This document shows, in pieces, positions 1 through 64,000 of a stretch of 64,000 nucleotides of DNA (position 1 is the stretch's first letter; each line of letters begins with the position of its first letter). This DNA comes from Paludibacteraceae bacterium (lineage in GTDB: Bacteria > Bacteroidota > Bacteroidia > Bacteroidales > Paludibacteraceae). The notes below the pieces were generated by a model that worked only from the letters and a program-made list of their open reading frames with translations, ran no database searches and was not told the DNA's origin. The translations under genes were made by a program, and so were the position numbers. Location of the stretch: positions 1 through 64,000 of the forward strand of contig JAKSLA010000006.1 in the NCBI GenBank assembly GCA_024401455.1, read 5' to 3'.

Positions 1-3000
1 AGGTCTGATATACCGAGTAGCTGTATGTCGTCGTCTCCGTCACGTCGGTGTTCGGACCATCAATGACTGCCGTATTCTTACCAGCCAAGACAGTACCATC
101 CAAACTCCATACGAAGCCATCCGCATATTTTTGGTTGCTCGGATCCTCAACTTTAGTTGCCGAGATAGCAACAGCATCTTCCCCCTTACAATAAGCAAGT
201 TTGTTGCCCAAAACGCTTGGCACATCAACGCCAATAACCGTCACTGTGAAACTATTCTTATTGCTCTCAGGGAATGGAGCGACCGTGCTTGTCTGACTCA
301 CATAATAAGTATGCTTACCAGGCTTAGTCACATCTACGGTAGGCATTGGTCCCTTTTCTGCATTCTCATCCAAATACCAGTTCAATGTATATTCAACAGT
401 TGGTGCATCAGGATCGCCTGGCGTAACTAACGACAATAAGTCAACCGCCGTACCGACACAAACGGTGGCAGATTCCACCTTTGGCAATGGAGAAGAGTTA
501 ACCGTGATAGTAACCTTCTCTGCTGCACCTGCACATCCGTCCGCGTTCAACTGACGAACATAGTAATAAACTTTCTTCTCTCTATCCAATGCAACAGAAG
601 GCGTAGTTGTTGACCAACCCGATTGAGGTTCAGCACCAGCCTCTGTCGTTTCAACCCATTGCAAAGAATAGCCCACCGCATCCAAAGGATTTTTGGTGGC
701 CGCTTCCGTAATTTCTACCGAAGAAGAAGGATTGATAACAAAATCCAAATTCTTTACAATTGGAGCCGCAGGTACTTTGTTTACCTCCACATCAACAGAA
801 ACGACGGCACTCTTACAATAGCCATCGGCCGTTGTAGAAACCGAATAGGTCGCATCCTCCCCTTCCAAAACATCGAAAGAAGTTCCTTCTTTTACTGGCG
901 ACCAAGTATATTCAGCAGAAGCAAAGTTAGAAGAAACCGTAACGGTTGTTTTTCCACAACTCTTTGTCGTGTCTATCTCAGGAAGAAGAGTTGGTTTTGC
1001 ATAGAATGTGATATTTGAAGTATCCGAACAACCATCCGCATTCTCTGCTATATAATAATAAGTGCGAACTGCTGTACTACCCTCCAAATCAGCCAATGCT
1101 GGAGCAGGTTGTTTACAAGCCTCATCCACAAACCATGATATGGTATAGCCCGCTTCTTCTGGCAATGTTGGTATTGATATTGCTTCAGGAGAATTAGAAG
1201 CAGCACCTGCCACATTAGCACAGAAATCAGAAATTGTCTCTAAATCTACCACCGGTTGTTCTTTCACACGAACATCAGCCTCCTTAACTGGACTATCGCA
1301 ATAACCTGTCACAGAGACAACCTTTGCGGTCAAAAGGCCGGCTTGCCCTGGCTCCAAAACTAATTGGGAAGCAGTCTCCGTCAATGCAGTTCCTGCCAAT
1401 GTCCATGTAACAGGGGCCGTAGCAGGCACTACCGTAGCCGAGATTATCGTTTTTCCACAAAGCAATGTTGAATCCAATGTAACCGAAGCCGTCGGATTAG
1501 TCTTCATCGTATATTTTCTCTTGCCTACACATCCGTCGGCTGTATATCCGACGAAAGTATATACGACATCCTCATCCAATGTAAAGGTGTAATCTTTTTC
1601 GGTTTCATCAGAAGTGAGAGCCACAAGTTCGGCATCCGCAGCATCCAACCATTTCCAAGAGACAATGTCTGGATTCGTAACGCCCGGCAAAGTAACTTCA
1701 GCACCTATACATGCGGCATCTGAAAAATCAGCACCCATCTGAATGTCACCCACACGAGTGATTATGAATGGATCAGATGTAGAATAATCGCTACAATCAT
1801 CACCCATCACCACGGCATTAGGATTAACCATGAAGTTATTCAAGGCCGACTCCGATCCTACAATAACACGGATCAAGATCTCCTTTTCTTCAGGGAACAG
1901 TTTGGTATCCACGTCGTAGAATGCCGCCTTCACCTTATCCAAATTAGACCATGAGGCACCACCATCTACACTGGCTTGATACAAAAACTGCATATTTCCA
2001 CCGAAATAGTTTTCCAACAATTTACTGGTTGGCGCTTTCATCGTAATCACAGCATCCGAACAGATGGTTGTATCTTGCGTAAAGTTCTCCAAATCAGAAT
2101 AGATATTGATGGAAGGAGGCGCACAAGTCATAAACTTGATATCATCGATGATCAAGTCGTTACCTTTATCCCAATATTGACCATCGTTACATTTAGATCC
2201 GCAGTCTGCAACGACTTGAAGAATTACGGATGTCGCATCAGGGATGATCAAGTCTTCAATCTTCATCTGTACCCAGTTAGCACCGGATGCCACCACATTT
2301 TCCAATCGTCCGTAGGTCTTCGTCTTATCCTCGCTCAAAATATAAATGGACACCAACGGGTCATTACCTCCACTCAAATTGGCGATGTAAGTTTCAAACG
2401 TCAACTCCTTGTTGGCACAAAGTCCGTCAATCTTCGACTCAAAGATAGGGCCCTTATATCCAGCATTTCCATCGGACTGAGGTTTCTTGTTGACATTGAT
2501 GAACAAAGCCGCACTATTGGCTGTACCCGTCAACGCCGAACTATGGTCTGCCACGACATTATTCATCCAAGTTGCCAATGTATTCGGGTCATCATTGTTG
2601 GTATAATAACCGTTTGGCGTAGGCACAAGCACCGCATAGGTACCATCGTTCACCTGTCCATTTTTTCCCATATCTGAATAAGAAGATGCCCCGCCACTTC
2701 CGTCATCATAATCATGCATAGGAATATTGAACGATGTATTTGTACGATAACTGAACGGTGCCTCTGATTCATTTCCGTCCTTATCGACATAAGTGTGGGC
2801 ATCCTTAAAGTAACCGAAATCTTCGTAGAAGACCGTTTTACGGGAAGCAGGCATACCGTTCACCTCACAACAAGTAATCGGTTCCACCTCATACACATCC
2901 GTCACTATGCCATCCACCGTACAGCGGACGGAGCCCTTCTTCGTTATCTCCTTCAAGACATTCTTTTTCGTACCGATGGTTTCCCAGCCACCTCCTTCGT

Positions 3001-3817
3001 TCCACTCCCACTTGTAAGAAGCAGCGTTGTACTCCTTGTTGAGCGAGAAGAGCGTCTGCTCTCCCTCACAGACTTGAGGTCCTTGAGAAGAGGCGACAAT
3101 CGGATTTATACAGCCGTTGACCTTAATGTCATAAATGGCAATGTAGTCGTAGTCATTGAAGTTATGACCTGTCTGAATGACAAAAGTAATGGACGTCTCG
3201 GCAGGCCCAAGTTCATACTCATACTCAAAAGAGACATCACCCTCACTATACGGAACCTTCAAATCGTCAAAACTGCCAGGCACACCAATCTGCAGATTCG
3301 GGCAGTTCCAATCCATATAACTATAGGTCGCACCACCATCGTATGAGACTCTGTGGTTTTTGTCATCCGGATCGGCATACAGTACCCCTAAATTACCAGA
3401 GACCTTCACCGTCGTACCTGGCTTTAAACTCGTTACAGTGAACGACACAAGAGGGGACAATTTTTCGCACTTCAAAGAAGTGACATACGCCGGCTTGTCT
3501 GCCATCGGGAATGTCTTCACCAATCGGGGCAATGAGTCCGTAATGGCATAAATAAACCGCGTGGAGTCCGGGTGGAATGCATGCAGCGAATCCGCCTGCG
3601 GAGGACCTGCCGTCAAGAAGTTTCCGTTCGGTCCATCCAAAGCCACATTGTTAATGGAATAAGCCAACTCGCTTTCATGCCCGACCGTCGGCTTAAAACT
3701 TGTGCCTCCCGCCAAATTCTTACAAGTCTGGGAATAGCCCAAGACCCCCACCGGCAGGAAAGCCGAAAGCAACAACCACCGTTGCCACCATCGTTCTGTA
3801 ATACTACTTGTATTCAT
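1..3817 (-). CDS. Large secreted Ig-like repeat protein, partial (C-terminus beyond left edge)
   Basis: I translated the minus strand from the ATG at 3817-3815 and found one uninterrupted frame to the window edge, at least 1272 residues, with no stop. The N-terminus (MNTSSITERWWQRW followed by LLLSAFLPVGVLGYSQ) is a signal peptide. About 300 residues of unique sequence follow, then a region with the look of jelly-roll or CUB-like modules, then repeated modules of roughly 80-90 residues that open with motifs such as VCVGTAVDLL and contain a YTLNWY-type core, as in Ig-like domains of Bacteroidota surface proteins. Such proteins usually end with a type IX secretion sorting domain, but that end is outside the window. 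Function is inferred as surface adhesion or matrix binding; no enzyme motif is visible. The leader has a TATATTTG -7 element about 120 bp upstream. Confidence 0.85.
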   Translation of the reverse strand, partial: MNTSSITERWWQRWLLLSAFLPVGVLGYSQTCKNLAGGTSFKPTVGHESELAYSINNVALDGPNGNFLTAGPPQADSLHAFHPDSTRFIYAITDSLPRLVKTFPMADKPAYVTSLKCEKLSPLVSFTVTSLKPGTTVKVSGNLGVLYADPDDKNHRVSYDGGATYSYMDWNCPNLQIGVPGSFDDLKVPYSEGDVSFEYEYELGPAETSITFVIQTGHNFNDYDYIAIYDIKVNGCINPIVASSQGPQVCEGEQTLFSLNKEYNAASYKWEWNEGGGWETIGTKKNVLKEITKKGSVRCTVDGIVTDVYEVEPITCCEVNGMPASRKTVFYEDFGYFKDAHTYVDKDGNESEAPFSYRTNTSFNIPMHDYDDGSGGASSYSDMGKNGQVNDGTYAVLVPTPNGYYTNNDDPNTLATWMNNVVADHSSALTGTANSAALFINVNKKPQSDGNAGYKGPIFESKIDGLCANKELTFETYIANLSGGNDPLVSIYILSEDKTKTYGRLENVVASGANWVQMKIEDLIIPDATSVILQVVADCGSKCNDGQYWDKGNDLIIDDIKFMTCAPPSINIYSDLENFTQDTTICSDAVITMKAPTSKLLENYFGGNMQFLYQASVDGGASWSNLDKVKAAFYDVDTKLFPEEKEILIRVIVGSESALNNFMVNPNAVVMGDDCSDYSTSDPFIITRVGDIQMGADFSDAACIGAEVTLPGVTNPDIVSWKWLDAADAELVALTSDETEKDYTFTLDEDVVYTFVGYTADGCVGKRKYTMKTNPTASVTLDSTLLCGKTIISATVVPATAPVTWTLAGTALTETASQLVLEPGQAGLLTAKVVSVTGYCDSPVKEADVRVKEQPVVDLETISDFCANVAGAASNSPEAISIPTLPEEAGYTISWFVDEACKQPAPALADLEGSTAVRTYYYIAENADGCSDTSNITFYAKPTLLPEIDTTKSCGKTTVTVSSNFASAEYTWSPVKEGTSFDVLEGEDATYSVSTTADGYCKSAVVSVDVEVNKVPAAPIVKNLDFVINPSSSVEITEAATKNPLDAVGYSLQWVETTEAGAEPQSGWSTTTPSVALDREKKVYYYVRQLNADGCAGAAEKVTITVNSSPLPKVESATVCVGTAVDLLSLVTPGDPDAPTVEYTLNWYLDENAEKGPMPTVDVTKPGKHTYYVSQTSTVAPFPESNKNSFTVTVIGVDVPSVLGNKLAYCKGEDAVAISATKVEDPSNQKYADGFVWSLDGTVLAGKNTAVIDGPNTDVTETTTYSYSVYQT

Positions 3818-3937
3818 GGTTGTGTAAATAATAAAATCTAATCCAAGAAAGAGACTATATCCTTCCTAAATAGTATCAGTTAAAAAAAACAGACATACCC
3901 CTTTGGGCATATCTATAAATACCCTATTATATCTATA

Positions 3938-3945
3938 CAAATATA
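3938..3945 (-). promoter_or_regulatory. Bacteroidota -7 element upstream of the Ig-repeat gene
   Basis: On the minus strand this reads TATATTTG, a perfect match to TAnnTTTG. No clear TTTG lies 19-21 bp upstream, so this is a half promoter only. It would give a leader of about 115 nt for the Ig-repeat gene. The rest of 3818-4175 holds a terminator for the gene ending at 4176 and a copy of the intergenic repeat; I see no gene there. Confidence 0.35.
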
Positions 3946-3986
3946 GATTATTTATCGTAAAAATAAGAATTTTAGAAAAACAAGAA

Positions 3987-4019
3987 CAAAAAAAGAGGAA
4001 TATTTTGTTTTTTTCCTCT
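3987..4019 (-). terminator. Rho-independent terminator after the GHL10 gene
   Basis: AGAGGAA at 3994-4000 pairs with TTCCTCT at 4013-4019. On the minus strand the hairpin is followed by a T run (the A run 3987-3993). It lies about 160 nt past the stop at 4176. Confidence 0.5.
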
Positions 4020-4134
4020 CTTTGGGGCTTACTGTCCTCCCCTTTTTATGGTTCATTTATCGTTGTGCATGTATTAGAAAAGCGGGAACAAGGCACACCA
4101 AAATTTTCAATGTGCCCTCCAATATAAAGTAGGG

Positions 4135-4160
4135 AATCGGGGGATTTTATAGCACCCTCC
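4135..4160 (+). repeat. Intergenic repeat, AATCGGGGGATTTTATAG type, copy 1
   Basis: Member of a family of about 27-bp elements with consensus near AATCGGGGATTTTATAGAA followed by a pyrimidine-rich CCCCTTA. This copy sits just past the GHL10 stop codon. Others are near 5756, 7081, 9143, 13874, 16592 and 41189. Confidence 0.5.
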
Positions 4161-4175
4161 TACATTAAAACCGCT

Positions 4176-5693
4176 CTACTCCAACAAGACAGGGAAAGAT
4201 GGGCCACTCTCCTTTCGATAGCGATTGACCGTTGTAACCACCAATGTATGTTCGCCTCGGCTGAGACGAGAGAAAACAGATAAATCCAACTGCGTTTCAG
4301 GCGTCACCGCCAAAATGTTGGCCGGATTGGTCATATCACCGATTTCTCGACCTTCAAAAGCATATACCACATAATAAGAGACGGCCTTTCCTCCCTCCTC
4401 TTTCACTGCACTCCACGACAATATTTCAGCATCAACATTTTTGTCTAAATTGACTTCCAATGGGGCTGTCGAAGCCTCAGCCAAGGAAGATGAGGCAGGA
4501 ACCAACGCTGGATATTGGTAAAACTCTGTACGCAAACTATCCTTCAAACCTTGCGCATTTTTCAAAAAATAACGAGCGCTGTAATAGATTGCCCCTTTCA
4601 CCTCATCACACTCACGATTGTAACGCATCTGACGCACCAACTCATTCGGGCGCTTCCAGGCATTCCCTTTATTGATTTCCAAGCCTGAAGCATATAGTCC
4701 GACATAGAGATTACGACCATAAGAATATTGGCTCCACCACGAAGCGAGCGTCTCATAATCTACATCCTTCTTGCCTATTTCCCAATAAAGTTGAGGAGCA
4801 ACATAATCAATCCAACCCTCTTCCAACCAACGAAGTACATCGGCCGACAACTCATCATAGTTCGTACAACCAGCCTTCGTTTCCGATCCTCTGAAATCAT
4901 CGTATGAATTACGCCAAACACCAAACGGACTTATTCCGAAATCCACCCAAGGCTTCAATGTTTTAATCTCTTTGTGAAGACGTTCCACAATCATATCCAC
5001 ATTGTTTCTTCTCCACGCTTTTCTATCATACACGCCCCTATTCTCGGCTTGGAATGTCTCCGTATCAGGAAAATCTTGACCGGCAACTTTATAGGGATAG
5101 AAATAGTCGTCAAAATGAATGGCATCCATATCGTAACGGCTGACCATATCACGAATGACAGCAACAAGATAGTCCATCGTCTCCTGTTTTCCCGGGTCGA
5201 AGAGACACTTGCCTCCATACATCTTAAAGAGTTCTGGACGTTTACGGTAAATATGGTTTTTCGCCAAATTCTTCGTACTTTCTCCATTCGTCACCCGATA
5301 AGGATTAATCCAAACATGTACCTCAATGCAACGCTTGTGGGCCTCCTCTATCACAAACGCCAACGGGTCATAGAATGGAGAAGGCGCCTTGCCCTGCTCG
5401 CCTGTCAAATAGGTGGACCACGGCTCTATATCCGACTGATAAAAAGCGTCAGACGAAGGACGCGCCTGAAAAAGAACGGCATTGATATTGTTTGCCTTCA
5501 ACGAGTCCAACATCAACAGCATCTCCTGCTTTTGTTGTGCCGGATTATCTCGCTTCGACGGCCAATCAATATTGGCTACCGTCGCAATCCAAACCCCTCT
5601 GAACTCCGCCTTCGGAGCAGACAATACGGGGTGAGACAACAAAAAAGAAAACAATGCCAACGCACAAGCCGACCATCTTTTATAACAATTCAT
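4176..5693 (-). CDS. Secreted GHL10-family (glycosyl hydrolase-like 10) glycosidase
   Basis: The 505-residue product starts with a signal peptide (cleavage near LSHPVLSA). It then shows the family signature FRGVWIATVANIDWPSK at about residue 31-47, typical of glycosyl hydrolase-like 10 (YngK/DUF187) proteins, a TIM-barrel with DYFYPY and WINPYR motifs. The last 100 residues look like a fibronectin III-type beta domain, as is usual for Bacteroidota members. The substrate is not established for most of this family; the neighbouring NamZ and MtgA genes make a cell-wall role plausible, which is inference. It is followed by a hairpin terminator and preceded by a copy of the intergenic repeat. A TAAATTTG -7-like element lies at 5707-5714 on the minus strand, without a clear -33 partner. 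Confidence 0.88.
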   Translation of the reverse strand: MNCYKRWSACALALFSFLLSHPVLSAPKAEFRGVWIATVANIDWPSKRDNPAQQKQEMLLMLDSLKANNINAVLFQARPSSDAFYQSDIEPWSTYLTGEQGKAPSPFYDPLAFVIEEAHKRCIEVHVWINPYRVTNGESTKNLAKNHIYRKRPELFKMYGGKCLFDPGKQETMDYLVAVIRDMVSRYDMDAIHFDDYFYPYKVAGQDFPDTETFQAENRGVYDRKAWRRNNVDMIVERLHKEIKTLKPWVDFGISPFGVWRNSYDDFRGSETKAGCTNYDELSADVLRWLEEGWIDYVAPQLYWEIGKKDVDYETLASWWSQYSYGRNLYVGLYASGLEINKGNAWKRPNELVRQMRYNRECDEVKGAIYYSARYFLKNAQGLKDSLRTEFYQYPALVPASSSLAEASTAPLEVNLDKNVDAEILSWSAVKEEGGKAVSYYVVYAFEGREIGDMTNPANILAVTPETQLDLSVFSRLSRGEHTLVVTTVNRYRKESGPSFPVLLE

Positions 5694-5755
5694 AATCTAC
5701 TTTATTCAAATTTAAGAGTGCTCCTTTTGAGAGCGCCTAAATGTTAAACATCAGA

Positions 5756-5779
5756 AATCGGGGAATTTTAAAATCCCCA
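5756..5779 (+). repeat. Intergenic repeat copy 2, hairpin-forming
   Basis: AATCGGGGAATTTTAAAATC then CCC. Here the element has become nearly self-complementary (GGGGA-TTTT against AAAATCCCC), so it could also act as a hairpin between namZ and the GHL10 gene. Confidence 0.5.
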
Positions 5780-5836
5780 TACTTTTCCTAAAAAAAGAAT
5801 GCAACCGAACAACGCGTCCGAATATTTTTCCGGCCG

Positions 5837-7063
5837 CTACTCGTAAAGCCAATACTTCCTTGACTTCTCTCGAAACGCCTCTGCATCCTTACGCCAAAAA
5901 GCCTCAACATCTGAAAATTCATATCGGCTGACAAAGAGTTTACGCACTTTATCAGAACCACAGACATTATCAAATGATTTACAATTCTTCGGATTGACAA
6001 ACGGATCTTTATCGGGATATAAACGATGCATCTCCTGCAAAACATAGAACTGGATCTCCGTCAAATTGACCTTGTCATATTCTAAGATATGCACTTGTAC
6101 CCCATGATGCACCTTTCCGCTACCAAACGAATAAAATGGTTTATAAGTGATAGGACGGAATTTCACACCGGGCAAATTCAACGCATTGAGGTTCATCGCC
6201 AAAGAGTCGGCATTGGCCCACTCCGTAGCAAAGAGTTCAAACGGCAACGTGTACCCCACACCGATAGAAAGGGCATTCAACTCGCCCACAATGCCCGACA
6301 TCGGATAAGCGACAGCCGAAGAGACCTGCGGAATATGCGGCGAAGTCAACACCCAAGGAAGTTTCGTATCCTCAAACTTCATATTGCGCGTCCACCCTTC
6401 CATCTTGACGACGGTCAACTTACAACGAGCGCCATTCATATTCTCCTCGTTGAGCATATTCGCCAACTCGCCCGACGTAAGTCCATAAATATAGGGTATG
6501 GCATATTGGCTCACAAAAGAGAAGAAACCCTTCTCCACCAATGGTCCTTCCACCTTCCATCCCCCCAACGGATTGGGACGATCTAGCACCACCACCTCTT
6601 TATTTTGTTCAGCCGCCGCTTGCATCAACAAGCCCAACGAACTGATGAACGTGTAGGAACGACATCCTACATCTTGAATGTCATAGACTATCACATCCAC
6701 TCCCTTCAGCATCTCCACAGTAGGCTTTTTCGTCTTGCCATACATTGAATAAACAGGCAATCCCGTCTTTGCATCCTTCGTACTGGACACTTTCCCTCCG
6801 GCATACACATCCCCTCTCACACCGTGCTCAGGGGCATACAACGCTACCAAATTGACATTATTCGCAGCATAAAGCAAGTCAATTGTCGAAACCAACTGAT
6901 TATCCACACCTGTCGGATTTGTCAGTAAACCCACTCGTTTCCCTTCCAAAATCTTAAAATCGGAACGCTTCAAAACCTCCAATCCCGTAAGCACTTCTGC
7001 GTGAAGATGACACGCTAACAATAGGGAAAAGAGAAACAATATAAATCGTTTTATCAGCATCAT
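5837..7063 (-). CDS. namZ: Exo-beta-N-acetylmuramidase NamZ family (GH171, DUF1343)
   Basis: The 408-residue protein has a signal peptide (FILFLFSLLLACHLHA) and the conserved DUF1343 motifs: GKRVGLLTNPTGVD near residue 42, APEHGVRGDVYAG near 78, YDIQDVGCRSYTFISS near 128 and VLDRPNPLGG near 160. NamZ enzymes remove MurNAc from the non-reducing end of peptidoglycan fragments, in wall turnover and recycling; this is known for characterised family members, and extended here by similarity. Length matches the family. It lies between the GHL10 gene and a GH5 gene on the same strand, gaps of 143 and 135 nt, so co-transcription is possible but not shown. A copy of the intergenic repeat lies 18 nt before its ATG. 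Confidence 0.9.
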   Translation of the reverse strand: MMLIKRFILFLFSLLLACHLHAEVLTGLEVLKRSDFKILEGKRVGLLTNPTGVDNQLVSTIDLLYAANNVNLVALYAPEHGVRGDVYAGGKVSSTKDAKTGLPVYSMYGKTKKPTVEMLKGVDVIVYDIQDVGCRSYTFISSLGLLMQAAAEQNKEVVVLDRPNPLGGWKVEGPLVEKGFFSFVSQYAIPYIYGLTSGELANMLNEENMNGARCKLTVVKMEGWTRNMKFEDTKLPWVLTSPHIPQVSSAVAYPMSGIVGELNALSIGVGYTLPFELFATEWANADSLAMNLNALNLPGVKFRPITYKPFYSFGSGKVHHGVQVHILEYDKVNLTEIQFYVLQEMHRLYPDKDPFVNPKNCKSFDNVCGSDKVRKLFVSRYEFSDVEAFWRKDAEAFREKSRKYWLYE

Positions 7064-7080
7064 ACGGAAATATTTTCTAT

Positions 7081-7106
7081 GGGGCCTTCTATAAAATCCC
7101 CTGATT
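7081..7106 (-). repeat. Intergenic repeat copy 3, upstream of namZ
   Basis: On the minus strand it reads AATCAGGGGATTTTATAGAA followed by GGCCCC. It matches the copy before the oxidoreductase gamma gene (16592-16619) closely, and similarity extends further upstream (GAATCTT..GTGAAATT type sequence). Confidence 0.55.
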
Positions 7107-7198
7107 TTTGAATTTCACTTTGGAAGATTCTTTGAATGCACTCTTGAATCTTCAATCCACACCTCTCAAGAACCTCCTTTAACAAAGGTATGAAAAAG

Positions 7199-8380
7199 TC
7201 AACACTCTCGCAATTTGCGATAGACATATTTGCCCGAATCAGAAAGGACTCGTTCCTCCATCGGATAAAGGTTTCCCGTATTCCAATTCAATGCAGCGCA
7301 GGCGCCGCCCTCGGCACTAAAACTCCAATTGCACCAACTCACCATCTGTCCTCCGTCATTCTTTCCCGCAAGTATCTCCAACCATAAATCGGCCAAATCG
7401 GGACGGAAGTTCGTCCATCCACTCGCATCAGTGGTGCCCCACTCCGTGACAAAGACCGGCAATTCGGACAAGATGCAAGGCACCCCATCCAGCGGTTCGC
7501 CTTTCGCAAAGTAGTTCATAAAATTCACATCCCAAAATTTCACCGCCGTTTCGTCGTGACGACCGTCGTTGTGCGATGCCGCATAGAAATGGAAGGTGTA
7601 GAGAAGGTTATCATAAACACGGCCAGCGTCGTCGGTAGGCTCATTACCGATCACATCCTGCGTGCGTTGGCTCCAATGAGGAGTTCCACAGACCACCACC
7701 ACATCCGAATCATTGGCCCGAATGATGCGCAACATATCTTCACAATAGGGTTTCAGATGCTCGCCCCACGTTACCCTCGGTTGAGAATATTCCGGCCATT
7801 TGCTGTTGCCATACTTCTCATTTTCATAATCTACGCCATTCGGTTCGTTACAGACTTCGTAAAGGACATGCTTCTGATTTTTGAATCGACGGGAACAATA
7901 CATGAAAAAATCGGCGGCCAAATCGACACCCGATTCCGGACGATTTCTATATTTCGGATCTTGTGGATTTCCTGGCGACAACGTATGCCAATCAATCAAA
8001 CAATAGATGCCGTTCTCGCCACACCATTTCACGACATCCTCCACATAGCGGCTCCTATGCGTAGGATTGTAGGCATAGCCGCCCTCCTCGTCCACATAGA
8101 CGGCCAGACGAAAAACGTTAGCCTTCCAGTCTTCGCTCAACACCCGTATATTGGCCTGCGTAATATTCGCCACGCCAGCCCATTGCATACCGTGCGAACT
8201 CATACCTCTCAACTGGACAGGAACGCCATGTTCGCTACACAAGACGCGAACGCCCTTCTCATTGCGCCCCACCCGAAGTTTTCCCCACCTATCGACAAAA
8301 GACGATTGAGGATATTTCATTTTAGGAAGAGCCTCCACACAACAAGACTCTTCCGTCACTTTTCCATATAACATAACCAC
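7199..8380 (-). CDS. GH5 subfamily 2-like endoglucanase, no signal peptide
   Basis: The 393-residue protein carries the GH5_2 hallmark VQLRGMSSHGMQW (about residues 55-67), RLAVYVDEEGGY (91-102), the acid/base glutamate in CNEPNG (E179) and the nucleophile in VFVTEWGTTDASG (E313). These suit a beta-1,4-glucan endohydrolase. Oddly there is no signal peptide or lipobox, whereas family members are normally exported. The GTG at 8380 overlaps by one base the stop codon of mtgA (TAGTG), so translation is probably coupled; an ATG two codons in is the alternative start. Coupling to a peptidoglycan synthesis gene and the missing signal make its substrate uncertain. It could instead be a cytoplasmic oligosaccharide hydrolase. 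Confidence 0.85.
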   Translation of the reverse strand: MVMLYGKVTEESCCVEALPKMKYPQSSFVDRWGKLRVGRNEKGVRVLCSEHGVPVQLRGMSSHGMQWAGVANITQANIRVLSEDWKANVFRLAVYVDEEGGYAYNPTHRSRYVEDVVKWCGENGIYCLIDWHTLSPGNPQDPKYRNRPESGVDLAADFFMYCSRRFKNQKHVLYEVCNEPNGVDYENEKYGNSKWPEYSQPRVTWGEHLKPYCEDMLRIIRANDSDVVVVCGTPHWSQRTQDVIGNEPTDDAGRVYDNLLYTFHFYAASHNDGRHDETAVKFWDVNFMNYFAKGEPLDGVPCILSELPVFVTEWGTTDASGWTNFRPDLADLWLEILAGKNDGGQMVSWCNWSFSAEGGACAALNWNTGNLYPMEERVLSDSGKYVYRKLREC

Positions 8381-9135
8381 TATTCTTTGTGCTTCAAATC
8401 CACATCTCCATAAATCATCATCTGCTTCAAAATTCTTTTTTCCGATTTATATAAGGAGAATGAAGGATGAGCCGGGTCCAAATTCAGCGGATTAGGAAGA
8501 GACGCAGCCAACAAAGCCGCTTGCGAATTGGAAAGGCGACGTGCCGGCTTTCCATAATAGTGGACCGAAGCCGCATCCACGCCGTAGATGCCGTCGCCCA
8601 ACTCCACGACATTGAGATAAACTTCCATAATCCGCTCTTTATTCCACAGCAACTCTATCAGTACGGTGAAATAGGCTTCCAACCCCTTGCGTATCCAAGT
8701 TCGGCTGGGCCACAAGAAGACATTCTTTGCCGTCTGCTGGGAAATGGTACTTGCCCCATAAACTTTCGCATGCTGCATATTTTGCTTGGCTGCTTTTTGG
8801 ATTGCTTCAAAATCGAAGCCCCAATGAAACATAAAGTTTGCATCCTCGGCATATACAACGGCATTTATCATATTCTGATTGATCTCCGACAGAGGCACCC
8901 ACGTACTCGTCATCTTCATCTCCTTGCCTTCGAGTTTCTGCTCAATGCAACGAATAAACATCAGGGGGGTATAATGAACAGGTACAAACCGATAGAGCAA
9001 TACAACTAAAATGGTGGAAACGAAGAAAAAAATCACGATCCTTTTCAACCATTTACTTATAAATGAGAAAATCTGCTTGCCAGAAGCACCTCCCGACTTG
9101 CCATTGGCTTTCCCTTTTGACTTTTTTCCTTTCAT
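8380..9135 (-). CDS. mtgA: Monofunctional peptidoglycan glycosyltransferase MtgA (GT51)
   Basis: The protein polymerises lipid II into glycan strands at the inner membrane. After a basic N-terminus there is one membrane anchor (IVIFFFVSTILVVLLYRFV), then the GT51 motifs: EDANFMFHWGFD (motif 1 with the catalytic Glu), GASTISQQTAKN (motif 2), WIRKGLEAY (motif 3) and NKERIMEVYLNVVELG (motif 4). There is no transpeptidase domain, so it is the monofunctional class. I chose the ATG at 9135 (MKGKKSKG) because the ATG at 9153 falls inside the intergenic repeat. A strong promoter lies about 115 bp upstream. The stop overlaps the start of the GH5 gene. Confidence 0.92.
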   Translation of the reverse strand: MKGKKSKGKANGKSGGASGKQIFSFISKWLKRIVIFFFVSTILVVLLYRFVPVHYTPLMFIRCIEQKLEGKEMKMTSTWVPLSEINQNMINAVVYAEDANFMFHWGFDFEAIQKAAKQNMQHAKVYGASTISQQTAKNVFLWPSRTWIRKGLEAYFTVLIELLWNKERIMEVYLNVVELGDGIYGVDAASVHYYGKPARRLSNSQAALLAASLPNPLNLDPAHPSFSLYKSEKRILKQMMIYGDVDLKHKE

Positions 9136-9142
9136 ATTTAAT

Positions 9143-9167
9143 ATAGAGGGCATTAAAATCCCACGAT
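9143..9167 (-). repeat. Intergenic repeat copy 4, leader of mtgA
   Basis: On the minus strand it reads AATCGTGGGATTTTAATGCC followed by CTC. It ends a few bases before the chosen mtgA start. Sequence upstream of it (GGAATCC.. type) is also shared with the copies before namZ and paaK. Confidence 0.5.
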
Positions 9168-9255
9168 TTTCTAAATTCTACCATTGTAAGGAATCCTTGA
9201 TTGTTTGTGTGCTTTTGATTTTTGTCGCATACCATAGGAATCCTCTATCTTTTTG

Positions 9256-9286
9256 CAAAGATACACGGAGGCATTTGAAAAACAAA
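9256..9286 (-). promoter_or_regulatory. Bacteroidota promoter for mtgA-GH5
   Basis: On the minus strand: TTTG (9286-9283), 19-bp spacer, TATCTTTG (9263-9256). This is a complete match to the TTTG-N19-21-TAnnTTTG consensus. Transcription should begin near 9249, giving a leader of about 110 nt. Confidence 0.75.
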
Positions 9287-9407
9287 AAAATTAGAATTCG
9301 TTGAACCTACCAATCCCTTAAAAGAGCCTAAAATGAGAAGGAAAAGAAAGAAATTTGACTTCTTTCGAAAAAAAATCAATTATCCAATCATTTTTTTTTC
9401 GATTTAT

Positions 9408-9528
9408 TTTGTCAATTCAAAAAAAAGACGCACTTTTGTAACGCAAACAAAACAGGTAGATTTTTTCATAGTTAAGGTTTAGATTAAACTGGATAAAGGG
9501 ACACTGGGAAGTGTCCCTTTATTTTTTT
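9408..9528 (+). ncRNA. Putative small RNA, copy 1 of 4, with promoter and terminator
   Basis: Promoter: TTTG at 9408-9411, 19-bp spacer, CACTTTTG at 9431-9438. The transcript should start near 9445 and contain the conserved leader with GGTAGATTTTTTCATAG and GTTAAGGTTTAGATT (9456-9485). It ends with a perfect 10-bp hairpin at 9495-9520 with loop TGGGAA, then a T run 9522-9528. No open reading frame and no downstream same-strand gene exist, so this is a stand-alone unit of about 85 nt rather than a leader. The stem sequence differs from the other copies while pairing is kept. I cannot name an RNA family. Confidence 0.7.
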
Positions 9529-9565
9529 GAATGTGCGTGAATCCCGACTAACCTAATATTTCATG

Positions 9566-9597
9566 AAAAAAGGCAGCGACACAACGTCCCTGCCTTT
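9566..9597 (-). terminator. Terminator of the MetE-like gene
   Basis: AAAGGCAG.. pairs with ..CTGCCTTT (stem arms near 9569-9576 and 9590-9597, with an inner GAC/GTC pairing). On the minus strand it is followed by a T run, 28 nt after the stop at 9625. It faces small RNA copy 1. Confidence 0.6.
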
Positions 9598-9624
9598 ATT
9601 CATGACTTACATGTCTTCACTTGT

Positions 9625-10752
9625 TTATTGGTTGCCCCAAACCTCTTCTGCTATTTCCCTCACCAATTTCAGTTTTGCCCATTGTTCTTCTTCCGTTAAC
9701 TTGTTACCTATTTCGCAAGAGGCGAAACCGCACTGTGGACTAAGGTAGAGACGGTTAAGTGGTATATACTTTGCAGCCTCGTGGATGCGAGCTATAACCT
9801 CTGATTTCTCTTCAAGTTTTGGCGTCTTGGTTGTGATAAGGCCTATGACCACCTTCTTGTCGGCAGAGACCTTTTCTAACGGTGCAAAACCACCCGAACG
9901 AGCATCGTCATATTCCAAGAAGAGCGCATCCACATTCTCTCTTGCAAACACATAGTCAGCAACCGAGTCGTAAGGGCCGCTTGTGAAAAACGTAGAATGG
10001 TAATTGCCACGGCAAATGTGAGAAGTGACGGTAAGGTCAGACGGCTTGCCTTCGAGCGCCAAGTTGTTTACTTTTAGCAGTTGTGACTTTACGATATCGA
10101 GGTCTATGCCCAGAGCCTGGTATCTCTGTTTTGCTGCATCGCCGACGATAGCGCCCCACGTACAATCGTCGAGCTGAAGGTTACGGCAACCAGCTTCATA
10201 AAATTGCCTTATAACCTCTTGGTAGGCCGTTGCTATAGCTTGAATAAGCTCGTCGTTGGTAGGGTAAATCTTTCTGGTGGATGCAAAGTTTGCAGGAACA
10301 ATGAATTGCTGGAACATTTGTGCAGGCGCCGGTATGGTGTATTTTGCAACCGTATTGTCGTCCTCGAACTGCTTCAAGAATTTGAAGTATTCAACAAAAG
10401 GATGTTTCACTGCTTTTATTGGTCCAACGAGATATGTATCTTCCAATGAAGCCAATTCACCATTGAACTGCACACCTCCACCCGTTTGCTTGTGGCCAAC
10501 ACCTTCAAATCCCCACATAAAGTCGAGATGCCAATAGGTTCTTCTGAACTCGCCATCTGTTATAATGTGGAAACCTAATGCTTTCTGTTTGTTGACGACG
10601 TTCACAATAGCATCGTTCACTATCTTATCATATTGTTCCTGATTTATTTTTCCCTCGTTAAAAGCCAATTTGGCATCTTTTAGCGCTTGTGGTCTGAGGA
10701 AACTACCCACGAAATCGTATCTCGCCGGTGATGTTATTTTCGTATTCGACAT
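9625..10752 (-). CDS. MetE C-terminal-like cobalamin-independent methyltransferase (YxjG/YxjH family)
   Basis: The 375-residue protein matches the single-barrel family related to the catalytic half of methionine synthase MetE. Visible motifs are RYDFVGSFLRP at about 12-22, TDGEFRRTYWHLDFMWG near 66, LQLDDCTWG near 193, SHICRGN near 245 and LSPQCGFAS near 337. The His/Cys of SHICRGN and the Cys of PQCGF are the likely zinc ligands. Known family roles involve transfer of a methyl group to a thiol such as homocysteine; the exact methyl donor here is not shown. It lacks the MetE N-terminal half, which is normal for this family. It is divergent from an Lrp-type regulator with a shared 325-bp control region, suggesting control by that regulator. 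Confidence 0.85.
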   Translation of the reverse strand: MSNTKITSPARYDFVGSFLRPQALKDAKLAFNEGKINQEQYDKIVNDAIVNVVNKQKALGFHIITDGEFRRTYWHLDFMWGFEGVGHKQTGGGVQFNGELASLEDTYLVGPIKAVKHPFVEYFKFLKQFEDDNTVAKYTIPAPAQMFQQFIVPANFASTRKIYPTNDELIQAIATAYQEVIRQFYEAGCRNLQLDDCTWGAIVGDAAKQRYQALGIDLDIVKSQLLKVNNLALEGKPSDLTVTSHICRGNYHSTFFTSGPYDSVADYVFARENVDALFLEYDDARSGGFAPLEKVSADKKVVIGLITTKTPKLEEKSEVIARIHEAAKYIPLNRLYLSPQCGFASCEIGNKLTEEEQWAKLKLVREIAEEVWGNQ

Positions 10753-10946
10753 TGTTGTAATTCTGTTTAATAGTTAATGAAAATTCTTGGGCCCTTTAGA
10801 TGCCATTTAAGAGGTTGCTTAAAATTTTCACGAAAGAATTCTTATTGGGCACCTTTATTCTACCATCAAACTATCCTAAAAAACGCTCATAAAATTCTCC
10901 TACAAATAATTAAGCAGCTCCTAACAGCCTCTTGTTTTTTCGAGTG

Positions 10947-11023
10947 CAAAACTAACACATTTCACACTAATGGAAAATACATCTACAAAAACGAGAAAAT
11001 TATACCATTTTCCATTAACTTTA
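10947..11023. promoter_or_regulatory. Divergent control region with inverted-repeat operator
   Basis: AATGGAAAAT at 10969-10978 and its exact reverse complement ATTTTCCATT at 11007-11016 form a 10-bp inverted repeat with centres 38 bp apart. The left arm lies near the -33 position of a minus-strand -7 box (TAGTTTTG, 10954-10947) for the MetE-like gene. The right arm abuts a plus-strand TAACTTTA (11016-11023) for the Lrp gene. This layout suits binding of the Lrp octamer to two sites, controlling both genes. The remainder of 10753-11077 is AT-rich with no gene. Confidence 0.5.
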
Positions 11024-11077
11024 CACCGAATAAAAGAAAATTAGTCCAACGACAAACGATTTTACAGAAAAACGCAC

Positions 11078-11548
11078 ATGGCTGAAATAGACAACACAGA
11101 CAAACGCATTTTAATGGCATTGCAACAGAACGCCAAACTTACGACCAAAGAATTGGCTAACAAGGTCAACTTATCGGTTACTCCCGTGTTTGAACGCCAG
11201 AAAAGACTCGAAAAAGATGGATTCATTAAAAAGTATGTAGCCGTTCTCGACCCTGATAAAATCGGGTTGAACATGATTGTTTTCTGCAATGTAAAGCTAA
11301 AGCAACACTCGAAACAAAACGGTAAGGCCTTTGTTGATGCCATTAATAAGATGGACGAAGTAACCGAGTGCTACAACACTTCGGGCGACTATGACTTTAT
11401 GATAAAAATATACGTTAAGGATATGAAGGATTACCAAAACTTCGTATTAAACAAGCTTGGAGAAATTGATGCCATTGGCAGTTTGCACAGCACTTTCATT
11501 ATCGGAGAAATAAAGAACAGCCAAAGCCTACCTCTAATAAATATTTAG
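11078..11548 (+). CDS. Lrp/AsnC family transcriptional regulator
   Basis: The 156-residue product has the Lrp layout: an N-terminal winged HTH (DNTDKRILMALQQNAKLTTK.. with ELANKVNLSVTPVFERQKRLE as recognition region, residues 4-50), then the RAM effector domain (VIGLNMIVFCNVKL.. to GSLHSTFIIGEIK) with the GDYDF turn near residue 107 that is typical of amino-acid binding in this family. Such proteins assemble as dimers to octamers and respond to amino acids. It is transcribed away from the MetE-like methyltransferase, so methionine or a related amino acid is a reasonable ligand; this is inference. A 10-bp inverted repeat in the shared upstream region overlaps its probable promoter, suggesting autoregulation. 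Confidence 0.92.
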   Translation: MAEIDNTDKRILMALQQNAKLTTKELANKVNLSVTPVFERQKRLEKDGFIKKYVAVLDPDKIGLNMIVFCNVKLKQHSKQNGKAFVDAINKMDEVTECYNTSGDYDFMIKIYVKDMKDYQNFVLNKLGEIDAIGSLHSTFIIGEIKNSQSLPLINI

Positions 11549-11670
11549 GCTTGCCTATATATCTTCACCATTAAAGAGTATTACGATTCTATATTGATCG
11601 TCTTATATTTGAGGTCGAATAGTATATAATCGCCTAAATATTTTATTTTCCATAGAAATCCAGCAAAAAG

Positions 11671-11790
11671 TTTGCACAAACAAAAAAAATGTTGCAACTT
11701 TGCAATGCAAACAAAATAGGTAGATTTTTCATAGTTAAGGTTTTAATTAACACGGTCCAAGGCTGTTGGGAAACAGCCTTGGATTTTTTT
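11671..11790 (+). ncRNA. Putative small RNA, copy 2 of 4, with promoter and terminator
   Basis: Promoter: TTTG 11671-11674, 20-bp spacer, CAACTTTG 11695-11702. The leader has AAAATAGGTAGATTTTTC and ATAGTTAAGGTTTTAATTAA. The terminator hairpin is at 11757-11782: CCAAGGCTGT, loop TGGGAA, ACAGCCTTGG, followed by a T run to 11790. All ten stem pairs are kept although most bases differ from copies 1, 3 and 4, which supports a structured RNA with a fixed loop. Confidence 0.7.
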
Positions 11791-11946
11791 ATGCATTCCT
11801 CCCCCCATAACCGAACAAGGCCCAAGAGTAGAAATCACGTTGCAAGTTCCGCTCCGAATATTGCATATTCTCACATCACGTTTTTTTCAAAAAAAGACGA
11901 TAAAATGCCCAATTAAGCAATTTTTCGCGATTTTGTCGCTAAAATA

Positions 11947-12064
11947 TTTGGTTATGTCGCAAAAACATCGCAACTTTGTAACGCAAACAAAATAGGTAGA
12001 TTTTTTCATAGTTAAGGTTTAGATTTAGTAAAGGGGGACTGGGAAGTTCCCCTTTATTATTTTT
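11947..12064 (+). ncRNA. Putative small RNA, copy 3 of 4, with promoter and terminator
   Basis: Promoter: TTTG 11947-11950, 20-bp spacer, CAACTTTG 11971-11978. The conserved leader occupies about 11983-12028. The hairpin is at 12030-12055 (AAAGGGGGAC, TGGGAA, GTTCCCCTTT, one G-T pair), followed by ATTATTTTT. From about 11931 to 12064 it is nearly identical to copy 4, exactly 300 bp further on, so these two are a recent duplication. Confidence 0.7.
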
Positions 12065-12246
12065 CTGCGCGTCCACCCCCCCCAAAAAAAAAGAAGGCAC
12101 AAACCAGGATAGGAACGATCGCAAATCATAGGAGCCTCATCCCAAAAACAAGGATATATAGAGAAAGAAAGGAGATTGAAAAACATCCCTACAGATTGCA
12201 CACAACAAAAAAAAACACACATTTTCATAATTTCGTCGCAAAAACA

Positions 12247-12363
12247 TTTGGTTATGTCGCAAAAACATCGCATCTTTGTAGCGCAAACAAAATAGGTAGA
12301 TTTTTTCATAGTTAAGGTTTAGATTTAGTAAAGGGGGACTGGGAAGTTCCCCTTTATTATTTT
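12247..12363 (+). ncRNA. Putative small RNA, copy 4 of 4, with promoter and terminator
   Basis: Promoter: TTTG 12247-12250, 20-bp spacer, CATCTTTG 12271-12278. Leader and hairpin (12330-12355) are the same as in copy 3. The upstream sequence carries a doubled GTCGCAAAAACAT motif. The stretch 11549-12488 has no protein gene that I can support; it holds copies 2-4 and the paaK terminator. Confidence 0.7.
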
Positions 12364-12412
12364 GCCACACGCCAAAACAATCTTCTATAACAAATCTCAC
12401 ACAACTTACAGA

Positions 12413-12458
12413 CAAAAAAAACGTTCTGTCCAGCAATCCAAGATTGCCAAACAGAACG
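12413..12458 (-). terminator. Terminator of paaK
   Basis: CGTTCTGT (12422-12429) pairs with ACAGAACG (12451-12458), with an inner GCAAT/ATTGC stem. On the minus strand a run of T follows. It lies 30 nt past the paaK stop. Confidence 0.75.
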
Positions 12459-12488
12459 AATATAATAATGAATGAGCAAATTTACACG

Positions 12489-13796
12489 TTAGTTAGCGAA
12501 AACGCGCTTGTCCAATACTCTTTTTGCCTTACCCTCGCTACGTTGAATACCTTGCGGCTCTACCAAAACGACTACTGGCTGGATACCCACTACACTTGTA
12601 ATGCGTTGGGCCACACTCTTCGCCAAACTTGACATCTTAGCCTCGTCGCTCGGCACATAAAACTCAGGTTTCACCTCTACCTTCACTTCAAACGTATCCG
12701 TATTGTTCACACGGTCAACCGTAATAAAGAAGTGAGATTCAAGTTCCGGTATCTCACAAATGACAGATTCAATCTGCGTAGGGAAAACATTCACGCCGCG
12801 GATAATCAACATATCGTCGCAACGGCCCATAATCTTATCCATACGGACCAACGTACGGCCACAAGCACATTTTTCACGGTGCAAGCAAGTCAAGTCACGC
12901 GTGCGGAAACGAATCAACGGCATACCCTCCTTCGTCAGGGTCGTGAATACCAACTCACCCTTTTCACCGTCAGGCAACGGTTCGCCAGTCTCCGGATCGA
13001 TGATTTCAGGATAGAAGAAGTCCTCGTTCAAGTGAGTACCACATTGATGTTCACATTCAAAGCCGACACCCGGACCGATAATCTCAGTCAATCCATAAAT
13101 ATCGTATGCCTTGATGCCCATCTTTTGCTCAATCTCCTTACGCATGGACTCCGTCCAAGGCTCTGCCCCGAAGATACCGACACGCAATTTGAACTCATCC
13201 CTCTTATAAGGAGAAGCCTGCATAGCCTCGGCCAAATACAACGCGTAAGATGGTGTACAAGCCAACGCCGTCGCACCCAAATCGTGCATCATCATGATTT
13301 GCTTCTGAGTGTTACCACTTGACATTGGAATGACAGTAGCACCTATGTTCTCGCCCGCGCCATGAGCACCCAAACCGCCTGTAAACAATCCGTATCCGTA
13401 AGAGACTTGAACCATATCGTTCTTATCCAAGCCGAAAGCCGAGAAGCAACGGGCGCCAGACTCTGCCCACGAAGCCAAGTCGTTCTTTGTCAATCCCACT
13501 ACGATAGGCTTGCCCGTCGTACCAGAAGAAGCGTGGACGCGAACGATCTCAGACAATGGAGCCGACAACAATCCCCACGGATAGTAATCTCTCAAATCCT
13601 TCTTTGAAGAGAAAGGCAACTTGACGATGTCTTGAATACTATTGATGTCCGCAGGAGAGACACCAGCCTCTTGCATACGTTTGCGATAAGGCTCGCAGTT
13701 ATTGTAAACTCGCTCAACTACATTCTTAAGACGCTCACCTTGGAGTTTTTGCATCTCCTCGCGGCTCATGCACTCCACTTCTTTGTTCCAAATCAT
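12489..13796 (-). CDS. paaK: Phenylacetate-CoA ligase
   Basis: The 435-residue protein activates phenylacetate (or a related aryl acid) with ATP and CoA. It belongs to the adenylate-forming family: the P-loop-like VHASSGTTGKPIVVGLT is at about residues 87-103, the YGLTEIIGPGV motif near 233 and the hinge region FRTRDLTCLHREKCACGRT near 297, then the PaaK C-terminal domain with MLIIRGVNVFPTQIES near 330. The CxC pair in EKCACGR is common in bacterial PaaK. It is divergent from a 2-oxoacid:ferredoxin oxidoreductase operon. In anaerobes this pairing is used for arylpyruvate oxidation or, reversed, for making aromatic amino acids from aryl acids; the direction here is inference. Confidence 0.93.
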   Translation of the reverse strand: MIWNKEVECMSREEMQKLQGERLKNVVERVYNNCEPYRKRMQEAGVSPADINSIQDIVKLPFSSKKDLRDYYPWGLLSAPLSEIVRVHASSGTTGKPIVVGLTKNDLASWAESGARCFSAFGLDKNDMVQVSYGYGLFTGGLGAHGAGENIGATVIPMSSGNTQKQIMMMHDLGATALACTPSYALYLAEAMQASPYKRDEFKLRVGIFGAEPWTESMRKEIEQKMGIKAYDIYGLTEIIGPGVGFECEHQCGTHLNEDFFYPEIIDPETGEPLPDGEKGELVFTTLTKEGMPLIRFRTRDLTCLHREKCACGRTLVRMDKIMGRCDDMLIIRGVNVFPTQIESVICEIPELESHFFITVDRVNNTDTFEVKVEVKPEFYVPSDEAKMSSLAKSVAQRITSVVGIQPVVVLVEPQGIQRSEGKAKRVLDKRVFAN

Positions 13797-13873
13797 CCTT
13801 AATTGTGTTTTTAATTATCGTATTGTGTTTTTCTATGGAAAGAAGCCCATAAAACCATCCATCTAAACATAAG

Positions 13874-13904
13874 GTTTAAGAGCCCATTCTATAAATCCTT
13901 CAAT
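13874..13904 (-). repeat. Intergenic repeat copy 5, leader of paaK
   Basis: On the minus strand it reads AATTGAAGGATTTATAGAAT then GGGCTCTTAAACC. It is diverged but collinear with the copies upstream of namZ and the gamma subunit gene. It lies 78 nt before the paaK start. Confidence 0.45.
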
Positions 13905-14131
13905 TTTCTGATTTCACATTTTGGGATTCCTTGAGAAATCGTGTTTCTCGCCTTGACGCCTGCCGTCATCTAAAAGATTTCGCAAAAACGGTGACTTGTG
14001 ACTACCTTAGCACTACGTTAAACACCATCTTTCCAAACATCCATCGGCCGAACAAACGCCTCGAAATCCCAGCAAATCAATTTTAAGAAGTCCTTTTTAA
14101 GAAAATAGGGGCTTCCTATTCATACGAAATA

Positions 14132-14162
14132 CAAATATATATTGATTTCTCATAAACGCAAT
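14132..14162 (-). promoter_or_regulatory. Candidate promoter for paaK
   Basis: On the minus strand: ATTG (14162-14159), 19-bp spacer, TATATTTG (14139-14132). The -7 is perfect and the -33 has one mismatch. This implies a leader of about 330 nt for paaK. Apart from a small GAGAAA/TTTCTC hairpin near 13932-13948 and repeat copy 5, I see nothing assignable in 13797-14279. Confidence 0.45.
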
Positions 14163-14235
14163 TAATTGCCAACAAAAAGAATACACAACTCATATTTTTT
14201 CGCATAAAAGATTTTTCTTTCTCTTCCAAAACCTT

Positions 14236-14243
14236 TAATTTTG
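14236..14243 (+). promoter_or_regulatory. -7 element for the oxidoreductase operon
   Basis: TAATTTTG matches TAnnTTTG, with the ferredoxin-subunit ATG 37 nt downstream. The -33 region (T-rich, near 14212-14217) is a poor match. Confidence 0.45.
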
Positions 14244-14279
14244 CAGACAATACATAGAATTTTCAAATAACAAAAGGAA

Positions 14280-14507
14280 ATGGCGAAAATAAAAGGTGCT
14301 ATCGTAGTGAACAAAGAGAGGTGTAAAGGTTGCCGTCTCTGCGTAGTAGCTTGTCCGGCAAAAGTAATTGCCATGTCAAAACAAGTAAACTCAAAAGGAT
14401 ACAATTATGCACAAATGGAGAACGTGGATGCTTGCGTCGGTTGCGCAAGTTGCGGTATCGTTTGTCCAGACGGTTGCATTTCGGTTTACAAGGTTAAGGT
14501 TGACTAA
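14280..14507 (+). CDS. 2-oxoacid:acceptor oxidoreductase, ferredoxin-like delta subunit
   Basis: The 75-residue protein is a 2[4Fe-4S] ferredoxin domain. It has two cysteine motifs, CKGCRLCVVACP (residues 17-28) and CVGCASCGIVCP (52-63), each able to hold one cluster. It passes electrons between the TPP-bearing catalytic subunits and free ferredoxin. It is the first gene of a four-gene operon with alpha (14596), beta (15701) and gamma (16637) subunits. The length is usual for the separate delta subunit of the KorABCD/Vor class. Confidence 0.93.
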   Translation: MAKIKGAIVVNKERCKGCRLCVVACPAKVIAMSKQVNSKGYNYAQMENVDACVGCASCGIVCPDGCISVYKVKVD

Positions 14508-14595
14508 CAACGGATGCTTTTTCATGGGATGCGAACTCCCTCGATGACGGTCTAACTTGCCGTCGCAAAACATTATCAGAAAATTATCATCAGAC

Positions 14596-15675
14596 ATGAG
14601 CGAAGAAATAAAATTAATGAAGGGTAATGAAGCCATTGCACACGCAGCCATCCGTTGCGGATGCGACGGTTACTTTGGCTACCCTATCACTCCACAATCA
14701 GAGGTTTTGGAAACCCTTATGGAGGTTGAACCTTGGAAGACAACAGGAATGAATGTACTCCAAGCAGAAAGTGAGATTGCCGCAATCAACATGGTCTATG
14801 GCGGTGCCGGAACAGGAAAGAAGGTCATGACTTCCTCTTCAAGTCCGGGCGTCAGCCTTAAGCAAGAGGGAATTTCATACCTCGCCGGAGCAGAACTCCC
14901 TGCCCTCATCGTTAACGTAATGCGTGGCGGTCCTGGTTTGGGAACTATCCAACCAAGCCAAGCAGACTACTTTCAAACCGTAAAGGGTGGCGGTCACGGA
15001 GACTACAGACTTATCGCCTTGGCTCCTGCCTCTGTTCAAGAGATGGCTGATTTCGTAGGTCTTGGCTTTGACCTCGCCTTCAAATACAGAAACCCTGCTA
15101 TCATTTTGGCGGACGGTGTTATCGGCCAAATGATGGAGAAGGTCGTTCTTCCTCCTTTCCAACCAAGAAGAACAGACGAGGAAATCGAGCAACAATGTCC
15201 TTGGGCTGCCGTAGGTAAGAAGAAGAACAGAGAGCGCAATGTCATCACTTCTCTCGAATTGGACCCTGCCGTAATGGAAGAGCGTAACAACCTCTTGCAG
15301 GCCAAGTACAAGAAGATCGAGGAGAACGAGGTTCGCTACGAAGAGTTCATGACAGAAGACGCAGAATACTTGTTCGTTGCATTCGGCTCATCCGCACGTA
15401 TTTGTCAAAAGGCTGTTGAGTTGGCACGCGCACAAGGCATCAAGGTCGGACTCCTCCGCCCTATTACTTTGTGGCCTTTCCCAACAAAGGCTATCGCCAA
15501 GTTGGCCGACCAAGTAAAAGCCATGTTGAGCGTCGAGTTGAACGCCGGACAGATGGTGGAAGACATCAGACTTGCTGTCAACGGCAAGGTAAAGGTTGAG
15601 CACTTCGGCCGTTTGGGTGGTATCGTTTACACTCCAGACGAAATTATCGAAGCCATGAAGGCAAAAATCATGTAA
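14596..15675 (+). CDS. vorB: 2-oxoacid:ferredoxin oxidoreductase alpha subunit (VorB-like)
   Basis: This 359-residue subunit matches the protein usually named 3-methyl-2-oxobutanoate dehydrogenase subunit VorB. The pyrimidine-binding fold shows LMKGNEAIAHAAIRCGCDGY at the start, then FGYPITPQSEVLE and MTSSSSPGVSLKQEGISYLAG. The C-terminal transketolase-like domain follows (LFVAFGSSARICQKAVELA). I chose the ATG at 14596 because the conserved start MSEEIKLMKGNEA begins there; an ATG 13 codons upstream adds only unconserved residues. The enzyme decarboxylates a 2-oxoacid to acyl-CoA and reduces ferredoxin, reversibly. Whether the substrate is branched-chain, aromatic or 2-oxoglutarate cannot be read from the sequence. 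Confidence 0.9.
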   Translation: MSEEIKLMKGNEAIAHAAIRCGCDGYFGYPITPQSEVLETLMEVEPWKTTGMNVLQAESEIAAINMVYGGAGTGKKVMTSSSSPGVSLKQEGISYLAGAELPALIVNVMRGGPGLGTIQPSQADYFQTVKGGGHGDYRLIALAPASVQEMADFVGLGFDLAFKYRNPAIILADGVIGQMMEKVVLPPFQPRRTDEEIEQQCPWAAVGKKKNRERNVITSLELDPAVMEERNNLLQAKYKKIEENEVRYEEFMTEDAEYLFVAFGSSARICQKAVELARAQGIKVGLLRPITLWPFPTKAIAKLADQVKAMLSVELNAGQMVEDIRLAVNGKVKVEHFGRLGGIVYTPDEIIEAMKAKIM

Positions 15676-15700
15676 TTCGGAGATTTAAAAACAGAAGAAA

Positions 15701-16480
15701 ATGACAATTGAAGATATAATCAAACCAGAGAATCTGGTATATGCGAAGCCGGAGATCATGAACGACCGTCCGATGCACTACTGCCCTGGCTGTAGCCACG
15801 GTGTAGTCCACAAGCTTATCGCAGAGGTTTTGGAAGAGATGGACGTGGTTGAAGACACTATCGGTATCACTCCTGTTGGATGTGCCGTATTCGCCTACAA
15901 CTACCTTGACATCGACTGGGAAGAGGCTGCTCACGGACGTGCGCCTGCCATGGCTGTTGCCATCAAGCGTTTGCGCCCTAACAAGTTGGTCTTCACATAC
16001 CAAGGTGACGGCGACCTTGCTGCCATCGGTACGGCTGAAACCATCCACTCTTGTAACCGTGGCGACAGCATCACCATCATCTTCATCAACAACGGTATCT
16101 ATGGTATGACCGGCGGACAAATGGCCCCTACCACATTGGAAGGAATGAAAACCGCCACCTGCCCTTACGGTAGAAATACGAAGTTGAACGGTTACCCATT
16201 GAAGATTACAAACCTTTTGAAGGAACTCGACGGAACATGCTACGTCACAAGACAAAGCGTGCATACAGCAGCCGCCGTAAGAAAGGCAAAGAAGGCCATC
16301 CGCAAAGCTTTCGAAAACAACTTGAATCAAAAGGGTGTCTCTGTTGTTGAAATCGTTTCAACTTGTAACTCAGGTTGGAAACTTTCTCCAGAGAAGGCCA
16401 ACCAATGGATGGAGGAAAACATGTTCCCTGCTTACCCATTGGGCGACTTGAAGGACACAACAGGCGACTCAACTAAGTAA
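15701..16480 (+). CDS. 2-oxoacid:ferredoxin oxidoreductase beta subunit (TPP-binding)
   Basis: The 259-residue subunit binds thiamine diphosphate. It has the N-terminal CPGCSHGVVHKLIAE signature (about residues 28-42), the TPP motif GDGDLAAIGTAETIHSCNRG near 105-124 with the following NNGIYGMTGGQMAPTT, and a C-terminal region ending in the cysteine-bearing EIVSTCNSGW. It follows the alpha subunit after 25 nt and is part of the same operon. With the gamma subunit it completes the catalytic core. The length fits the separate beta subunits of KorB and VorA type enzymes. Confidence 0.92.
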   Translation: MTIEDIIKPENLVYAKPEIMNDRPMHYCPGCSHGVVHKLIAEVLEEMDVVEDTIGITPVGCAVFAYNYLDIDWEEAAHGRAPAMAVAIKRLRPNKLVFTYQGDGDLAAIGTAETIHSCNRGDSITIIFINNGIYGMTGGQMAPTTLEGMKTATCPYGRNTKLNGYPLKITNLLKELDGTCYVTRQSVHTAAAVRKAKKAIRKAFENNLNQKGVSVVEIVSTCNSGWKLSPEKANQWMEENMFPAYPLGDLKDTTGDSTK

Positions 16481-16591
16481 ATGAAAGTTTAGGGACTTCT
16501 TGCTTTTGCAGGGATTTTGAAGAATTTGTCAGCAAAAAAAATCAAAAGCACGCAAAAGATTTTCAAGAAATCTCTAAATTTTAAATTAGCA

Positions 16592-16619
16592 AATCGGGGA
16601 ATTTTAGAAGGCCCCTTAA
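16592..16619 (+). repeat. Intergenic repeat copy 6, upstream of the gamma subunit
   Basis: AATCGGGGAATTTTAGAAGG followed by CCCCTTAA, 17 nt before the ATG at 16637. Similarity to the namZ copy extends about 30 bp upstream (TTCAAGAAATCTC.. region). Confidence 0.55.
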
Positions 16620-16636
16620 TCGAAACAAGGAAGAAA

Positions 16637-17176
16637 ATGACAGAAGAAATAATCATAGCAGGATTTGGTGGACAAGGAGTTTTGTCCATGGGTAAGATTC
16701 TCGCCTACTCAGGTCTTATGCAAGACAAGGAGGTATCTTGGATGCCAGCCTACGGTCCTGAGCAAAGAGGTGGTACTGCCAATGTAACAGTCATCCTTAG
16801 CGACGAGCGCATCAGCTCTCCTATCTTGAACTCATACGACACGGCCATCATCCTCAACCAACAGTCTCTTGACAAATTCGAGAAGACGATTAAGCCTGGC
16901 GGCACCTTGATCTATGATCCATACGGAATCACAAAGGAGCCAACAAGAACAGACATCAACATCTATCGCATCAATGCAATGGACACTGCCATCGAGATGA
17001 ACGCAACAAAATCATTCAACATGATCATCTTGGGTGGTCTTTTGAAGATTCGTCCAATCGTTGAAATCGAGAACGTGTTGAAGGGCTTGAAAAAGACGCT
17101 TCCAGAAAGACACCACCACCTCATTCCTATGAACGAGGCAGCCTTGAAGAAGGGCATGGAAATCATCAAGAAATAA
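16637..17176 (+). CDS. 2-oxoacid:ferredoxin oxidoreductase gamma subunit
   Basis: The 179-residue product starts at MTEEIIIAGFGGQGVLSMGK, the conserved beginning of the pyruvate/ketoisovalerate oxidoreductase gamma domain. It then has MPAYGPEQRGGTANVTVILS and ends with a helical tail. The open frame extends 40 codons upstream, but that part covers the intergenic repeat and has no conservation, so the ATG at 16637 is preferred. It is separated from the beta gene by 156 nt, more than the other gaps in the operon. A strong terminator follows 22 nt after the stop. Confidence 0.92.
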   Translation: MTEEIIIAGFGGQGVLSMGKILAYSGLMQDKEVSWMPAYGPEQRGGTANVTVILSDERISSPILNSYDTAIILNQQSLDKFEKTIKPGGTLIYDPYGITKEPTRTDINIYRINAMDTAIEMNATKSFNMIILGGLLKIRPIVEIENVLKGLKKTLPERHHHLIPMNEAALKKGMEIIKK

Positions 17177-17197
17177 GCATTCCATAATAAGTAGGAC

Positions 17198-17243
17198 GGA
17201 GAGCAAGGGCATTAGTCATTAATTCCTTGCTCTCCTTTTTTTT
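17198..17243 (+). terminator. Terminator of the oxidoreductase operon
   Basis: GGAGAGCAAGG (17198-17208) pairs perfectly with CCTTGCTCTCC (17225-17235), followed by eight T. Confidence 0.85.
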
Positions 17244-17312
17244 ACCATCTAAATCCTTGAAAAACTAACTTTTTTTTCGTTTTTTTAAACACTAAATTCA
17301 AAACAAATAAAC

Positions 17313-17356
17313 TACATTTGTATATTGCAAATAAAGGGGACGACTACTCTCCCCTT
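17313..17356 (+). promoter_or_regulatory. -7 element and leader hairpin before the GT2 gene
   Basis: TACATTTG at 17313-17320 is a perfect -7 element; a -33 match is not clear. The transcript would start near 17327 and immediately form a hairpin, AAGGGGA (17334-17340) with TCCCCTT (17350-17356), followed by GTTTAAAAAAATG. The 5' stem may protect the mRNA or affect translation of the gene starting at 17384. Confidence 0.4.
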
Positions 17357-17383
17357 GTTTAAAAAAATGTAAAAATAAAGAAA

Positions 17384-18124
17384 GTGTACGACAGCGTAGT
17401 TATTATACCGACATACAACGAGAAAGAAAACATCGAAAGCATAACAAGAGCCGTTTTCTCGTTGGAAAAGGAGTTTGACATCCTAGTCATCGACGACGGT
17501 TCTCCCGACGGCACCGCAGCCATCGTAAAAGGAATGCAAAACGAATTTCCAGACCGTTTGCACATCATTGAACGTCAAGGCAAACTCGGACTGGGGACTG
17601 CTTATATCACAGGATTTAAATGGGCGTTGGAGAACAACTACCAATACATCTTTGAGATGGACGCAGACTTCTCCCACAATCCGAACGATTTGATCAAATT
17701 GCACAAGGCATGTTCTGAAGAAGGCGCTGATCTTGCCATCGGTTCCCGCTACATAACAGGTGTCAATGTCGTCAATTGGCCTATCGGACGCGTACTCATG
17801 TCTTATTTCGCATCTAAGTACGTCCGCATAATCACAGGCATGAAGGTGGCCGACACGACAGCCGGATTCAAATGCTACCGCCGAGAAGTGCTGGAGACAA
17901 TCGGTTTGGACGAAATCAAGTTCAAGGGCTACGCTTTTCAGAGCGAAATGAAATTCACCACCTACAAATGTGGATTCACCATCAAGGAAGTCCCTATCAT
18001 ATTCGTAAACAGAGTATTAGGCGTTTCGAAGATGAACGGCGGCATTTTTGGCGAGGCTGTTTTCGGCGTCATCCGACTAAAATTACGCAGCCTTTTCAAG
18101 AAATACCCTCAAAAGAAAAAATAA
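17384..18124 (+). CDS. Polyprenol-phosphate mannosyltransferase-like glycosyltransferase (GT2)
   Basis: The 246-residue protein resembles dolichol/polyprenol monophosphomannose synthases. It shows the GT-A fold start VVIIPTYNEKENI, the VIDDGSPDGTAA motif near residue 33-44, the metal-binding EMDADFSHNP near 87-96, and GSRYITG near 122, followed by DTTAGFKCYRREVLE. It would transfer a sugar from a nucleotide donor to a polyprenyl phosphate at the membrane's inner face for lipoglycan or protein glycosylation. It has no C-terminal membrane domain. The start is a GTG at 17384; the ATG at 17367 is out of frame. The next gene, pyrC, begins 110 nt later. Confidence 0.88.
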   Translation: MYDSVVIIPTYNEKENIESITRAVFSLEKEFDILVIDDGSPDGTAAIVKGMQNEFPDRLHIIERQGKLGLGTAYITGFKWALENNYQYIFEMDADFSHNPNDLIKLHKACSEEGADLAIGSRYITGVNVVNWPIGRVLMSYFASKYVRIITGMKVADTTAGFKCYRREVLETIGLDEIKFKGYAFQSEMKFTTYKCGFTIKEVPIIFVNRVLGVSKMNGGIFGEAVFGVIRLKLRSLFKKYPQKKK

Positions 18125-18233
18125 GCAGGAGCATTCGGCTTGTTGATTTTTTATTGATAAAAAAATCGGACATTTTATATGAAATGTTAATTATATTTCT
18201 TAAACTTGTGATAAACATTACACAAATAGTAAA

Positions 18234-19580
18234 ATGAGTACAATACTTATCCATAACGCCAAAATCATTAACGAGGGTAACTCCTTCAAGGGTTCCCTAT
18301 TGATTGAGGGTGACAAGATTTCAAAAATCTTCAAAGACGAAGTTCCAGAAAACGTACTAAAAAATGCTGAAGTTATCGATGCTGACGGCAAATGGGCTAT
18401 TCCTGGAGTAATCGACACACACGTTCACTTCCGTGAGCCGGGTGCGACACAAAAGGCAGATTTTCAAACAGAATCCCGCGCAGCCGTTGCAGGCGGTGTG
18501 ACTTCCATCATGGACATGCCCAACAACACGCCACAAACCACTACAATGGAAGAGTGGAACAAGAAGGCAGAGATAGCCGCACAAAAGTGCCTTACCAACT
18601 ACTCCTTCTATTTGGGCGCTACAGACAACAACTTGGAGGAAATCAAGAAGGTCGATCCTAAGAAGGTCTGCGGTATCAAACTTTTCTTGGGTGCTTCAAC
18701 CGGAAACATGCAAATCACCAACGAGGAGACTATCAAGCAAGTTTTCAAGGAGTCTCCTATCCTATTGGCAGTTCACTGCGAGGACAACGCTATGATTCAA
18801 GCAAACGTTGAAAAATACAAGGCTGAATTTGGCGAGAATCCAATTCCAATTTCTCACCACGCTTTGATCCGCAACTCTGATGCCTGCTACAAAGCAACTT
18901 CCAACGCCATCGACTTGGCAGTAAGATACGGCACCCGCTTACACGTGCTCCACTTGACAACGAAGAAAGAGTTGGCTCTTTTCTCCAACAAGCCATTGGC
19001 AGAGAAGAAGATCACCGCTGAGACTTGCGTCAACTATCTATGGTTCGATGACCAAGATTACGAACGTCTCGGAGCAAAAATCAAATGCAACCCTTCTATC
19101 AAGAAGGAGAAAAGCCGCGACAACTTGTTAAAGGCCGTTGATAGCGGTTACATTGACACGGTTGCCACAGACCACGCTCCTCACCTTCTTTCTGACAAGG
19201 AGGGCGACTGTCTGCACGCAGCCTCTGGCTGTCCTTCCATCCAACACGCACTGCCAATGATGTTGGAACTTGCCAAGAAAGGAAACTTCTCAAGAGAGCA
19301 AGTGGTAGAAAAGATGTGCCACAACCCAGCGAAGTTGTTCGACATCGAAAAACGAGGCTTCATCAGAAAGGGCTACTATGCCGACATCGTATTGATTGAG
19401 CCAAACTCTCCTTACAAGGTAGAACAAAAGGACTTGCTATACAAGTGCGGCTGGTCTCCAATCGAAGAGACATCGCTCTCTTACAAAGTAACTCATACTT
19501 TCGTGAACGGCAAGTTGGTTTATAATGAAGGCCAAATCAATGATTCGGAGAAAGGCAAGATGTTGAGTTTCGCAAGATAA
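18234..19580 (+). CDS. pyrC: Dihydroorotase
   Basis: The 448-residue amidohydrolase closes carbamoyl-aspartate to dihydroorotate in pyrimidine synthesis. The zinc-binding DTHVHFREPG lies at about residues 60-69, followed by DMPNNTPQT, the AVHCEDN histidine near 181, LHVLHLTTKKE near 242 and the metal ligand in VATDHAPHL near 313. The length is that of the long class I enzymes, not the E. coli PyrC type. A second pyrimidine gene, pyrF, lies in the window at 27197-28030, but in a separate unit. Confidence 0.93.
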   Translation: MSTILIHNAKIINEGNSFKGSLLIEGDKISKIFKDEVPENVLKNAEVIDADGKWAIPGVIDTHVHFREPGATQKADFQTESRAAVAGGVTSIMDMPNNTPQTTTMEEWNKKAEIAAQKCLTNYSFYLGATDNNLEEIKKVDPKKVCGIKLFLGASTGNMQITNEETIKQVFKESPILLAVHCEDNAMIQANVEKYKAEFGENPIPISHHALIRNSDACYKATSNAIDLAVRYGTRLHVLHLTTKKELALFSNKPLAEKKITAETCVNYLWFDDQDYERLGAKIKCNPSIKKEKSRDNLLKAVDSGYIDTVATDHAPHLLSDKEGDCLHAASGCPSIQHALPMMLELAKKGNFSREQVVEKMCHNPAKLFDIEKRGFIRKGYYADIVLIEPNSPYKVEQKDLLYKCGWSPIEETSLSYKVTHTFVNGKLVYNEGQINDSEKGKMLSFAR

Positions 19581-19603
19581 CAGACAGGCAAAATACAATT
19601 GAG

Positions 19604-19637
19604 AGAGGATGTGATATTAAAACACATCCTCTTTTTT
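19604..19637 (+). terminator. Terminator of pyrC
   Basis: AGAGGATGTG (19604-19613) pairs with CACATCCTCT (19623-19632), followed by a T run. The remaining part of 19581-19882 is AT-rich and holds only the promoter of the next gene. Confidence 0.85.
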
Positions 19638-19823
19638 ATTTGGCTTTATTGTATTTGGTTAATTCATCAAAGGGAATTCAATGCCCCAAAGAATCACAAA
19701 TTCCACCCACACCTATAATGATAGAATCATCAACAAAGAGTCATCTAATACATTTTCTTTAAACATAAAACAACCTCGACAATCCTCCACCTCATTTTTA
19801 TTCGCAGAACATCAATGGTTTTA

Positions 19824-19855
19824 TTTGCAAAAACGATTATAATTTTTAAAATTTG
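19824..19855 (+). promoter_or_regulatory. Promoter of the small HTH gene
   Basis: TTTG (19824-19827), 20-bp spacer, AAAATTTG (19848-19855), one mismatch from the consensus. Transcription would start near 19862, which rules out the TTG at 19853 as a start and supports the ATG at 19883. Confidence 0.6.
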
Positions 19856-19882
19856 CAGAAAGAAAAAAACACAGATTACGCC

Positions 19883-20140
19883 ATGAAAATTACATTCAAT
19901 GAACTACGACAAATAAAGGATAGTCTCCCAGACGGCAGTATGCACAAGATTGCCGAAGCACTTGGAATTTCAGTAGAAACGGTTCGCAACTATTTCGGTG
20001 GTCACAACTTTAAAGACGGGGCTTGTTGTGGAATCCATGTAGAACCCGGACCGGAAGGCGGTCTAATAGAAATAGACGACCCAGCCATTTTCAACATGGC
20101 TATCGATATTTTAAGAGAGTACCATTCTGATGTAGAATAA
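19883..20140 (+). CDS. Small HTH DNA-binding protein
   Basis: The 85-residue protein begins MKITFNELRQIKDSLPDGSM and has a helix-turn-helix (HKIAEALGISVETVRNYFGG, about residues 21-40). The second half has GIHVEPGPEGGLIEIDDP. I recognise this as a small protein conserved in Bacteroidales and annotated only as a DNA-binding protein; no target is known to me. The ATG at 19883 is chosen from the promoter position; the frame extends 10 codons further upstream from a TTG. It is directly upstream of tRNA-Leu, about 100 nt away. Confidence 0.75.
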   Translation: MKITFNELRQIKDSLPDGSMHKIAEALGISVETVRNYFGGHNFKDGACCGIHVEPGPEGGLIEIDDPAIFNMAIDILREYHSDVE

Positions 20141-20239
20141 AAGGCCATACTTCTCTATTCTCCAGAAAATCGAACGGAAAAAAAACGATTGATTCTTTCT
20201 ATTAGATAGAGAAATTGTATATCTTTGCCGACGCAAAGA

Positions 20240-20322
20240 GCCCAAGTGGTGAAATGGTAGACACGCTGGCTTCAGGTGCCAGTGGTCGCAAGGCTGTGCA
20301 GGTTCGAGTCCTGTCTTGGGCA
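20240..20322 (+). tRNA. tRNA-Leu (anticodon CAG)
   Basis: The acceptor arms GCCCAAG (20240-20246) and CTTGGGC (20315-20321) pair fully. The anticodon stem CTGGC/GCCAG encloses TTCAGGT, with anticodon CAG at 20273-20275. A long variable arm and the T-loop GGTTCGAGTCC are present. CCA is not encoded. A hairpin terminator follows. Confidence 0.95.
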
Positions 20323-20330
20323 CAAAAAAA

Positions 20331-20366
20331 GCATTTCTTAATCAACCGATTAAGGAATGCTTTTTT
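20331..20366 (+). terminator. Terminator after tRNA-Leu
   Basis: GCATTTCTTAATC.. and GATTAAGGAATGC pair around an AACC loop, followed by six T. It may also work in reverse for the gene fragment at 20422 because an A run precedes it. Confidence 0.85.
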
Positions 20367-20421
20367 GTTTGTAAAATTCACCCGCTTATGATTTGACAAT
20401 TTTCCCGAATCATCGAATGCA

Positions 20422-20886
20422 CTATTTTCCTGAAACCGCACGAACAGACTGACCGTAGCGACGACTGAAGTTGTCCCAGTCGATATTGTCCGAGCCGTCA
20501 AGTATGTAGGCAATGGCGTTAGTGTCCGTGGATAGATTTGACGACCAATAGAAGCCGTAACCGCCCATACGGTAGAGATGTCCATTACGATGATACCCTG
20601 CAGCGGGAAGGAAGATGGTGTTGCCATTGGTCTTGCTGGTGCCGATTCGTCCTGCCACGCCTGTGCCATTGTAATCTTTCGTCCATTCCCAATCGCAACC
20701 TTCTCTCAACTCATCCTGTTCCTCCCTTGTCGGCATTCTCCATGCACTACCCCAGTTTGCTGTCGCAGCGTCGTCTTCGGGGAGAAGGGTGGTCAGACTG
20801 TCAACTGTGCCATAGTAACTTTCGGTGCAATACTTCATCATAAAAGCTTCATCACCCTTACGCCACTTGTATGTTGCCCATGAAAC
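20422..20886 (-). pseudogene. FISUMP-domain protein fragment, N-terminus missing
   Basis: The sequence matches the C-terminal part of Fibrobacter succinogenes major paralogous (FISUMP) domain proteins, with SWATYKW, YGTVDSLTTLLPEDDAA, NWGSAWRMPTREEQDEL, SKTNGNTIFLPAAGYHRNG, YGFYWSSNL and RRYGQSVRAV. Intact members have a signal peptide, repeats and the domain start (typically VDLGLPSGLKWA) before this point. Here the match begins abruptly within a few residues of the end of the upstream gene (stop at 20891), so the 5' part has been lost, most likely by deletion. It keeps an open frame of about 155 codons, so it could still be translated, but no signal peptide remains. Confidence 0.7.
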
Positions 20887-20890
20887 CTTC

Positions 20891-21379
20891 CTACAAACCA
20901 ACAGGAGCGTGAAGTTCCTTCATTTTTTCCGCCCAAAGTCTGGCGGCACACTCCACCATACGCGGACAAGGGCGTTTGGCATAATAAGCAGCCGTGCGTT
21001 CTTCCGGAAGATGCGTAATTTGTTTCTCCTTCAGTTGGCCTAAAAGATCAGCACATTTTAACGAGCCGTTTTGCTCCTTGAATTTCGCCGCCAACTCTTG
21101 AACGACTTGGTAATTACGAGCCTTTGCCGCTGAATCCTTTGGATCAGTCATGCCCAACTCCAAGCCTGCCAATAAAAACATACCACAAGCTGCCCCACAA
21201 GTCTCTCGCATCCGGCCAATACCTCCACCAAACGAAGCCGACATTCGCAACGCCTGTTCTTCCGTAAACCCATACATATCGGCAAAGGCAGCCACCACCG
21301 ACTGTGAACAATTAAATCCGCTATTGAACAACTCAACAGCGCGCTCTATTCTCTTCTCATAATCCATAATTCTTATCAT
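20891..21379 (-). CDS. C_GCAxxG_C_C family redox protein
   Basis: The 162-residue protein has the pattern that names the family: NCSQSVVAAF (C near 24), then ETCGAACGMFLLAG (about 59-72) and later cysteines in KCADLL and RPCPRMV. Such proteins are thought to bind a metal or be redox active; the function is unproven. ATG at 21379 overlaps the stop of the TPR gene (ATGA), which supports coupled translation; MDYEKR at 21367 is a second possible start. Its 3' end adjoins a truncated FISUMP fragment. Confidence 0.85.
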   Translation of the reverse strand: MIRIMDYEKRIERAVELFNSGFNCSQSVVAAFADMYGFTEEQALRMSASFGGGIGRMRETCGAACGMFLLAGLELGMTDPKDSAAKARNYQVVQELAAKFKEQNGSLKCADLLGQLKEKQITHLPEERTAAYYAKRPCPRMVECAARLWAEKMKELHAPVGL

Positions 21380-22452
21380 TTATTGCCGAAACGGTGAAAC
21401 TGACGACCTTTCTCAACATATAATGGGTGCGCCTTCAACCACTTCAAGAAATCTTCGTATTTTTCTCTTTTTTTACTCAACCACACATCAAACTCATGCG
21501 GACTACCATAACGCATCAGCCAATAGTTGTAGCACTCGAAATAGCCCTTTTTCATCAAATCTTTATGCCAATCGAACAATAGGCATGGATGCGAAATGTG
21601 ATAGTTCTCCTTGGTATAAACATCTATGAACCGACTGCGGATATCATGGAGCGAAGCCAATGTGATGGAGCCGCCCAAAGGCACGGAAGCCTCCAAACAA
21701 GGCTCGTAAATCATCGTCAACGGCAACCATTCCGTCTTGTGTTCATTAGGATAGGTCAATGAATTACGGCAAAACTGGACGGTAACCAATGTATCGCCAT
21801 GGAATTTGATACAATTTTTATACGTATCAAACAGCAACTGACTTATCTCTTTCGAACGTGCCGTATTCTCTTCAAGATTCAAGAAAATCTCTCCATAAAG
21901 CATACCCCACATCTCCTCCGTAGAGTTGCAAAAGAGTTTCGAAAGCCAATAGTAGTTCATCGGATAAGAAGGATCGGCCATGACGCCCTTTTCATAATAA
22001 TGTAGAGCCCGGACCAAGTTGAGTTGGTTGACATCGCCCATCGCTTGATATAGACGACCCGAATTAGGGAAACGCTCCAACCCTTCCGACAAAGCCTTCT
22101 CTGCCTCTTCCTGCATGCCTAAAAGGAAATAAGTGCTGCCTAACATGACATAACAGTAGTCGGTCACATCCGACTTTTTACAAGCCATCTTATAAAAAGG
22201 GATAGCATGAACATAATCCTTCTCTAACACATGCGTATATGCTATTTCATAGGCATAAAGGTAGGATGCTGTGTCTAAAGAAAAGGCAGAATAGAGCAAA
22301 GAGCGTGCCTTCTGATAATCGTGCTTCTCAATATAGGGCAACGCCTCCTTGGCATATTTGCGGGCTTCCACCTTTAATTTTTTAGCCGAGGGTTGCGCAG
22401 ACAAAGAGAAAATTCCGACCCAAAGAAGAAATATGGAAATATAAAATCGCAT
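21376..22452 (-). CDS. Secreted TPR-repeat protein of unknown function
   Basis: The 358-residue product has a signal peptide (FYISIFLLWVGIFSLSAQ). Residues 30-190 form TPR-like helix pairs, e.g. YAKEALPYIEKHDYQKARSL, AIPFYKMACKKSDVTDYCYV and EEAEKALSEGLERFPNSGR. The last 150 residues are unlike anything I recognise. It probably acts in the periplasm as a protein-binding scaffold. It is separated from lpxA by a clear terminator and overlaps by four bases the redox gene that follows. Confidence 0.75.
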   Translation of the reverse strand: MRFYISIFLLWVGIFSLSAQPSAKKLKVEARKYAKEALPYIEKHDYQKARSLLYSAFSLDTASYLYAYEIAYTHVLEKDYVHAIPFYKMACKKSDVTDYCYVMLGSTYFLLGMQEEAEKALSEGLERFPNSGRLYQAMGDVNQLNLVRALHYYEKGVMADPSYPMNYYWLSKLFCNSTEEMWGMLYGEIFLNLEENTARSKEISQLLFDTYKNCIKFHGDTLVTVQFCRNSLTYPNEHKTEWLPLTMIYEPCLEASVPLGGSITLASLHDIRSRFIDVYTKENYHISHPCLLFDWHKDLMKKGYFECYNYWLMRYGSPHEFDVWLSKKREKYEDFLKWLKAHPLYVEKGRQFHRFGNK

Positions 22453-22487
22453 TGTAATTTAAGTCAAATCTGGTTCAAAAAAACAAA

Positions 22488-22517
22488 ATAAAAAAGCCGG
22501 ATTCCGAAGAACCCGGC
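22488..22517 (-). terminator. Terminator of the lpx operon
   Basis: On the minus strand: GCCGGGTTC, loop TTCG, GAATCCGGC, then TTTTTT. It lies 20 nt after the lpxA stop. Confidence 0.85.
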
Positions 22518-22536
22518 CCACATATTTCAACCCCGA

Positions 22537-23316
22537 TTAATCACTAATACATCTTACGATTCCACGTTCAGAAGCTCTTACGAAATCTACGATTGTAGAA
22601 CGCTCAACCGAAGGCTTAATCTCCTCCTCGATGCGGGAAAGCGCCTGAGAGACATTCAAACCTGATTGATAAATGATGCGATAAATCTCTTGGATATCTT
22701 TGATTTGGTCCTCTGTGTAACCACGGCGGCGCAAACCAATGATATTGACACCTGCGTAAGAGATAGGCTCACGACCAGCCGTGATATAAGGAGGCAAATC
22801 CTTACCCAATCTCGAACCACCTTGGACAATCACATGCTCGCCAATATGAGTGAACTGATGAACAAGCGTACCGCCCGAAAGGATAGCGTAATCATCCACA
22901 ACGACTTCGCCGGCCAATTGAGTCGTATTACCCAAAATCACATGATTCTTAACCACGCAATCGTGGGCAACGTGAGCATAAGCCATGATCAAGCAATCCT
23001 CACCTACTATCGTCTTACCCTTAGAAGCAGTACCTCTATTGACGGTAACACATTCTCTGATTCTCGTATTATCTCCAATCTCGGCAGTTGTCACCTCGCC
23101 TCTGAATTTCAAATCTTGAGGGATAGCAGAGATCACTGCATTAGGGAAAATCGTACAATTCTTACCAATCCTTGCTCCGTCAAGAATTGTAACATTCGAC
23201 ATGATCTTTGTACCATCACCGATAACAACATCCTTGTCTATTGTCACAAAAGGACCGATTTCCACATTAGCACCTATTTGTGCGTCTGGATGAACGCATG
23301 ACAATTCATGTATCAT
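22537..23316 (-). CDS. lpxA: UDP-N-acetylglucosamine acyltransferase
   Basis: The 259-residue protein carries out the first step of lipid A synthesis, the transfer of an acyl chain from ACP to UDP-GlcNAc. It is a left-handed beta helix built of hexapeptide repeats (IGANVEIGPFVTIDKDVVIGD.. and on). The catalytic histidine region is seen as MAYAHVAHDCVV near residue 110-121, and the C-terminal helical part starts at GLRRRGYTEDQIKDIQ. It follows lpxC-fabZ by 11 nt, the normal Bacteroidota order. Confidence 0.95.
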   Translation of the reverse strand: MIHELSCVHPDAQIGANVEIGPFVTIDKDVVIGDGTKIMSNVTILDGARIGKNCTIFPNAVISAIPQDLKFRGEVTTAEIGDNTRIRECVTVNRGTASKGKTIVGEDCLIMAYAHVAHDCVVKNHVILGNTTQLAGEVVVDDYAILSGGTLVHQFTHIGEHVIVQGGSRLGKDLPPYITAGREPISYAGVNIIGLRRRGYTEDQIKDIQEIYRIIYQSGLNVSQALSRIEEEIKPSVERSTIVDFVRASERGIVRCISD

Positions 23317-23327
23317 ATCTCTGTCTA

Positions 23328-24713
23328 TTATTTATTTTTTACAATCTGAGCCATAAATTCTGCCTCGGTAACAATCGTATCACCAACGAAAGCATAACCC
23401 TTCATATTCACACAACCTCTACGAACTTCACCAGAAAGTTCCAAACGGAAAATCAGCGTATCGCCCGGAACCACCTTTTGTCTAAACTTTGCATTGTCAA
23501 TCTTCATGAAGTATGTAGAGTAGCGTTCTGGCTCATCTACGGTTCCAAGAACCAATAAACCACCCGTTTGCGCCATTGCCTCCAACTGAAGCACGCCAGG
23601 CATAACAGGTTCTTGAGGGAAGTGGCCACAGAAGAAAGTTTCGTTGACCGTCAAATTCTTCACACCAATGACATATTTGTCCGTACGCTCGATCACCTTG
23701 TCAACCAAAAGGAATGGCCAACGGTGAGGCAAAAGTTGCTTGATTTGGTTTACATCCAAGACAGGAGCCTTGTTAGGATCATAAATTGGCACGGCCACCT
23801 CTTGTCTTCTTAGTTCCTTGCGGATTTTCTTAGCCACTTCCGTGTTGGCCTTGTGACCAGGACAAGTTGCGATGACACGACCCTTGATTGGCTTACCGAT
23901 GAGGGCCAAATCGCCCATCACATCCAACAACTTGTGGCGTGCAGGCTCATTATCAAATTGCAAAGGCTTCTTGTTCAAATAGCCCATCTTATCTACACAG
24001 ATATGCTCTTGTCCCAAAATGTCAGTCAAGCGATCTATCTCCGACTGAGGAATGATTTGGTCGTAGATAACAATGGCATTGTCCAAATCGCCACCTTTAA
24101 TCAAATTATTTTTAAGAAGCAACTCCAATTCGCGAACGAAGACGAAAGTACGGCAAGAAGCGATCTGCTCTGCAAAGTCTGCCATTGAATCGAGAGAAGC
24201 GAACTGATTGCTCAAAATTGGAGAAGGATAAGAAACCAGGACATTTACGCCGAACTCCTCATCAGGCAACAAAATATATTTTGATCCAGTCTCTTCGTTG
24301 ACAATTTCCGTTTTCTTTCTGATGATATAGAAATCCTTTTCTTCAGTCTGTTCCTCAACGCCCACCTCTTGAATAGCTTTCACGTATGCACTTGCGCTAC
24401 CGTCCAAGATAGGGAATTCTGGTTGATTTACTTGAATCAAGCAGTTGTCGATGTCGAAAGCGAACAAAGCAGCCATTGCATGCTCAATCGTACTGATTTT
24501 CACTCCGTTCTTCTCAACAACGGTACCGCGAGACGTTTCTACTACATTCTCAGCCAAAGCGTCAACGATTGGTTGACCTTCCAAGTCAACACGTTGAATC
24601 TTACGACCCGTATTCACCTCTGCTGGGTTGAATGTAATTTTCACAGGCAAACCGGTATGCAACCCCTTGCCCTCTAATGTAAATGCGCTTTTAAGAGTCT
24701 TTTGCTTAGACAT
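23328..24713 (-). CDS. lpxC: Bifunctional UDP-3-O-acyl-GlcNAc deacetylase / 3-hydroxyacyl-ACP dehydratase (LpxC-FabZ)
   Basis: The 461-residue protein is a fusion common in Bacteroidota. Residues 1-300 are LpxC, the zinc deacetylase that commits precursors to lipid A: ISTIEHAMAALFAFDIDNC near 75 and ARHKLLDVMGDLALIG near 258 supply zinc and catalytic residues. Residues from about 315 are FabZ, a dehydratase of fatty acid synthesis: LLPHRWPFLLVDKV and GHFPQEPVMPGVLQLEAMAQ with the catalytic His and Glu. The two activities compete for the same hydroxyacyl-ACP pool, so fusion sets them at equal amounts. Confidence 0.96.
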   Translation of the reverse strand: MSKQKTLKSAFTLEGKGLHTGLPVKITFNPAEVNTGRKIQRVDLEGQPIVDALAENVVETSRGTVVEKNGVKISTIEHAMAALFAFDIDNCLIQVNQPEFPILDGSASAYVKAIQEVGVEEQTEEKDFYIIRKKTEIVNEETGSKYILLPDEEFGVNVLVSYPSPILSNQFASLDSMADFAEQIASCRTFVFVRELELLLKNNLIKGGDLDNAIVIYDQIIPQSEIDRLTDILGQEHICVDKMGYLNKKPLQFDNEPARHKLLDVMGDLALIGKPIKGRVIATCPGHKANTEVAKKIRKELRRQEVAVPIYDPNKAPVLDVNQIKQLLPHRWPFLLVDKVIERTDKYVIGVKNLTVNETFFCGHFPQEPVMPGVLQLEAMAQTGGLLVLGTVDEPERYSTYFMKIDNAKFRQKVVPGDTLIFRLELSGEVRRGCVNMKGYAFVGDTIVTEAEFMAQIVKNK

Positions 24714-24780
24714 AATATCTTTTCTTATGGGAAAACACTTGGAGTCAAAAACCCCTAAAAATGTTTTGCTCGTTTATTAC

Positions 24781-25830
24781 TTATTTCTTCTCTAACAAGG
24801 CTTGCAACTCCTTGATTTGATTTTGCATCTCGATGACCTTTCGTCTCATGTCAGGCAACTCTTTGATACAAATGGACGACTTCTTGAATTCCAAAGCCGA
24901 CATGTGGGGCGAGCCTTGAATGGCTTGGTTTGGCTTCTTAACTTCGCCAGCAATACCCGTCTGAGCGCCCACGATTGTTCCATCCGCCACGTGACAGTGA
25001 CCCGTAACGCCCACTTGACCGCCAAACATACAATGCTTGCCAATCTTTGTCGAACCTGCCACACCACATTGAGCGGCCATGACCGTATTCTCTCCCACCT
25101 CAACATTATGTGCGATCTGCACCAAGTTGTCAATCTTCACGCCCTTATGCAAGATGGTTGAGCCCATTGTAGCCCTATCAATCGTTGCATTGGCTCCAAC
25201 CTCCACATTGTCTTCCAAAACAACATTTCCGATTTGCGGGATTTTGCTGTAAGTTCCATCTGCCGATGGAGCAAAGCCAAAGCCATCGGCTCCGATGATA
25301 GTACCTGCATGGACTGTACAATTATCGCCGATAACGCAGTCCTTATATATTTTCACACCCGGATAGAGTGTTACATTCTTTCCGATCTTCACATTAGTAC
25401 CCACATAAACCTGTGGATAGAAATAAGCGCCGTCGCCTACTTGCGCACCCTCATCGATAACTGTATATTCACCGATGTAAGCACCCTCGCCCACCTTTGC
25501 CTTCTCTGAAATGAATGCGAGTGGAGAGATGCCCTTCTTCTTAGGGTTCATACTATCGACTAACGATAGCAAACCAGCCAAAGCCATATAAGAATTTTGC
25601 ACTTTGATCAATGTTGCAGAAATCTCCTTTTCGGGAGTAAAGTCATTATTGACCAAAACAACACTTGCCTTCGTTGTATAAATGAACTCTGTATATTTAG
25701 GATTTGAAAGAAACGTCAACGTACCAGGCTGCCCCTCTTCTATCTTTGAGAGATTGGACACCTTTACATTAGGGTCACCGACAACGGTACCTTTCAAATA
25801 TTCGGCTATCTGCTGTGCTGAAAACTCCAT
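24781..25830 (-). CDS. lpxD: UDP-3-O-(3-hydroxyacyl)glucosamine N-acyltransferase
   Basis: The 349-residue protein adds the second acyl chain in lipid A synthesis. An N-terminal uridine-binding domain (to about residue 100) is followed by hexapeptide-repeat beta helix ([20 protein letters not shown].. on) with the active-site region [17 protein letters not shown] near 230-246, and a C-terminal coiled helix that starts near [20 protein letters not shown]. It is the first lpx gene of the run and is 67 nt from lpxC-fabZ. Confidence 0.95.
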
Positions 25831-25911
25831 ATTTACATTTTTTTACAAAAATATCACAATTCAATCACAAAATAAAGAATAACGCCATAAATTTAAGCAC
25901 CCTCTTTCATT

Positions 25912-27141
25912 TCATAACTTGTGACAACAAAAATAATACTTCTTCGTGTTTTTCGCCATCATTGAAATGTTCAAGATATCTGAGGCATCCGATATATCCC
26001 TCAACGTGCCATCTGCATACAACACATTGATGCTTGTATCCTCATTATCAGAAGTATATGTACTTGTAGAAACGGCATCTTGCGACAGCAAGTAAGCAGC
26101 TTCTTTTATAGACAAGCCCAACGCATTCATATATTGGGAAATCTTATCGGCATATTGCATGGAAGAGACAGGCTCTTCATACACCTCCGTCTTGAACAAA
26201 CGTCTATTTTCCAACGAACGGGCCAACAACGACAAGACCTTGTCGGGATGCGAATCCCAAGCCTTTATGGCACATAGGATGTCATTGTCATCCAACTTAG
26301 CATAATTCTGCAAAGCCTCCTCTTCATTCTTAAACTTCTCTTTATCCATTTTATTATAAAGGAAATAAGAAAAAGCGGGCGAAGCGAAAAGATGTTCTCC
26401 TGCATTGGCCAAATCCTTTGCCCTACGCAAAATGCTAAGAAGCAGTTGCTCGGCAGCAACCGACGTTTTATGATAATAGACTTGCCAGTACATCATTCGT
26501 CTGGCAATCAAGAACTTTTCAATGGAATAAACGCCCTTCGACTCAACCACCAAATGGTCGTCGTGAACATTCAACATTTTAATGATTCGGGCCGCACCGA
26601 CTGCCCCCTCCACGACACCCGTAAAGAAACTGTCACGAATAAGATAATCAAGGCGGTCCATATCCAATTGGCTGGAAACCAACTGATGCAAGAAATGTTT
26701 ATGGTATTTGTTCTGAAAAATGTCGAGCGCCATGTCCAATCGACCCGAAAATTCCTCATTGATTCGGCGCATCATCATCAAAGATATCTCCTCGTGGGAG
26801 ACACCATTAACCACCGTATTTTCCAAAACATGGGAGAATGGAGCATGGCCTACGTCATGAAGCAGAATGGCCGACAAGACGGCGTCTGCCTCCTCCTCCG
26901 TTATTTCGTTACCCTTGGAACGAAGTTGCGCAATGGCCTCCCCCATCAAGTGCATCGCCCCCAACGAGTGTTGGAAACGAGTGTGCTGCGCCCCGGGATA
27001 AACCAAATAACTCAAGCCCAATTGCCGGATGCGTCCCAAACGCTGAAAATAGGGATGCTGCATGATGTCATACTGCAATTCCGACGGAATCGAGATGAAC
27101 CCATGCACAGGGTCGTTTACTATCTTCTTTTTGTTATACAA
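25912..27141 (-). CDS. HD-domain phosphohydrolase (SAMHD1/dGTPase-like)
   Basis: The 409-residue protein has the HD metal-binding pattern: H in RFQHSLGAMHLM near 57-64, HD in ILLHDVGHAPFSHVLE near 93-108 and a later Asp in SQLDMDRLDYLIRDS near 157-171. It begins NDPVHGFISIP, the common start of this bacterial family. Related enzymes hydrolyse dNTPs or other nucleotides; the substrate here is not known. The start is a TTG at 27141, because a stop lies two codons further upstream. A terminator hairpin separates it from pyrF. It stands upstream of lpxD on the same strand, and this neighbourhood is often seen in Bacteroidales. Confidence 0.85.
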   Translation of the reverse strand: MYNKKKIVNDPVHGFISIPSELQYDIMQHPYFQRLGRIRQLGLSYLVYPGAQHTRFQHSLGAMHLMGEAIAQLRSKGNEITEEEADAVLSAILLHDVGHAPFSHVLENTVVNGVSHEEISLMMMRRINEEFSGRLDMALDIFQNKYHKHFLHQLVSSQLDMDRLDYLIRDSFFTGVVEGAVGAARIIKMLNVHDDHLVVESKGVYSIEKFLIARRMMYWQVYYHKTSVAAEQLLLSILRRAKDLANAGEHLFASPAFSYFLYNKMDKEKFKNEEEALQNYAKLDDNDILCAIKAWDSHPDKVLSLLARSLENRRLFKTEVYEEPVSSMQYADKISQYMNALGLSIKEAAYLLSQDAVSTSTYTSDNEDTSINVLYADGTLRDISDASDILNISMMAKNTKKYYFCCHKL

Positions 27142-27152
27142 CTCTTATTCTC

Positions 27153-27188
27153 ATAAAAAAAGGGTCAGGCGCAAAAGCCCCAACCCTT
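27153..27188 (-). terminator. Terminator of pyrF
   Basis: On the minus strand, AAGGGTT..GGC pairs with GCC..ACCCTT (arms 27188-27178 and 27170-27160), followed by a run of T. It lies between pyrF and the start of the HD gene, so that gene either relies on readthrough or has its own promoter. Confidence 0.65.
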
Positions 27189-27196
27189 ATTGTTTT

Positions 27197-28030
27197 TTAT
27201 AGATTTTCAAGATAACCAGCCATCTCCTCTTGCACCTTCTTTGCGGCCGCCCTTGCTGCTTCAGCAAAGTCTTCGCCGTCTGATGCATAGATGATTGCTC
27301 TTGAAGAATTGACCAAAAGTCCACATTGGGAATTCATTCCGTGCTTAACCACCTCGGCCAAACTTCCTCCTTGGGCACCAACGCCTGGCACCAACAAGAA
27401 GTGGTCAGGTATGATTTGACGAATGTCTGACAACATTTCTGCCTTTGTGGCACCAACCACATACATCATGTTATCGGCGTTACCCCAATTCAAAGAGGTC
27501 TTCAAGACTTTCTGATAGAGGGTCTCTCCACTCTCTGCATCCTTCATAAATTGGAAATCGAAGGCGCCCTTGTTTGACGTCAAGGCCAAAAGTGTCACCC
27601 ACTTATTCTCGTATGTCAAGAATGGCGAAACAGAATCCTCTCCCATATAAGGAGCCACTGTCACTGAATCGAAATCCATAGCACCGAAGAATGTACGGGC
27701 ATACATGGCTGAAGTGTTGCCGATGTCACCACGTTTTGCGTCTGCGATGATAAACTGATCTGGATAGTTCGTGCGGATATATTCTACCGTACGCTCCAAG
27801 ACGTCCCATCCTTGCAAACCTAAGCTCTCGTAGAAAGCCAAATTGGGTTTGTAAGCCACACACAAATCGGCTGTTGCGTCGATGATCGCCTTGTTGAAGT
27901 CGAAAATCGGATCCAAGTTGTCCTTTTCATTGAAAAGAAACTCTGGAATCTTATTGACATCCGTGTCAAGACCAACGCAAAGGAACGACTTCTTGCGTTT
28001 AATATTTTCAAACAACTCTTCTCTTGTCAT
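27197..28030 (-). CDS. pyrF: Orotidine-5'-phosphate decarboxylase
   Basis: The 277-residue protein makes UMP from OMP. It belongs to the longer class of bacterial enzymes: [15 protein letters not shown] near residue 17-31, the catalytic [18 protein letters not shown] near 94-111 and the phosphate-binding [13 protein letters not shown] near 216 are all visible. A complete promoter lies about 65 bp upstream and a terminator directly behind the gene, so it forms a single-gene unit. Confidence 0.95.
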
Positions 28031-28096
28031 TTTTATATCTTTTTGGATTTAATACTAATCTAATTGCCTAAGGTGACAATATCCCCTTTCTATCTA

Positions 28097-28129
28097 CAAA
28101 AATATACATTTTCAAAATATATTTACAAA
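28097..28129 (-). promoter_or_regulatory. Promoter of pyrF
   Basis: On the minus strand: TTTG (28129-28126), 21-bp spacer, TATTTTTG (28104-28097); both boxes fit the Bacteroidota consensus. The divergent SpoIID-like gene has a TACTTTTG -7 box at 28158-28165 on the plus strand with no well-spaced -33. Confidence 0.65.
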
Positions 28130-28214
28130 GTTTTCGCTTTTGTTTCATGCGATTGAGTACTTTTGAATAAAAAAAGTGTAGAAACAGACTTCTTTCCATA
28201 ACAAGAAGTGAAAA

Positions 28215-29543
28215 ATGCAATCAAGGATGACGAAAGAACCACATATTAACGTCGGCATAATGAGCGACAAAAGCATCCGTTTCAGGCTCAACGGCGACTT
28301 TACTTATACAAACACAGGCGACACCTTATCGGGCGAACACGAAGTAGCTTTTTCAGAAGGAAAATTGCTCTTCTTGGGCGAGAAACACGATTCTTTACGC
28401 TTTATCCCCAAGACGGATCAGACTTCGTTCGACCTTAAGGACGTCACCATCGGAAAGAAATTCCATTGGGAGCAAAAACAGGAACAACGCTTCTTGGGCG
28501 AACTCAGATTCATCACCGAAGAGGAGGAGGTCACAGCCATCAACACGCTCTCCATCGAAACCTATTTAACGAGCGTCATCTCCTCGGAAATGAGTGCGAC
28601 CTCTTCCTTGGAACTGCTAAAAGCCCATGCCGTCATCTCGCGCAGTTGGCTTCTTTCGCAACTGAACCAAAAAGGGAAATGCCATTGTTGCCACTCCTCC
28701 AAACCTGTAGAAACCGAAACGGAGCGCATACGCTGGTACGACCGCGAAGACCATACGAATTTCGACGTCTGTGCCGACGACCATTGCCAACGATACCAAG
28801 GCATCACCAAGGTTAGTACACAAGCCGTCGTCGCAGCCATTAACGAGACCCGAGGCGAAGCATTGGTTTACGGAGATGAAATTTGCGACGCCCGCTTCTC
28901 CAAATCTTGTGGCGGTGTGGCCGAAGTATTCGAGAACTGCTGGGAAGAGACGCCCCATCCCTATTTGGCCAAGGTAATTGACAATGCGACAGAATCAGAT
29001 GGAAACGCCACAGACCTAACCATCGAAGAGAATGCGGAGAAATGGATCAGAACTGCGCCCGACGCATTCTGCAACACAACAGACAGAGCTGTCCTTTCGC
29101 AAGTGCTGAACGATTACGACCAAAAGACACCCGATTTCTACCGATGGACGGTAGAATATACTCAAAGCCAACTTACGGATCTTGTCATTAGAAGGACGGG
29201 AATAGACTTCGGAAAGATCACCGACTTGATTCCTATCGAAAGAGGTGTTTCCGGCCGCCTTATCAAATTAAAGATTGTTGGTGAAAAAAGGACAGTAACC
29301 ATTGGCAAAGAGTTGGAAATCAGGAAATCGTTGTCAGAAAGCCACCTTTATAGTTCTGCTTTTGTCGTGGACAAAGAGAGCAACCAAGAGGGAGAAATTC
29401 TTTTCAAACTTACGGGTGCCGGTTGGGGACACGGGGTTGGACTATGCCAAATAGGAGCTGCCGTCATGGCCAGTGAAGGCTATAATTATAGAGCCATATT
29501 GGAACATTACTACAAGAAGGCGGAAATAAAGAAACTATATTGA
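28215..29543 (+). CDS. SpoIID/LytB-domain protein
   Basis: The 442-residue protein carries the SpoIID fold: YLTSVISSEMSATSSLELLKAHAVISRSWLL at about residues 116-146 holds the catalytic Glu region of the family, and GAGWGHGVGLCQIGAAVMA near 402-420 is the signature end motif. SpoIID is a lytic transglycosylase acting on denuded peptidoglycan in spore formers; Bacteroidota do not form spores and the role of this homologue there is not settled. I see no signal peptide at the N-terminus (MQSRMTKEPHINVGIMSD), which is odd for a wall enzyme. A CHCCHSSKP cysteine cluster lies near residue 156. Confidence 0.85.
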   Translation: MQSRMTKEPHINVGIMSDKSIRFRLNGDFTYTNTGDTLSGEHEVAFSEGKLLFLGEKHDSLRFIPKTDQTSFDLKDVTIGKKFHWEQKQEQRFLGELRFITEEEEVTAINTLSIETYLTSVISSEMSATSSLELLKAHAVISRSWLLSQLNQKGKCHCCHSSKPVETETERIRWYDREDHTNFDVCADDHCQRYQGITKVSTQAVVAAINETRGEALVYGDEICDARFSKSCGGVAEVFENCWEETPHPYLAKVIDNATESDGNATDLTIEENAEKWIRTAPDAFCNTTDRAVLSQVLNDYDQKTPDFYRWTVEYTQSQLTDLVIRRTGIDFGKITDLIPIERGVSGRLIKLKIVGEKRTVTIGKELEIRKSLSESHLYSSAFVVDKESNQEGEILFKLTGAGWGHGVGLCQIGAAVMASEGYNYRAILEHYYKKAEIKKLY

Positions 29544-29563
29544 TAATTTAAGAATTATGAATG

Positions 29564-29604
29564 TAAGCGTCCAATCTGAAAAAGTCAACCAGTTTGGACG
29601 CTTA
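29564..29604 (+). other. Inverted repeat after the SpoIID-like gene
   Basis: TAAGCGTCCAA (29564-29574) and TTGGACGCTTA (29594-29604) are a perfect 11-bp inverted repeat. No T run follows, so it is not a standard terminator; it may be a processing or regulatory hairpin between the SpoIID-like gene and the orphan at 29653. Confidence 0.5.
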
Positions 29605-29652
29605 TCAACATCTACATAAAAACTGTAAAAGCCTTAAAATTAGAGTTGAAAA

Positions 29653-30054
29653 ATGAAATTTCAGGTAGAAATAAAAAGAATTGATTGGATTGATCAAGAT
29701 ACAAAAGAAGCTGAAGTTTTCTTTAGAGTAGGAAACTCGGACTATTGGGCATTTAGTTCACCTTTTAACTTCGCTGAAGGATCAATATCTAATATTGAAA
29801 TAGATTTCTTAGAAAGCGAAGATGTCTCTTTTGAAAGTTTTTTTAGTGATAACAGAGATAAGGAAATGAAGATTGTTCCTTTCGGTGATAATAGAACATC
29901 CTATCATTGTTATGGAAGAATTATAAATGTAAATCCTATTATTGTGGATTGTGGCGATATGCAGTTTGAACACGGAGAGTTTACACATGACGAAAAAGTT
30001 ATTGGAGAATATGTATATTTTGTCATTTCAAGATTAGTGATATTAAGTATATGA
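29653..30054 (+). CDS. Hypothetical protein, AT-rich orphan
   Basis: The 133-residue product (starts MKFQVEIKRIDWIDQDTKEA) has no signal peptide, no transmembrane segment until a hydrophobic end (YVYFVISRLVILSI), and is acidic and rich in aromatic residues. I do not recognise it. Its base composition is clearly more AT-rich than its neighbours, its codon use is different, and it lies alone between two hairpins, all suggesting recent acquisition. Size and acidity would suit an immunity protein, but no toxin partner is adjacent, so this is only a guess. Confidence 0.6.
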   Translation: MKFQVEIKRIDWIDQDTKEAEVFFRVGNSDYWAFSSPFNFAEGSISNIEIDFLESEDVSFESFFSDNRDKEMKIVPFGDNRTSYHCYGRIINVNPIIVDCGDMQFEHGEFTHDEKVIGEYVYFVISRLVILSI

Positions 30055-30138
30055 CAGCATATTAAACATCTATCGAGAATATATCTAATACGAAAAGTTT
30101 TCACAATGTAACATCTTTAGTAAACAATCATAAAAATA

Positions 30139-30183
30139 GACAAGCAGGACAATCGGTTGGGATTGTTCTGCTTGTCATTTTTA
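30139..30183 (+). terminator. Terminator after the orphan gene
   Basis: GACAAGCAGGACAATC (30139-30154) pairs with GATTGTTCTGCTTGTC (30161-30176) across a six-base loop, then ATTTTTATT. A long strong stem. Confidence 0.8.
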
Positions 30184-30245
30184 TTGCATATTACAAATAT
30201 AGCCTAAAAACGCTTACATAGCTTACTGAAATTCCCATAAACAAA

Positions 30246-30277
30246 GAACTTCCAAATACAGACGTAAATGGAAGTTC
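30246..30277 (-). terminator. Probable terminator of the bat operon
   Basis: GAACTTCCA (30246-30254) and TGGAAGTTC (30269-30277) pair perfectly. On the minus strand a T-rich TTTGTTTATG follows, a weak U tract. It lies 25 nt past the batE stop. Confidence 0.5.
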
Positions 30278-30301
30278 CTAAAGATATACCTATTAAATCA
30301 T

Positions 30302-31060
30302 TTAAATTCGTTCAGCCACATTCTCTTTCACCCATCCAACTCGACCGTCGGCCAACTGAATTTCAAACCATTTATTGTGAGTACGCTTAATCTTCACCTT
30401 TGTTCCTTCGTGCAAAACGAATACATCCTTGCCCGCATCCTCGGGAGAACCCTTCACCGTGACAGATGGAAAAAATACGATGGCATATTCGTGAGAAGAT
30501 GCCTTTGCTTTTGCACTGGAAGAGAAGACCATTGTAGCGACCATCAATAAAATGGCAAAGATACCCACAAAGAAAGATACCTTCTTAACCAACGACACAT
30601 GCGAGAAGAAAAAGAGGCCCACCATCACTAACAAGAGGTAGAAGAAGGCCAAACTTCCATAAGCCCAAGCATCAGAAGAAAACCAACTGCATATCGAGTC
30701 ATAAGCACGCGCCAAAAGGAGCTTACCGACAGGATCAACTTCATCCACCACTTTGGCACGAACCATCTCCAAATTTGCCATCACATCATCGTTGCCCGGA
30801 TCAAGAAGAAGAGCACGCTCGAAGTTAAGTATTGAAGGCGCCAACTTATCCAATTTCGCATAAGCGCAGCCCAAATTATAGTAGAGCGCAGCCGATTCTG
30901 AACCACGATTTAGAACATCCTCATACATAGAGGCAGCCTTCTCATATTCCTGTACACCATACGCTGCATTCGCCTTGGTCAAGTCTGCCGTAACAGCTTG
31001 CGCAAACGACGAAACGAAGAATGCCATCAATGAGGCTAACAATAAGAATATTCTTTTCAT
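30302..31060 (-). CDS. batE: BatE-like TPR/SH3 protein
   Basis: The 252-residue protein is the last of the Bat (Bacteroides aerotolerance) set. It has a signal peptide (FLLLASLMAFFVSSFAQA), TPR repeats at about 25-100 (ANAAYGVQEYEKAASMYEDV, AALYYNLGCAYAKLDKLAPS), two transmembrane segments near 135-185 and a C-terminal bacterial SH3 domain (VLHEGTKVKIKRTHNKW..GWVKENV). This domain order is the usual one for BatE. Its position behind batD confirms the call. The Bat proteins are thought to form an envelope complex that helps survive stress; the mechanism is not known. Confidence 0.88.
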   Translation of the reverse strand: MKRIFLLLASLMAFFVSSFAQAVTADLTKANAAYGVQEYEKAASMYEDVLNRGSESAALYYNLGCAYAKLDKLAPSILNFERALLLDPGNDDVMANLEMVRAKVVDEVDPVGKLLLARAYDSICSWFSSDAWAYGSLAFFYLLLVMVGLFFFSHVSLVKKVSFFVGIFAILLMVATMVFSSSAKAKASSHEYAIVFFPSVTVKGSPEDAGKDVFVLHEGTKVKIKRTHNKWFEIQLADGRVGWVKENVAERI

Positions 31061-31132
31061 TTATTTCCTTTATTTATTGTTTAGGGTACAAAGCCCAAAT
31101 ACATTCATTAAACAAATTCGCATCAAACCCAA

Positions 31133-32968
31133 TCACTTAAGTTCCCGTTCTATCTTCTCGATCAACTCAGAAGCCTCGGAATAAACCATATTCAAGGCAT
31201 TCGCCTCCTGACTTGGTGCATAGCGAGCGAACTCACAAGAATCCAACAACTTGATGAACCTTGCTATCGTATCTGACGATACAGAATGAGACTTTAACTG
31301 ACTCTCTACGTTGTCGCGATTCAAATCTGACACGGCGATATTCAATTTGTCGCCTACATAACCCCACATCGCCTTCATCACTTCTTCATAGAAGGCAGCC
31401 TTGTTGTCTGTTGCGATATGAGATTCCGCAGCCTTCAAACGCTTCTTCGCCTGCTTGTTGGCACGTTTGTTCTTAACAAGCACAAGGTCCGAATTGTCAG
31501 CCAAATACTTCTTATAAGCAACGAAACCTCCGACGAAGAGCAATAAAGGAATCAGCAACGCCATCCAATAAGCCGTCGAACCGAAGAAGAAGTCCCCCCT
31601 TTCCTGCAAAGCCAAATCCTTCGTATTGATATAACGAAGTTCCTTATCCAACATCTTTACATTCTGCTTGTTGGCATAGTTAGAAACTACTGGTCCGGCA
31701 GCAGGAGCATCGCCCTTCTCTACTGTTAGCGTACATTCTGGCGTCGTAAGCGTCTTATACTTTTTAGTCTTCACATCAAAGTAAGAGAATGAGGCTGCAG
31801 GAATCGTGAACTCTCCCTCATAACGCGGGATGGCCACATATTCAATATTTTTTGAACCTGAAATACCATTTTGAGACACGTTCTGCTTCGTATCAACTTT
31901 AGGGTCATACACCTCAAAGTCTTGAGGGAACTTAATCTCTGGATACTTCAAGTATTTAATATTTCCGACACCGGAAATCTTCATCTTCAAATTGATGGCC
32001 TCGTTAGCCTTCACATGGTCATTCGTCAAATTTGCCGACATTTGGAAGTCACCCACAGCGCCACTGAAATCGGCCGGTTTTCCAGCCTCTGGCAATGCAG
32101 AGACATTGATTGTAGCACCAGGCACGTTCAACTGCTTCTTAACATCGGCATACGAAGAGAAGAAATCATCAAAAATAGAGCCTCGCCTTTGAGACACTGG
32201 CACTTGAACGATGGCTGAAATTTTACCAGGCTCAATTACCTGCTTTCCGCTCTTTTGAGGCGAGAGAACCATCTGCTTCAAGATAACCGTCTTATAGCTC
32301 TTGCCATTGACCATATCCATACCGTACTTCTGGTCTTCGTTCATATCAATTTCTTGAGTAATGAATCCCTTAAACTCTGGGAGTTTCACATCATTCAAGC
32401 TTCTGACATTCACACGATAATAGAGCTTTATCGTAGCGATTAACTGCTCTTGCTCAAAAACCTTTGTTTTGGACAACTCCGTCTTAACAAAGATATCGTT
32501 GTCCGAAAGATTGACCTGTTGCTGTTGCTGCGACGAACGGCCATTTCCTTGTTGTGTGGCACCTGCCTGAGGATTGCTCTCTGCCGGCAACACCTTAATC
32601 GTCAACGAATTGGACATGTGCATTTTACCGTTCACAGTTACTCGGGCAGGAGAAATAGTAAAAGAACCCTCTTTGGTAGGCATAAGTACATAAGTAAACG
32701 ATGAATTCTCCATAACGGTAGTTTGCCCATTTACCATCGAAATGGTTTTTCCGTGGGAAGTACTTGGTCCGACCAACAATTCGAAGCCTTCTCCAAATTC
32801 AGGGCCTTGATAGTTCTGCGGACTACCATTCTTCAACGAATAAACCACCTTAAATTGCTGACCTACAGCAACTATATTAGGAGCAGAGGCCGAGAATTGC
32901 ACCACTTCCTCCGCAAATGCTGAAAGTGCCGACAACAATATAGCTATAAAAAATACAATACGTTTCAT
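31133..32968 (-). CDS. batD: BatD-like membrane protein
   Basis: The 611-residue protein has a signal peptide (FFIAILLSALSAFAEE), then beta-rich Ig-like domains over the first 430 residues, including VGQQFKVVYSLKNG and EQLIATIKLYYRVNVRS, which is the BatD/oxygen tolerance domain. One transmembrane helix (AYWMALLIPLLLFVGGFVAY) near residue 470 and a basic cytoplasmic tail of about 120 residues follow. The topology places the large domain in the periplasm. It is located between batC and batE. The known family role is in the Bat complex and oxygen tolerance. Confidence 0.92.
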   Translation of the reverse strand: MKRIVFFIAILLSALSAFAEEVVQFSASAPNIVAVGQQFKVVYSLKNGSPQNYQGPEFGEGFELLVGPSTSHGKTISMVNGQTTVMENSSFTYVLMPTKEGSFTISPARVTVNGKMHMSNSLTIKVLPAESNPQAGATQQGNGRSSQQQQQVNLSDNDIFVKTELSKTKVFEQEQLIATIKLYYRVNVRSLNDVKLPEFKGFITQEIDMNEDQKYGMDMVNGKSYKTVILKQMVLSPQKSGKQVIEPGKISAIVQVPVSQRRGSIFDDFFSSYADVKKQLNVPGATINVSALPEAGKPADFSGAVGDFQMSANLTNDHVKANEAINLKMKISGVGNIKYLKYPEIKFPQDFEVYDPKVDTKQNVSQNGISGSKNIEYVAIPRYEGEFTIPAASFSYFDVKTKKYKTLTTPECTLTVEKGDAPAAGPVVSNYANKQNVKMLDKELRYINTKDLALQERGDFFFGSTAYWMALLIPLLLFVGGFVAYKKYLADNSDLVLVKNKRANKQAKKRLKAAESHIATDNKAAFYEEVMKAMWGYVGDKLNIAVSDLNRDNVESQLKSHSVSSDTIARFIKLLDSCEFARYAPSQEANALNMVYSEASELIEKIERELK

Positions 32969-33062
32969 ATAACGAAATCAATTTTTACTATGCAAAAGTA
33001 CAAAAAAAGATGATGAAAGCCGATGTTTCTACCTTTTTATGCCCCAACGGGCAAGGCAAGCA

Positions 33063-33748
<686 letters not shown>

Positions 33749-33752
<4 letters not shown>

Positions 33753-34771
33753 TCAAACAATTTAATATTAGAGAACAATTTATTTTTCTTTTCCAACAAA
33801 CAGAACTCCAAAAGCAAGAGAATCAAAGCTATCCAGATACAGATTTGGAACTGCTCATTAAATGCAGAATAGACCTCCGCCTCTATTTCTCCAGAAGACA
33901 TCTTCTCTATATTTGAATTCAACTCGTTCAAAGCACTATTGGTATTATCCGCACGGACATAGATACCATTGCCTGCCATAGCAATGTCCTGCGCCATCTG
34001 CTCGTTCAACTTAGAAACGACAGGATTACCAGAACGGTCCTTCTTGAAATCACTGCTGCCCGGACTCATCGGAATTAGAGAACCATCAGGCTTACCAATT
34101 CCAACTACGTTCACTTGAATGCCTTGTTCCACAGCCCTTTTCACCGCTGCATCCGTATCTCCCTCGTGGTCTTCCGCATCTGTAATGAGAACAATGGCAC
34201 GACCAACATTTTCCCTATCGGAAAAAGAACGAGTAGAAAGATCGATAGCCTTGGCAATGGACGTTCCCTGTAAGGAGACCATCGAAGTGGAGATAGAAGA
34301 GATGAAAAGCTTGGCGGCCTTATAGTCGCCCGTCATTGGCAACTGTACAAAAGCATCGCCGGCAAAGACCACTACTCCCAACTTATCGTTGTTCATATTG
34401 TCTATCAACTTCATTAGAATCTGCTTGGAACGTTCCAAACGGTTAGGAACCACATCCTCGGCCATCATGGAGTTGGAAATATCAAGGGCAATCATCACCT
34501 CCACGCCTTTGCGCTTCACAGTCTCCTTCTTTGCCCCCACTTGAGGCTGAGCCAAGGTGAAAATGACGGCGGTCAATGCCAACGCAAAAAGAATGAACTT
34601 TAAGACAGGACGAGCCGTTGAGACACTCGGCATCAATTGCTCCAACAAATTTTTGTCTCCGAAACGCTTCAAATAAGAAGCCCTTCTATAGCGATAATAA
34701 AAGAAGGCAAGCACCAATATCGGAACAAGAATCAAAAGATACAAATATTCCGGATTTGCAAATTTAAACAT
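33749..34771 (-). CDS. batB: BatB, VWA-domain membrane protein
   Basis: The 340-residue protein has two N-terminal membrane helices (YLYLLILVPILVLAFFYY and LKFILFALALTAVIFTL), a VWA domain at about 88-300 with the MIDAS motif DISNSMMAE near residue 95, TSIAKAIDLSTRS and VLITDAEDHEGDTDA, and a C-terminal membrane helix. VWA domains bind a metal ion and partner proteins. It follows batA by 19 nt; both are paralogues with the same layout. Confidence 0.93.
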
Positions 34772-34790
34772 ACCTACAATCTATTTTTAA

Positions 34791-35780
34791 TTATGGATTA
34801 TGACGAAGAATAGTCATACGAAGCAATACTTCGCAAAGAAGCAAAATAAACGCCCAAATTGCCCACGGCAGATACTCTTCCGATTTTTGGGTGTATTCCT
34901 CCACTAATATCTTCGTCTTTTCCAATTTGTCGATTTCCTTATAAATTTCAGACAACGTCTTATTGTCTGTCGCACGGAAATAGGCGCCATCCGTGATCTC
35001 AGAGATCTTCTCCAAGGTAGCCTCGTCTATATCCACTGGCATCATCTCCATACGAATACCGAACGGTGTCTGGACAGGATATGGAGCCATACCCTTCGTT
35101 CCCACTCCAATCGTATAAACTCTGATACCGAATGTCTTGGCCAACTCAGCAGCTGTAATCGGATCAATCTCTCCCGTGTTGTTGGATCCATCCGTCAACA
35201 AGATGATAACCTTAGATTTAGCCTGGCTATCCTTGATTCTATTGACGGCATTGGCCAAACCCATTCCGATAGCAGTTCCGTTCACCTCCACCATATCACT
35301 ATTGATCGTATTAATCATTGAGACAATAGCAACCTTGTCTGTCGTCAAAGGCGTCAACGTAAAGCTGGCTCCAGAGAATACAACAACACCGATATTGTCA
35401 TTGGGACGAGCGGAAACGAAATCTGCACCAACTGCCTTAGCAGCCTCCAAACGGTCAGGCTTCAAGTCCTGTGCAATCATACTCTTAGAGATATCCATCG
35501 CCATAACGATATCAATACCCTCCACATTCTTATTCACTTTGTTGCTTGTCAACTGAGGACGAGCCAAGGCTATAATCAACAACGCCAAAGCCCCCACCCT
35601 CAAAACAAAGGGAAGATGAAGAATATAATATTTATAACTCTTCGGTACAGATGCGAAAACAGCCGTACTTGACATCTGCATGCTGGCCGTAGTATGTTTT
35701 CTTTTCCAAACATACCATGCGATCATCGGCACCAACGCCCACAGCAGATATAAATATTCTGGACTTTCAAATTCCATCAT
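34791..35780 (-). CDS. batA: BatA, VWA-domain membrane protein
   Basis: The 329-residue protein has N-terminal membrane segments (about 8-24 and 57-77), a VWA domain with MIDAS AMDISKSMIAQDL near residue 93, TAIGMGLANAVNRIK and ILLTDGSNNTGEIDP, and a C-terminal membrane helix (LPWAIWAFILLLCEVLLRM). It is the first VWA protein of the bat genes, with the MoxR ATPase and DUF58 genes upstream as usual. MoxR-VWA pairs generally act as chaperone-like systems; the target in Bacteroidota is unknown. Confidence 0.93.
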   Translation of the reverse strand: MMEFESPEYLYLLWALVPMIAWYVWKRKHTTASMQMSSTAVFASVPKSYKYYILHLPFVLRVGALALLIIALARPQLTSNKVNKNVEGIDIVMAMDISKSMIAQDLKPDRLEAAKAVGADFVSARPNDNIGVVVFSGASFTLTPLTTDKVAIVSMINTINSDMVEVNGTAIGMGLANAVNRIKDSQAKSKVIILLTDGSNNTGEIDPITAAELAKTFGIRVYTIGVGTKGMAPYPVQTPFGIRMEMMPVDIDEATLEKISEITDGAYFRATDNKTLSEIYKEIDKLEKTKILVEEYTQKSEEYLPWAIWAFILLLCEVLLRMTILRHNP

Positions 35781-35868
35781 GAAAAAAACTATTTAATCCA
35801 TTTCTAATCCTGCCTAACTGATTACAGCCGACAGTAAACCGTCTCTAACCTCTTTTAAAACCAACAAG

Positions 35869-36975
35869 TTAGTTCTTACCTGAATCATCAGATGTAGAAT
35901 AAAATGTAGAAGGAGGCGCATACCTATCTTGTTTAGGTGCCCAACGGCTCTCCGACGAATCAGCATCCTTGCGCTCCTCTGGTTGTGGTTGTTCTGCTGT
36001 CGAGCCCTCAGATTGTGGGTTTTCTGCCTTCGGAGTTTCATCCTTCGGATCAGCATCCAAGACAACAGGCTCACGTTCTATCGTCTGATTGACAACAAAG
36101 TACCCATTAACCAAACTCAAATTACAGATTTCATCGTCTGGATTCATCTTTGCAAACTTCACCATATCAGAAATAGAGAAAATCTGCTTCAACTTATCAC
36201 ACACTTGTCTTGCTTCCTCCTTATATTGCAAAGCATCCAATATTTCGGACGAGGTCATCTCCCAAGCCGGAATGGCGAAACGACGACTGAGGTACTCACG
36301 CAAAGTATCCGTCAATTCGGTGTAATATTGCTTATACTGACTTTGATTCCAAATCTTAGCCTCTTTAATTCTATCAAGTTCAAGCAAAGCCACCTCGTGA
36401 GGTTTCAATACCCGTTCAGGCTCCTTCACTTCAACAACTTCAACCTTGCGATTCTTCATCCAGTAAATAATGCCAAAAACAATACCGATGATCAACAAAA
36501 TGGCCAACAGAATCCAAAGGATAATCATATAGTCAAATCCAATGCCCATCAATCCCTTGATATCCTCAAATTGACCATCAACTATCTCACGATCAATATT
36601 TAGGACTTCCAATGTCAACTCTCGTGTCTGCGAGACAACATTCCCATTGACCTTCATAACGAACGGAGGAATATGGTAAACGCCCGAGTCAAAAGCCGTC
36701 ACCAAATAATCCTTTTTGTAACGATATTTCTCTCCAAATAAGGAAGTATCCGTCTTTGAAACCTGCAATAGTTCAACCCCCGATGTCAATGAATCACCTT
36801 GCTGTAAATTAGGGAAGGAAATATTCATATCCTTAGGAGCATCGACCACCACGCGGATTTGCGTCTGCTGACCTATTTTTATAAAAGAAGAATCAATCGT
36901 CGCTAAAGAGGAAACTTGAGCATTCAGCCCGAAACAGACAAAAAGCAAAAGCAACAACGACGAAAAGAATTTCAT
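35869..36975 (-). CDS. Bat-operon membrane protein of unknown function
   Basis: The 368-residue protein starts with a signal peptide (MKFFSSLLLLLFVCFGLNAQ), has a beta-rich periplasmic domain (IGQQTQIRVVVDAPKDMNIS..), one transmembrane helix near 167-190 (DYMIILWILLAILLIIGIVF) and a cytoplasmic part with LLELDRIKEAKIWNQSQYKQYYTELTDTLR-type helices, then an acidic low-complexity tail. This is the protein always found between the DUF58 gene and batA in Bacteroidota; it resembles DUF4381-type partners. An upstream GTG at 37008, just after the DUF58 stop, would add 11 residues ahead of the signal; I prefer the ATG at 36975. Confidence 0.82.
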   Translation of the reverse strand: MKFFSSLLLLLFVCFGLNAQVSSLATIDSSFIKIGQQTQIRVVVDAPKDMNISFPNLQQGDSLTSGVELLQVSKTDTSLFGEKYRYKKDYLVTAFDSGVYHIPPFVMKVNGNVVSQTRELTLEVLNIDREIVDGQFEDIKGLMGIGFDYMIILWILLAILLIIGIVFGIIYWMKNRKVEVVEVKEPERVLKPHEVALLELDRIKEAKIWNQSQYKQYYTELTDTLREYLSRRFAIPAWEMTSSEILDALQYKEEARQVCDKLKQIFSISDMVKFAKMNPDDEICNLSLVNGYFVVNQTIEREPVVLDADPKDETPKAENPQSEGSTAEQPQPEERKDADSSESRWAPKQDRYAPPSTFYSTSDDSGKN

Positions 36976-37009
36976 TTTTACCATCTTTTCAATATTTTGA
37001 ATAACCACC

Positions 37010-37876
37010 TTACGACCTATAACTGAACAACTTAAGCAATGCCTTTACATAATCATCACTCGTTGAAACAGATACTGAATCCACCCCACTCTTATTAAGA
37101 ATCTGCTTGATCTCATCTTGACGTTTACGCCAATTCTCCTCGTATGCTCTACGAACACCCTTATCAGAGGTATCGACCCACATGGAGGCTCCCGTCTCTG
37201 CATCCTTCACCTTCACCAAACCGATAGAAGGAAGTTGTGTTTCTCTACGGTCGTAGATATGCAAAGCTGCCATATCATGTTTGCGGTTGGCAATAATCAT
37301 TGCCTTCTCGTAGTTGCTGTCCATAAAATCGGAGATGACAAACGCTGTGCAACGCTTCTTGATCACATTAGTGAAATACTGCAACGCTCCAGTGATGTCC
37401 GTACTACGACTTTGAGGCTCAAATCCTAAAAGTTCTCTGATGATATAAAGCACATGCTTCTTACCTTTTTGAGGCGGAATGAACTTCTCAATGCGGTCTG
37501 AAAAAAGGATAACGCCTATCTTATCATTGTTCTGTATGGCAGAGAAAGCCAATGTGGCAGCCATTTCAGTCATCAATTCACGTTTCATTTGAACATCTGT
37601 TCCGAAATCACCACTACCAGACACATCGACAAGCAACATCATCGTCATCTCACGCTCCTCCTCAAACACCTTAATATAAGGGCGGTTAAAACGTGCCGTA
37701 ACATTCCAATCAATATTACGGATATCATCCCCATATTGGTATTCACGCACCTCGGAGAAGGTCATACCTCTACCCTTAAAGGCCGTATGGTATTCACCTG
37801 CAAATATATTTTTGGAGAGTCCGCGAGTCTTAATTTCAATCTTACGAACTTTCTTTATCAAATCGCTTGCTTCCAT
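37010..37876 (-). CDS. DUF58 domain protein (VWA-like), bat operon
   Basis: The 288-residue cytoplasmic protein has the DUF58 motif GRGMTFSEVREYQYGDDIRNIDW (shown here in part; about residues 35-57), then a VWA-like core with LLVDVSGSGDFGT near 87 and GVILFSDRIEKFIPP near 121. It is encoded directly behind moxR and ahead of the bat genes. MoxR-DUF58 pairs are a conserved two-gene unit in many phyla, where DUF58 is believed to work with the MoxR ATPase; its biochemical activity is unknown. Confidence 0.92.
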   Translation of the reverse strand: MEASDLIKKVRKIEIKTRGLSKNIFAGEYHTAFKGRGMTFSEVREYQYGDDIRNIDWNVTARFNRPYIKVFEEEREMTMMLLVDVSGSGDFGTDVQMKRELMTEMAATLAFSAIQNNDKIGVILFSDRIEKFIPPQKGKKHVLYIIRELLGFEPQSRSTDITGALQYFTNVIKKRCTAFVISDFMDSNYEKAMIIANRKHDMAALHIYDRRETQLPSIGLVKVKDAETGASMWVDTSDKGVRRAYEENWRKRQDEIKQILNKSGVDSVSVSTSDDYVKALLKLFSYRS

Positions 37877-37932
37877 GTTTCTTTTGATTTATGAGTAAAC
37901 TTCAACCGGCAAAATGCCCTACTCGCAACCAA

Positions 37933-38919
37933 TTATGGAACTTGGACAGCGTTAAGGATTTGGCTGATAATCTCTTCCGTGGTCATATTATTAGCCTCAG
38001 CCTCGTATGTAAGAGCGATACGGTGACGTAAAACATCGGGTGCAATGGCACGAACATCTTCTGGAATGACATAACCACGACGCTTGATGAATGCATATGC
38101 TCTCGAAGCAAGAGCCAAGTTGATTGAAGCACGAGGAGAACCACCACAAGATATCATCTCCTTCAAATGACCCAAGCCATATTTTTCTGGGAAACGTGTT
38201 GCAAACACGATATCACAGATATATTGCTCAATTTTCTCGTCCATATAAACATCGTGAACGACCTTGCGCGCCTCCAAAATATCTTCTGGCCTCAAAATAG
38301 GCTGGATTTGCACTTTCTCCCTCTTGATTTGTTGACGAACAATCAGTTTCTCCTCCTCCAACTTAGGGTAAGTGATGATGACCTTCAACATGAAACGGTC
38401 CACCTGAGCCTCTGGAAGTGGATACGTACCCTCTTGTTCTACAGGTTTTTCAGGTGCCATAACCAAGAACGGCGTTGGCAATTTGAAGGTTGTCTCTCCA
38501 ATTGTCACTTGACGCTCCTGCATAGCCTCCAACAAGGCTGACTGCACCTTTGCCGGAGCACGGTTAATCTCATCAGCAAGTACCAAGTTGGCGAAGATAG
38601 GACCCTTCTTGATGTCGAACTCCTCAGATTTCTGACTATAAATCATTGTACCGATAACGTCGGCAGGCAACAAGTCTGGAGTAAACTGAACACGACTATA
38701 ATTTGCACTAATCAACTCACCCAAAGTCTTAATAGCCAATGTCTTTGCCAAACCTGGCACACCTTCCAAAAGAATGTGTCCATCGGCAAGCAAACCGATC
38801 AACAATGACTCTACAAGATGTTTTTGGCCTACAATGGCCTGATTCATACCCTTCACAAGTGAATCTACGAAAGAACTTTGCTGTTCAATTCTTGAGTTCA
38901 ATTCTGCGTAATCAACCAT
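37933..38919 (-). CDS. MoxR-family AAA+ ATPase
   Basis: The 328-residue ATPase has Walker A (LEGVPGLAKTLAIKTL near residue 53), Walker B (NLVLADEINRAPAKVQSALLEAM near 110), sensor 1 (LPTPFLVMAPEKPVEQEGTY) and a lid domain with the arginine-rich RASINLALASRAYAFIKRRGYV region. It heads the operon moxR-DUF58-unknown-batABCDE. A -7 element TATATTTG is 44 bp upstream. MoxR ATPases act as chaperones for VWA proteins in well-studied cases; here the partners should be BatA, BatB and the DUF58 protein. Confidence 0.93.
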   Translation of the reverse strand: MVDYAELNSRIEQQSSFVDSLVKGMNQAIVGQKHLVESLLIGLLADGHILLEGVPGLAKTLAIKTLGELISANYSRVQFTPDLLPADVIGTMIYSQKSEEFDIKKGPIFANLVLADEINRAPAKVQSALLEAMQERQVTIGETTFKLPTPFLVMAPEKPVEQEGTYPLPEAQVDRFMLKVIITYPKLEEEKLIVRQQIKREKVQIQPILRPEDILEARKVVHDVYMDEKIEQYICDIVFATRFPEKYGLGHLKEMISCGGSPRASINLALASRAYAFIKRRGYVIPEDVRAIAPDVLRHRIALTYEAEANNMTTEEIISQILNAVQVP

Positions 38920-38962
38920 AATATATTATACTTTTTCTTAATACTTTTCTTTTATTTATTTA

Positions 38963-38970
38963 CAAATATA
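38963..38970 (-). promoter_or_regulatory. -7 element of the moxR-bat operon
   Basis: On the minus strand TATATTTG, a perfect -7 box, with the moxR ATG 44 nt downstream. No good -33 match is at the right distance. Confidence 0.45.
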
Positions 38971-39044
38971 TAAAAATAGACGTATGCGAATATCTTGTTT
39001 TAATAACTATTAACGGCATTTATAACTCGTTACATTATATCCCG

Positions 39045-39084
39045 AAAAAAAGAGAAGCGGGAACATATACGTCCCCACCTCTTC
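39045..39084 (-). terminator. Terminator of the HU operon
   Basis: On the minus strand GAAGAGGTGGGGAC pairs (with some G-T pairs) with GTTCCCGCTTCTC, followed by TTTTTTT. It lies 15 nt past the stop at 39099. Confidence 0.65.
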
Positions 39085-39098
39085 ATTTTTATATACGA

Positions 39099-40697
39099 CT
39101 ATTTTTCAATAAGTTTCTTGATTTCAAAAGCCATTTCCGTCTTTGCCTTACTACTCTTATCAACCAATGCTGGATTAAGTTCCGGAATCTTTATTAACGT
39201 ACCTGGCACCAACTTATTTGGATTCTTAATGACATCTTTATTAAAGAAATAGATGTAAACCCAGAAATATTTGTGTCCGTAATATTTCAAAGACAAATCA
39301 ACCAAACGGCGACCTGGCGTCAATTTAACTTCATCCTTTATTCCCGATATGGATATATCCTCGTTCGGATAATTTGCCTTCATGTATTCGACAAGTTCCG
39401 AATCAAAACTATAAGGAGAAACTACTTCTTGCTGTGGCTGATTTTCTGATGTCTCAACCACTACGCTATCACTTGATGACATTTCTGCCCCTTCTTGCAT
39501 TTGGCTTTCCAGACTTTCAGGCTCTTCATTCGCATCTTCTTCACTTGATGTTTCCACTTCAGGAACGACAGGCGTTGGCTCTTGCACTAACGTAACGCCA
39601 TTAAAGACCTCATTCAACTTATCTTGATACATATAGGCAATGATGCCCAAAAGAGAGAGCAATAATACGATAGCCAAGCTCCATATCAAGCATCCCGAAT
39701 TGCGTTTTTGTGGGTTCTTATTCAATTCTGAGGTCAACGAAACAGGGTCCTCCTCTTTCGGACCATCAACATTATGATTTCCAGCATCTTCCGACACTTC
39801 AACATTTCCTTCCCCACTTTGCGAAGATACAGAATCACCACACGAATCGCCGTTATTCTCACCGCTTTCAATAGATTCAGGAGCCTTCTCTTCTACTTTT
39901 GGATCTTCATTCTTGATTGGTTCCTCGACAAGAGTTTTTCCTTCGACAACTTTCGTCTCCTCCTTCGGCTCTATTACCTCAGGCTCGCTCGTCTCCTCCT
40001 TCGTTGCCTCATCCGTAATCAAGGTCACAACCGGACCCGGATTGATGCTTGGCGTACCAAGAGTTGAGGTCTGCTCCGTAAAAGTCGGAATGACTTGCCC
40101 CTCTTGAGGTTGAGCCTCGGTGAACGATGGTACCGGCGCAATCTCCTCTTTGGTGCCATTTTTTTCATCAGAAGAAACGGCATCGACATCTTCCGGCTGA
40201 ACAGCAAGCACCTCTTCATCATTGAAATAGTATCGACCGATCATTTCTTCAGACACATCATCCGAAGTTGAGATGACAAAGACAGAATTATCCATCTTCT
40301 CCCCACCTTCCATCACATCGTCTTCACTATTCAAATCCTCATCATCCTCATAAGACGGACTTTCAATCGGTCCATCCTGATCCAATATATAGGTCTGCAA
40401 ATGAGCATACGGCTTATTGACATCCGTATTCAGGCCCTTGTCCGGAGTGTATGTCACCTTAAAATGGGCAGGAATAACCATTTCGGCACCCGTCTGAACA
40501 TTCACGCTTTTGCGTTCTTCAACCGATTTGAGCTTAAACGTACCCAAACCTTTGATCTTGACCAACCCATCTTTTGCCAGCGAATCGACTATCAGTGCAA
40601 AAAGTTCGCGGAGAAAATCGTCCGACACTTTCTTTGTTACACCCGTACGAGCCGCCAACTTGTCGGTCATATCCTGCAGTGTTAATTTCTCGCTCAT
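39099..40697 (-). CDS. HU-like DNA-binding domain fused to a transmembrane segment and LysM domain
   Basis: The 532-residue protein has three parts. Residues 1-90 are an HU/IHF fold (LTLQDMTDKLAARTGVTKKV, IKGLGTFKLKSVEERKSVNV). An acidic, Glu/Pro-rich disordered stretch of about 240 residues follows. A single transmembrane helix (CLIWSLAIVLLLSLLGIIAY) sits near 333-352, then another acidic linker and a C-terminal LysM-type domain (residues 440-515: GRRLVDLSLKYYGHKYFWVY, NPNKLVPGTLIKIPEL). With the N-terminus in the cytoplasm, the LysM part would be in the periplasm, able to touch peptidoglycan. Its ATG overlaps the stop of the upstream HU gene by four bases, so both are made together. DNA binding and wall binding are inferred from the domains. 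Confidence 0.85.
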   Translation of the reverse strand: MSEKLTLQDMTDKLAARTGVTKKVSDDFLRELFALIVDSLAKDGLVKIKGLGTFKLKSVEERKSVNVQTGAEMVIPAHFKVTYTPDKGLNTDVNKPYAHLQTYILDQDGPIESPSYEDDEDLNSEDDVMEGGEKMDNSVFVISTSDDVSEEMIGRYYFNDEEVLAVQPEDVDAVSSDEKNGTKEEIAPVPSFTEAQPQEGQVIPTFTEQTSTLGTPSINPGPVVTLITDEATKEETSEPEVIEPKEETKVVEGKTLVEEPIKNEDPKVEEKAPESIESGENNGDSCGDSVSSQSGEGNVEVSEDAGNHNVDGPKEEDPVSLTSELNKNPQKRNSGCLIWSLAIVLLLSLLGIIAYMYQDKLNEVFNGVTLVQEPTPVVPEVETSSEEDANEEPESLESQMQEGAEMSSSDSVVVETSENQPQQEVVSPYSFDSELVEYMKANYPNEDISISGIKDEVKLTPGRRLVDLSLKYYGHKYFWVYIYFFNKDVIKNPNKLVPGTLIKIPELNPALVDKSSKAKTEMAFEIKKLIEK

Positions 40698-40978
40698 TCT
40701 TTACCTATTTTAAAACGGTCCTTCAATGTGACACTGGGTTTATAAGCTACGGACATTTTCGGTGGGACAAGCATTCGCTGCTTAGTAGAAGGATTGACAG
40801 AAATTCTCTCTTCCTTCTTCTTCACCTCAAATGTGCCAAATCCTTGAACGGCAACGGAATTGCCTGCCACAAGTTCGTCTTTAATAGAATCGACGGTGGC
40901 AGCAAGAAGTGCGTCAACGGTCTTCTCATCCATCGACAACCTTTTTTTCAATTCTGATATAACTTCTTTAGTGTTCAC
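40694..40978 (-). CDS. HU-family DNA-binding protein
   Basis: The 94-residue protein is a complete HU/IHF chain: N-terminal helices (NTKEVISELKKRLSMDEKTV), the GFGTFEVKKKEERISVNPST arm region near residues 47-66 and a C-terminal YKPSVTLKDR. The usual DNA-intercalating proline is seen in VNPSTKQ. It overlaps by four bases the longer HU-TM-LysM gene, so the two could form a heterodimer through their HU parts. A promoter lies about 100 bp upstream. Confidence 0.93.
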   Translation of the reverse strand: MNTKEVISELKKRLSMDEKTVDALLAATVDSIKDELVAGNSVAVQGFGTFEVKKKEERISVNPSTKQRMLVPPKMSVAYKPSVTLKDRFKIGKE

Positions 40979-41078
40979 GTTATGGTATTTTATGATATTA
41001 CGGAGTCTCTATTTCATTAACCCAAACAAAATATAAGATAACCAAATAGCAGACACCCTACTGCAATACATATACTGA

Positions 41079-41107
41079 CAAAGTTATTTTGCAAGACAAC
41101 TCGCAAA
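41079..41107 (-). promoter_or_regulatory. Promoter of the HU operon
   Basis: On the minus strand: -7 TAACTTTG (41086-41079), perfect; TTTG at 41107-41104 gives a short 17-bp spacer, while a TTTT at the 19-bp position is also possible. The region 40979-41314 holds this promoter and repeat copy 7; no gene is seen. Confidence 0.5.
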
Positions 41108-41188
41108 AAAACATACTATATTAACACTTTTTTCTTCTACTTGCAATTTTTCGAAGAAAAAAATTGAAAAGCGAAGCCGAAAATCACC

Positions 41189-41211
41189 TAAGGGGAGTTC
41201 TAAAATCGCTT
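41189..41211 (-). repeat. Intergenic repeat copy 7
   Basis: On the minus strand it reads CGATTTTAGAACTCCCCTTA, collinear with the gamma-subunit copy (ATTTTAGAAGGCCCCTTA). It lies between dxs and the HU operon. Confidence 0.4.
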
Positions 41212-41314
41212 TGCCTGGAGTTTAAGGCAGTTGTCAAACCGATTGAAAATCATCAAAATGGCGGCAAAACCACAAATTCACAAAAGATTTCCAAAAGAAT
41301 TCCCCAATGCAATA

Positions 41315-43240
41315 TTAAGAAATAGTGGAATTTGAAGAAGCGCCCTTAAATGAAAGCAATGTTTTCAAAATGCCCTCTTCGTTCATTCCTAACATTGCAT
41401 ACAACTCGTCTGGCGTACCATGTTCCACAAACTGATCCGGCAATCCTATTCGCTTCACTTCGACAGCGTAATTGTTGTCAGCAAAAAATTCCAGAACGGC
41501 AGAGCCGAAACCACCCATTTTAGAGCCGTCTTCTACCGTTACGACTTTCTTAAAACGCTGACCAACCTCATGCAGGATGCGCTCGTCCAATGGTTTAAGA
41601 AAGCGCATATCATAATGAGCCACCGACAAACCGGCCTCTTCTGCTCGTGCTATAGCTTTTGCCGCCCTGTTACCAATAGGTCCTAAAGAAAGCAAAGCGA
41701 TCTCTTTTCCGTCTCGAAGTTGAACGCCCGTGCCCACTTCTATCCGTTCCATCGGCTGATGCCAATCGGCTACAACGCCCTTTCCGCGTGGATATCGGAT
41801 GAGGAAAGGCCCGTGGCCCGGCTCTTGCGCTGTAAACATCAAATTGCGCAACTCTATCTCATTAAGAGGCGATGATATGGTCAAATTCGGCACGCAACGG
41901 AAACATGACAAATCGAACGCACCGTGGTGTGTCGCGCCATCTGCGCCCACCAAACCGGCTCGGTCAAGACAAATGACCATATCCAAATTCTGCAATGCAA
42001 CATCATGAATTACATTGTCATAAGCTCTTTGCATAAATGACGAATAGATATTACAGAAAGGCATCATACCCTCCTTCGCCAAACCTGCAGAAAACGTAAC
42101 CGCATGCCCTTCAGCGATTCCAACATCAAATGTGCGTTCTGGCATCTCGTGCATCAAGAAAGACATAGAGCATCCAGAAGGCATGGCCGGAGTAACCCCG
42201 ACAACCTTGTCGTTCATATGAGCCAACTCCACCAAAGTGTGTCCAAACACATCTTGAAACAACGGTGGCGTATCGGCCGTAATAGGGGGAACAATACGTT
42301 TTCCAGTATTCTTGTCAAACTTACCTGGAGCATGCCATTCGGTAGCAGACTCCTCGGCAGGCTTGAATCCTTTCCCTTTCTTCGTCTTTATATGCAGCAC
42401 TTTCGGCCCGTCGAAATCTTTCACGTCGCGAAGCACCTTCACCAACTGAATCACATCATGACCGTCAACCGGACCAAAATACCGGATATTCAATCCTTCA
42501 AAAAGATTGTGTTGATTCGTCAATATTGCCTTCAGGGAATTGTTCATGCGAATGAACCCTTCTCGCTGCGACTCCTTGACCAATCCTATCCGTAGGCAAA
42601 AACGATACAGTTTGTTTCGCCATTTGTTATATGTCTGGGAAGTGGTCAACTTCACCAAATATTCACTCAAACCGCCCACCACATGGTCAATCGCCATATG
42701 ATTGTCGTTCAAGATAATCATCAGATTATTGTCGCAAAAAGAGGCATTGTTTAGACCTTCAAAGGCCAAACCGCCCGTCATGGCACCATCTCCGATAACC
42801 GCTATCGTCTGGTGTCTGTTTTGGAAATGCCTTTGGGCGACTGAAATACCTAAGGCTGCAGAAATAGAATTGGAAGCATGTCCAGCAATGAACGAATCAT
42901 AAACGCTCTCTTTAGGATTAGGGAATCCACATATTCCTCTGAACTTTCTGTTCGTACGGAAAACAGAACGGCGCCCCGTCAAAATCTTATGCGTATAGGC
43001 TTGATGCCCTACGTCCCAGACGATACGATCTTCTGGCGTATCAAAAACATAATGTAATGCAACCGTCAATTCAACGGTTCCAAGACTCGCTGCGAAATGT
43101 CCAGGGTTATTGGACAACTCATCAATGATGAAGCGACGCACCTCATCACACACCTGAGGCAACTGCTCCACCTTCAGTTTTTTCAAATCTGAAGGATATT
43201 CAATGTTCAACAGCAATCTATCATCTGTTTTTTCTTCCAT
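41315..43240 (-). CDS. dxs: 1-deoxy-D-xylulose-5-phosphate synthase
   Basis: The protein (641 residues from the chosen start) joins pyruvate and glyceraldehyde-3-phosphate in the first step of the MEP isoprenoid pathway. It shows [31 protein letters not shown], the TPP motif [18 protein letters not shown] near residue 150-167, and the C-terminal transketolase domain with [21 protein letters not shown] chose ATG 43240 (MEEKTDD) over the ATG at 43270, because a -7 box (TATCTTTG at 43275-43268) covers the earlier one. It is not co-transcribed with the T6SS genes as far as visible; 220 nt separate it from clpV. Confidence 0.95.
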
Positions 43241-43461
43241 CTTCCTATTCTTTTCTATACTAACTTGCAAAGATAATTAATTTATTTATTAACGATAGGA
43301 AGATGAGAATTTCTTTATTAACACTTTACTTTCTCGCCCACGATATCACCCGCTCCCCTCTTCAACAGACAAACCAATAGAGGGACTGCATAGGACGAGT
43401 TTTTTCGCCCTATTTCACCTCACTCCTCCATTTTTCTCCAAAAATTTTCATAAACATTCCA

Positions 43462-45933
43462 TCACCGAATTTCAAAACTCAATCCTCCATCTTCTCCCAA
43501 TCCAACATTTACACCACAGCCTACATTCAGTTCTCCAGCAAGAAGCATCTTAGAAATAGGACGTCGCAAATAATTGCGTATAACGCCCGCTACTTGCCTT
43601 GCTCCATATTTAGGCGTAAACCCTTTGAAAGCCAACATTTTTTTAGCCTCCTCGGTAATCTTCAAATCTATATTTTGAGCCTTCAACAACGTCCTAAATC
43701 CCTGAAACTGAATTTCAAATATCTGCATCAACATATCCTCCTTTATCGGAGAGAATGGAACAATTTCTGATAGACGAGCCAAAAATTCCGGACGGAAATA
43801 GGCGCCCATCACCTCCATCATCTGAATGGTCGTAGGTATCCTCCCCTCCTCCATCTCCCGTGATATCCACTCGCTACCCACGTTCGATGTGAAAATAATA
43901 ATTGAATTGGAGAAATCTCCTTCTTTTCCTAAACGGTCATGCATTCGCCCTTCGTCCAATATCTGTAGGAATATATCAAAAACGGAAGGATGGGCCTTTT
44001 CTATTTCGTCAAACAATACAACAGAATAAGGCTGTTGACGAATTTTATTCACCAACAAACCGCCTTCCTCATATCCCACATAACCCGGAGGGGCGCCATA
44101 AAGCAATGCGGCCGAATGTTCCTCCTTAAACTCAGACATATCGAATCGTATCATTGCCTTTTCATCATTGAACAAAGCCTCCGCTAAAGCCTTTGTCAAC
44201 TCCGTCTTTCCAGTTCCTGTCGGACCCAGAAAGAAAAACGAGCCAATAGGCTGCCCTTGCTTATTCATACCGCTTCGCGACTCCAATATTGCGTCCACTA
44301 AAGCCTTCAATGCTCTGTCTTGCCCAACAACTCTCTGACGGAGAATCTCTTCCATATTCATCAAACGATCCCTTTCCCCCGTCTGGATTTTACCGATAGG
44401 AATGCCTGTTTTGCTGGCCACGACGGAAGCGACGTGTTCCGAAACGATTCGTGAAAAAGGGGCTTTAGACAACACATCCAACTTTTTCTGCAAAGAAACC
44501 AATCGTTCATACAAAACTTTCGTTTCTTCGGGTTCATTTATTCGATAATCCAACATAGATTTGGCAAGCGGACTCATTCGTGCCAACATGTCCGACTCTA
44601 TCTTTAAGAGGGACGATTTCAAGTCATCATCTGACTTATTTTCTTCTGAACAAACCAGAGAATCTAACCTCTGCGCCAAAGAGCGAGATTCAGAAGCACC
44701 AACTTCATTCACCATCTTCACGGAAGCCATCGTCCTATCCAACAAGTCAATAGCCGAATCTGGCAGACATCTATCTTGGACATAGCGTTTTGCATAACGC
44801 ACGGCATCCCGTATGGCACTCTCCTCCACCTCTAATCGATGAAACATCTGGTAATCCCGCATTCGGAAACGCAACATCTCCTCAGCCTCATCTTCTGTGG
44901 GTTCTTTTATGCAAAGCGTTTCAAACATACGGCAAAAAGCAGTATCAGGCTCAATCAACTTTCTATACTCATCCGTTGTTGTCGTTCCTATTAGCGTAAA
45001 ATCCCCATTAGAGAGTTCAGATTTTAGTATATTCAACACGCCTGAATGACTCTGTTTATCATCAAGTAAGGTATGAATATCATCCACAAACAGAATGACG
45101 CGATCTATTTGACGAAGTTCTTTTACTATCGACTTCAATCGCTCTTCGACTTCACCTTTATAGGTTGCGCCAGCTATCAGCGCTCCTGTATCCAATTGCC
45201 AAACCTCCGCCGTTTCTAAAAATTTGGGAACCTTCCCCAAGGCGATATTATACACTAAACCATTCATCAAGGCACTTTTCCCTACACCAGCATCTCCGGT
45301 TATCATTACATTAGGCTTGGAAAATCTAGCAAGAATCTCTTCTATCTGCATCAATTCATTGTCTCTACACACTATAGACGTTACCTTCCCCGAACGATAC
45401 TCCTCTTTTTTATCAATGCAATACTTTTTTAAGGCCGTTACTTGCCTATTGTCTTTATCTGATTCATTCCCTTCCTTATAGGAGAACGAGCGTTCCGTTT
45501 GATTTGAATCTTGGGTAAAATATTCCAAGATTTCTTTCTCCCTTATGGGGAAAGATCGAAGTTGGTCAACCGAAAATGCGACCGTAGGCTTCGACATTGC
45601 ACAAAGGACACAGATGGGATTAATTTCCAACAAGCCCAAACCAAGTCGCACCTTATCCGCCTCTTCCATCGTTCTTTCTACCGCCACATCTGCCTCTATC
45701 TCCATCACTCCCAAATGTTTCTCACATTCGTCGATGCGAATTTCTGCCCATTCTTCCAAATAGGGAACATCCTTTCCTATAGAGCGAACAAACTCACCTA
45801 ACCCAACTTCCCGATGAAGCATAGCCTTCAACAAATGAGCAGGAGAATATTTGTCATTACCCAATTCTCGCGCCTCCGCCTTTGCAATCCGCACCGCAGA
45901 CTGCATCTCTTCATTCAAATTTATATATTCCAT
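43462..45933 (-). CDS. tssH: T6SS AAA+ ATPase TssH (ClpV)
   Basis: The 823-residue protein recycles the contracted TssB/TssC sheath. It has a Clp N-terminal domain (1-140), AAA module 1 with Walker A GDAGVGKSA at 213-221 and Walker B VILFVDDIHTLL, a middle region and AAA module 2 with Walker A GPTGTGKTE near 567 and Walker B SVVLFDEIEKAHPSVFDIFL, then a Clp C-terminal domain. It lacks the long ClpB coiled-coil insertion typical of disaggregases of 860 residues. The location at the end of the T6SS genes, behind the effector region, identifies it as the T6SS unfoldase. Confidence 0.92.
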   Translation of the reverse strand: MEYINLNEEMQSAVRIAKAEARELGNDKYSPAHLLKAMLHREVGLGEFVRSIGKDVPYLEEWAEIRIDECEKHLGVMEIEADVAVERTMEEADKVRLGLGLLEINPICVLCAMSKPTVAFSVDQLRSFPIREKEILEYFTQDSNQTERSFSYKEGNESDKDNRQVTALKKYCIDKKEEYRSGKVTSIVCRDNELMQIEEILARFSKPNVMITGDAGVGKSALMNGLVYNIALGKVPKFLETAEVWQLDTGALIAGATYKGEVEERLKSIVKELRQIDRVILFVDDIHTLLDDKQSHSGVLNILKSELSNGDFTLIGTTTTDEYRKLIEPDTAFCRMFETLCIKEPTEDEAEEMLRFRMRDYQMFHRLEVEESAIRDAVRYAKRYVQDRCLPDSAIDLLDRTMASVKMVNEVGASESRSLAQRLDSLVCSEENKSDDDLKSSLLKIESDMLARMSPLAKSMLDYRINEPEETKVLYERLVSLQKKLDVLSKAPFSRIVSEHVASVVASKTGIPIGKIQTGERDRLMNMEEILRQRVVGQDRALKALVDAILESRSGMNKQGQPIGSFFFLGPTGTGKTELTKALAEALFNDEKAMIRFDMSEFKEEHSAALLYGAPPGYVGYEEGGLLVNKIRQQPYSVVLFDEIEKAHPSVFDIFLQILDEGRMHDRLGKEGDFSNSIIIFTSNVGSEWISREMEEGRIPTTIQMMEVMGAYFRPEFLARLSEIVPFSPIKEDMLMQIFEIQFQGFRTLLKAQNIDLKITEEAKKMLAFKGFTPKYGARQVAGVIRNYLRRPISKMLLAGELNVGCGVNVGLGEDGGLSFEIR

Positions 45934-45961
45934 TTACAAAACAAGATTGATAATTATTTCG

Positions 45962-47038
45962 TTAAATTTCGCCATCATTCAGAAGTGACAAACCTCGCCA
46001 CTCTAACTCCTCCGTAATCAAAGATTCTATTATGTCTGGGAACCCAACAAAGTCAAAATAATTATGAGATCTAATAAAACTTAAGAAATCATCATTTTCA
46101 ACAAGCTCCACTCGGAATTCATTATGATTAGTCATTATGCCTGATTTATGACAATAATAGCTAACATAAGCTGCTATTTTCATACGTTCTGACAAAGAGA
46201 AGTCCTGTAAATAGAAAGGAGAATCCCCTCTAATAGAAGTTAAGACATCTGAATAGTAACAAATAAATAGTGCATTTTTATGAAACTCCAATTCTTCTAA
46301 ATTTTCACATAAATAACAAATCAAACCTTCATGTATATGCAAAATCCCATCAAAATCACGACGGACAAATAGACCATCGTATGCAAGTTTTTCTCTATTT
46401 CTATTTGAAAAATCATTCAACAGTTCAATTGCATTTTCTATAACTAAATTATTGATATCAACATTCTTATCGAAATCATATTTTTTACATAATTCAATTA
46501 ATAAACTAGGGGCATTATTCTCCAACCAAACAAATGACGATCTACTTTCATGGAAAATAAAATTGTTGAAATGAAAAGCTAAGAGTACTTTCGAATGATT
46601 GTTTTTTATCTCGACCGAATTTTCATTTCCAGCCAAAGATACTATTCCATAAAGGTTTGGACAAAAAACCAGAAATCTACCAATAGAATCATATACATAA
46701 GATTTCCAAAAATCGCCAATAACTGCACCATCAACCATTTGCATCTTTTGTTTTTGAAGTAACCTATCTAGTTTATTTCCTTCTATATAGACATACCGAC
46801 ATAACCCTTTCTTATACAAAACCTCATTGGATTCTATCGACAAATCGACGCCAAAAAACAGTTTAGAGTTTTTCTTAACATTATCCATATGTGGCTTTAA
46901 ATAAGCACATTTTTCTAATGCCAACCGGTATGCTTCCATCGCTAAATCGGTATACTTCTCTTGAAATTCAATTGGCATAACCTCATCACCAAAGGAATCT
47001 ATATTATCGTAATACATTTTCACGTCATCAATTTCCAT
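45962..47038 (-). CDS. Candidate T6SS immunity protein, no signal peptide (paralogue of the next)
   Basis: The 358-residue protein is unknown to me. It is clearly a paralogue of the lipoprotein encoded at 47060-48313: both share the order DVMPIEF/DDVMYIDF, a KLFFGVDL/KDFFGYNI segment, DFWKSYVYD/GFWRSFIYV, HIHEGLICYL/YIHKGLLSYL and ERMKIAAYV(S/I)YY near the end. This copy starts where the mature part of the other starts and has no signal peptide or lipobox, so it should stay in the cytoplasm. An upstream TTG at 47050 would add four residues only. The position right behind a peptidoglycan-acting effector suggests immunity or regulation. It is notably AT-rich. Confidence 0.7.
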   Translation of the reverse strand: MEIDDVKMYYDNIDSFGDEVMPIEFQEKYTDLAMEAYRLALEKCAYLKPHMDNVKKNSKLFFGVDLSIESNEVLYKKGLCRYVYIEGNKLDRLLQKQKMQMVDGAVIGDFWKSYVYDSIGRFLVFCPNLYGIVSLAGNENSVEIKNNHSKVLLAFHFNNFIFHESRSSFVWLENNAPSLLIELCKKYDFDKNVDINNLVIENAIELLNDFSNRNREKLAYDGLFVRRDFDGILHIHEGLICYLCENLEELEFHKNALFICYYSDVLTSIRGDSPFYLQDFSLSERMKIAAYVSYYCHKSGIMTNHNEFRVELVENDDFLSFIRSHNYFDFVGFPDIIESLITEELEWRGLSLLNDGEI

Positions 47039-47059
47039 TCCGCATATCAACCTTTTTAT

Positions 47060-48313
47060 TTAATACTGTCTCAACTTTTCTACCAAAAAAGAAAATCCCT
47101 CCAATCCGAAATATTCATTATCGCTCAAAAACTCAAGAAATACATTATTATCCATCATCGTTTTTACAAACATATCAGAGTTTGCGTATTCATTATACCT
47201 ATCAAAATAATATATTACATAGGCTGCTATTTTCATACGTTCTTCCTCAGTATATTCAACCAAAAGCTCAGAAGAGCCGTCAAACGAACCATAAACATCA
47301 TCTTTGAATACATTCCGCAAGTTATCGACCAACCAACTACTTTCGATTTTATAATCAACTAAATAACTCAATAATCCTTTATGAATATATAACTTTCCAT
47401 TACCATCATGCCCTACAAAAACATCTTTATATGCGGCCCTGATCAAGTCCACATTATCTCCATTTCCTATTTTCTCCAAAACATCATCTATGACTAACTT
47501 ATTGATTTCCGAATTAGAATCATAATGATAAACAAGGCACAAATCTTTCAAAAATTCTGATTTATTAGATAATAGCCATCGGAAAGATCCAATGTTATTG
47601 AAAAAGACATAATTACTTAAGTGATATGTCTCTTTAATTTGAGGAGCATTCCAAATAAAAGAAACTTTATTTCCGATTTTCATATATTTGCCGTTTATCG
47701 GATCTACTTCACAATTTTCAACAGCAACAATACCATTTATGGTTGGTTTTTTTACCAAAAAACCTCCCTCCCGAACATATATGAATGATCTCCAAAATCC
47801 TCCCAACAATGTATCGTTAACCATGTTCATGAATTTTTTTTGGGCTATACGTTCCTCATGAGCATTACTATCATCTATATACCTAGCCAAGCATACTTTA
47901 TACAAAATATCATTAGAGTCACATTCGATATTATAACCAAAAAAATCTTTTGACCTCAATTGAATGACATCTAATCCCGGCTTTTCATATCCCATTTTTT
48001 TCAAAGATTCTGAATAAGTTCGGATAGCATAATCAGAATATTTATCATCAAAATCAATATACATCACATCATCTGCTGTTTCATCGTAATTTGCATAATA
48101 ATCGACAATGTCTTGAGGATTAATTGTTATCATATCATACATAACAGAATCGTCCTTTTCGTAATTGATTACAATCTTTTCAACCATTGCAACTGTATCT
48201 GAAGCATTAATTACAGGTGACGCATTTTCCTGTATGCCAATTTGTTTTTTTTCATTACATGAAAAAAACATAACAATAAAAAATAAAGTACTTACTATTT
48301 TATTCATCTTCAA
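47060..48313 (-). CDS. Candidate T6SS immunity lipoprotein
   Basis: The 417-residue protein begins with a lipoprotein signal (NKIVSTLFFIVMFFSC, lipobox Cys at residue 19), so it should be anchored in the periplasm. The mature part is paralogous to the gene at 45962-47038 and otherwise unrecognised. Its start overlaps the stop of the M23 peptidase gene by 14 bases. An envelope-anchored protein encoded right after a wall-degrading T6SS effector is the normal arrangement for immunity against a periplasmic toxin, so I infer that it protects against the GH19/M23 effector. The gene is AT-rich relative to the core T6SS genes. Confidence 0.72.
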   Translation of the reverse strand: MKMNKIVSTLFFIVMFFSCNEKKQIGIQENASPVINASDTVAMVEKIVINYEKDDSVMYDMITINPQDIVDYYANYDETADDVMYIDFDDKYSDYAIRTYSESLKKMGYEKPGLDVIQLRSKDFFGYNIECDSNDILYKVCLARYIDDSNAHEERIAQKKFMNMVNDTLLGGFWRSFIYVREGGFLVKKPTINGIVAVENCEVDPINGKYMKIGNKVSFIWNAPQIKETYHLSNYVFFNNIGSFRWLLSNKSEFLKDLCLVYHYDSNSEINKLVIDDVLEKIGNGDNVDLIRAAYKDVFVGHDGNGKLYIHKGLLSYLVDYKIESSWLVDNLRNVFKDDVYGSFDGSSELLVEYTEEERMKIAAYVIYYFDRYNEYANSDMFVKTMMDNNVFLEFLSDNEYFGLEGFSFLVEKLRQY

Positions 48314-49013
48314 ACTTCGTTTTTCCTTGTTTGGTCCTGTTTCCTTTTTCTTTTCTCTCTTTTTGTTTTTTTAAATTTTCATTTGAATCCAGATTACTTC
48401 TTTTTATTTCTGAGACTGACCCATTATAGTCGTATATCTCTATTACCTTTTCTTGTTTACCTTGTTCATTTTTTATATATTTAATTTTGTACTGTTCTAC
48501 GTCAAGATACAACGAAGGATTACACCGATTAGTAAGCCCATCATGATATGTATCTTTACTTTTAATTTCAAAATGGATATGAGGACCACTTGTTCCTATA
48601 TCATTACCATATTTCACTCCTGTCCTTCCTGTAGTTCCAATCGGCTGACCAGAGGAAACAACTTGTCCAACACTAACAAAGATTTGTCTCATATGCATAT
48701 ATACTAAATACAAATCATTGGAACTCTTGTCAAAAGAAGGACCTTCTATTATTTCTCCAGAATGCAAAGGCTCATATTTTTTCCTTCTCTTTTGGAATAA
48801 TTCTAACGATTCTTGCGATATCTTTAAAACGATATACTGATTACAATCATCCTCATCATAATCCAATTTTTCTTGAGAAGATTTCTTAACTCTTGTTATT
48901 TCACCATCTACACATGCATAAGTCAAAGTTCCTTCTTCTGCGTAAATGTCTAAACCTTGATGAGTTCTCGAACCTCCTTTTTTCTTATCTAGGAATACCG
49001 CATTATAAGGCAA
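48300..49013 (-). CDS. M23 endopeptidase module, probably the C-terminal part of the GH19 effector
   Basis: The 237 residues after a TTG form a LytM/M23 zinc peptidase domain that cuts peptide crosslinks of peptidoglycan. Ligands: H18 and D22 in THQGLDIYA, H147 in GPHIHFE; H107 in YMHM and H145 complete the active site. A basic Lys/Glu tail of 40 residues follows. The frame is open upstream of the TTG and runs into the end of the GH19 gene, where dropping one T from a run of eight (49031-49038) gives WTDPVKNPQACFFSQNGNEL before PYNAVF. That stretch is what normally precedes an M23 core in such effectors. So a fused protein is likely. No signal peptide; delivery would be by the T6SS. Confidence 0.85.
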   Translation of the reverse strand: MPYNAVFLDKKKGGSRTHQGLDIYAEEGTLTYACVDGEITRVKKSSQEKLDYDEDDCNQYIVLKISQESLELFQKRRKKYEPLHSGEIIEGPSFDKSSNDLYLVYMHMRQIFVSVGQVVSSGQPIGTTGRTGVKYGNDIGTSGPHIHFEIKSKDTYHDGLTNRCNPSLYLDVEQYKIKYIKNEQGKQEKVIEIYDYNGSVSEIKRSNLDSNENLKKQKERKEKGNRTKQGKTKFEDE

Positions 49014-49014
49014 C

Positions 49015-52000
49015 TCATTCCCATTCTGAGAAAAAAAAGCAAGCTTGAGGGTTTTTAACTGGATCTGTCCAGAACCCTGATGTTTGATTACTCATCCATT
49101 CGCACCTATCCAATTCAAAATTTTTAGACATATTTTCTTTGAATCGACGTGCTTTCAGCTTGTAATTTGTTGTTTTCTCCCCTTTTTCATCCTTTATTTC
49201 GACATCATTACCCATCACTTTTGAACAATAAAAAAATACACTTTCTTCATTTCCTTTCCCATTGCATAAATGGTATTGATTAGCGTATTTTCCAAATAGG
49301 TAGCACATACTTGCAACCGTAGCTAACTCAATATTATTTTGAAATGAGTCACATCCGTCTTTCATTATATCTACAGTCTTGTCATAAAAAACATTGAGCA
49401 ATCGTTGGACCATCATATACAAACTTCTACCTGTTATTTGGACAAATCCACCTCCTCGATATCTCCATCCGTCACCACTATCTTCTGATCCATTTCCATT
49501 TGTTTTCGAGTACATAAAATTGAAAATCGACCTTTTTTTATCCAATTCATCTGTTTTGGAATAAATATCATCCAGTTTCTTCTTCATGCCTTGCTTATAC
49601 ACACGATTATCAGAAGAAACCTCTTTCTTTCCCGAGGTATCAATCTCCGATTTCCACTTTTTGTTTTCCCACTTACCTTGAAATATCTGACTCGGTTTAA
49701 CATTTTCCAAAGAAGATCTAGAATATATACCAGTCTCGGACACAGGAATCAAAGAATCGCCTGATTCCACAGAAACTTGAGCAAAAAAATAGGCTTTGAT
49801 CCAACACGTATCCATATGTAAACGACGCATATATTTGGTATATGTTTTCGCTACAATTTCTACATTTTTAGAAGATGCGTTAGGGAAAATTTTCTTTAGA
49901 CGTATAGCCATCTCTTCTGCAGACTCATGGCATCTAGGACATTTTATTCGAGTATTTTTGTCTATTTTTTTTTCTCTCTCAATCGTCTCCCCCACAACAA
50001 CTGGTGCCAATGTTGAAATCACACTTGAAACTTGGTCGTTATTGACAAGTATTAATTTCAACTGCTTCAAATAACTTCGACATTGGTTCCTTTTCTTTTC
50101 TTCTTTTTGTAATGACTCCAACAATTGGTCGGATTCCGCTCTTATAATGGTATTTAGTTTTTTGTAATCATACGGAGTTGAAGGATATGTGTATAGACAC
50201 TTTTCCCCATCATATATTTTAAAGAATACAAGCGTTGGGTGTTTCGAAGCCTCTCCTTCTGGAGCTGATACAACGACATAGTTGGTCACGCATCCGTCCT
50301 CATCTGGTGCATTCAGTTTCCCTTCTATCAATAATTGTGTTTCTCCATTCTTCCTATTCTGATAGTAACGTATAGTCAATCTTTTTCGAAGATCATCACT
50401 TACATTTACCAAAAACAATTGGATAGGGACCTGGGTTCCGAAATTTAAGACATCGTATAATGGACGCCCTTTCGAATTGGCAAAATAGCCTGACACATAA
50501 ACCTTATTAGTGACTTGTAAATACTTCCCCCAAGTTGCATAATAATATCCTTTCCGTTCGCCTTCCAAGGCTCTCATATCAGTCACTGACTCTGAAATAG
50601 GATTAGAGACACAAAAATATAGGTCCGCAAAATCACCAGAAAAACACTCTCCCTTAAATACCATAGATGTTTCGTCTGGTTTCAAATATGACCATAAGTT
50701 GGACTTTTCCGACACTTCAACATAAACCTCTCCATCTGCATTCAACTTCACACATTCGTCCAACTCCTCCACTTCTATTTTTTCGAACTTGTTGACATTC
50801 CACATTGTTTTATTATGAAGCCATAACGAAAGCCTTAACGTTGCCTTGCTTTCTTCTGTTTGAGCCCATGCTGGAATACATAAATGCAAATAAAACGATT
50901 GCCTAAAACCTATTTGCGATATGGGACGTTTCTTTCTGTCACAAAACTCCCAATATTTCACCTTCGGAGCCAAGACTTCAAAAGACTTTGCACTCGGTCC
51001 TCTTTCTCCCATCCAAACTTTGAGTTCGGCTAATCCCTCCTCCAAGAAACGGACCTTATAACAACCATTCAAGCACACAACTTGAAGGTTGTCTCCCTCC
51101 AATCGAATATTTCCGTCTCGAAACTTATCGTATTCTCCATATTTATAGTTCATAGTTAAATTATAATCTATGCCCTTAAAAAATTGATTGGAGACAGTAC
51201 TGACATCCAAATTCGTCACCTCGTTGGCAACTATCATCACTTGACATTTTGAGCCACTACTATTACGAGTTCGGACATGCGTATTTGTAAGATTAACCCC
51301 GACCGTATAATTCCCCTCTTCTTTGAATAGGCTAATAAACGAAGGTCCTTTTACCTCCGCCATTTTCTTGCCACCTTTACATACTGTCCAAACTGCATTT
51401 TGCATTTCAATTTTTGAGGAAACTGATGTTTCTGCCTCCCTTGTTTCATTCTCGTAATCTTTTTGCATCTCTGGATCAGCAAACTTCAATTTAAATGTCA
51501 AGGAAGAGCCAACCCGTAACAACGGAAGATTACTATTATTGTCAAAAACAACAGAGACAAAATCTTCCACGCCAAAAAACTTTGCAGACTTTGACTGAAT
51601 CGGTTTATTTTCAGTTTTTCCGTCCTTCATTCTATACAAGAATAACTCTACTGTATAAAATATCTCCGAATTACATGGAATGAAAGTCAATGATTGTTTT
51701 TCTAATTCACAGAAAAGATGATCCGAGACATCTTGACGATTTTCTCCTTCGCCCGCAAAGATTGAATATCTAATAAAATCACGAGTTTCATCAAAATCAT
51801 ACTTCATATCAACGGAAATTTTCACAGGAATTCCAGTTTTGACGTATTTAGTGTCATTCTCCCTTAACTTTTCATTTCCAACGGAAAGTGAAAGCATTGA
51901 ATTGTCCGACTCCACTTTGATTGTCAAAGAACACGAAGAATCGTAGGGTGGCTTCTTGTTTTTTTCCTTCACATATTCCCCCTTTGCAATCTTTCGAGCA

Positions 52001-52794
52001 ACATTTTTGTATTTCATCAAAAAAGAGTTACCCATTCCCTCTATGTAATATGTTCCTGTTTTTTGAAAAGGTATAGAAAAAGGTGACCCCACCAAACTAA
52101 AAAGATGTAATGAATGAACGAATGAAAACTTGGTTTTAGACTTATTATCTTTACTATCAACTTCTGCCTCACTCTTTTGGAACAAAACCCAACTAACAGG
52201 TTTATCATCAATACAATTACCATTTCTATCAAAGGCATGGAACATCAATCGAGAATTTGAACGGACAAACAGTTCCGGCATCTTTTTGAGTTCTTTCGTA
52301 CCCAAAAACACCTTAATAGAGGTCACTCCGAATTCAACATTGTTCTTACCTATAATAGTTTTGTCTGTTTTCTCGAGTACATACAAACTATTTGTCACAA
52401 CCTGCATTTCCTCCTCAAATTCAGACAAATCTATCATAGAAACAGATTGCTGTTGTCCATGATAGAGACACGTAATTTTACCGCCATATTTCGAGCATAT
52501 CATTTCGCTACTATCCAAAACCATATTTTCATAAGATTTTGTTGAGTCCCAATTTCCGCCACAATATTCACATAGCGGGGCTTGTTTATTCGGATTTAAA
52601 TTACATTGACCGAAAGGTGCAATCGGAACTTGAAAAGTGGCTTCATCTGTCGTAACAGCCGGTTTGCCTTGAACCATCACCCGTTGGTTTTTCGTCACAA
52701 CAATTGGGCAAGGGACCAACCCTTGATCACAAGAAAACAAGGCTCCTTGAACAGCATAAAAAGCTCCACTCTGACTATCCTTACTCTTAGACAT
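49015..52794 (-). CDS. T6SS effector: PAAR-like (DUF4280) N-terminus, Ig-like middle, GH19 lysozyme/chitinase-like C-terminus
   Basis: The 1259-residue protein opens with a DUF4280 PAAR-like domain (about 10-130): FYAVQGALFSCDQGLVPCPI, with cysteine pairs in LCEYCGG and MICSKYGGKITC, expected to cap the VgrG spike. Residues 150-900 are beta-rich repeats like Ig or filamin modules. From about 980 a GH19 fold follows: FFAQVSVESGDSLIPV with the catalytic Glu near 1009, and GWRYRGGGFVQITGRSLY near 1105. GH19 enzymes cut chitin or the peptidoglycan glycan chain; here the latter fits an antibacterial effector. The frame ends in FFFSEWE directly after a run of eight T; the M23 module follows in another frame. 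It lies downstream of vgrG and a small unknown gene. Confidence 0.88.
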   Translation of the reverse strand: MSKSKDSQSGAFYAVQGALFSCDQGLVPCPIVVTKNQRVMVQGKPAVTTDEATFQVPIAPFGQCNLNPNKQAPLCEYCGGNWDSTKSYENMVLDSSEMICSKYGGKITCLYHGQQQSVSMIDLSEFEEEMQVVTNSLYVLEKTDKTIIGKNNVEFGVTSIKVFLGTKELKKMPELFVRSNSRLMFHAFDRNGNCIDDKPVSWVLFQKSEAEVDSKDNKSKTKFSFVHSLHLFSLVGSPFSIPFQKTGTYYIEGMGNSFLMKYKNVARKIAKGEYVKEKNKKPPYDSSCSLTIKVESDNSMLSLSVGNEKLRENDTKYVKTGIPVKISVDMKYDFDETRDFIRYSIFAGEGENRQDVSDHLFCELEKQSLTFIPCNSEIFYTVELFLYRMKDGKTENKPIQSKSAKFFGVEDFVSVVFDNNSNLPLLRVGSSLTFKLKFADPEMQKDYENETREAETSVSSKIEMQNAVWTVCKGGKKMAEVKGPSFISLFKEEGNYTVGVNLTNTHVRTRNSSGSKCQVMIVANEVTNLDVSTVSNQFFKGIDYNLTMNYKYGEYDKFRDGNIRLEGDNLQVVCLNGCYKVRFLEEGLAELKVWMGERGPSAKSFEVLAPKVKYWEFCDRKKRPISQIGFRQSFYLHLCIPAWAQTEESKATLRLSLWLHNKTMWNVNKFEKIEVEELDECVKLNADGEVYVEVSEKSNLWSYLKPDETSMVFKGECFSGDFADLYFCVSNPISESVTDMRALEGERKGYYYATWGKYLQVTNKVYVSGYFANSKGRPLYDVLNFGTQVPIQLFLVNVSDDLRKRLTIRYYQNRKNGETQLLIEGKLNAPDEDGCVTNYVVVSAPEGEASKHPTLVFFKIYDGEKCLYTYPSTPYDYKKLNTIIRAESDQLLESLQKEEKKRNQCRSYLKQLKLILVNNDQVSSVISTLAPVVVGETIEREKKIDKNTRIKCPRCHESAEEMAIRLKKIFPNASSKNVEIVAKTYTKYMRRLHMDTCWIKAYFFAQVSVESGDSLIPVSETGIYSRSSLENVKPSQIFQGKWENKKWKSEIDTSGKKEVSSDNRVYKQGMKKKLDDIYSKTDELDKKRSIFNFMYSKTNGNGSEDSGDGWRYRGGGFVQITGRSLYMMVQRLLNVFYDKTVDIMKDGCDSFQNNIELATVASMCYLFGKYANQYHLCNGKGNEESVFFYCSKVMGNDVEIKDEKGEKTTNYKLKARRFKENMSKNFELDRCEWMSNQTSGFWTDPVKNPQACFFFSEWE
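49031..49038 (-). other. T8 homopolymer at the GH19/M23 junction
   Basis: Eight A on the plus strand, eight T in the coding direction. With eight, the GH19 frame stops after SEWE; with seven (or ten), it continues without a stop into the M23 peptidase. Candidate for a slippage site, a phase-variable tract, a mutation or an assembly error. Confidence 0.8.
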
Positions 52795-52797
52795 AAT

Positions 52798-53628
52798 TCA
52801 CTTTTTCTTTATACTGATACTGATTTGTTTATGGTAATCACTCTCCGACTTAGCATCCAAACTCCAATCTATAGAAAGCGGCACACCTTGATCATCTAAA
52901 AGCGACTCTGCATTTAAAATGACAGATAATGAATCGTCAGGAGCCAACTGCAAATACTGAAATATAGATTTCATATCAGACTCATCCTCATTCAATTGAC
53001 CCTTCATCCGTATTCGATTGTAACCACTCTCTTCTGATAGAATCCACTCTTCTGCAATGACACTCTTTGCCCGACCAAACAGATTATCCCAACTTGAGTT
53101 CTGGAACAAATTCTTTACTTCTCCAAAATCTTGGTAATACCCTCGAAAGAAAATCGAATAAAACAAATCCCGCTTAACACCAGACAAGAATAGATCTTCG
53201 GACTTTATCACATTGTCAAACTGTTCAATATAATCAGTCATACTATCCATTACTTGCGCCTCTTCGCTAATGAAAAAACGGTCAAGATACATCTTGCAAT
53301 GGTCCCATTTACGCAAAACATCATCTTTGTTTTTAATAGACCTCAACACTCCATCGTCTGTCAACGACAAATGCAAATCATTCATCACCTCCGCTGCCTT
53401 CACAAAACATTGTTCCACTGGGTTTTCGCAGAAACGTTTTCCATTAAACAAATAATCCGATCTCCGCACCTTTACGGTGTTTTCATTCTCAAAAAGAAGG
53501 TTCGCATGTCCAATAATCTCAGACCGTCTTCTCCCTTTAGAATATCGGCTCCCCTCTAATAGAACATTTTTCTGAATAGAATATTGCAATTCATCTAAAA
53601 AACATTTTATTTTTAACCTATTTTTCAT
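52798..53628 (-). CDS. Unknown protein between VgrG and effector, candidate loading adaptor
   Basis: The 276-residue product is not one I recognise. It has no signal peptide or membrane helix, is predicted mixed alpha/beta and contains an acidic middle part and a lysine-ending C-terminus (HKQISISIKKK). The spacing is very tight: 8 nt after vgrG and 3 nt before the effector. In other T6SSs, genes in this position encode adaptors (for example DUF4123 or DUF2169 proteins) that load a PAAR effector on VgrG. I see no similarity to those families, so adaptor function is inferred from position only. It could also be a second small effector component. Confidence 0.65.
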   Translation of the reverse strand: MKNRLKIKCFLDELQYSIQKNVLLEGSRYSKGRRRSEIIGHANLLFENENTVKVRRSDYLFNGKRFCENPVEQCFVKAAEVMNDLHLSLTDDGVLRSIKNKDDVLRKWDHCKMYLDRFFISEEAQVMDSMTDYIEQFDNVIKSEDLFLSGVKRDLFYSIFFRGYYQDFGEVKNLFQNSSWDNLFGRAKSVIAEEWILSEESGYNRIRMKGQLNEDESDMKSIFQYLQLAPDDSLSVILNAESLLDDQGVPLSIDWSLDAKSESDYHKQISISIKKK

Positions 53629-53636
53629 AAATCAAC

Positions 53637-55481
53637 CTAAAACAGATTTACCTTACCTTTGCTTTGCACATCGACATCACCTCCCGTTGCCAAGATTAAA
53701 TTATCATCAGTACTATCAATTTCCACTTTTTTTGATTGGAGGTTAACTGATGTTTTTGCATTCACCTCAAAAAAATCAGAACTATACGACACTCCCTCCA
53801 CAGCACTCACTTGGAGAGAATTAGAAGAGACTTCTAATTCCACTCCTGACAAAACCTTCAAATCCTCTTCTGCATTGACAATCATTGTTCCTTTAGAACT
53901 AATGGTCATAGCCTCTCCTGCGTCAATACTTATGTTTTTCGCAAGCAACGATATTGAGTTCTGTGACGAAATAGTAACATTCATACCACTGGTGTCCAAT
54001 TGAATGGTGTTCCCATTTTTATCACTTATCGTTATGCCATATTCACCATTCTCATCATCATTGAAAATGATTTGATGTCCTCCACGAGTTTTAATGGATT
54101 TGACTGCGTTCCCGTCACCACCTCCGGCTGCCGTGCTTCCTCTATACAAACTTCCAATCACATATGGACGATTAGGATCTCCATACTCAAAGCCCACCAT
54201 AACTTGGTCTCCCTTTTCGGGGATGAAAACAAAGCCTCTATTTCGGGGTACATCTACACTCCCACCTCCATTGGGCATCAAGATACGAATCCAATTTGTA
54301 CTCTGCCATTTAGGCTTCTGCCATTCAAACTGTACTTGTACACGCCCCAACCCCATGGGGTCTTCATTATCAGAAACAACGGCCAATTCCGGATAAGCTT
54401 TTGGGAAGGAGATTTTCAGCGGCAGCGATTCCACACATTCGGGAATAGCCTTAAAATAATTGCTGTAATTACCGTTCTTATCTATCCGGTGAACTAATGC
54501 AACGACTCGGAATCGCCCTAACGCCCCTACATTCATCTTAGGAGGGAACGCAATTTCAACAATCCCGCCTAAACGAAAATTACAAGTTCTTGTTTCTCCC
54601 TCCACGTTATACATCACGCCGGCTAACATCTGCTGGCGTAAGTCCATCATGTCTTTCAAACTATACGATGAAGAAAGAGAGGCGGCACTCGGCTGTACAG
54701 CCATCTCTTCAAAAATCGTATCCGCCCGTTTCTCTATCTCACGAAGCACACCTGATGCAGAAAAGTTTCCTTCATTCGTAGTATAAACATCTTCTTCGAA
54801 AAAATAATCGTATGCAGATGTTCGATGAGGGACACCTTGGGCCGACGTGCGTAAACTGATAATATCCTTATCAAAGAAGAGAGGTTCAACCTCCCCCTTG
54901 TTCGCGACCCCAAAATGAATTTTTTTCCCATCATAATAAAATGCTTCTCCGAAAATAGAAGAGAGCCGATTCAGAAAAGAAAAAACACTCTCATCATAGC
55001 GCATCAAGAATGGGAGTACCCCTTTAAAATTCGGTTCACATGAAAGGGGGATGCCAACCTTCTCAACCAATTGAGTCACAACATCCATCAACTGACAATC
55101 TACAAATGAATCTCGCCCTTTTACACCATCCAATTTTACGATATCGCCAGACCCAATAATATGTATGCGATTGCTGCGATGACAAGTTCCCATGTCATGG
55201 GAAGTCTCCCAAGCCTCAATCTGAACATCCGTCACAACACCAGAAAACTCATATGGAATGCCAGCATCCAAATGTTCAAAACGAATCAACAAATTTGACC
55301 CTATATGAGCCACTTGATCTCCAAGCGACACTTGCCACAGTTCATCGTGAGACATATGCTCCTTCACCACTTCAAATCGGTGGCAGGCATTCATTTCCTG
55401 CTCCAAGACCAATGATTCAAAAGATATTTCTTCTCCGTCTAATCGTATCTTCGGCCTTACAGGATTAAGATTCTGTATCAT
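53637..55481 (-). CDS. tssI: T6SS spike protein VgrG (TssI)
   Basis: The 614-residue protein forms the trimeric puncturing tip. It has the gp27-like base domain (residues 1-370), the gp5-like OB-fold that begins near NEDPMGLGRVQVQFEWQ (about 375) with VGFEYGDPNRPYVIGSLYRG near 455, and a C-terminal beta-helix of repeated short strands (NGNTIQLDTSGMNVTISSQN and on). The C-terminus shows no extra enzyme domain, so killing activity must come from the PAAR-type effector encoded two genes later. Confidence 0.93.
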   Translation of the reverse strand: MIQNLNPVRPKIRLDGEEISFESLVLEQEMNACHRFEVVKEHMSHDELWQVSLGDQVAHIGSNLLIRFEHLDAGIPYEFSGVVTDVQIEAWETSHDMGTCHRSNRIHIIGSGDIVKLDGVKGRDSFVDCQLMDVVTQLVEKVGIPLSCEPNFKGVLPFLMRYDESVFSFLNRLSSIFGEAFYYDGKKIHFGVANKGEVEPLFFDKDIISLRTSAQGVPHRTSAYDYFFEEDVYTTNEGNFSASGVLREIEKRADTIFEEMAVQPSAASLSSSYSLKDMMDLRQQMLAGVMYNVEGETRTCNFRLGGIVEIAFPPKMNVGALGRFRVVALVHRIDKNGNYSNYFKAIPECVESLPLKISFPKAYPELAVVSDNEDPMGLGRVQVQFEWQKPKWQSTNWIRILMPNGGGSVDVPRNRGFVFIPEKGDQVMVGFEYGDPNRPYVIGSLYRGSTAAGGGDGNAVKSIKTRGGHQIIFNDDENGEYGITISDKNGNTIQLDTSGMNVTISSQNSISLLAKNISIDAGEAMTISSKGTMIVNAEEDLKVLSGVELEVSSNSLQVSAVEGVSYSSDFFEVNAKTSVNLQSKKVEIDSTDDNLILATGGDVDVQSKGKVNLF

Positions 55482-55501
55482 AGAATATATATTTCTACAT
55501 T

Positions 55502-56890
55502 TTAACTTTGAGCATATTCACTATTCCAACTTGCCTCATCATCTCCTTTGGTCCCATCCAACTTGATGACAAAACTTTTCGCCGGGAAATATGGGGTGAT
55601 ATGAATATCCAGATATACACGGTCTTTTTGATTAGGGTCTCGTTCCAAACGCATAATCTTGGAACGCTCAATCAAACGGTCAGGCCCTTGAATATTATCC
55701 AAGAACTTTACAATCTGCGACCTCAAATCACGTTCTGTCATTCCGCTCCAATTCTCAAATGACCTTCGATTCAAAAAGTCAAAAAGAACTTTTGTGATAT
55801 AATCGAAAACGCGCACCACCGAATAGGTCTGTAAACCAAGGTTATCTCCATTAAAAAGTGTCTTTGCTGAAAATGCCATCACCTTGCCATATTCATTCAC
55901 CATCGGCACCAGTCCCATTGAATCTAATTGAGAAATCTCACTTTTTCGAAGAGGGAATGCTACAGACTCCACCTCGTTCAACCCACCATACTTCTTTCCT
56001 GCCGTCACTTGAGACATTAATGTCGAATATACCCTACCAGCCAAGGCAGCCGCAGGTGAGACATGCAAATCTTCTGTTTCGCCAATCTCTTTATATGCGG
56101 GACGTCCCACCAACCAATTACAGCACATCACCGTATTACTTCGGTAAGCATCCCCTCCAGCCAAATTAGCAGAATAGAACATATCTACCACATCGTCAGG
56201 ATTTTCCAAATCCGCAAAATCAGTAAAAAGCATTACCTTGTTCGAATTAGCAATCTTAGCCCATTTTTCGACCACCATATTAGAACCTAAATAGCCAGGA
56301 ATGACCAACAACGAGTAGTTGTCTCGCAAATCCAATCTATCATAATTCTGTTTCAATTCATCGGCCACATAATCAATAAAACGAGAATTGTCTAAATCAG
56401 TAATCTGTTCTGGCGATGCATTGACAATCGTAACATTCGATAATTTATCCACCTCCGTATTCTTGAAAAACAATTGGACAGAACGATACGAACGCTCTAA
56501 ATCCTTCACGGCATCAACGGCAATCATTTGGTTCTTAGTCAACAAATCACCAACACTATCGGCATTTGCCTTACATTGGCCAACCATATCAGAAACCGAC
56601 TGAGTACCAGTCAACAATTCAAGCCACAAATCAATCTTGCTGGCCAACTCCTTCCTTTCGTTAGCTTTCTGCTCCTCCACTAAAAACATTTTTTTTCTCG
56701 CCTTCCGCTCCGGATTAACATTTTGAATGCCATCAATTACCGACTCCAAAAATCCGAAACCTCCATAACGTGACAACCCGTTTATTGCCTGCTCCAATGC
56801 TTGTTGCGAAAAAACGGCGATATTTTCTTTAATTCCAGCCTGATAGGGCGTATTCTGCTCCGCCTGCTGCATAACTTCTCTTTCCGACAT
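55502..56890 (-). CDS. tssC: T6SS sheath large subunit TssC
   Basis: The 462-residue protein is of the Bacteroidota TssC type. It has the conserved central part with VTIVNASPEQITDLDNSRFIDYV, YSLLVIPGYLGSNM, a long helical N-terminus and the C-terminal DIHITPYFPAKSFVIKLDGT. It pairs with TssB to form the contractile sheath recycled by TssH. It lies 4 nt after tssB. The order Hcp-tssB-tssC-vgrG matches T6SSiii clusters. Confidence 0.92.
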   Translation of the reverse strand: MSEREVMQQAEQNTPYQAGIKENIAVFSQQALEQAINGLSRYGGFGFLESVIDGIQNVNPERKARKKMFLVEEQKANERKELASKIDLWLELLTGTQSVSDMVGQCKANADSVGDLLTKNQMIAVDAVKDLERSYRSVQLFFKNTEVDKLSNVTIVNASPEQITDLDNSRFIDYVADELKQNYDRLDLRDNYSLLVIPGYLGSNMVVEKWAKIANSNKVMLFTDFADLENPDDVVDMFYSANLAGGDAYRSNTVMCCNWLVGRPAYKEIGETEDLHVSPAAALAGRVYSTLMSQVTAGKKYGGLNEVESVAFPLRKSEISQLDSMGLVPMVNEYGKVMAFSAKTLFNGDNLGLQTYSVVRVFDYITKVLFDFLNRRSFENWSGMTERDLRSQIVKFLDNIQGPDRLIERSKIMRLERDPNQKDRVYLDIHITPYFPAKSFVIKLDGTKGDDEASWNSEYAQS

Positions 56891-56893
56891 CTT

Positions 56894-57352
56894 TTATAGT
56901 GTTGATGATTCTTTTAATTCATTTTTTAGTTGAGTAAGAGCTTGTACCATAGCCTGACGACTTTCTGCATTCTCCAATGCTTTTTGAAGCACCTTATTCG
57001 TACGAAGTTGCTTAACTAATTTTTCGTAAAACTCTTTTTTTATAGCCAAACTTCCCAAGAAAGGACTATTCTCCGTCATTTTCTTCACCTGGAAATCAGC
57101 TGTATTCGTGAATCTAAAATTTTCTTTGACAGTCTGACCGTCCATATTTTCAAATTCTACATCCACATTCGGCTGGAACTTGGCATAGACCTCCTCCACC
57201 GTTTTAAGATCGCCTACCGCTTCAGGCGAAATAGGTTCCTCGGATGTCAACATTCCGACAAACATCGTTCTATTCTGAGGAATATCGGCAATACCTTCTG
57301 AGGCATTTACCTTCACTTCATTTCCTCCAATCTCATAATTCATTATTCCCAT
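56894..57352 (-). CDS. tssB: T6SS sheath small subunit TssB
   Basis: The 152-residue product starts at MGIMNYEIGGNEVKVNASEG. The main body EEVYAKFQPNVDVEFENMDG and FRFTNTADFQVKKMTENSPF is the TssB core, and the C-terminus is a helix. The frame remains open upstream to 57436 within the end of the Hcp gene, but those 28 extra residues are not TssB-like, so the ATG at 57352 is chosen (57343 is another option). It assembles with TssC into the sheath. Confidence 0.9.
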   Translation of the reverse strand: MGIMNYEIGGNEVKVNASEGIADIPQNRTMFVGMLTSEEPISPEAVGDLKTVEEVYAKFQPNVDVEFENMDGQTVKENFRFTNTADFQVKKMTENSPFLGSLAIKKEFYEKLVKQLRTNKVLQKALENAESRQAMVQALTQLKNELKESSTL

Positions 57353-57420
57353 ATCTACTGCTTTCGTTTTTTGAACAAAGACTTGGTGCAGAAACCCACA
57401 CCAAGTCCACCAAACTTTCA

Positions 57421-57813
57421 TTATGCGACTGGCCAATTTTCTTCGTACTGAGCGCCGCCAATCTTAATAATCTGAGCTGAAATCGTGATGCGCAAAGTCA
57501 TCGGCGCATTACCAACGATGTCAATTCCCTCTTCAAAATCAATAACATACGCATTTTCGAAAGACAATTCTTTCATTTTTGACTCTTCGTCGCCTTTCTT
57601 AAAGACGATGCTTCCACTAAACGGTTTGAATTGGTTGACCATATGCTCCAAAATGGTAGTGTCTGCCGTGGATTCCACACGCACAGTAATACGTCCACCA
57701 TAAATGTTAGATGACGGACGTCCTTTTGAGTCAACATCACGATGTAGTTCGTACTTGCATTCAAGCACATCATACTCCTTTCCTCCTAAATTCAAAGATG
57801 ATCTAAAAGCCAT
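57421..57813 (-). CDS. tssD: T6SS tube protein TssD (Hcp), main copy
   Basis: The 130-residue protein fits Bacteroidota Hcp: AFRSSLNLGGKEYDVLECKY at the start, RDVDSKGRPSSNIYGGRITV and a C-terminal TLRITISAQIIKIGGAQYEENW. Hexamers stack into the inner tube. It is immediately upstream of tssB, the usual place of the structural Hcp, and has its own -7 element, TATGTTTG, with a 12-bp palindrome in the promoter region. Two more Hcp-like genes are upstream. Confidence 0.92.
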   Translation of the reverse strand: MAFRSSLNLGGKEYDVLECKYELHRDVDSKGRPSSNIYGGRITVRVESTADTTILEHMVNQFKPFSGSIVFKKGDEESKMKELSFENAYVIDFEEGIDIVGNAPMTLRITISAQIIKIGGAQYEENWPVA

Positions 57814-57852
57814 ACTTAAAAAATTAAATTAAAACATTATTAAATTATTACT

Positions 57853-57880
57853 CAAACATATACGATTGGCCAATCTAATA
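57853..57880 (-). promoter_or_regulatory. Candidate hcp promoter with palindromic operator
   Basis: On the minus strand a perfect -7 box TATGTTTG (57860-57853) stands 40 bp before the hcp ATG. A perfect 12-bp palindrome GATTGGCCAATC lies at 57864-57875, in what would be the promoter spacer. The -33 box is poor. It could be a repressor site for the hcp-tssB-tssC-vgrG-effector transcript. Confidence 0.45.
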
Positions 57881-57936
57881 TCGAGTATTTCTATTTTTTC
57901 AATGATTTGTTTTCTCAGAAGCAAACAGAACTTGTT

Positions 57937-58365
57937 TCATTCAATCCAACCAGACTCTAATAAGATTCCGTTGAAAGATATTTCCTTTGCTGAGACAAGT
58001 AACGATGCATGCGTACCTTTTCCCATATTGACTCTTTGTTTGAGATACACACACGCCGCTTCCACAAAAGCGATACGCAACGGCGCCGTTCCCGTCTGAT
58101 TCTTAAAAACGACTTCGCCACTCTTACGCATCCAACGACTCGTTGCCCACTGCAGCAACAATTCATCTGGAAGCTGAGAAAGTGTAAGATTCAACTTTGC
58201 CCCTTTCACCTCAAACTGAGGCTCTCCTCGATTGTCAACTTGCTGCATTAAAGAAGTTGAAAATGCGGCAATAGGATAAATCTTACCCATAAAGTGCAAT
58301 TCAGCAAAAACATTTCCGTCAGGTTGAGAGAACGGTGACAACAATGAACTAATATCGTATTTCAT
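57937..58365 (-). CDS. Hcp-like TssD paralogue, diverged
   Basis: The 142-residue product has the Hcp pattern with N-terminal beta strands, a central DNRGEPQFEVKGAKLNLTLSQLP-type segment (compare DENGKPQGEVRAGKLTLSFANLP of the next gene) and a C-terminal VNMGKGTHASLLVSAKEISF. It is more diverged than the copy at 58377. Extra TssD-like proteins are common in T6SSiii loci and may form special tube positions or carry particular effectors; its role is not known. Confidence 0.8.
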   Translation of the reverse strand: MKYDISSLLSPFSQPDGNVFAELHFMGKIYPIAAFSTSLMQQVDNRGEPQFEVKGAKLNLTLSQLPDELLLQWATSRWMRKSGEVVFKNQTGTAPLRIAFVEAACVYLKQRVNMGKGTHASLLVSAKEISFNGILLESGWIE

Positions 58366-58376
58366 ACCCTACCCGT

Positions 58377-58820
58377 TTATACATTTTTCCATTCATTTTC
58401 CACCTTCACTTCTCCCAACAGAAGATTTTTTGCCACTATCGAAAGAACCGTTGAACAATAATTCTCATCGTCCTCCTTATAGTTAATATCAAGGGCTACG
58501 CAAGCACCATTAGAGAAAGATACCTTCTGTATAGGCATTCCGTCCATATCAAAAACCACAATATTGCCGTCTTTATATTTTCGAGAATTGAGAATCCACT
58601 CCAACATCTCCGTCGTCGGTAAATTGGCAAATGAGAGCGTCAATTTCCCAGCACGCACTTCTCCCTGTGGCTTACCATTCTCATCCGTATCCTGTACTAT
58701 ATCATAGGAAAAGTCAAACAATTCAATTTTTGGCTCTCCCTTATCTACCAAAAGAGGACTTCCCTGACCTAAGAGACCATAAGTCGCACTTAACTGCAAA
58801 ACACTTTTATATCCAAACAT
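58377..58820 (-). CDS. Hcp-like TssD paralogue
   Basis: The 147-residue product shows the type VI tube protein pattern: FGYKSVLQLSATYGLLG, LFDFSYDIVQDTDENGKPQG, EVRAGKLTLSFANLPTTEML and a C-terminal NYCSTVLSIVAKNLLLGEVK. It is separated by 11 nt from the next Hcp-like gene and by 43 nt from tssR. Together there are three TssD-family genes in a row. Confidence 0.85.
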   Translation of the reverse strand: MFGYKSVLQLSATYGLLGQGSPLLVDKGEPKIELFDFSYDIVQDTDENGKPQGEVRAGKLTLSFANLPTTEMLEWILNSRKYKDGNIVVFDMDGMPIQKVSFSNGACVALDINYKEDDENYCSTVLSIVAKNLLLGEVKVENEWKNV

Positions 58821-58863
58821 CTTTTTTCTTATTAATCAAACAAACAAGTCAAACCACATTTAT

Positions 58864-61302
58864 CTACGGCAAACAATCCGCCTCTATTCGATAGTAGATC
58901 TGACCATTAAACTCAAACCTGTTAGCAGAAGCAATTGCCTCATCTAACAGCTTCTCTTTACGCAAAAAATACTCTTGTAGTTCATCAATTTCTCTATCTA
59001 CAATTCTTTTTTTCTTCCTGAGATCTTTTAATACATACCGATTCATCTCCTTATTGAAAGAGGGTAAAGAACAAATAACCTGCTGATTTTCAGAAAGCGT
59101 CATACGTTTTAGATTTCGCTTACTTTGAGAATAGACCTTCTCATCTTGTGCCCATTCAATGAATGCATTACGCATTTTCTTTCGAGATTTTGAAGTATTC
59201 AAATACCTATGAGGAAGAGAATCTGACGCTGCCAATTGCGTATGTTCTTCTAAATCCAAGCAAGACCGACCTCTCTCCTTTGTGGATTTTTTGGATGACG
59301 AATATTTATAGTCCACCCTATACTTGGTTACATCTTGCATATAAGATTTAATCCTATTCAACTCTTTTTCTGTCAAGAAAAGGAAATATTTTCCCTTCTC
59401 CATGTTTGCTTTTTCTACTTGTAAATTCACAGAGAATCTTGTATAAGGATCCAATGTGGACATCGGTTGAAACAGAATCGGATTTAATTCAAATTTGCCA
59501 TCTATTCCATTTAATTCCAACCAAGTAGGATACATAGAAGTCCGTCCGACACCCGCTTGCTTAAATGCCTTCTGAATTCGTGACAGTATGTCTTCATTAT
59601 CCGAGACTATCTCCGCCACTATCGAATCGACAACAGAAACAAGCATGTCTGGCGGCAAAAGTTCCTTTTTCTTAGGGAATAAAATCCAACCTTGCCACAT
59701 ACTATTGCGAGGATAGTCCAAGGCATATACATTCTCCGATATTTCACGATATTGGTTATTCATTGACAACTGTTCCGAATGGACCAAATAATGACGTTTT
59801 TTTTGACTGAGTTTAGCAGACGAACGGCTAATCATATCTTCCACTTGGAGAACAAAATTATTAAACGAATTCCCTTGATCAGAATAAATTTGACACCCTA
59901 CCAAACGAGCATTCAACTCAACTAAGTTATCAATAACAGATGATTCTACTTGAGATTTATAATTTCCATTTTCTCCTATTAAAACAAATACATTACACTC
60001 TTCCTTATAATCTGACACCCAACGAAAAGATTGTTTCAAGGCTTTCCAAGCATCTCCACTAAATGAAACAGGACGATTAATTAATCTGTCACCATATCGT
60101 TCTAAAGAAGTCAACACCGTATCAATATCAGTACTCAAAGGAAAAGATCGCATATTTTTACCATCGTTTTCAAATCCGATTTCATATCCTAATCGAAACG
60201 TCATATTAGATTCATGCTTTCTAAATATCTCTGCCAAATGCCGAAACGAAGAGGCTAACTGACCGAACTTATCAAAAACTTGCCTTTGATCAGAAAAGAC
60301 TAACATTACATTGATGTGCTTTCTATCTAAAGTCATCTTATCTAACATTGGGCGTCGAATAGGCGCACCTGAAAGACCAAACACAAAATTCCGTTTATCA
60401 TCCATCAATGGAACATTTACGGTCGTACGAACGACAGACAAACTATCATACTGATTACAAATAGAGTAAATTGGATGCCACCCCTTAAAATCAGGTAATT
60501 CTGATGCCTCAAAATTCTCTTCGTGCAACAAACTTGAAACATTCACATCCTCTTTCCAAGCACTCTCAAAAGGGACCTCTTTATAGTTCCAATAGAGATA
60601 CTCCCCTAATGGCATAACCAACGAAGATGATACCCACCCAGCAACCATCGACGAAGCATTTTCTGGCGTAAAACTTTCTTTTCCCACTACAAGACATTTA
60701 CGTTTATCAACACTTTTTTTAGCCAAGAAAATGGGTTGTTGAAATGGTATTTGAGCTTTCGGAGTCAATAACTCTGGCTCATGAAAAAGTACCACCGAAT
60801 TTTCCGAGAAAAAGTCCGAACTGCGCACAATCGGATTCGTATCCTTCACCATCGTCATCATCTTGATGACAAAGCCAGTTGCAACATCCGTAGCCGGCCG
60901 AGAAGAGAGAAGCAGATTTTCTTTATGCATCCACCCATAGTATTCCACCTTAGATTTATCCTTAATCTGGCCATTCTCAAAAAATTTCGGATCAAACTTC
61001 ACCAACTTCAAGAAATCGCCCTTCTCTCCAATCACAGCAAATGGCTCCAAAAACGCTGCTTCCTTCATTTGTACTTTCCCGCCTGGATTATAGAACGTTG
61101 CATTCCTATTCCTATCAGAATAGACAATCCAAGGAGTACGTTTATCTACCGAATTGGGTACAGCCACTTCGCCACAACAATAATTTCGGCTATACTCTTT
61201 CGGGGTCTTCTTCACTTTCGTAAAATAATTGATTGGGGAACAGCCCACCAACCATAGAGAAGAAAGCAACAAAACAAAAAATATCTTCACCATCTTATTC
61301 AT
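58864..61302 (-). CDS. tssR: T6SSiii envelope protein TssR, lipoprotein
   Basis: The 812-residue protein has a lipoprotein signal (VLLLSSLWLVGC, Cys 21), so it should reach the periplasm or outer membrane. The middle part (about 330-490) with INVMLVFSDQRQVFDKFG and NVFVLIGENGNYKSQVE resembles a VWA-type fold, and the C-terminus is helical and basic. Size and position fit TssR, one of the proteins (TssN-TssR) that replace the TssJLM membrane complex in Bacteroidota. Its ATG overlaps the PKD gene stop by four bases. Confidence 0.75.
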   Translation of the reverse strand: MNKMVKIFFVLLLSSLWLVGCSPINYFTKVKKTPKEYSRNYCCGEVAVPNSVDKRTPWIVYSDRNRNATFYNPGGKVQMKEAAFLEPFAVIGEKGDFLKLVKFDPKFFENGQIKDKSKVEYYGWMHKENLLLSSRPATDVATGFVIKMMTMVKDTNPIVRSSDFFSENSVVLFHEPELLTPKAQIPFQQPIFLAKKSVDKRKCLVVGKESFTPENASSMVAGWVSSSLVMPLGEYLYWNYKEVPFESAWKEDVNVSSLLHEENFEASELPDFKGWHPIYSICNQYDSLSVVRTTVNVPLMDDKRNFVFGLSGAPIRRPMLDKMTLDRKHINVMLVFSDQRQVFDKFGQLASSFRHLAEIFRKHESNMTFRLGYEIGFENDGKNMRSFPLSTDIDTVLTSLERYGDRLINRPVSFSGDAWKALKQSFRWVSDYKEECNVFVLIGENGNYKSQVESSVIDNLVELNARLVGCQIYSDQGNSFNNFVLQVEDMISRSSAKLSQKKRHYLVHSEQLSMNNQYREISENVYALDYPRNSMWQGWILFPKKKELLPPDMLVSVVDSIVAEIVSDNEDILSRIQKAFKQAGVGRTSMYPTWLELNGIDGKFELNPILFQPMSTLDPYTRFSVNLQVEKANMEKGKYFLFLTEKELNRIKSYMQDVTKYRVDYKYSSSKKSTKERGRSCLDLEEHTQLAASDSLPHRYLNTSKSRKKMRNAFIEWAQDEKVYSQSKRNLKRMTLSENQQVICSLPSFNKEMNRYVLKDLRKKKRIVDREIDELQEYFLRKEKLLDEAIASANRFEFNGQIYYRIEADCLP

Positions 61303-62192
61303 AAATTATCTTTTGACGAACTTTGACTTACCAACAATTTCTTAATTCCACTCTCATCCGGCAATGATTCTATCACCACCTCATTAATGATCGTGCTACG
61401 CTGTCGCCCCATAATATTCAAACCGTAACAATACGAATAAAAGTCATTCTCTTTTTCATTGTTCACTAAAACAATCACCTCCGAATTGCCACCAAGATAC
61501 TTCTTGAGAACATAATTATAATCCTCGTTAAAAGTGCGCTTGTCTATAATTCTTTGAAGATGCTCTTGAATATCTGACGCTATTAGGGAGAAGACATCTG
61601 ACGAGTCAGCATCAGCAAATTCGGGCAACACTTCTATAGAATGAACTATAGGATACTCCATATTTTCAGTCAAAAGACGAACTTCATAACATCCTGGCAA
61701 CGAATATGAATAAATCGGATTTTTATCTTGAGAATCCAACATACCCGACAAGCCGAACTCCCAACGCCAATCATTTGCATTTCCATCTGCCATAAAGACT
61801 ACCCGCTCATTTTGAACCACTTGCTTTGGTGCAACAATCCGGATGGGACGGCGGATAAGACCGCGCTTTCGTTTCGAGACATTCACCACAAAAAAAGCTT
61901 CCAATGCATCGTCAACAGTCAGACGAACTTGATACTTTCCTTCCTTCGCAAATTGATAAAAACCACTTCGCTGATAACTATCCTCACCATCTCCAAACTC
62001 CCAATGAACTTTCTCCGCACCCATTGTACTGTCTTTGTAGAACAGAGAATCATTCAACGCCATCTCCTTGGGAGAAACAGAAGCTCGAACGACTCTTCCG
62101 CCTATAGTAAACTTGAGCACCAACAAAAAGATCAACACAAAACTTAATAGAAAGAGAACGCATAACATTCCTCTTGAAAAAAACGACTTCAT
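61299..62192 (-). CDS. T6SSiii PKD-domain membrane protein (TssP-like)
   Basis: The 297-residue protein has one N-terminal transmembrane helix (LCVLFLLSFVLIFLLVLKF), then two PKD-like beta domains, the first with VHWEFGDGEDSYQRSGFYQF (about 60-80) and the second with DWRWEFGLSGMLDSQDKNPI. A further 100-residue alpha/beta part follows, ending in a polar tail. It would be in the inner membrane with its mass in the periplasm. I place it in the T6SSiii membrane complex, most probably TssP; I am unsure which letter name applies. Confidence 0.7.
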   Translation of the reverse strand: MKSFFSRGMLCVLFLLSFVLIFLLVLKFTIGGRVVRASVSPKEMALNDSLFYKDSTMGAEKVHWEFGDGEDSYQRSGFYQFAKEGKYQVRLTVDDALEAFFVVNVSKRKRGLIRRPIRIVAPKQVVQNERVVFMADGNANDWRWEFGLSGMLDSQDKNPIYSYSLPGCYEVRLLTENMEYPIVHSIEVLPEFADADSSDVFSLIASDIQEHLQRIIDKRTFNEDYNYVLKKYLGGNSEVIVLVNNEKENDFYSYCYGLNIMGRQRSTIINEVVIESLPDESGIKKLLVSQSSSKDNL

Positions 62193-62199
62193 ACAACTA

Positions 62200-62700
62200 T
62201 CACTGCATAAAATTTAGTTTCTTTTTTTCCACTCCACTCCTACAACGCTCTAAATCAGCGTTGAACAATTCTATGTTCTTCTTGGAAGACCAAAGACGCT
62301 CTTTGTCGAACATCCGCATCTCATAAAACAATGCAACGTATTCAAACATACGATAACGATCATCGTGCTTGTTCTTCACATATAGTTTACGAATTTCACC
62401 AAGTGAGTAATTAATTTCCCGCTTCTCATACGACGCATTCAAACTTGGATCCACTTTTGCTATTCGACCATCAACAAACTGAATGCGAGCCAACTCCTTC
62501 ATCTGTACCTTACGGAACGATTCCACTTTAGACATCTGTTCCAAAGCTGCCTGTTTTCCGTCGGCAAACTGATAATCCGTTCGCACAAAGAAAAGGATGA
62601 AGCAACACAATACAGATGCCACCAAAAAGATTATCAAAACATAAAAAAAGACAATCGTCCTCTCTCTATTATTCATTTGTCCCATAACTGCATCATTCAT
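62200..62700 (-). CDS. T6SSiii single-pass membrane protein, TssO-like (second copy)
   Basis: The 166-residue product starts MNDAVMGQMNNRERTIVFFY, has one transmembrane helix (VFFYVLIIFLVASVLCCFIL) and a helical periplasmic domain (RTDYQFADGKQAALEQMSKV.. on). An ATG at 62787 is also in frame but lies within the preceding gene, so the ATG at 62700, right after that gene's stop, is chosen. The layout, a short basic N-terminus, one TM helix and coiled periplasmic part, is that of TssO. The neighbouring gene has the same layout, so one is probably TssO and the other a related component. Confidence 0.65.
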   Translation of the reverse strand: MNDAVMGQMNNRERTIVFFYVLIIFLVASVLCCFILFFVRTDYQFADGKQAALEQMSKVESFRKVQMKELARIQFVDGRIAKVDPSLNASYEKREINYSLGEIRKLYVKNKHDDRYRMFEYVALFYEMRMFDKERLWSSKKNIELFNADLERCRSGVEKKKLNFMQ

Positions 62701-62704
62701 AAAA

Positions 62705-63211
62705 CTACTTCTTTGAATAAACCATTTTCCCGACTCGCATCTTTCGTGTAATAGAACGACTTTCTCCACTACATTGAATAAGGTCATCCTTCACTGTCTG
62801 TTCTTGTTTGCGCAAAGAAGAGATGGAATCTCGGACATGCAACAAATCATCTAAACGAGTCAATAAATGATTATGAATCAACACATCCTCTTGCGGCAAA
62901 CGCCCAACTATCGCAGCGACCTCCATCTTTCGTGACACCAAAGAACGCATCAAAAAGTCAGGATTCACATCTTCTGATAGTTCAAAGGCACCATACAGAT
63001 TGAAAATCTCATCAAAACTTTCTACTATATAATTTTGTTCATTATAAATACGTTCACTTTCATCCATCTTCACACTGATTTTTGCCACCTCCACTTCAGA
63101 AGTAAAAAAAAACACTGAAATACAAAGTTGAGTGACGGCTACTGCCATCATCAAGAAAACGGAAAAACGAAGATACCCCCGTATGACATCCTTATGATTA
63201 ATTGCCTTCAT
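62705..63211 (-). CDS. T6SSiii single-pass membrane protein, TssO-like (first copy)
   Basis: The 168-residue protein begins MKAINHKDVIRGYLRFSVFL with one transmembrane helix (FLMMAVAVTQLCISVFFF), then a helical, probably coiled-coil, periplasmic domain (LLTRLDDLLHVRDSISSLRK). The short N-terminal motif and size fit TssO of Bacteroidota. It is 8 nt after tssG and 4 nt before the next gene, in a tight operon. It likely belongs to the TssN-R membrane complex anchoring the baseplate. Confidence 0.68.
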   Translation of the reverse strand: MKAINHKDVIRGYLRFSVFLMMAVAVTQLCISVFFFTSEVEVAKISVKMDESERIYNEQNYIVESFDEIFNLYGAFELSEDVNPDFLMRSLVSRKMEVAAIVGRLPQEDVLIHNHLLTRLDDLLHVRDSISSLRKQEQTVKDDLIQCSGESRSITRKMRVGKMVYSKK

Positions 63212-63219
63212 ATCATTAA

Positions 63220-64000
63220 TTAATTCAACACTGACGTAAAACCTAATACTGGATAAGACATCTCGCTTTCTGACAAATAAAAAAGCGAGTCCTGTTTAGC
63301 CACTCCAATTTCAATGCGCAACTCGGCATCTGCCGGAACAAAAAGGTTCAAGATGCGGACCAACTGCTTGAAAGCGGGACTTTGCTCATAAAACAAATCT
63401 TGCCTTTGCCTTGACAAGCCTCTAATTCGCACCTTTACAACGGGTAACGAAATCGAAACGCTATTACCAAGTATGGAGTCTTCTCCTAACCCTACCTCTC
63501 CGAGACGCCAGCAAAACATTCCTTCACAAGGAATCTGCTCCATTCTATGCTCAACAAACACCTCACAATCCAAGAAAATTGACAACAAACGTCCGATTTC
63601 TGACTCAGAAAGCACTCGGTGACAATGCGTTATAAAATATAGCAGTAGCAATGACTTTTCGGTCGGAAGCCCCTGCACTATAGACCAATGCCGCCCTACA
63701 AGTCGAACGAAATCATCGTATTTCGTCTTTTTATCCAAACATAGTTCATAAAGTTGAGCGACGACAGACATTCTATCTATAGCCATTTCGAATGGTTTGA
63801 AAAAGAAACGAGCTCTGAATGTTTCTTGCCGTCCTCGTCCTTGTCCGTCGTGAATAGCCTGCCGACTCTTTCCCCCTGCATTGGGAACATTATGAAACAA
63901 TCCTTCCGGAAGCGACTCATACAAATCCCGACGTCTGAAAGCCACATTCACAAACTCCTTCAATTGATCATGCGAAAACTCTCGCGAAATAGACTCCACG
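63220..64000 (-). CDS. tssG: T6SS baseplate protein TssG, N-terminus beyond window
   Basis: About 260 residues are visible. The end DSLFYLSESEMSYPVLGFTSVL fits the TssG C-terminal rule (the RLGWTSWL-type motif of TssG/VasB), and FFKPFEMAIDRMSVVAQLYE is like its N-terminal core. A GTG at 63999 exists, but the frame is open to the edge and the family is usually near 300 residues, so the true start is probably outside. It works with TssF, E and K, which are not in the window. Confidence 0.7.
   Translation of the reverse strand, partial: VESISREFSHDQLKEFVNVAFRRRDLYESLPEGLFHNVPNAGGKSRQAIHDGQGRGRQETFRARFFFKPFEMAIDRMSVVAQLYELCLDKKTKYDDFVRLVGRHWSIVQGLPTEKSLLLLYFITHCHRVLSESEIGRLLSIFLDCEVFVEHRMEQIPCEGMFCWRLGEVGLGEDSILGNSVSISLPVVKVRIRGLSRQRQDLFYEQSPAFKQLVRILNLFVPADAELRIEIGVAKQDSLFYLSESEMSYPVLGFTSVLN

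What the first reader, a model, noticed from the sequence alone, without database searches (positions are those of the whole stretch)
48300..52794. Split PAAR-GH19-M23 effector with a T8 slip site
Seen: the GH19 frame ends in FFFSEWE directly after eight T (49031-49038). If one T is removed, the frame continues without a stop through WTDPVKNPQACFFSQNGNEL and PYNAVF into the M23 peptidase. The annotated M23 start would be a TTG with no upstream signal, only 17 residues before the first zinc ligand, too short for the usual N-terminal strand of the domain. Known: PAAR-like proteins with wall-hydrolase C-termini are Bacteroidota T6SS effectors. Inferred: a bifunctional toxin that cuts glycan and crosslinks, either broken, wrongly assembled, phase-variable, or expressed in two forms (PAAR-GH19 alone and the fusion) through slippage on U8.
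Basis: partly seen in the sequence, partly recalled or inferred. Interest (0 to 1): 0.82.

Follow-up and report, generated by a model that had tools for sequence, protein, structure and literature searches.

The report
Recently split bacterial wall-cutting weapon gene
A gut bacterium carries a gene for a two-bladed wall-cutting weapon that its relatives keep in one piece but that is cut in two here at a run of eight T's, most likely a recent accident and not a built-in switch.

Summary
The 1259-residue PAAR-like (DUF4280)/GH19-like ORF (49015-52794, minus) stops just after T8 (49031-49038); an M23 frame runs on to 48300. The two pieces align end to end with one uninterrupted ORF in relatives: residues 1-1257 and 1259-1500 of a 1502-residue horse-gut ortholog. 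Sixteen of 16 relatives readable across the junction keep GH19-like and peptidase parts in one frame, including 5 of 5 with M23. The split is therefore secondary.

A conserved, programmed slip site is not supported: no M23-bearing relative has a run longer than 5 near the junction, and a T8 in this ORF is expected from codon content. The M23 piece shows no decay, so the break is recent or a consensus error. In 377 kb of this assembly it is the only clear coding break at a run of 8 or more; 32 other runs lie in frames open for 200 codons, 10 of them by a stricter rule. A minority fused product from RNA-polymerase slippage remains possible.

The wider find is a family of two-enzyme T6SS effectors with exchangeable C-terminal wall enzymes, each followed by a lipoprotein-like candidate immunity gene.

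The parts
49015..52794 (-). ORF A, 1259 aa: DUF4280 (PAAR-like) N-terminus and GH19-like C-terminal part; ends just after the T8
52453..52752 (-). DUF4280 (PAAR-like) match, residues 15-114
   Evidence: Pfam PF14107, E 1.2e-12
49393..49902 (-). GH19/endolysin-like stretch (span of the PHROG 181 match; the domain probably reaches further towards 49150)
   Evidence: PHROG 181 E 2.1e-23; profile to PDB 8p8e, 4ok7
49031..49038 (-). run of eight T at the junction of the two frames
48300..49028 (-). ORF B, M23 peptidase frame read from the first whole codon after the run (frame open from 49091)
48546..48722 (-). Peptidase_M23 profile match
49011..49013 (-). TTG that an ORF caller takes as the M23 start; not supported as the ancestral start
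47060..48313 (-). lipoprotein-like gene overlapping the end of the M23 frame; candidate immunity gene (inferred)
45962..47050 (-). paralog of the previous gene without a lipoprotein-type signal by eye; second candidate immunity gene (inferred)
52798..53628 (-). 276-aa gene between vgrG and the effector, no Pfam match; homologues at the same place in relatives; possible adaptor (inferred)
53637..55481 (-). VgrG
55502..56890 (-). TssC
57421..58820 (-). three TssD (Hcp) genes
58864..61302 (-). TssR
62200..63211 (-). two TssO-like genes
43462..45933 (-). ClpB/ClpV-like ATPase

Best explanation
This is a spike-tip effector gene of a T6SS(iii) in a Paludibacteraceae gut bacterium. In intact relatives it makes one protein: a DUF4280 cap that sits on VgrG, a GH19-type lysozyme domain and a C-terminal M23 endopeptidase. 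Together they would cut both the sugar strands and the peptide crosslinks of a rival's wall (inferred), while a lipoprotein encoded directly downstream would protect the producer (inferred). In this genome the gene is split by a private change in a homopolymer, most likely a real and recent replication-slippage mutation. As written the gene makes a PAAR-GH19 protein without M23, which may still be delivered and active (inferred); the M23 stretch is an undecayed remnant. Shown: architecture, ancestral fusion, privacy of the run, lack of decay, T6SS context. Inferred: enzyme activities, delivery, immunity, and that the break exists in living cells.
For: Single uninterrupted ORF in 15 of 15 full-length relatives plus 1 contig-edge partial. 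The pieces map to 1-1257 and 1259-1500 of the ortholog. The longest run near the junction is 5 in 5 of 5 M23-bearing relatives, against 8 here. The M23 piece is as constrained as the GH19 part (lineage-private changes 10 window versus 7 ortholog in M23, 13 versus 20 in GH19; dN/dS about 0.067 and 0.061) and keeps both ligand motifs. Of the 7 runs of 8 or more in 26 syntenic ORFs, 6 leave their ORF open; the other 25 ORFs have an unsplit counterpart in a relative, by eye (one, 35869-37008, has a different C-terminal tail). Across 377,409 bases of this assembly, 32 other distinct runs lie in frames open for at least 200 codons, 10 of them with at least 60 open codons on each side, against 1 clear break. 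In a congener (G002) the effector body is gone but the lipoprotein gene remains, a precedent for effector loss at this locus.
Against: No reads: a consensus error at one run cannot be excluded, and lack of decay fits an error equally well. The assembly is a draft of 119 contigs, 5.28% contaminated. The relative-rate counts are small and synonymous sites are near saturation (pS 0.63-0.69), so dN/dS is rough. The run control is loose: a 200-codon frame can be open by chance, and by the strict rule only 10 other runs remain.
Confidence: 0.48

Rival explanations
1. Consensus or assembly error: the living cells have the uninterrupted fused gene, and one base of the run was called wrongly.
For: Draft assembly; the M23 piece shows no decay; fused state in 16 of 16 readable relatives; homopolymers are where such errors fall (general knowledge).
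Against: Errors at runs are not widespread in this assembly: 32 other runs of 8 or more lie in open frames, 10 by the strict rule, including an A9 in the same ORF. Sequencing method unknown.
Confidence: 0.29
2. Leaky or functional transcriptional slippage on U8: the gene yields mostly PAAR-GH19 and a minority of the fusion.
For: E. coli RNA polymerase gave about 10% rescue on T8 in a gfp reporter (PMC6260861, section 19). A T6SS core gene, C. rodentium tssM1, is rescued this way on A11, with both forms needed (PMC4256274, abstract and sections 6 and 12). The M23 piece is still constrained.
Against: The run is absent from 5 of 5 M23-bearing relatives, so it is no conserved device. A T8 is expected by codon content. 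Behaviour of a Bacteroidota polymerase on U8 was not examined. The downstream frame is not the one a -1 ribosomal slip would reach (from coordinates).
Confidence: 0.13
3. Phase variation: the run length flips between generations and switches the M23 domain on and off.
For: The run sits exactly between two otherwise intact domains.
Against: Run absent from relatives; T8 is short beside known phase-variable tracts (recalled); no strain data.
Confidence: 0.08
4. Two genuine separate genes, with M23 starting at the TTG.
For: The stop of ORF A and the TTG lie next to each other.
Against: Residues before the TTG in the M23 frame match the ortholog (QNGNEL in both); 5 of 5 M23-bearing relatives are fused.
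Confidence: 0.02

Closest known systems
Bifunctional T6SS peptidoglycan effectors Tae17 (A. baumannii) and TseP (A. dhakensis)
   Same: One effector with a glycan-cutting and a peptide- or amide-cutting wall enzyme (PMC11796386 abstract; PMC11893102 passages, which also mention Tse4).
   Different: Those are lytic transglycosylase-amidase and amidase-lysozyme proteins of Proteobacteria; here a DUF4280 cap is fused to GH19-like plus M23 in a T6SS(iii) locus, and the gene is split.
WHIX effectors with two toxic domains
   Same: A secretion module that can carry GH19-type, M23 or MepA/M15-like wall enzymes, sometimes two at once (PMC12135965 passages).
   Different: Toxic domains sit on the two sides of WHIX; here the N-terminus is DUF4280 and both enzymes follow in tandem. 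WHIX was not searched for here.
DUF4280 / PAAR_H proteins
   Same: PAAR-like N-terminus (PMC8651086 and PMC11854122 passages).
   Different: The passages seen describe no GH19-M23 fusion.
Citrobacter rodentium tssM1 transcriptional frameshift
   Same: A T6SS gene interrupted at a homopolymer with the rest in another frame (PMC4256274).
   Different: A11 there with demonstrated slippage; T8 here, in an effector and not a core gene, with no evidence of slippage.

Membership tests
Bacteroidota T6SS(iii) effector | lies in a T6SS(iii) gene cluster near vgrG | tested here: met
   VgrG, TssC, TssD x3, TssR, TssO, ClpB/ClpV-like
Bacteroidota T6SS(iii) effector | PAAR-like (DUF4280) N-terminus | tested here: met
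   PF14107 E 1.2e-12
Bacteroidota T6SS(iii) effector | adjacent gene fit for periplasmic immunity | tested here: met
   lipoprotein-like N-terminus, by eye, in the gene directly downstream in 17 of 17 effector loci examined, window included
Bacteroidota T6SS(iii) effector | T6SS-dependent export, and toxicity neutralised by the neighbour | not testable with these tools
   needs experiment
M23 peptidase | Pfam M23 above cut-off, HxxxD and HxH ligand motifs | tested here: met
   59.9 bits versus 28.7; HQGLD and HIHFE
GH19 (endolysin / chitinase class I type) | Pfam PF00182 match in the window protein | tested here: not met
   no match at E up to 1 in the window piece; weak matches below cut-off in relatives L053, L093, L090
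GH19 (endolysin / chitinase class I type) | profile similarity to solved GH19-type lysozymes and a conserved Glu in VESG | tested here: met
   8p8e 5.4e-18, 4ok7 1.3e-15; Glu of VESG at least 90% conserved; catalytic role and GH19 label of 4ok7 recalled
Programmed transcriptional-slippage gene | slippery run conserved among orthologs | tested here: not met
   longest run near the junction 5 in 5 of 5 M23-bearing relatives
Programmed transcriptional-slippage gene | RNAs of more than one run length, two protein products | not testable with these tools
   no RNA or protein data
Phase-variable gene | run length varies among cells or strains | not testable with these tools
   one genome per species, no reads; a viral-contig scan found no relative

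The most novel reading that the evidence does not exclude
A newly born two-form T6SS effector: the private U8 run lets RNA polymerase slip, so the cell loads mostly PAAR-GH19 tips and a minority of PAAR-GH19-M23 tips, and selection now keeps both. It would be the effector counterpart of the tssM1 case.
Probability: 0.1. Interest if true: 0.7.

Novelty: new variant of a known kind. Interest (0 to 1): 0.36.

Why it matters
It shows in gut Bacteroidales a family of spike-tip effectors that pair a GH19-type lysozyme with an exchangeable second wall enzyme (M23, a second metallopeptidase-like domain, or YkuD). The split copy is a natural test of whether one blade is enough. If slippage does restore a minority of the full protein, it would show how a two-form effector can arise from a single homopolymer change.

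Tried and rejected
Conserved slip site: rejected, because the run is private and expected by chance. Canonical -1 ribosomal frameshift: rejected from the frame relation. Separate M23 gene with a TTG start: rejected. Pervasive homopolymer errors in the assembly: not seen, but a single error cannot be excluded. A second broken-run signature in L107 lies between two divergent ORFs and was set aside as non-coding. The second metallopeptidase-like C-terminal domain (9 rows, H..G...D and H..H.H invariant) found no credible solved relative (one hit at E 0.036, a His-tagged antitoxin, taken as chance); the MepA/M15-like label is by motif and recalled. Viral contigs held no relative. Literature: no paper on homopolymer phase variation of a T6SS effector stood out in the listing, and no DUF4280-GH19-M23 effector in the listings (titles and abstract starts only). 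Not examined or not counted among relatives: G002 L050 (82-aa stub), L091 (N-terminus at a contig end), L055 (a secreted-looking GH19-like protein without DUF4280), and the weak hits to short M23 or endolysin-like ORFs.

Full report
What is there. On the minus strand, ORF A (52794-49015, 1259 aa) runs into eight T's (49038-49031) and stops four codons later; a second frame, open from 49091 to 48300, carries an M23 peptidase. Pfam gives DUF4280 for the N-terminus of A (E 1.2e-12) and M23 for B (E 2.8e-16). The GH19 label is right in kind but needs a profile: Pfam gives nothing for the window piece, while a profile of 11 rows finds solved endolysins of GH19 type and PHROG 181 matches 11 of 11 rows.

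Where it sits. The neighbours are VgrG, TssC, three TssD, TssR, two TssO-like and a ClpB/ClpV-like ATPase, a T6SS(iii) cluster of Bacteroidota. The order vgrG, 276-aa gene, effector, lipoprotein-like gene, second homologue is kept in both orthologous loci.

Is the split ancestral? No. A search of 150 relatives found matches in 12, one of 358 family genomes in 67, many of them weak hits to ordinary M23 genes, and one of 393 genomes of the order in 5 at E up to 1e-8; the sets overlap. From these I read 15 full-length relatives and one contig-edge partial. In 16 of 16 the GH19-like part and the C-terminal enzyme are in one frame with no internal stop (GH19-like in L045 is judged by eye). In the closest ortholog the window pieces cover residues 1-1257 (67% identity) and 1259-1500 (83%) of 1502. 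An alignment with the pieces as separate rows shows them meeting inside a conserved WTDPVKNPQAC..SQNG linker. Residues before the TTG match the ortholog, so the TTG is not the start.

What the second domain is elsewhere. Five relatives have M23 (L057, L056, L045, L103, L090). Nine have another domain with invariant H..G...D and H..H.H, without a credible solved relative. Two have YkuD (L092 above cut-off, L104 just below). So the general architecture is DUF4280, GH19-like, exchangeable wall enzyme. In 17 of 17 effector loci examined the next gene has a lipoprotein-like N-terminus by eye, as expected of immunity to a periplasmic toxin (inferred).

Why the run is probably not a device. Near the junction the longest run is 5 in 5 of 5 M23-bearing relatives. 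Shuffling synonymous codons of ORF A gives a mean of 0.98 T-runs of 8 or more. The M23 frame is not the one a -1 ribosomal slip would reach.

Real or error. The M23 piece has not decayed: lineage-private changes are 10 (window) versus 7 (ortholog), dN/dS about 0.067, close to the GH19 part (13 versus 20, 0.061), though synonymous sites are near saturation. That fits a recent break or a consensus error equally. In 26 syntenic ORFs, 6 of 7 runs of 8 or more leave their ORF open and the other 25 ORFs have an unsplit counterpart by eye. In 377,409 bases of this assembly 33 distinct runs, this site included, lie in frames open for at least 200 codons; by a strict rule 10 others do; one clear break, this one, and one non-coding borderline case were found. 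Errors are therefore not pervasive, but one cannot be excluded.

Could the cell still make the fusion? E. coli polymerase gave about 10% rescue on T8 in a reporter (PMC6260861 section 19), and C. rodentium tssM1 lives by such slippage on A11 (PMC4256274 abstract and sections 6 and 12). A minority fused product is thus plausible as leakage. No RNA or protein evidence exists here.

Likely consequence. As written, the cell makes a PAAR-GH19 tip with one enzyme. In Tae17 the glycan-cutting activity mattered more for killing E. coli (PMC11796386 abstract), so a one-blade effector may still work (inferred). In congener G002 the effector is reduced to an 82-aa DUF4280 stub next to an intact lipoprotein-like gene, which suggests that effectors at this locus are lost while protection is kept.

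Verdict. The slip-site idea is unsupported but not excluded as leakage. The effector family is a new variant of known two-enzyme T6SS wall effectors.

Noticed in passing
L050 (G002:C139) 4982-6592: Effector reduced to an 82-aa DUF4280 stub, followed by a lipoprotein-like gene homologous to the window's; effector lost, candidate immunity kept.
   Followed up: partly
L046, L047, L048, L049, L051, L052, L053, L054, L093: Same effector family with another C-terminal domain, invariant H..G...D and H..H.H (metallopeptidase-like by motif), no credible solved relative.
   Followed up: partly
L092 2121-6896 and L104 2280-6161: DUF4280 effectors with a C-terminal YkuD domain (L104 just below Pfam's cut-off).
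   Followed up: partly
window 52798-53628: 276-aa gene without Pfam match between vgrG and the effector; homologues in several effector loci; possible adaptor or chaperone.
   Followed up: no
window 45962-48313: Two tandem homologous genes after the effector, the first lipoprotein-like, the second without such a signal by eye.
   Followed up: no
window 49965-49973: An A9 run (coding strand) in the same ORF A that does not interrupt the frame.
   Followed up: yes
window 39099-40978: Two HU-like genes (recalled label), the larger with a long acidic stretch, beside the T6SS cluster.
   Followed up: no
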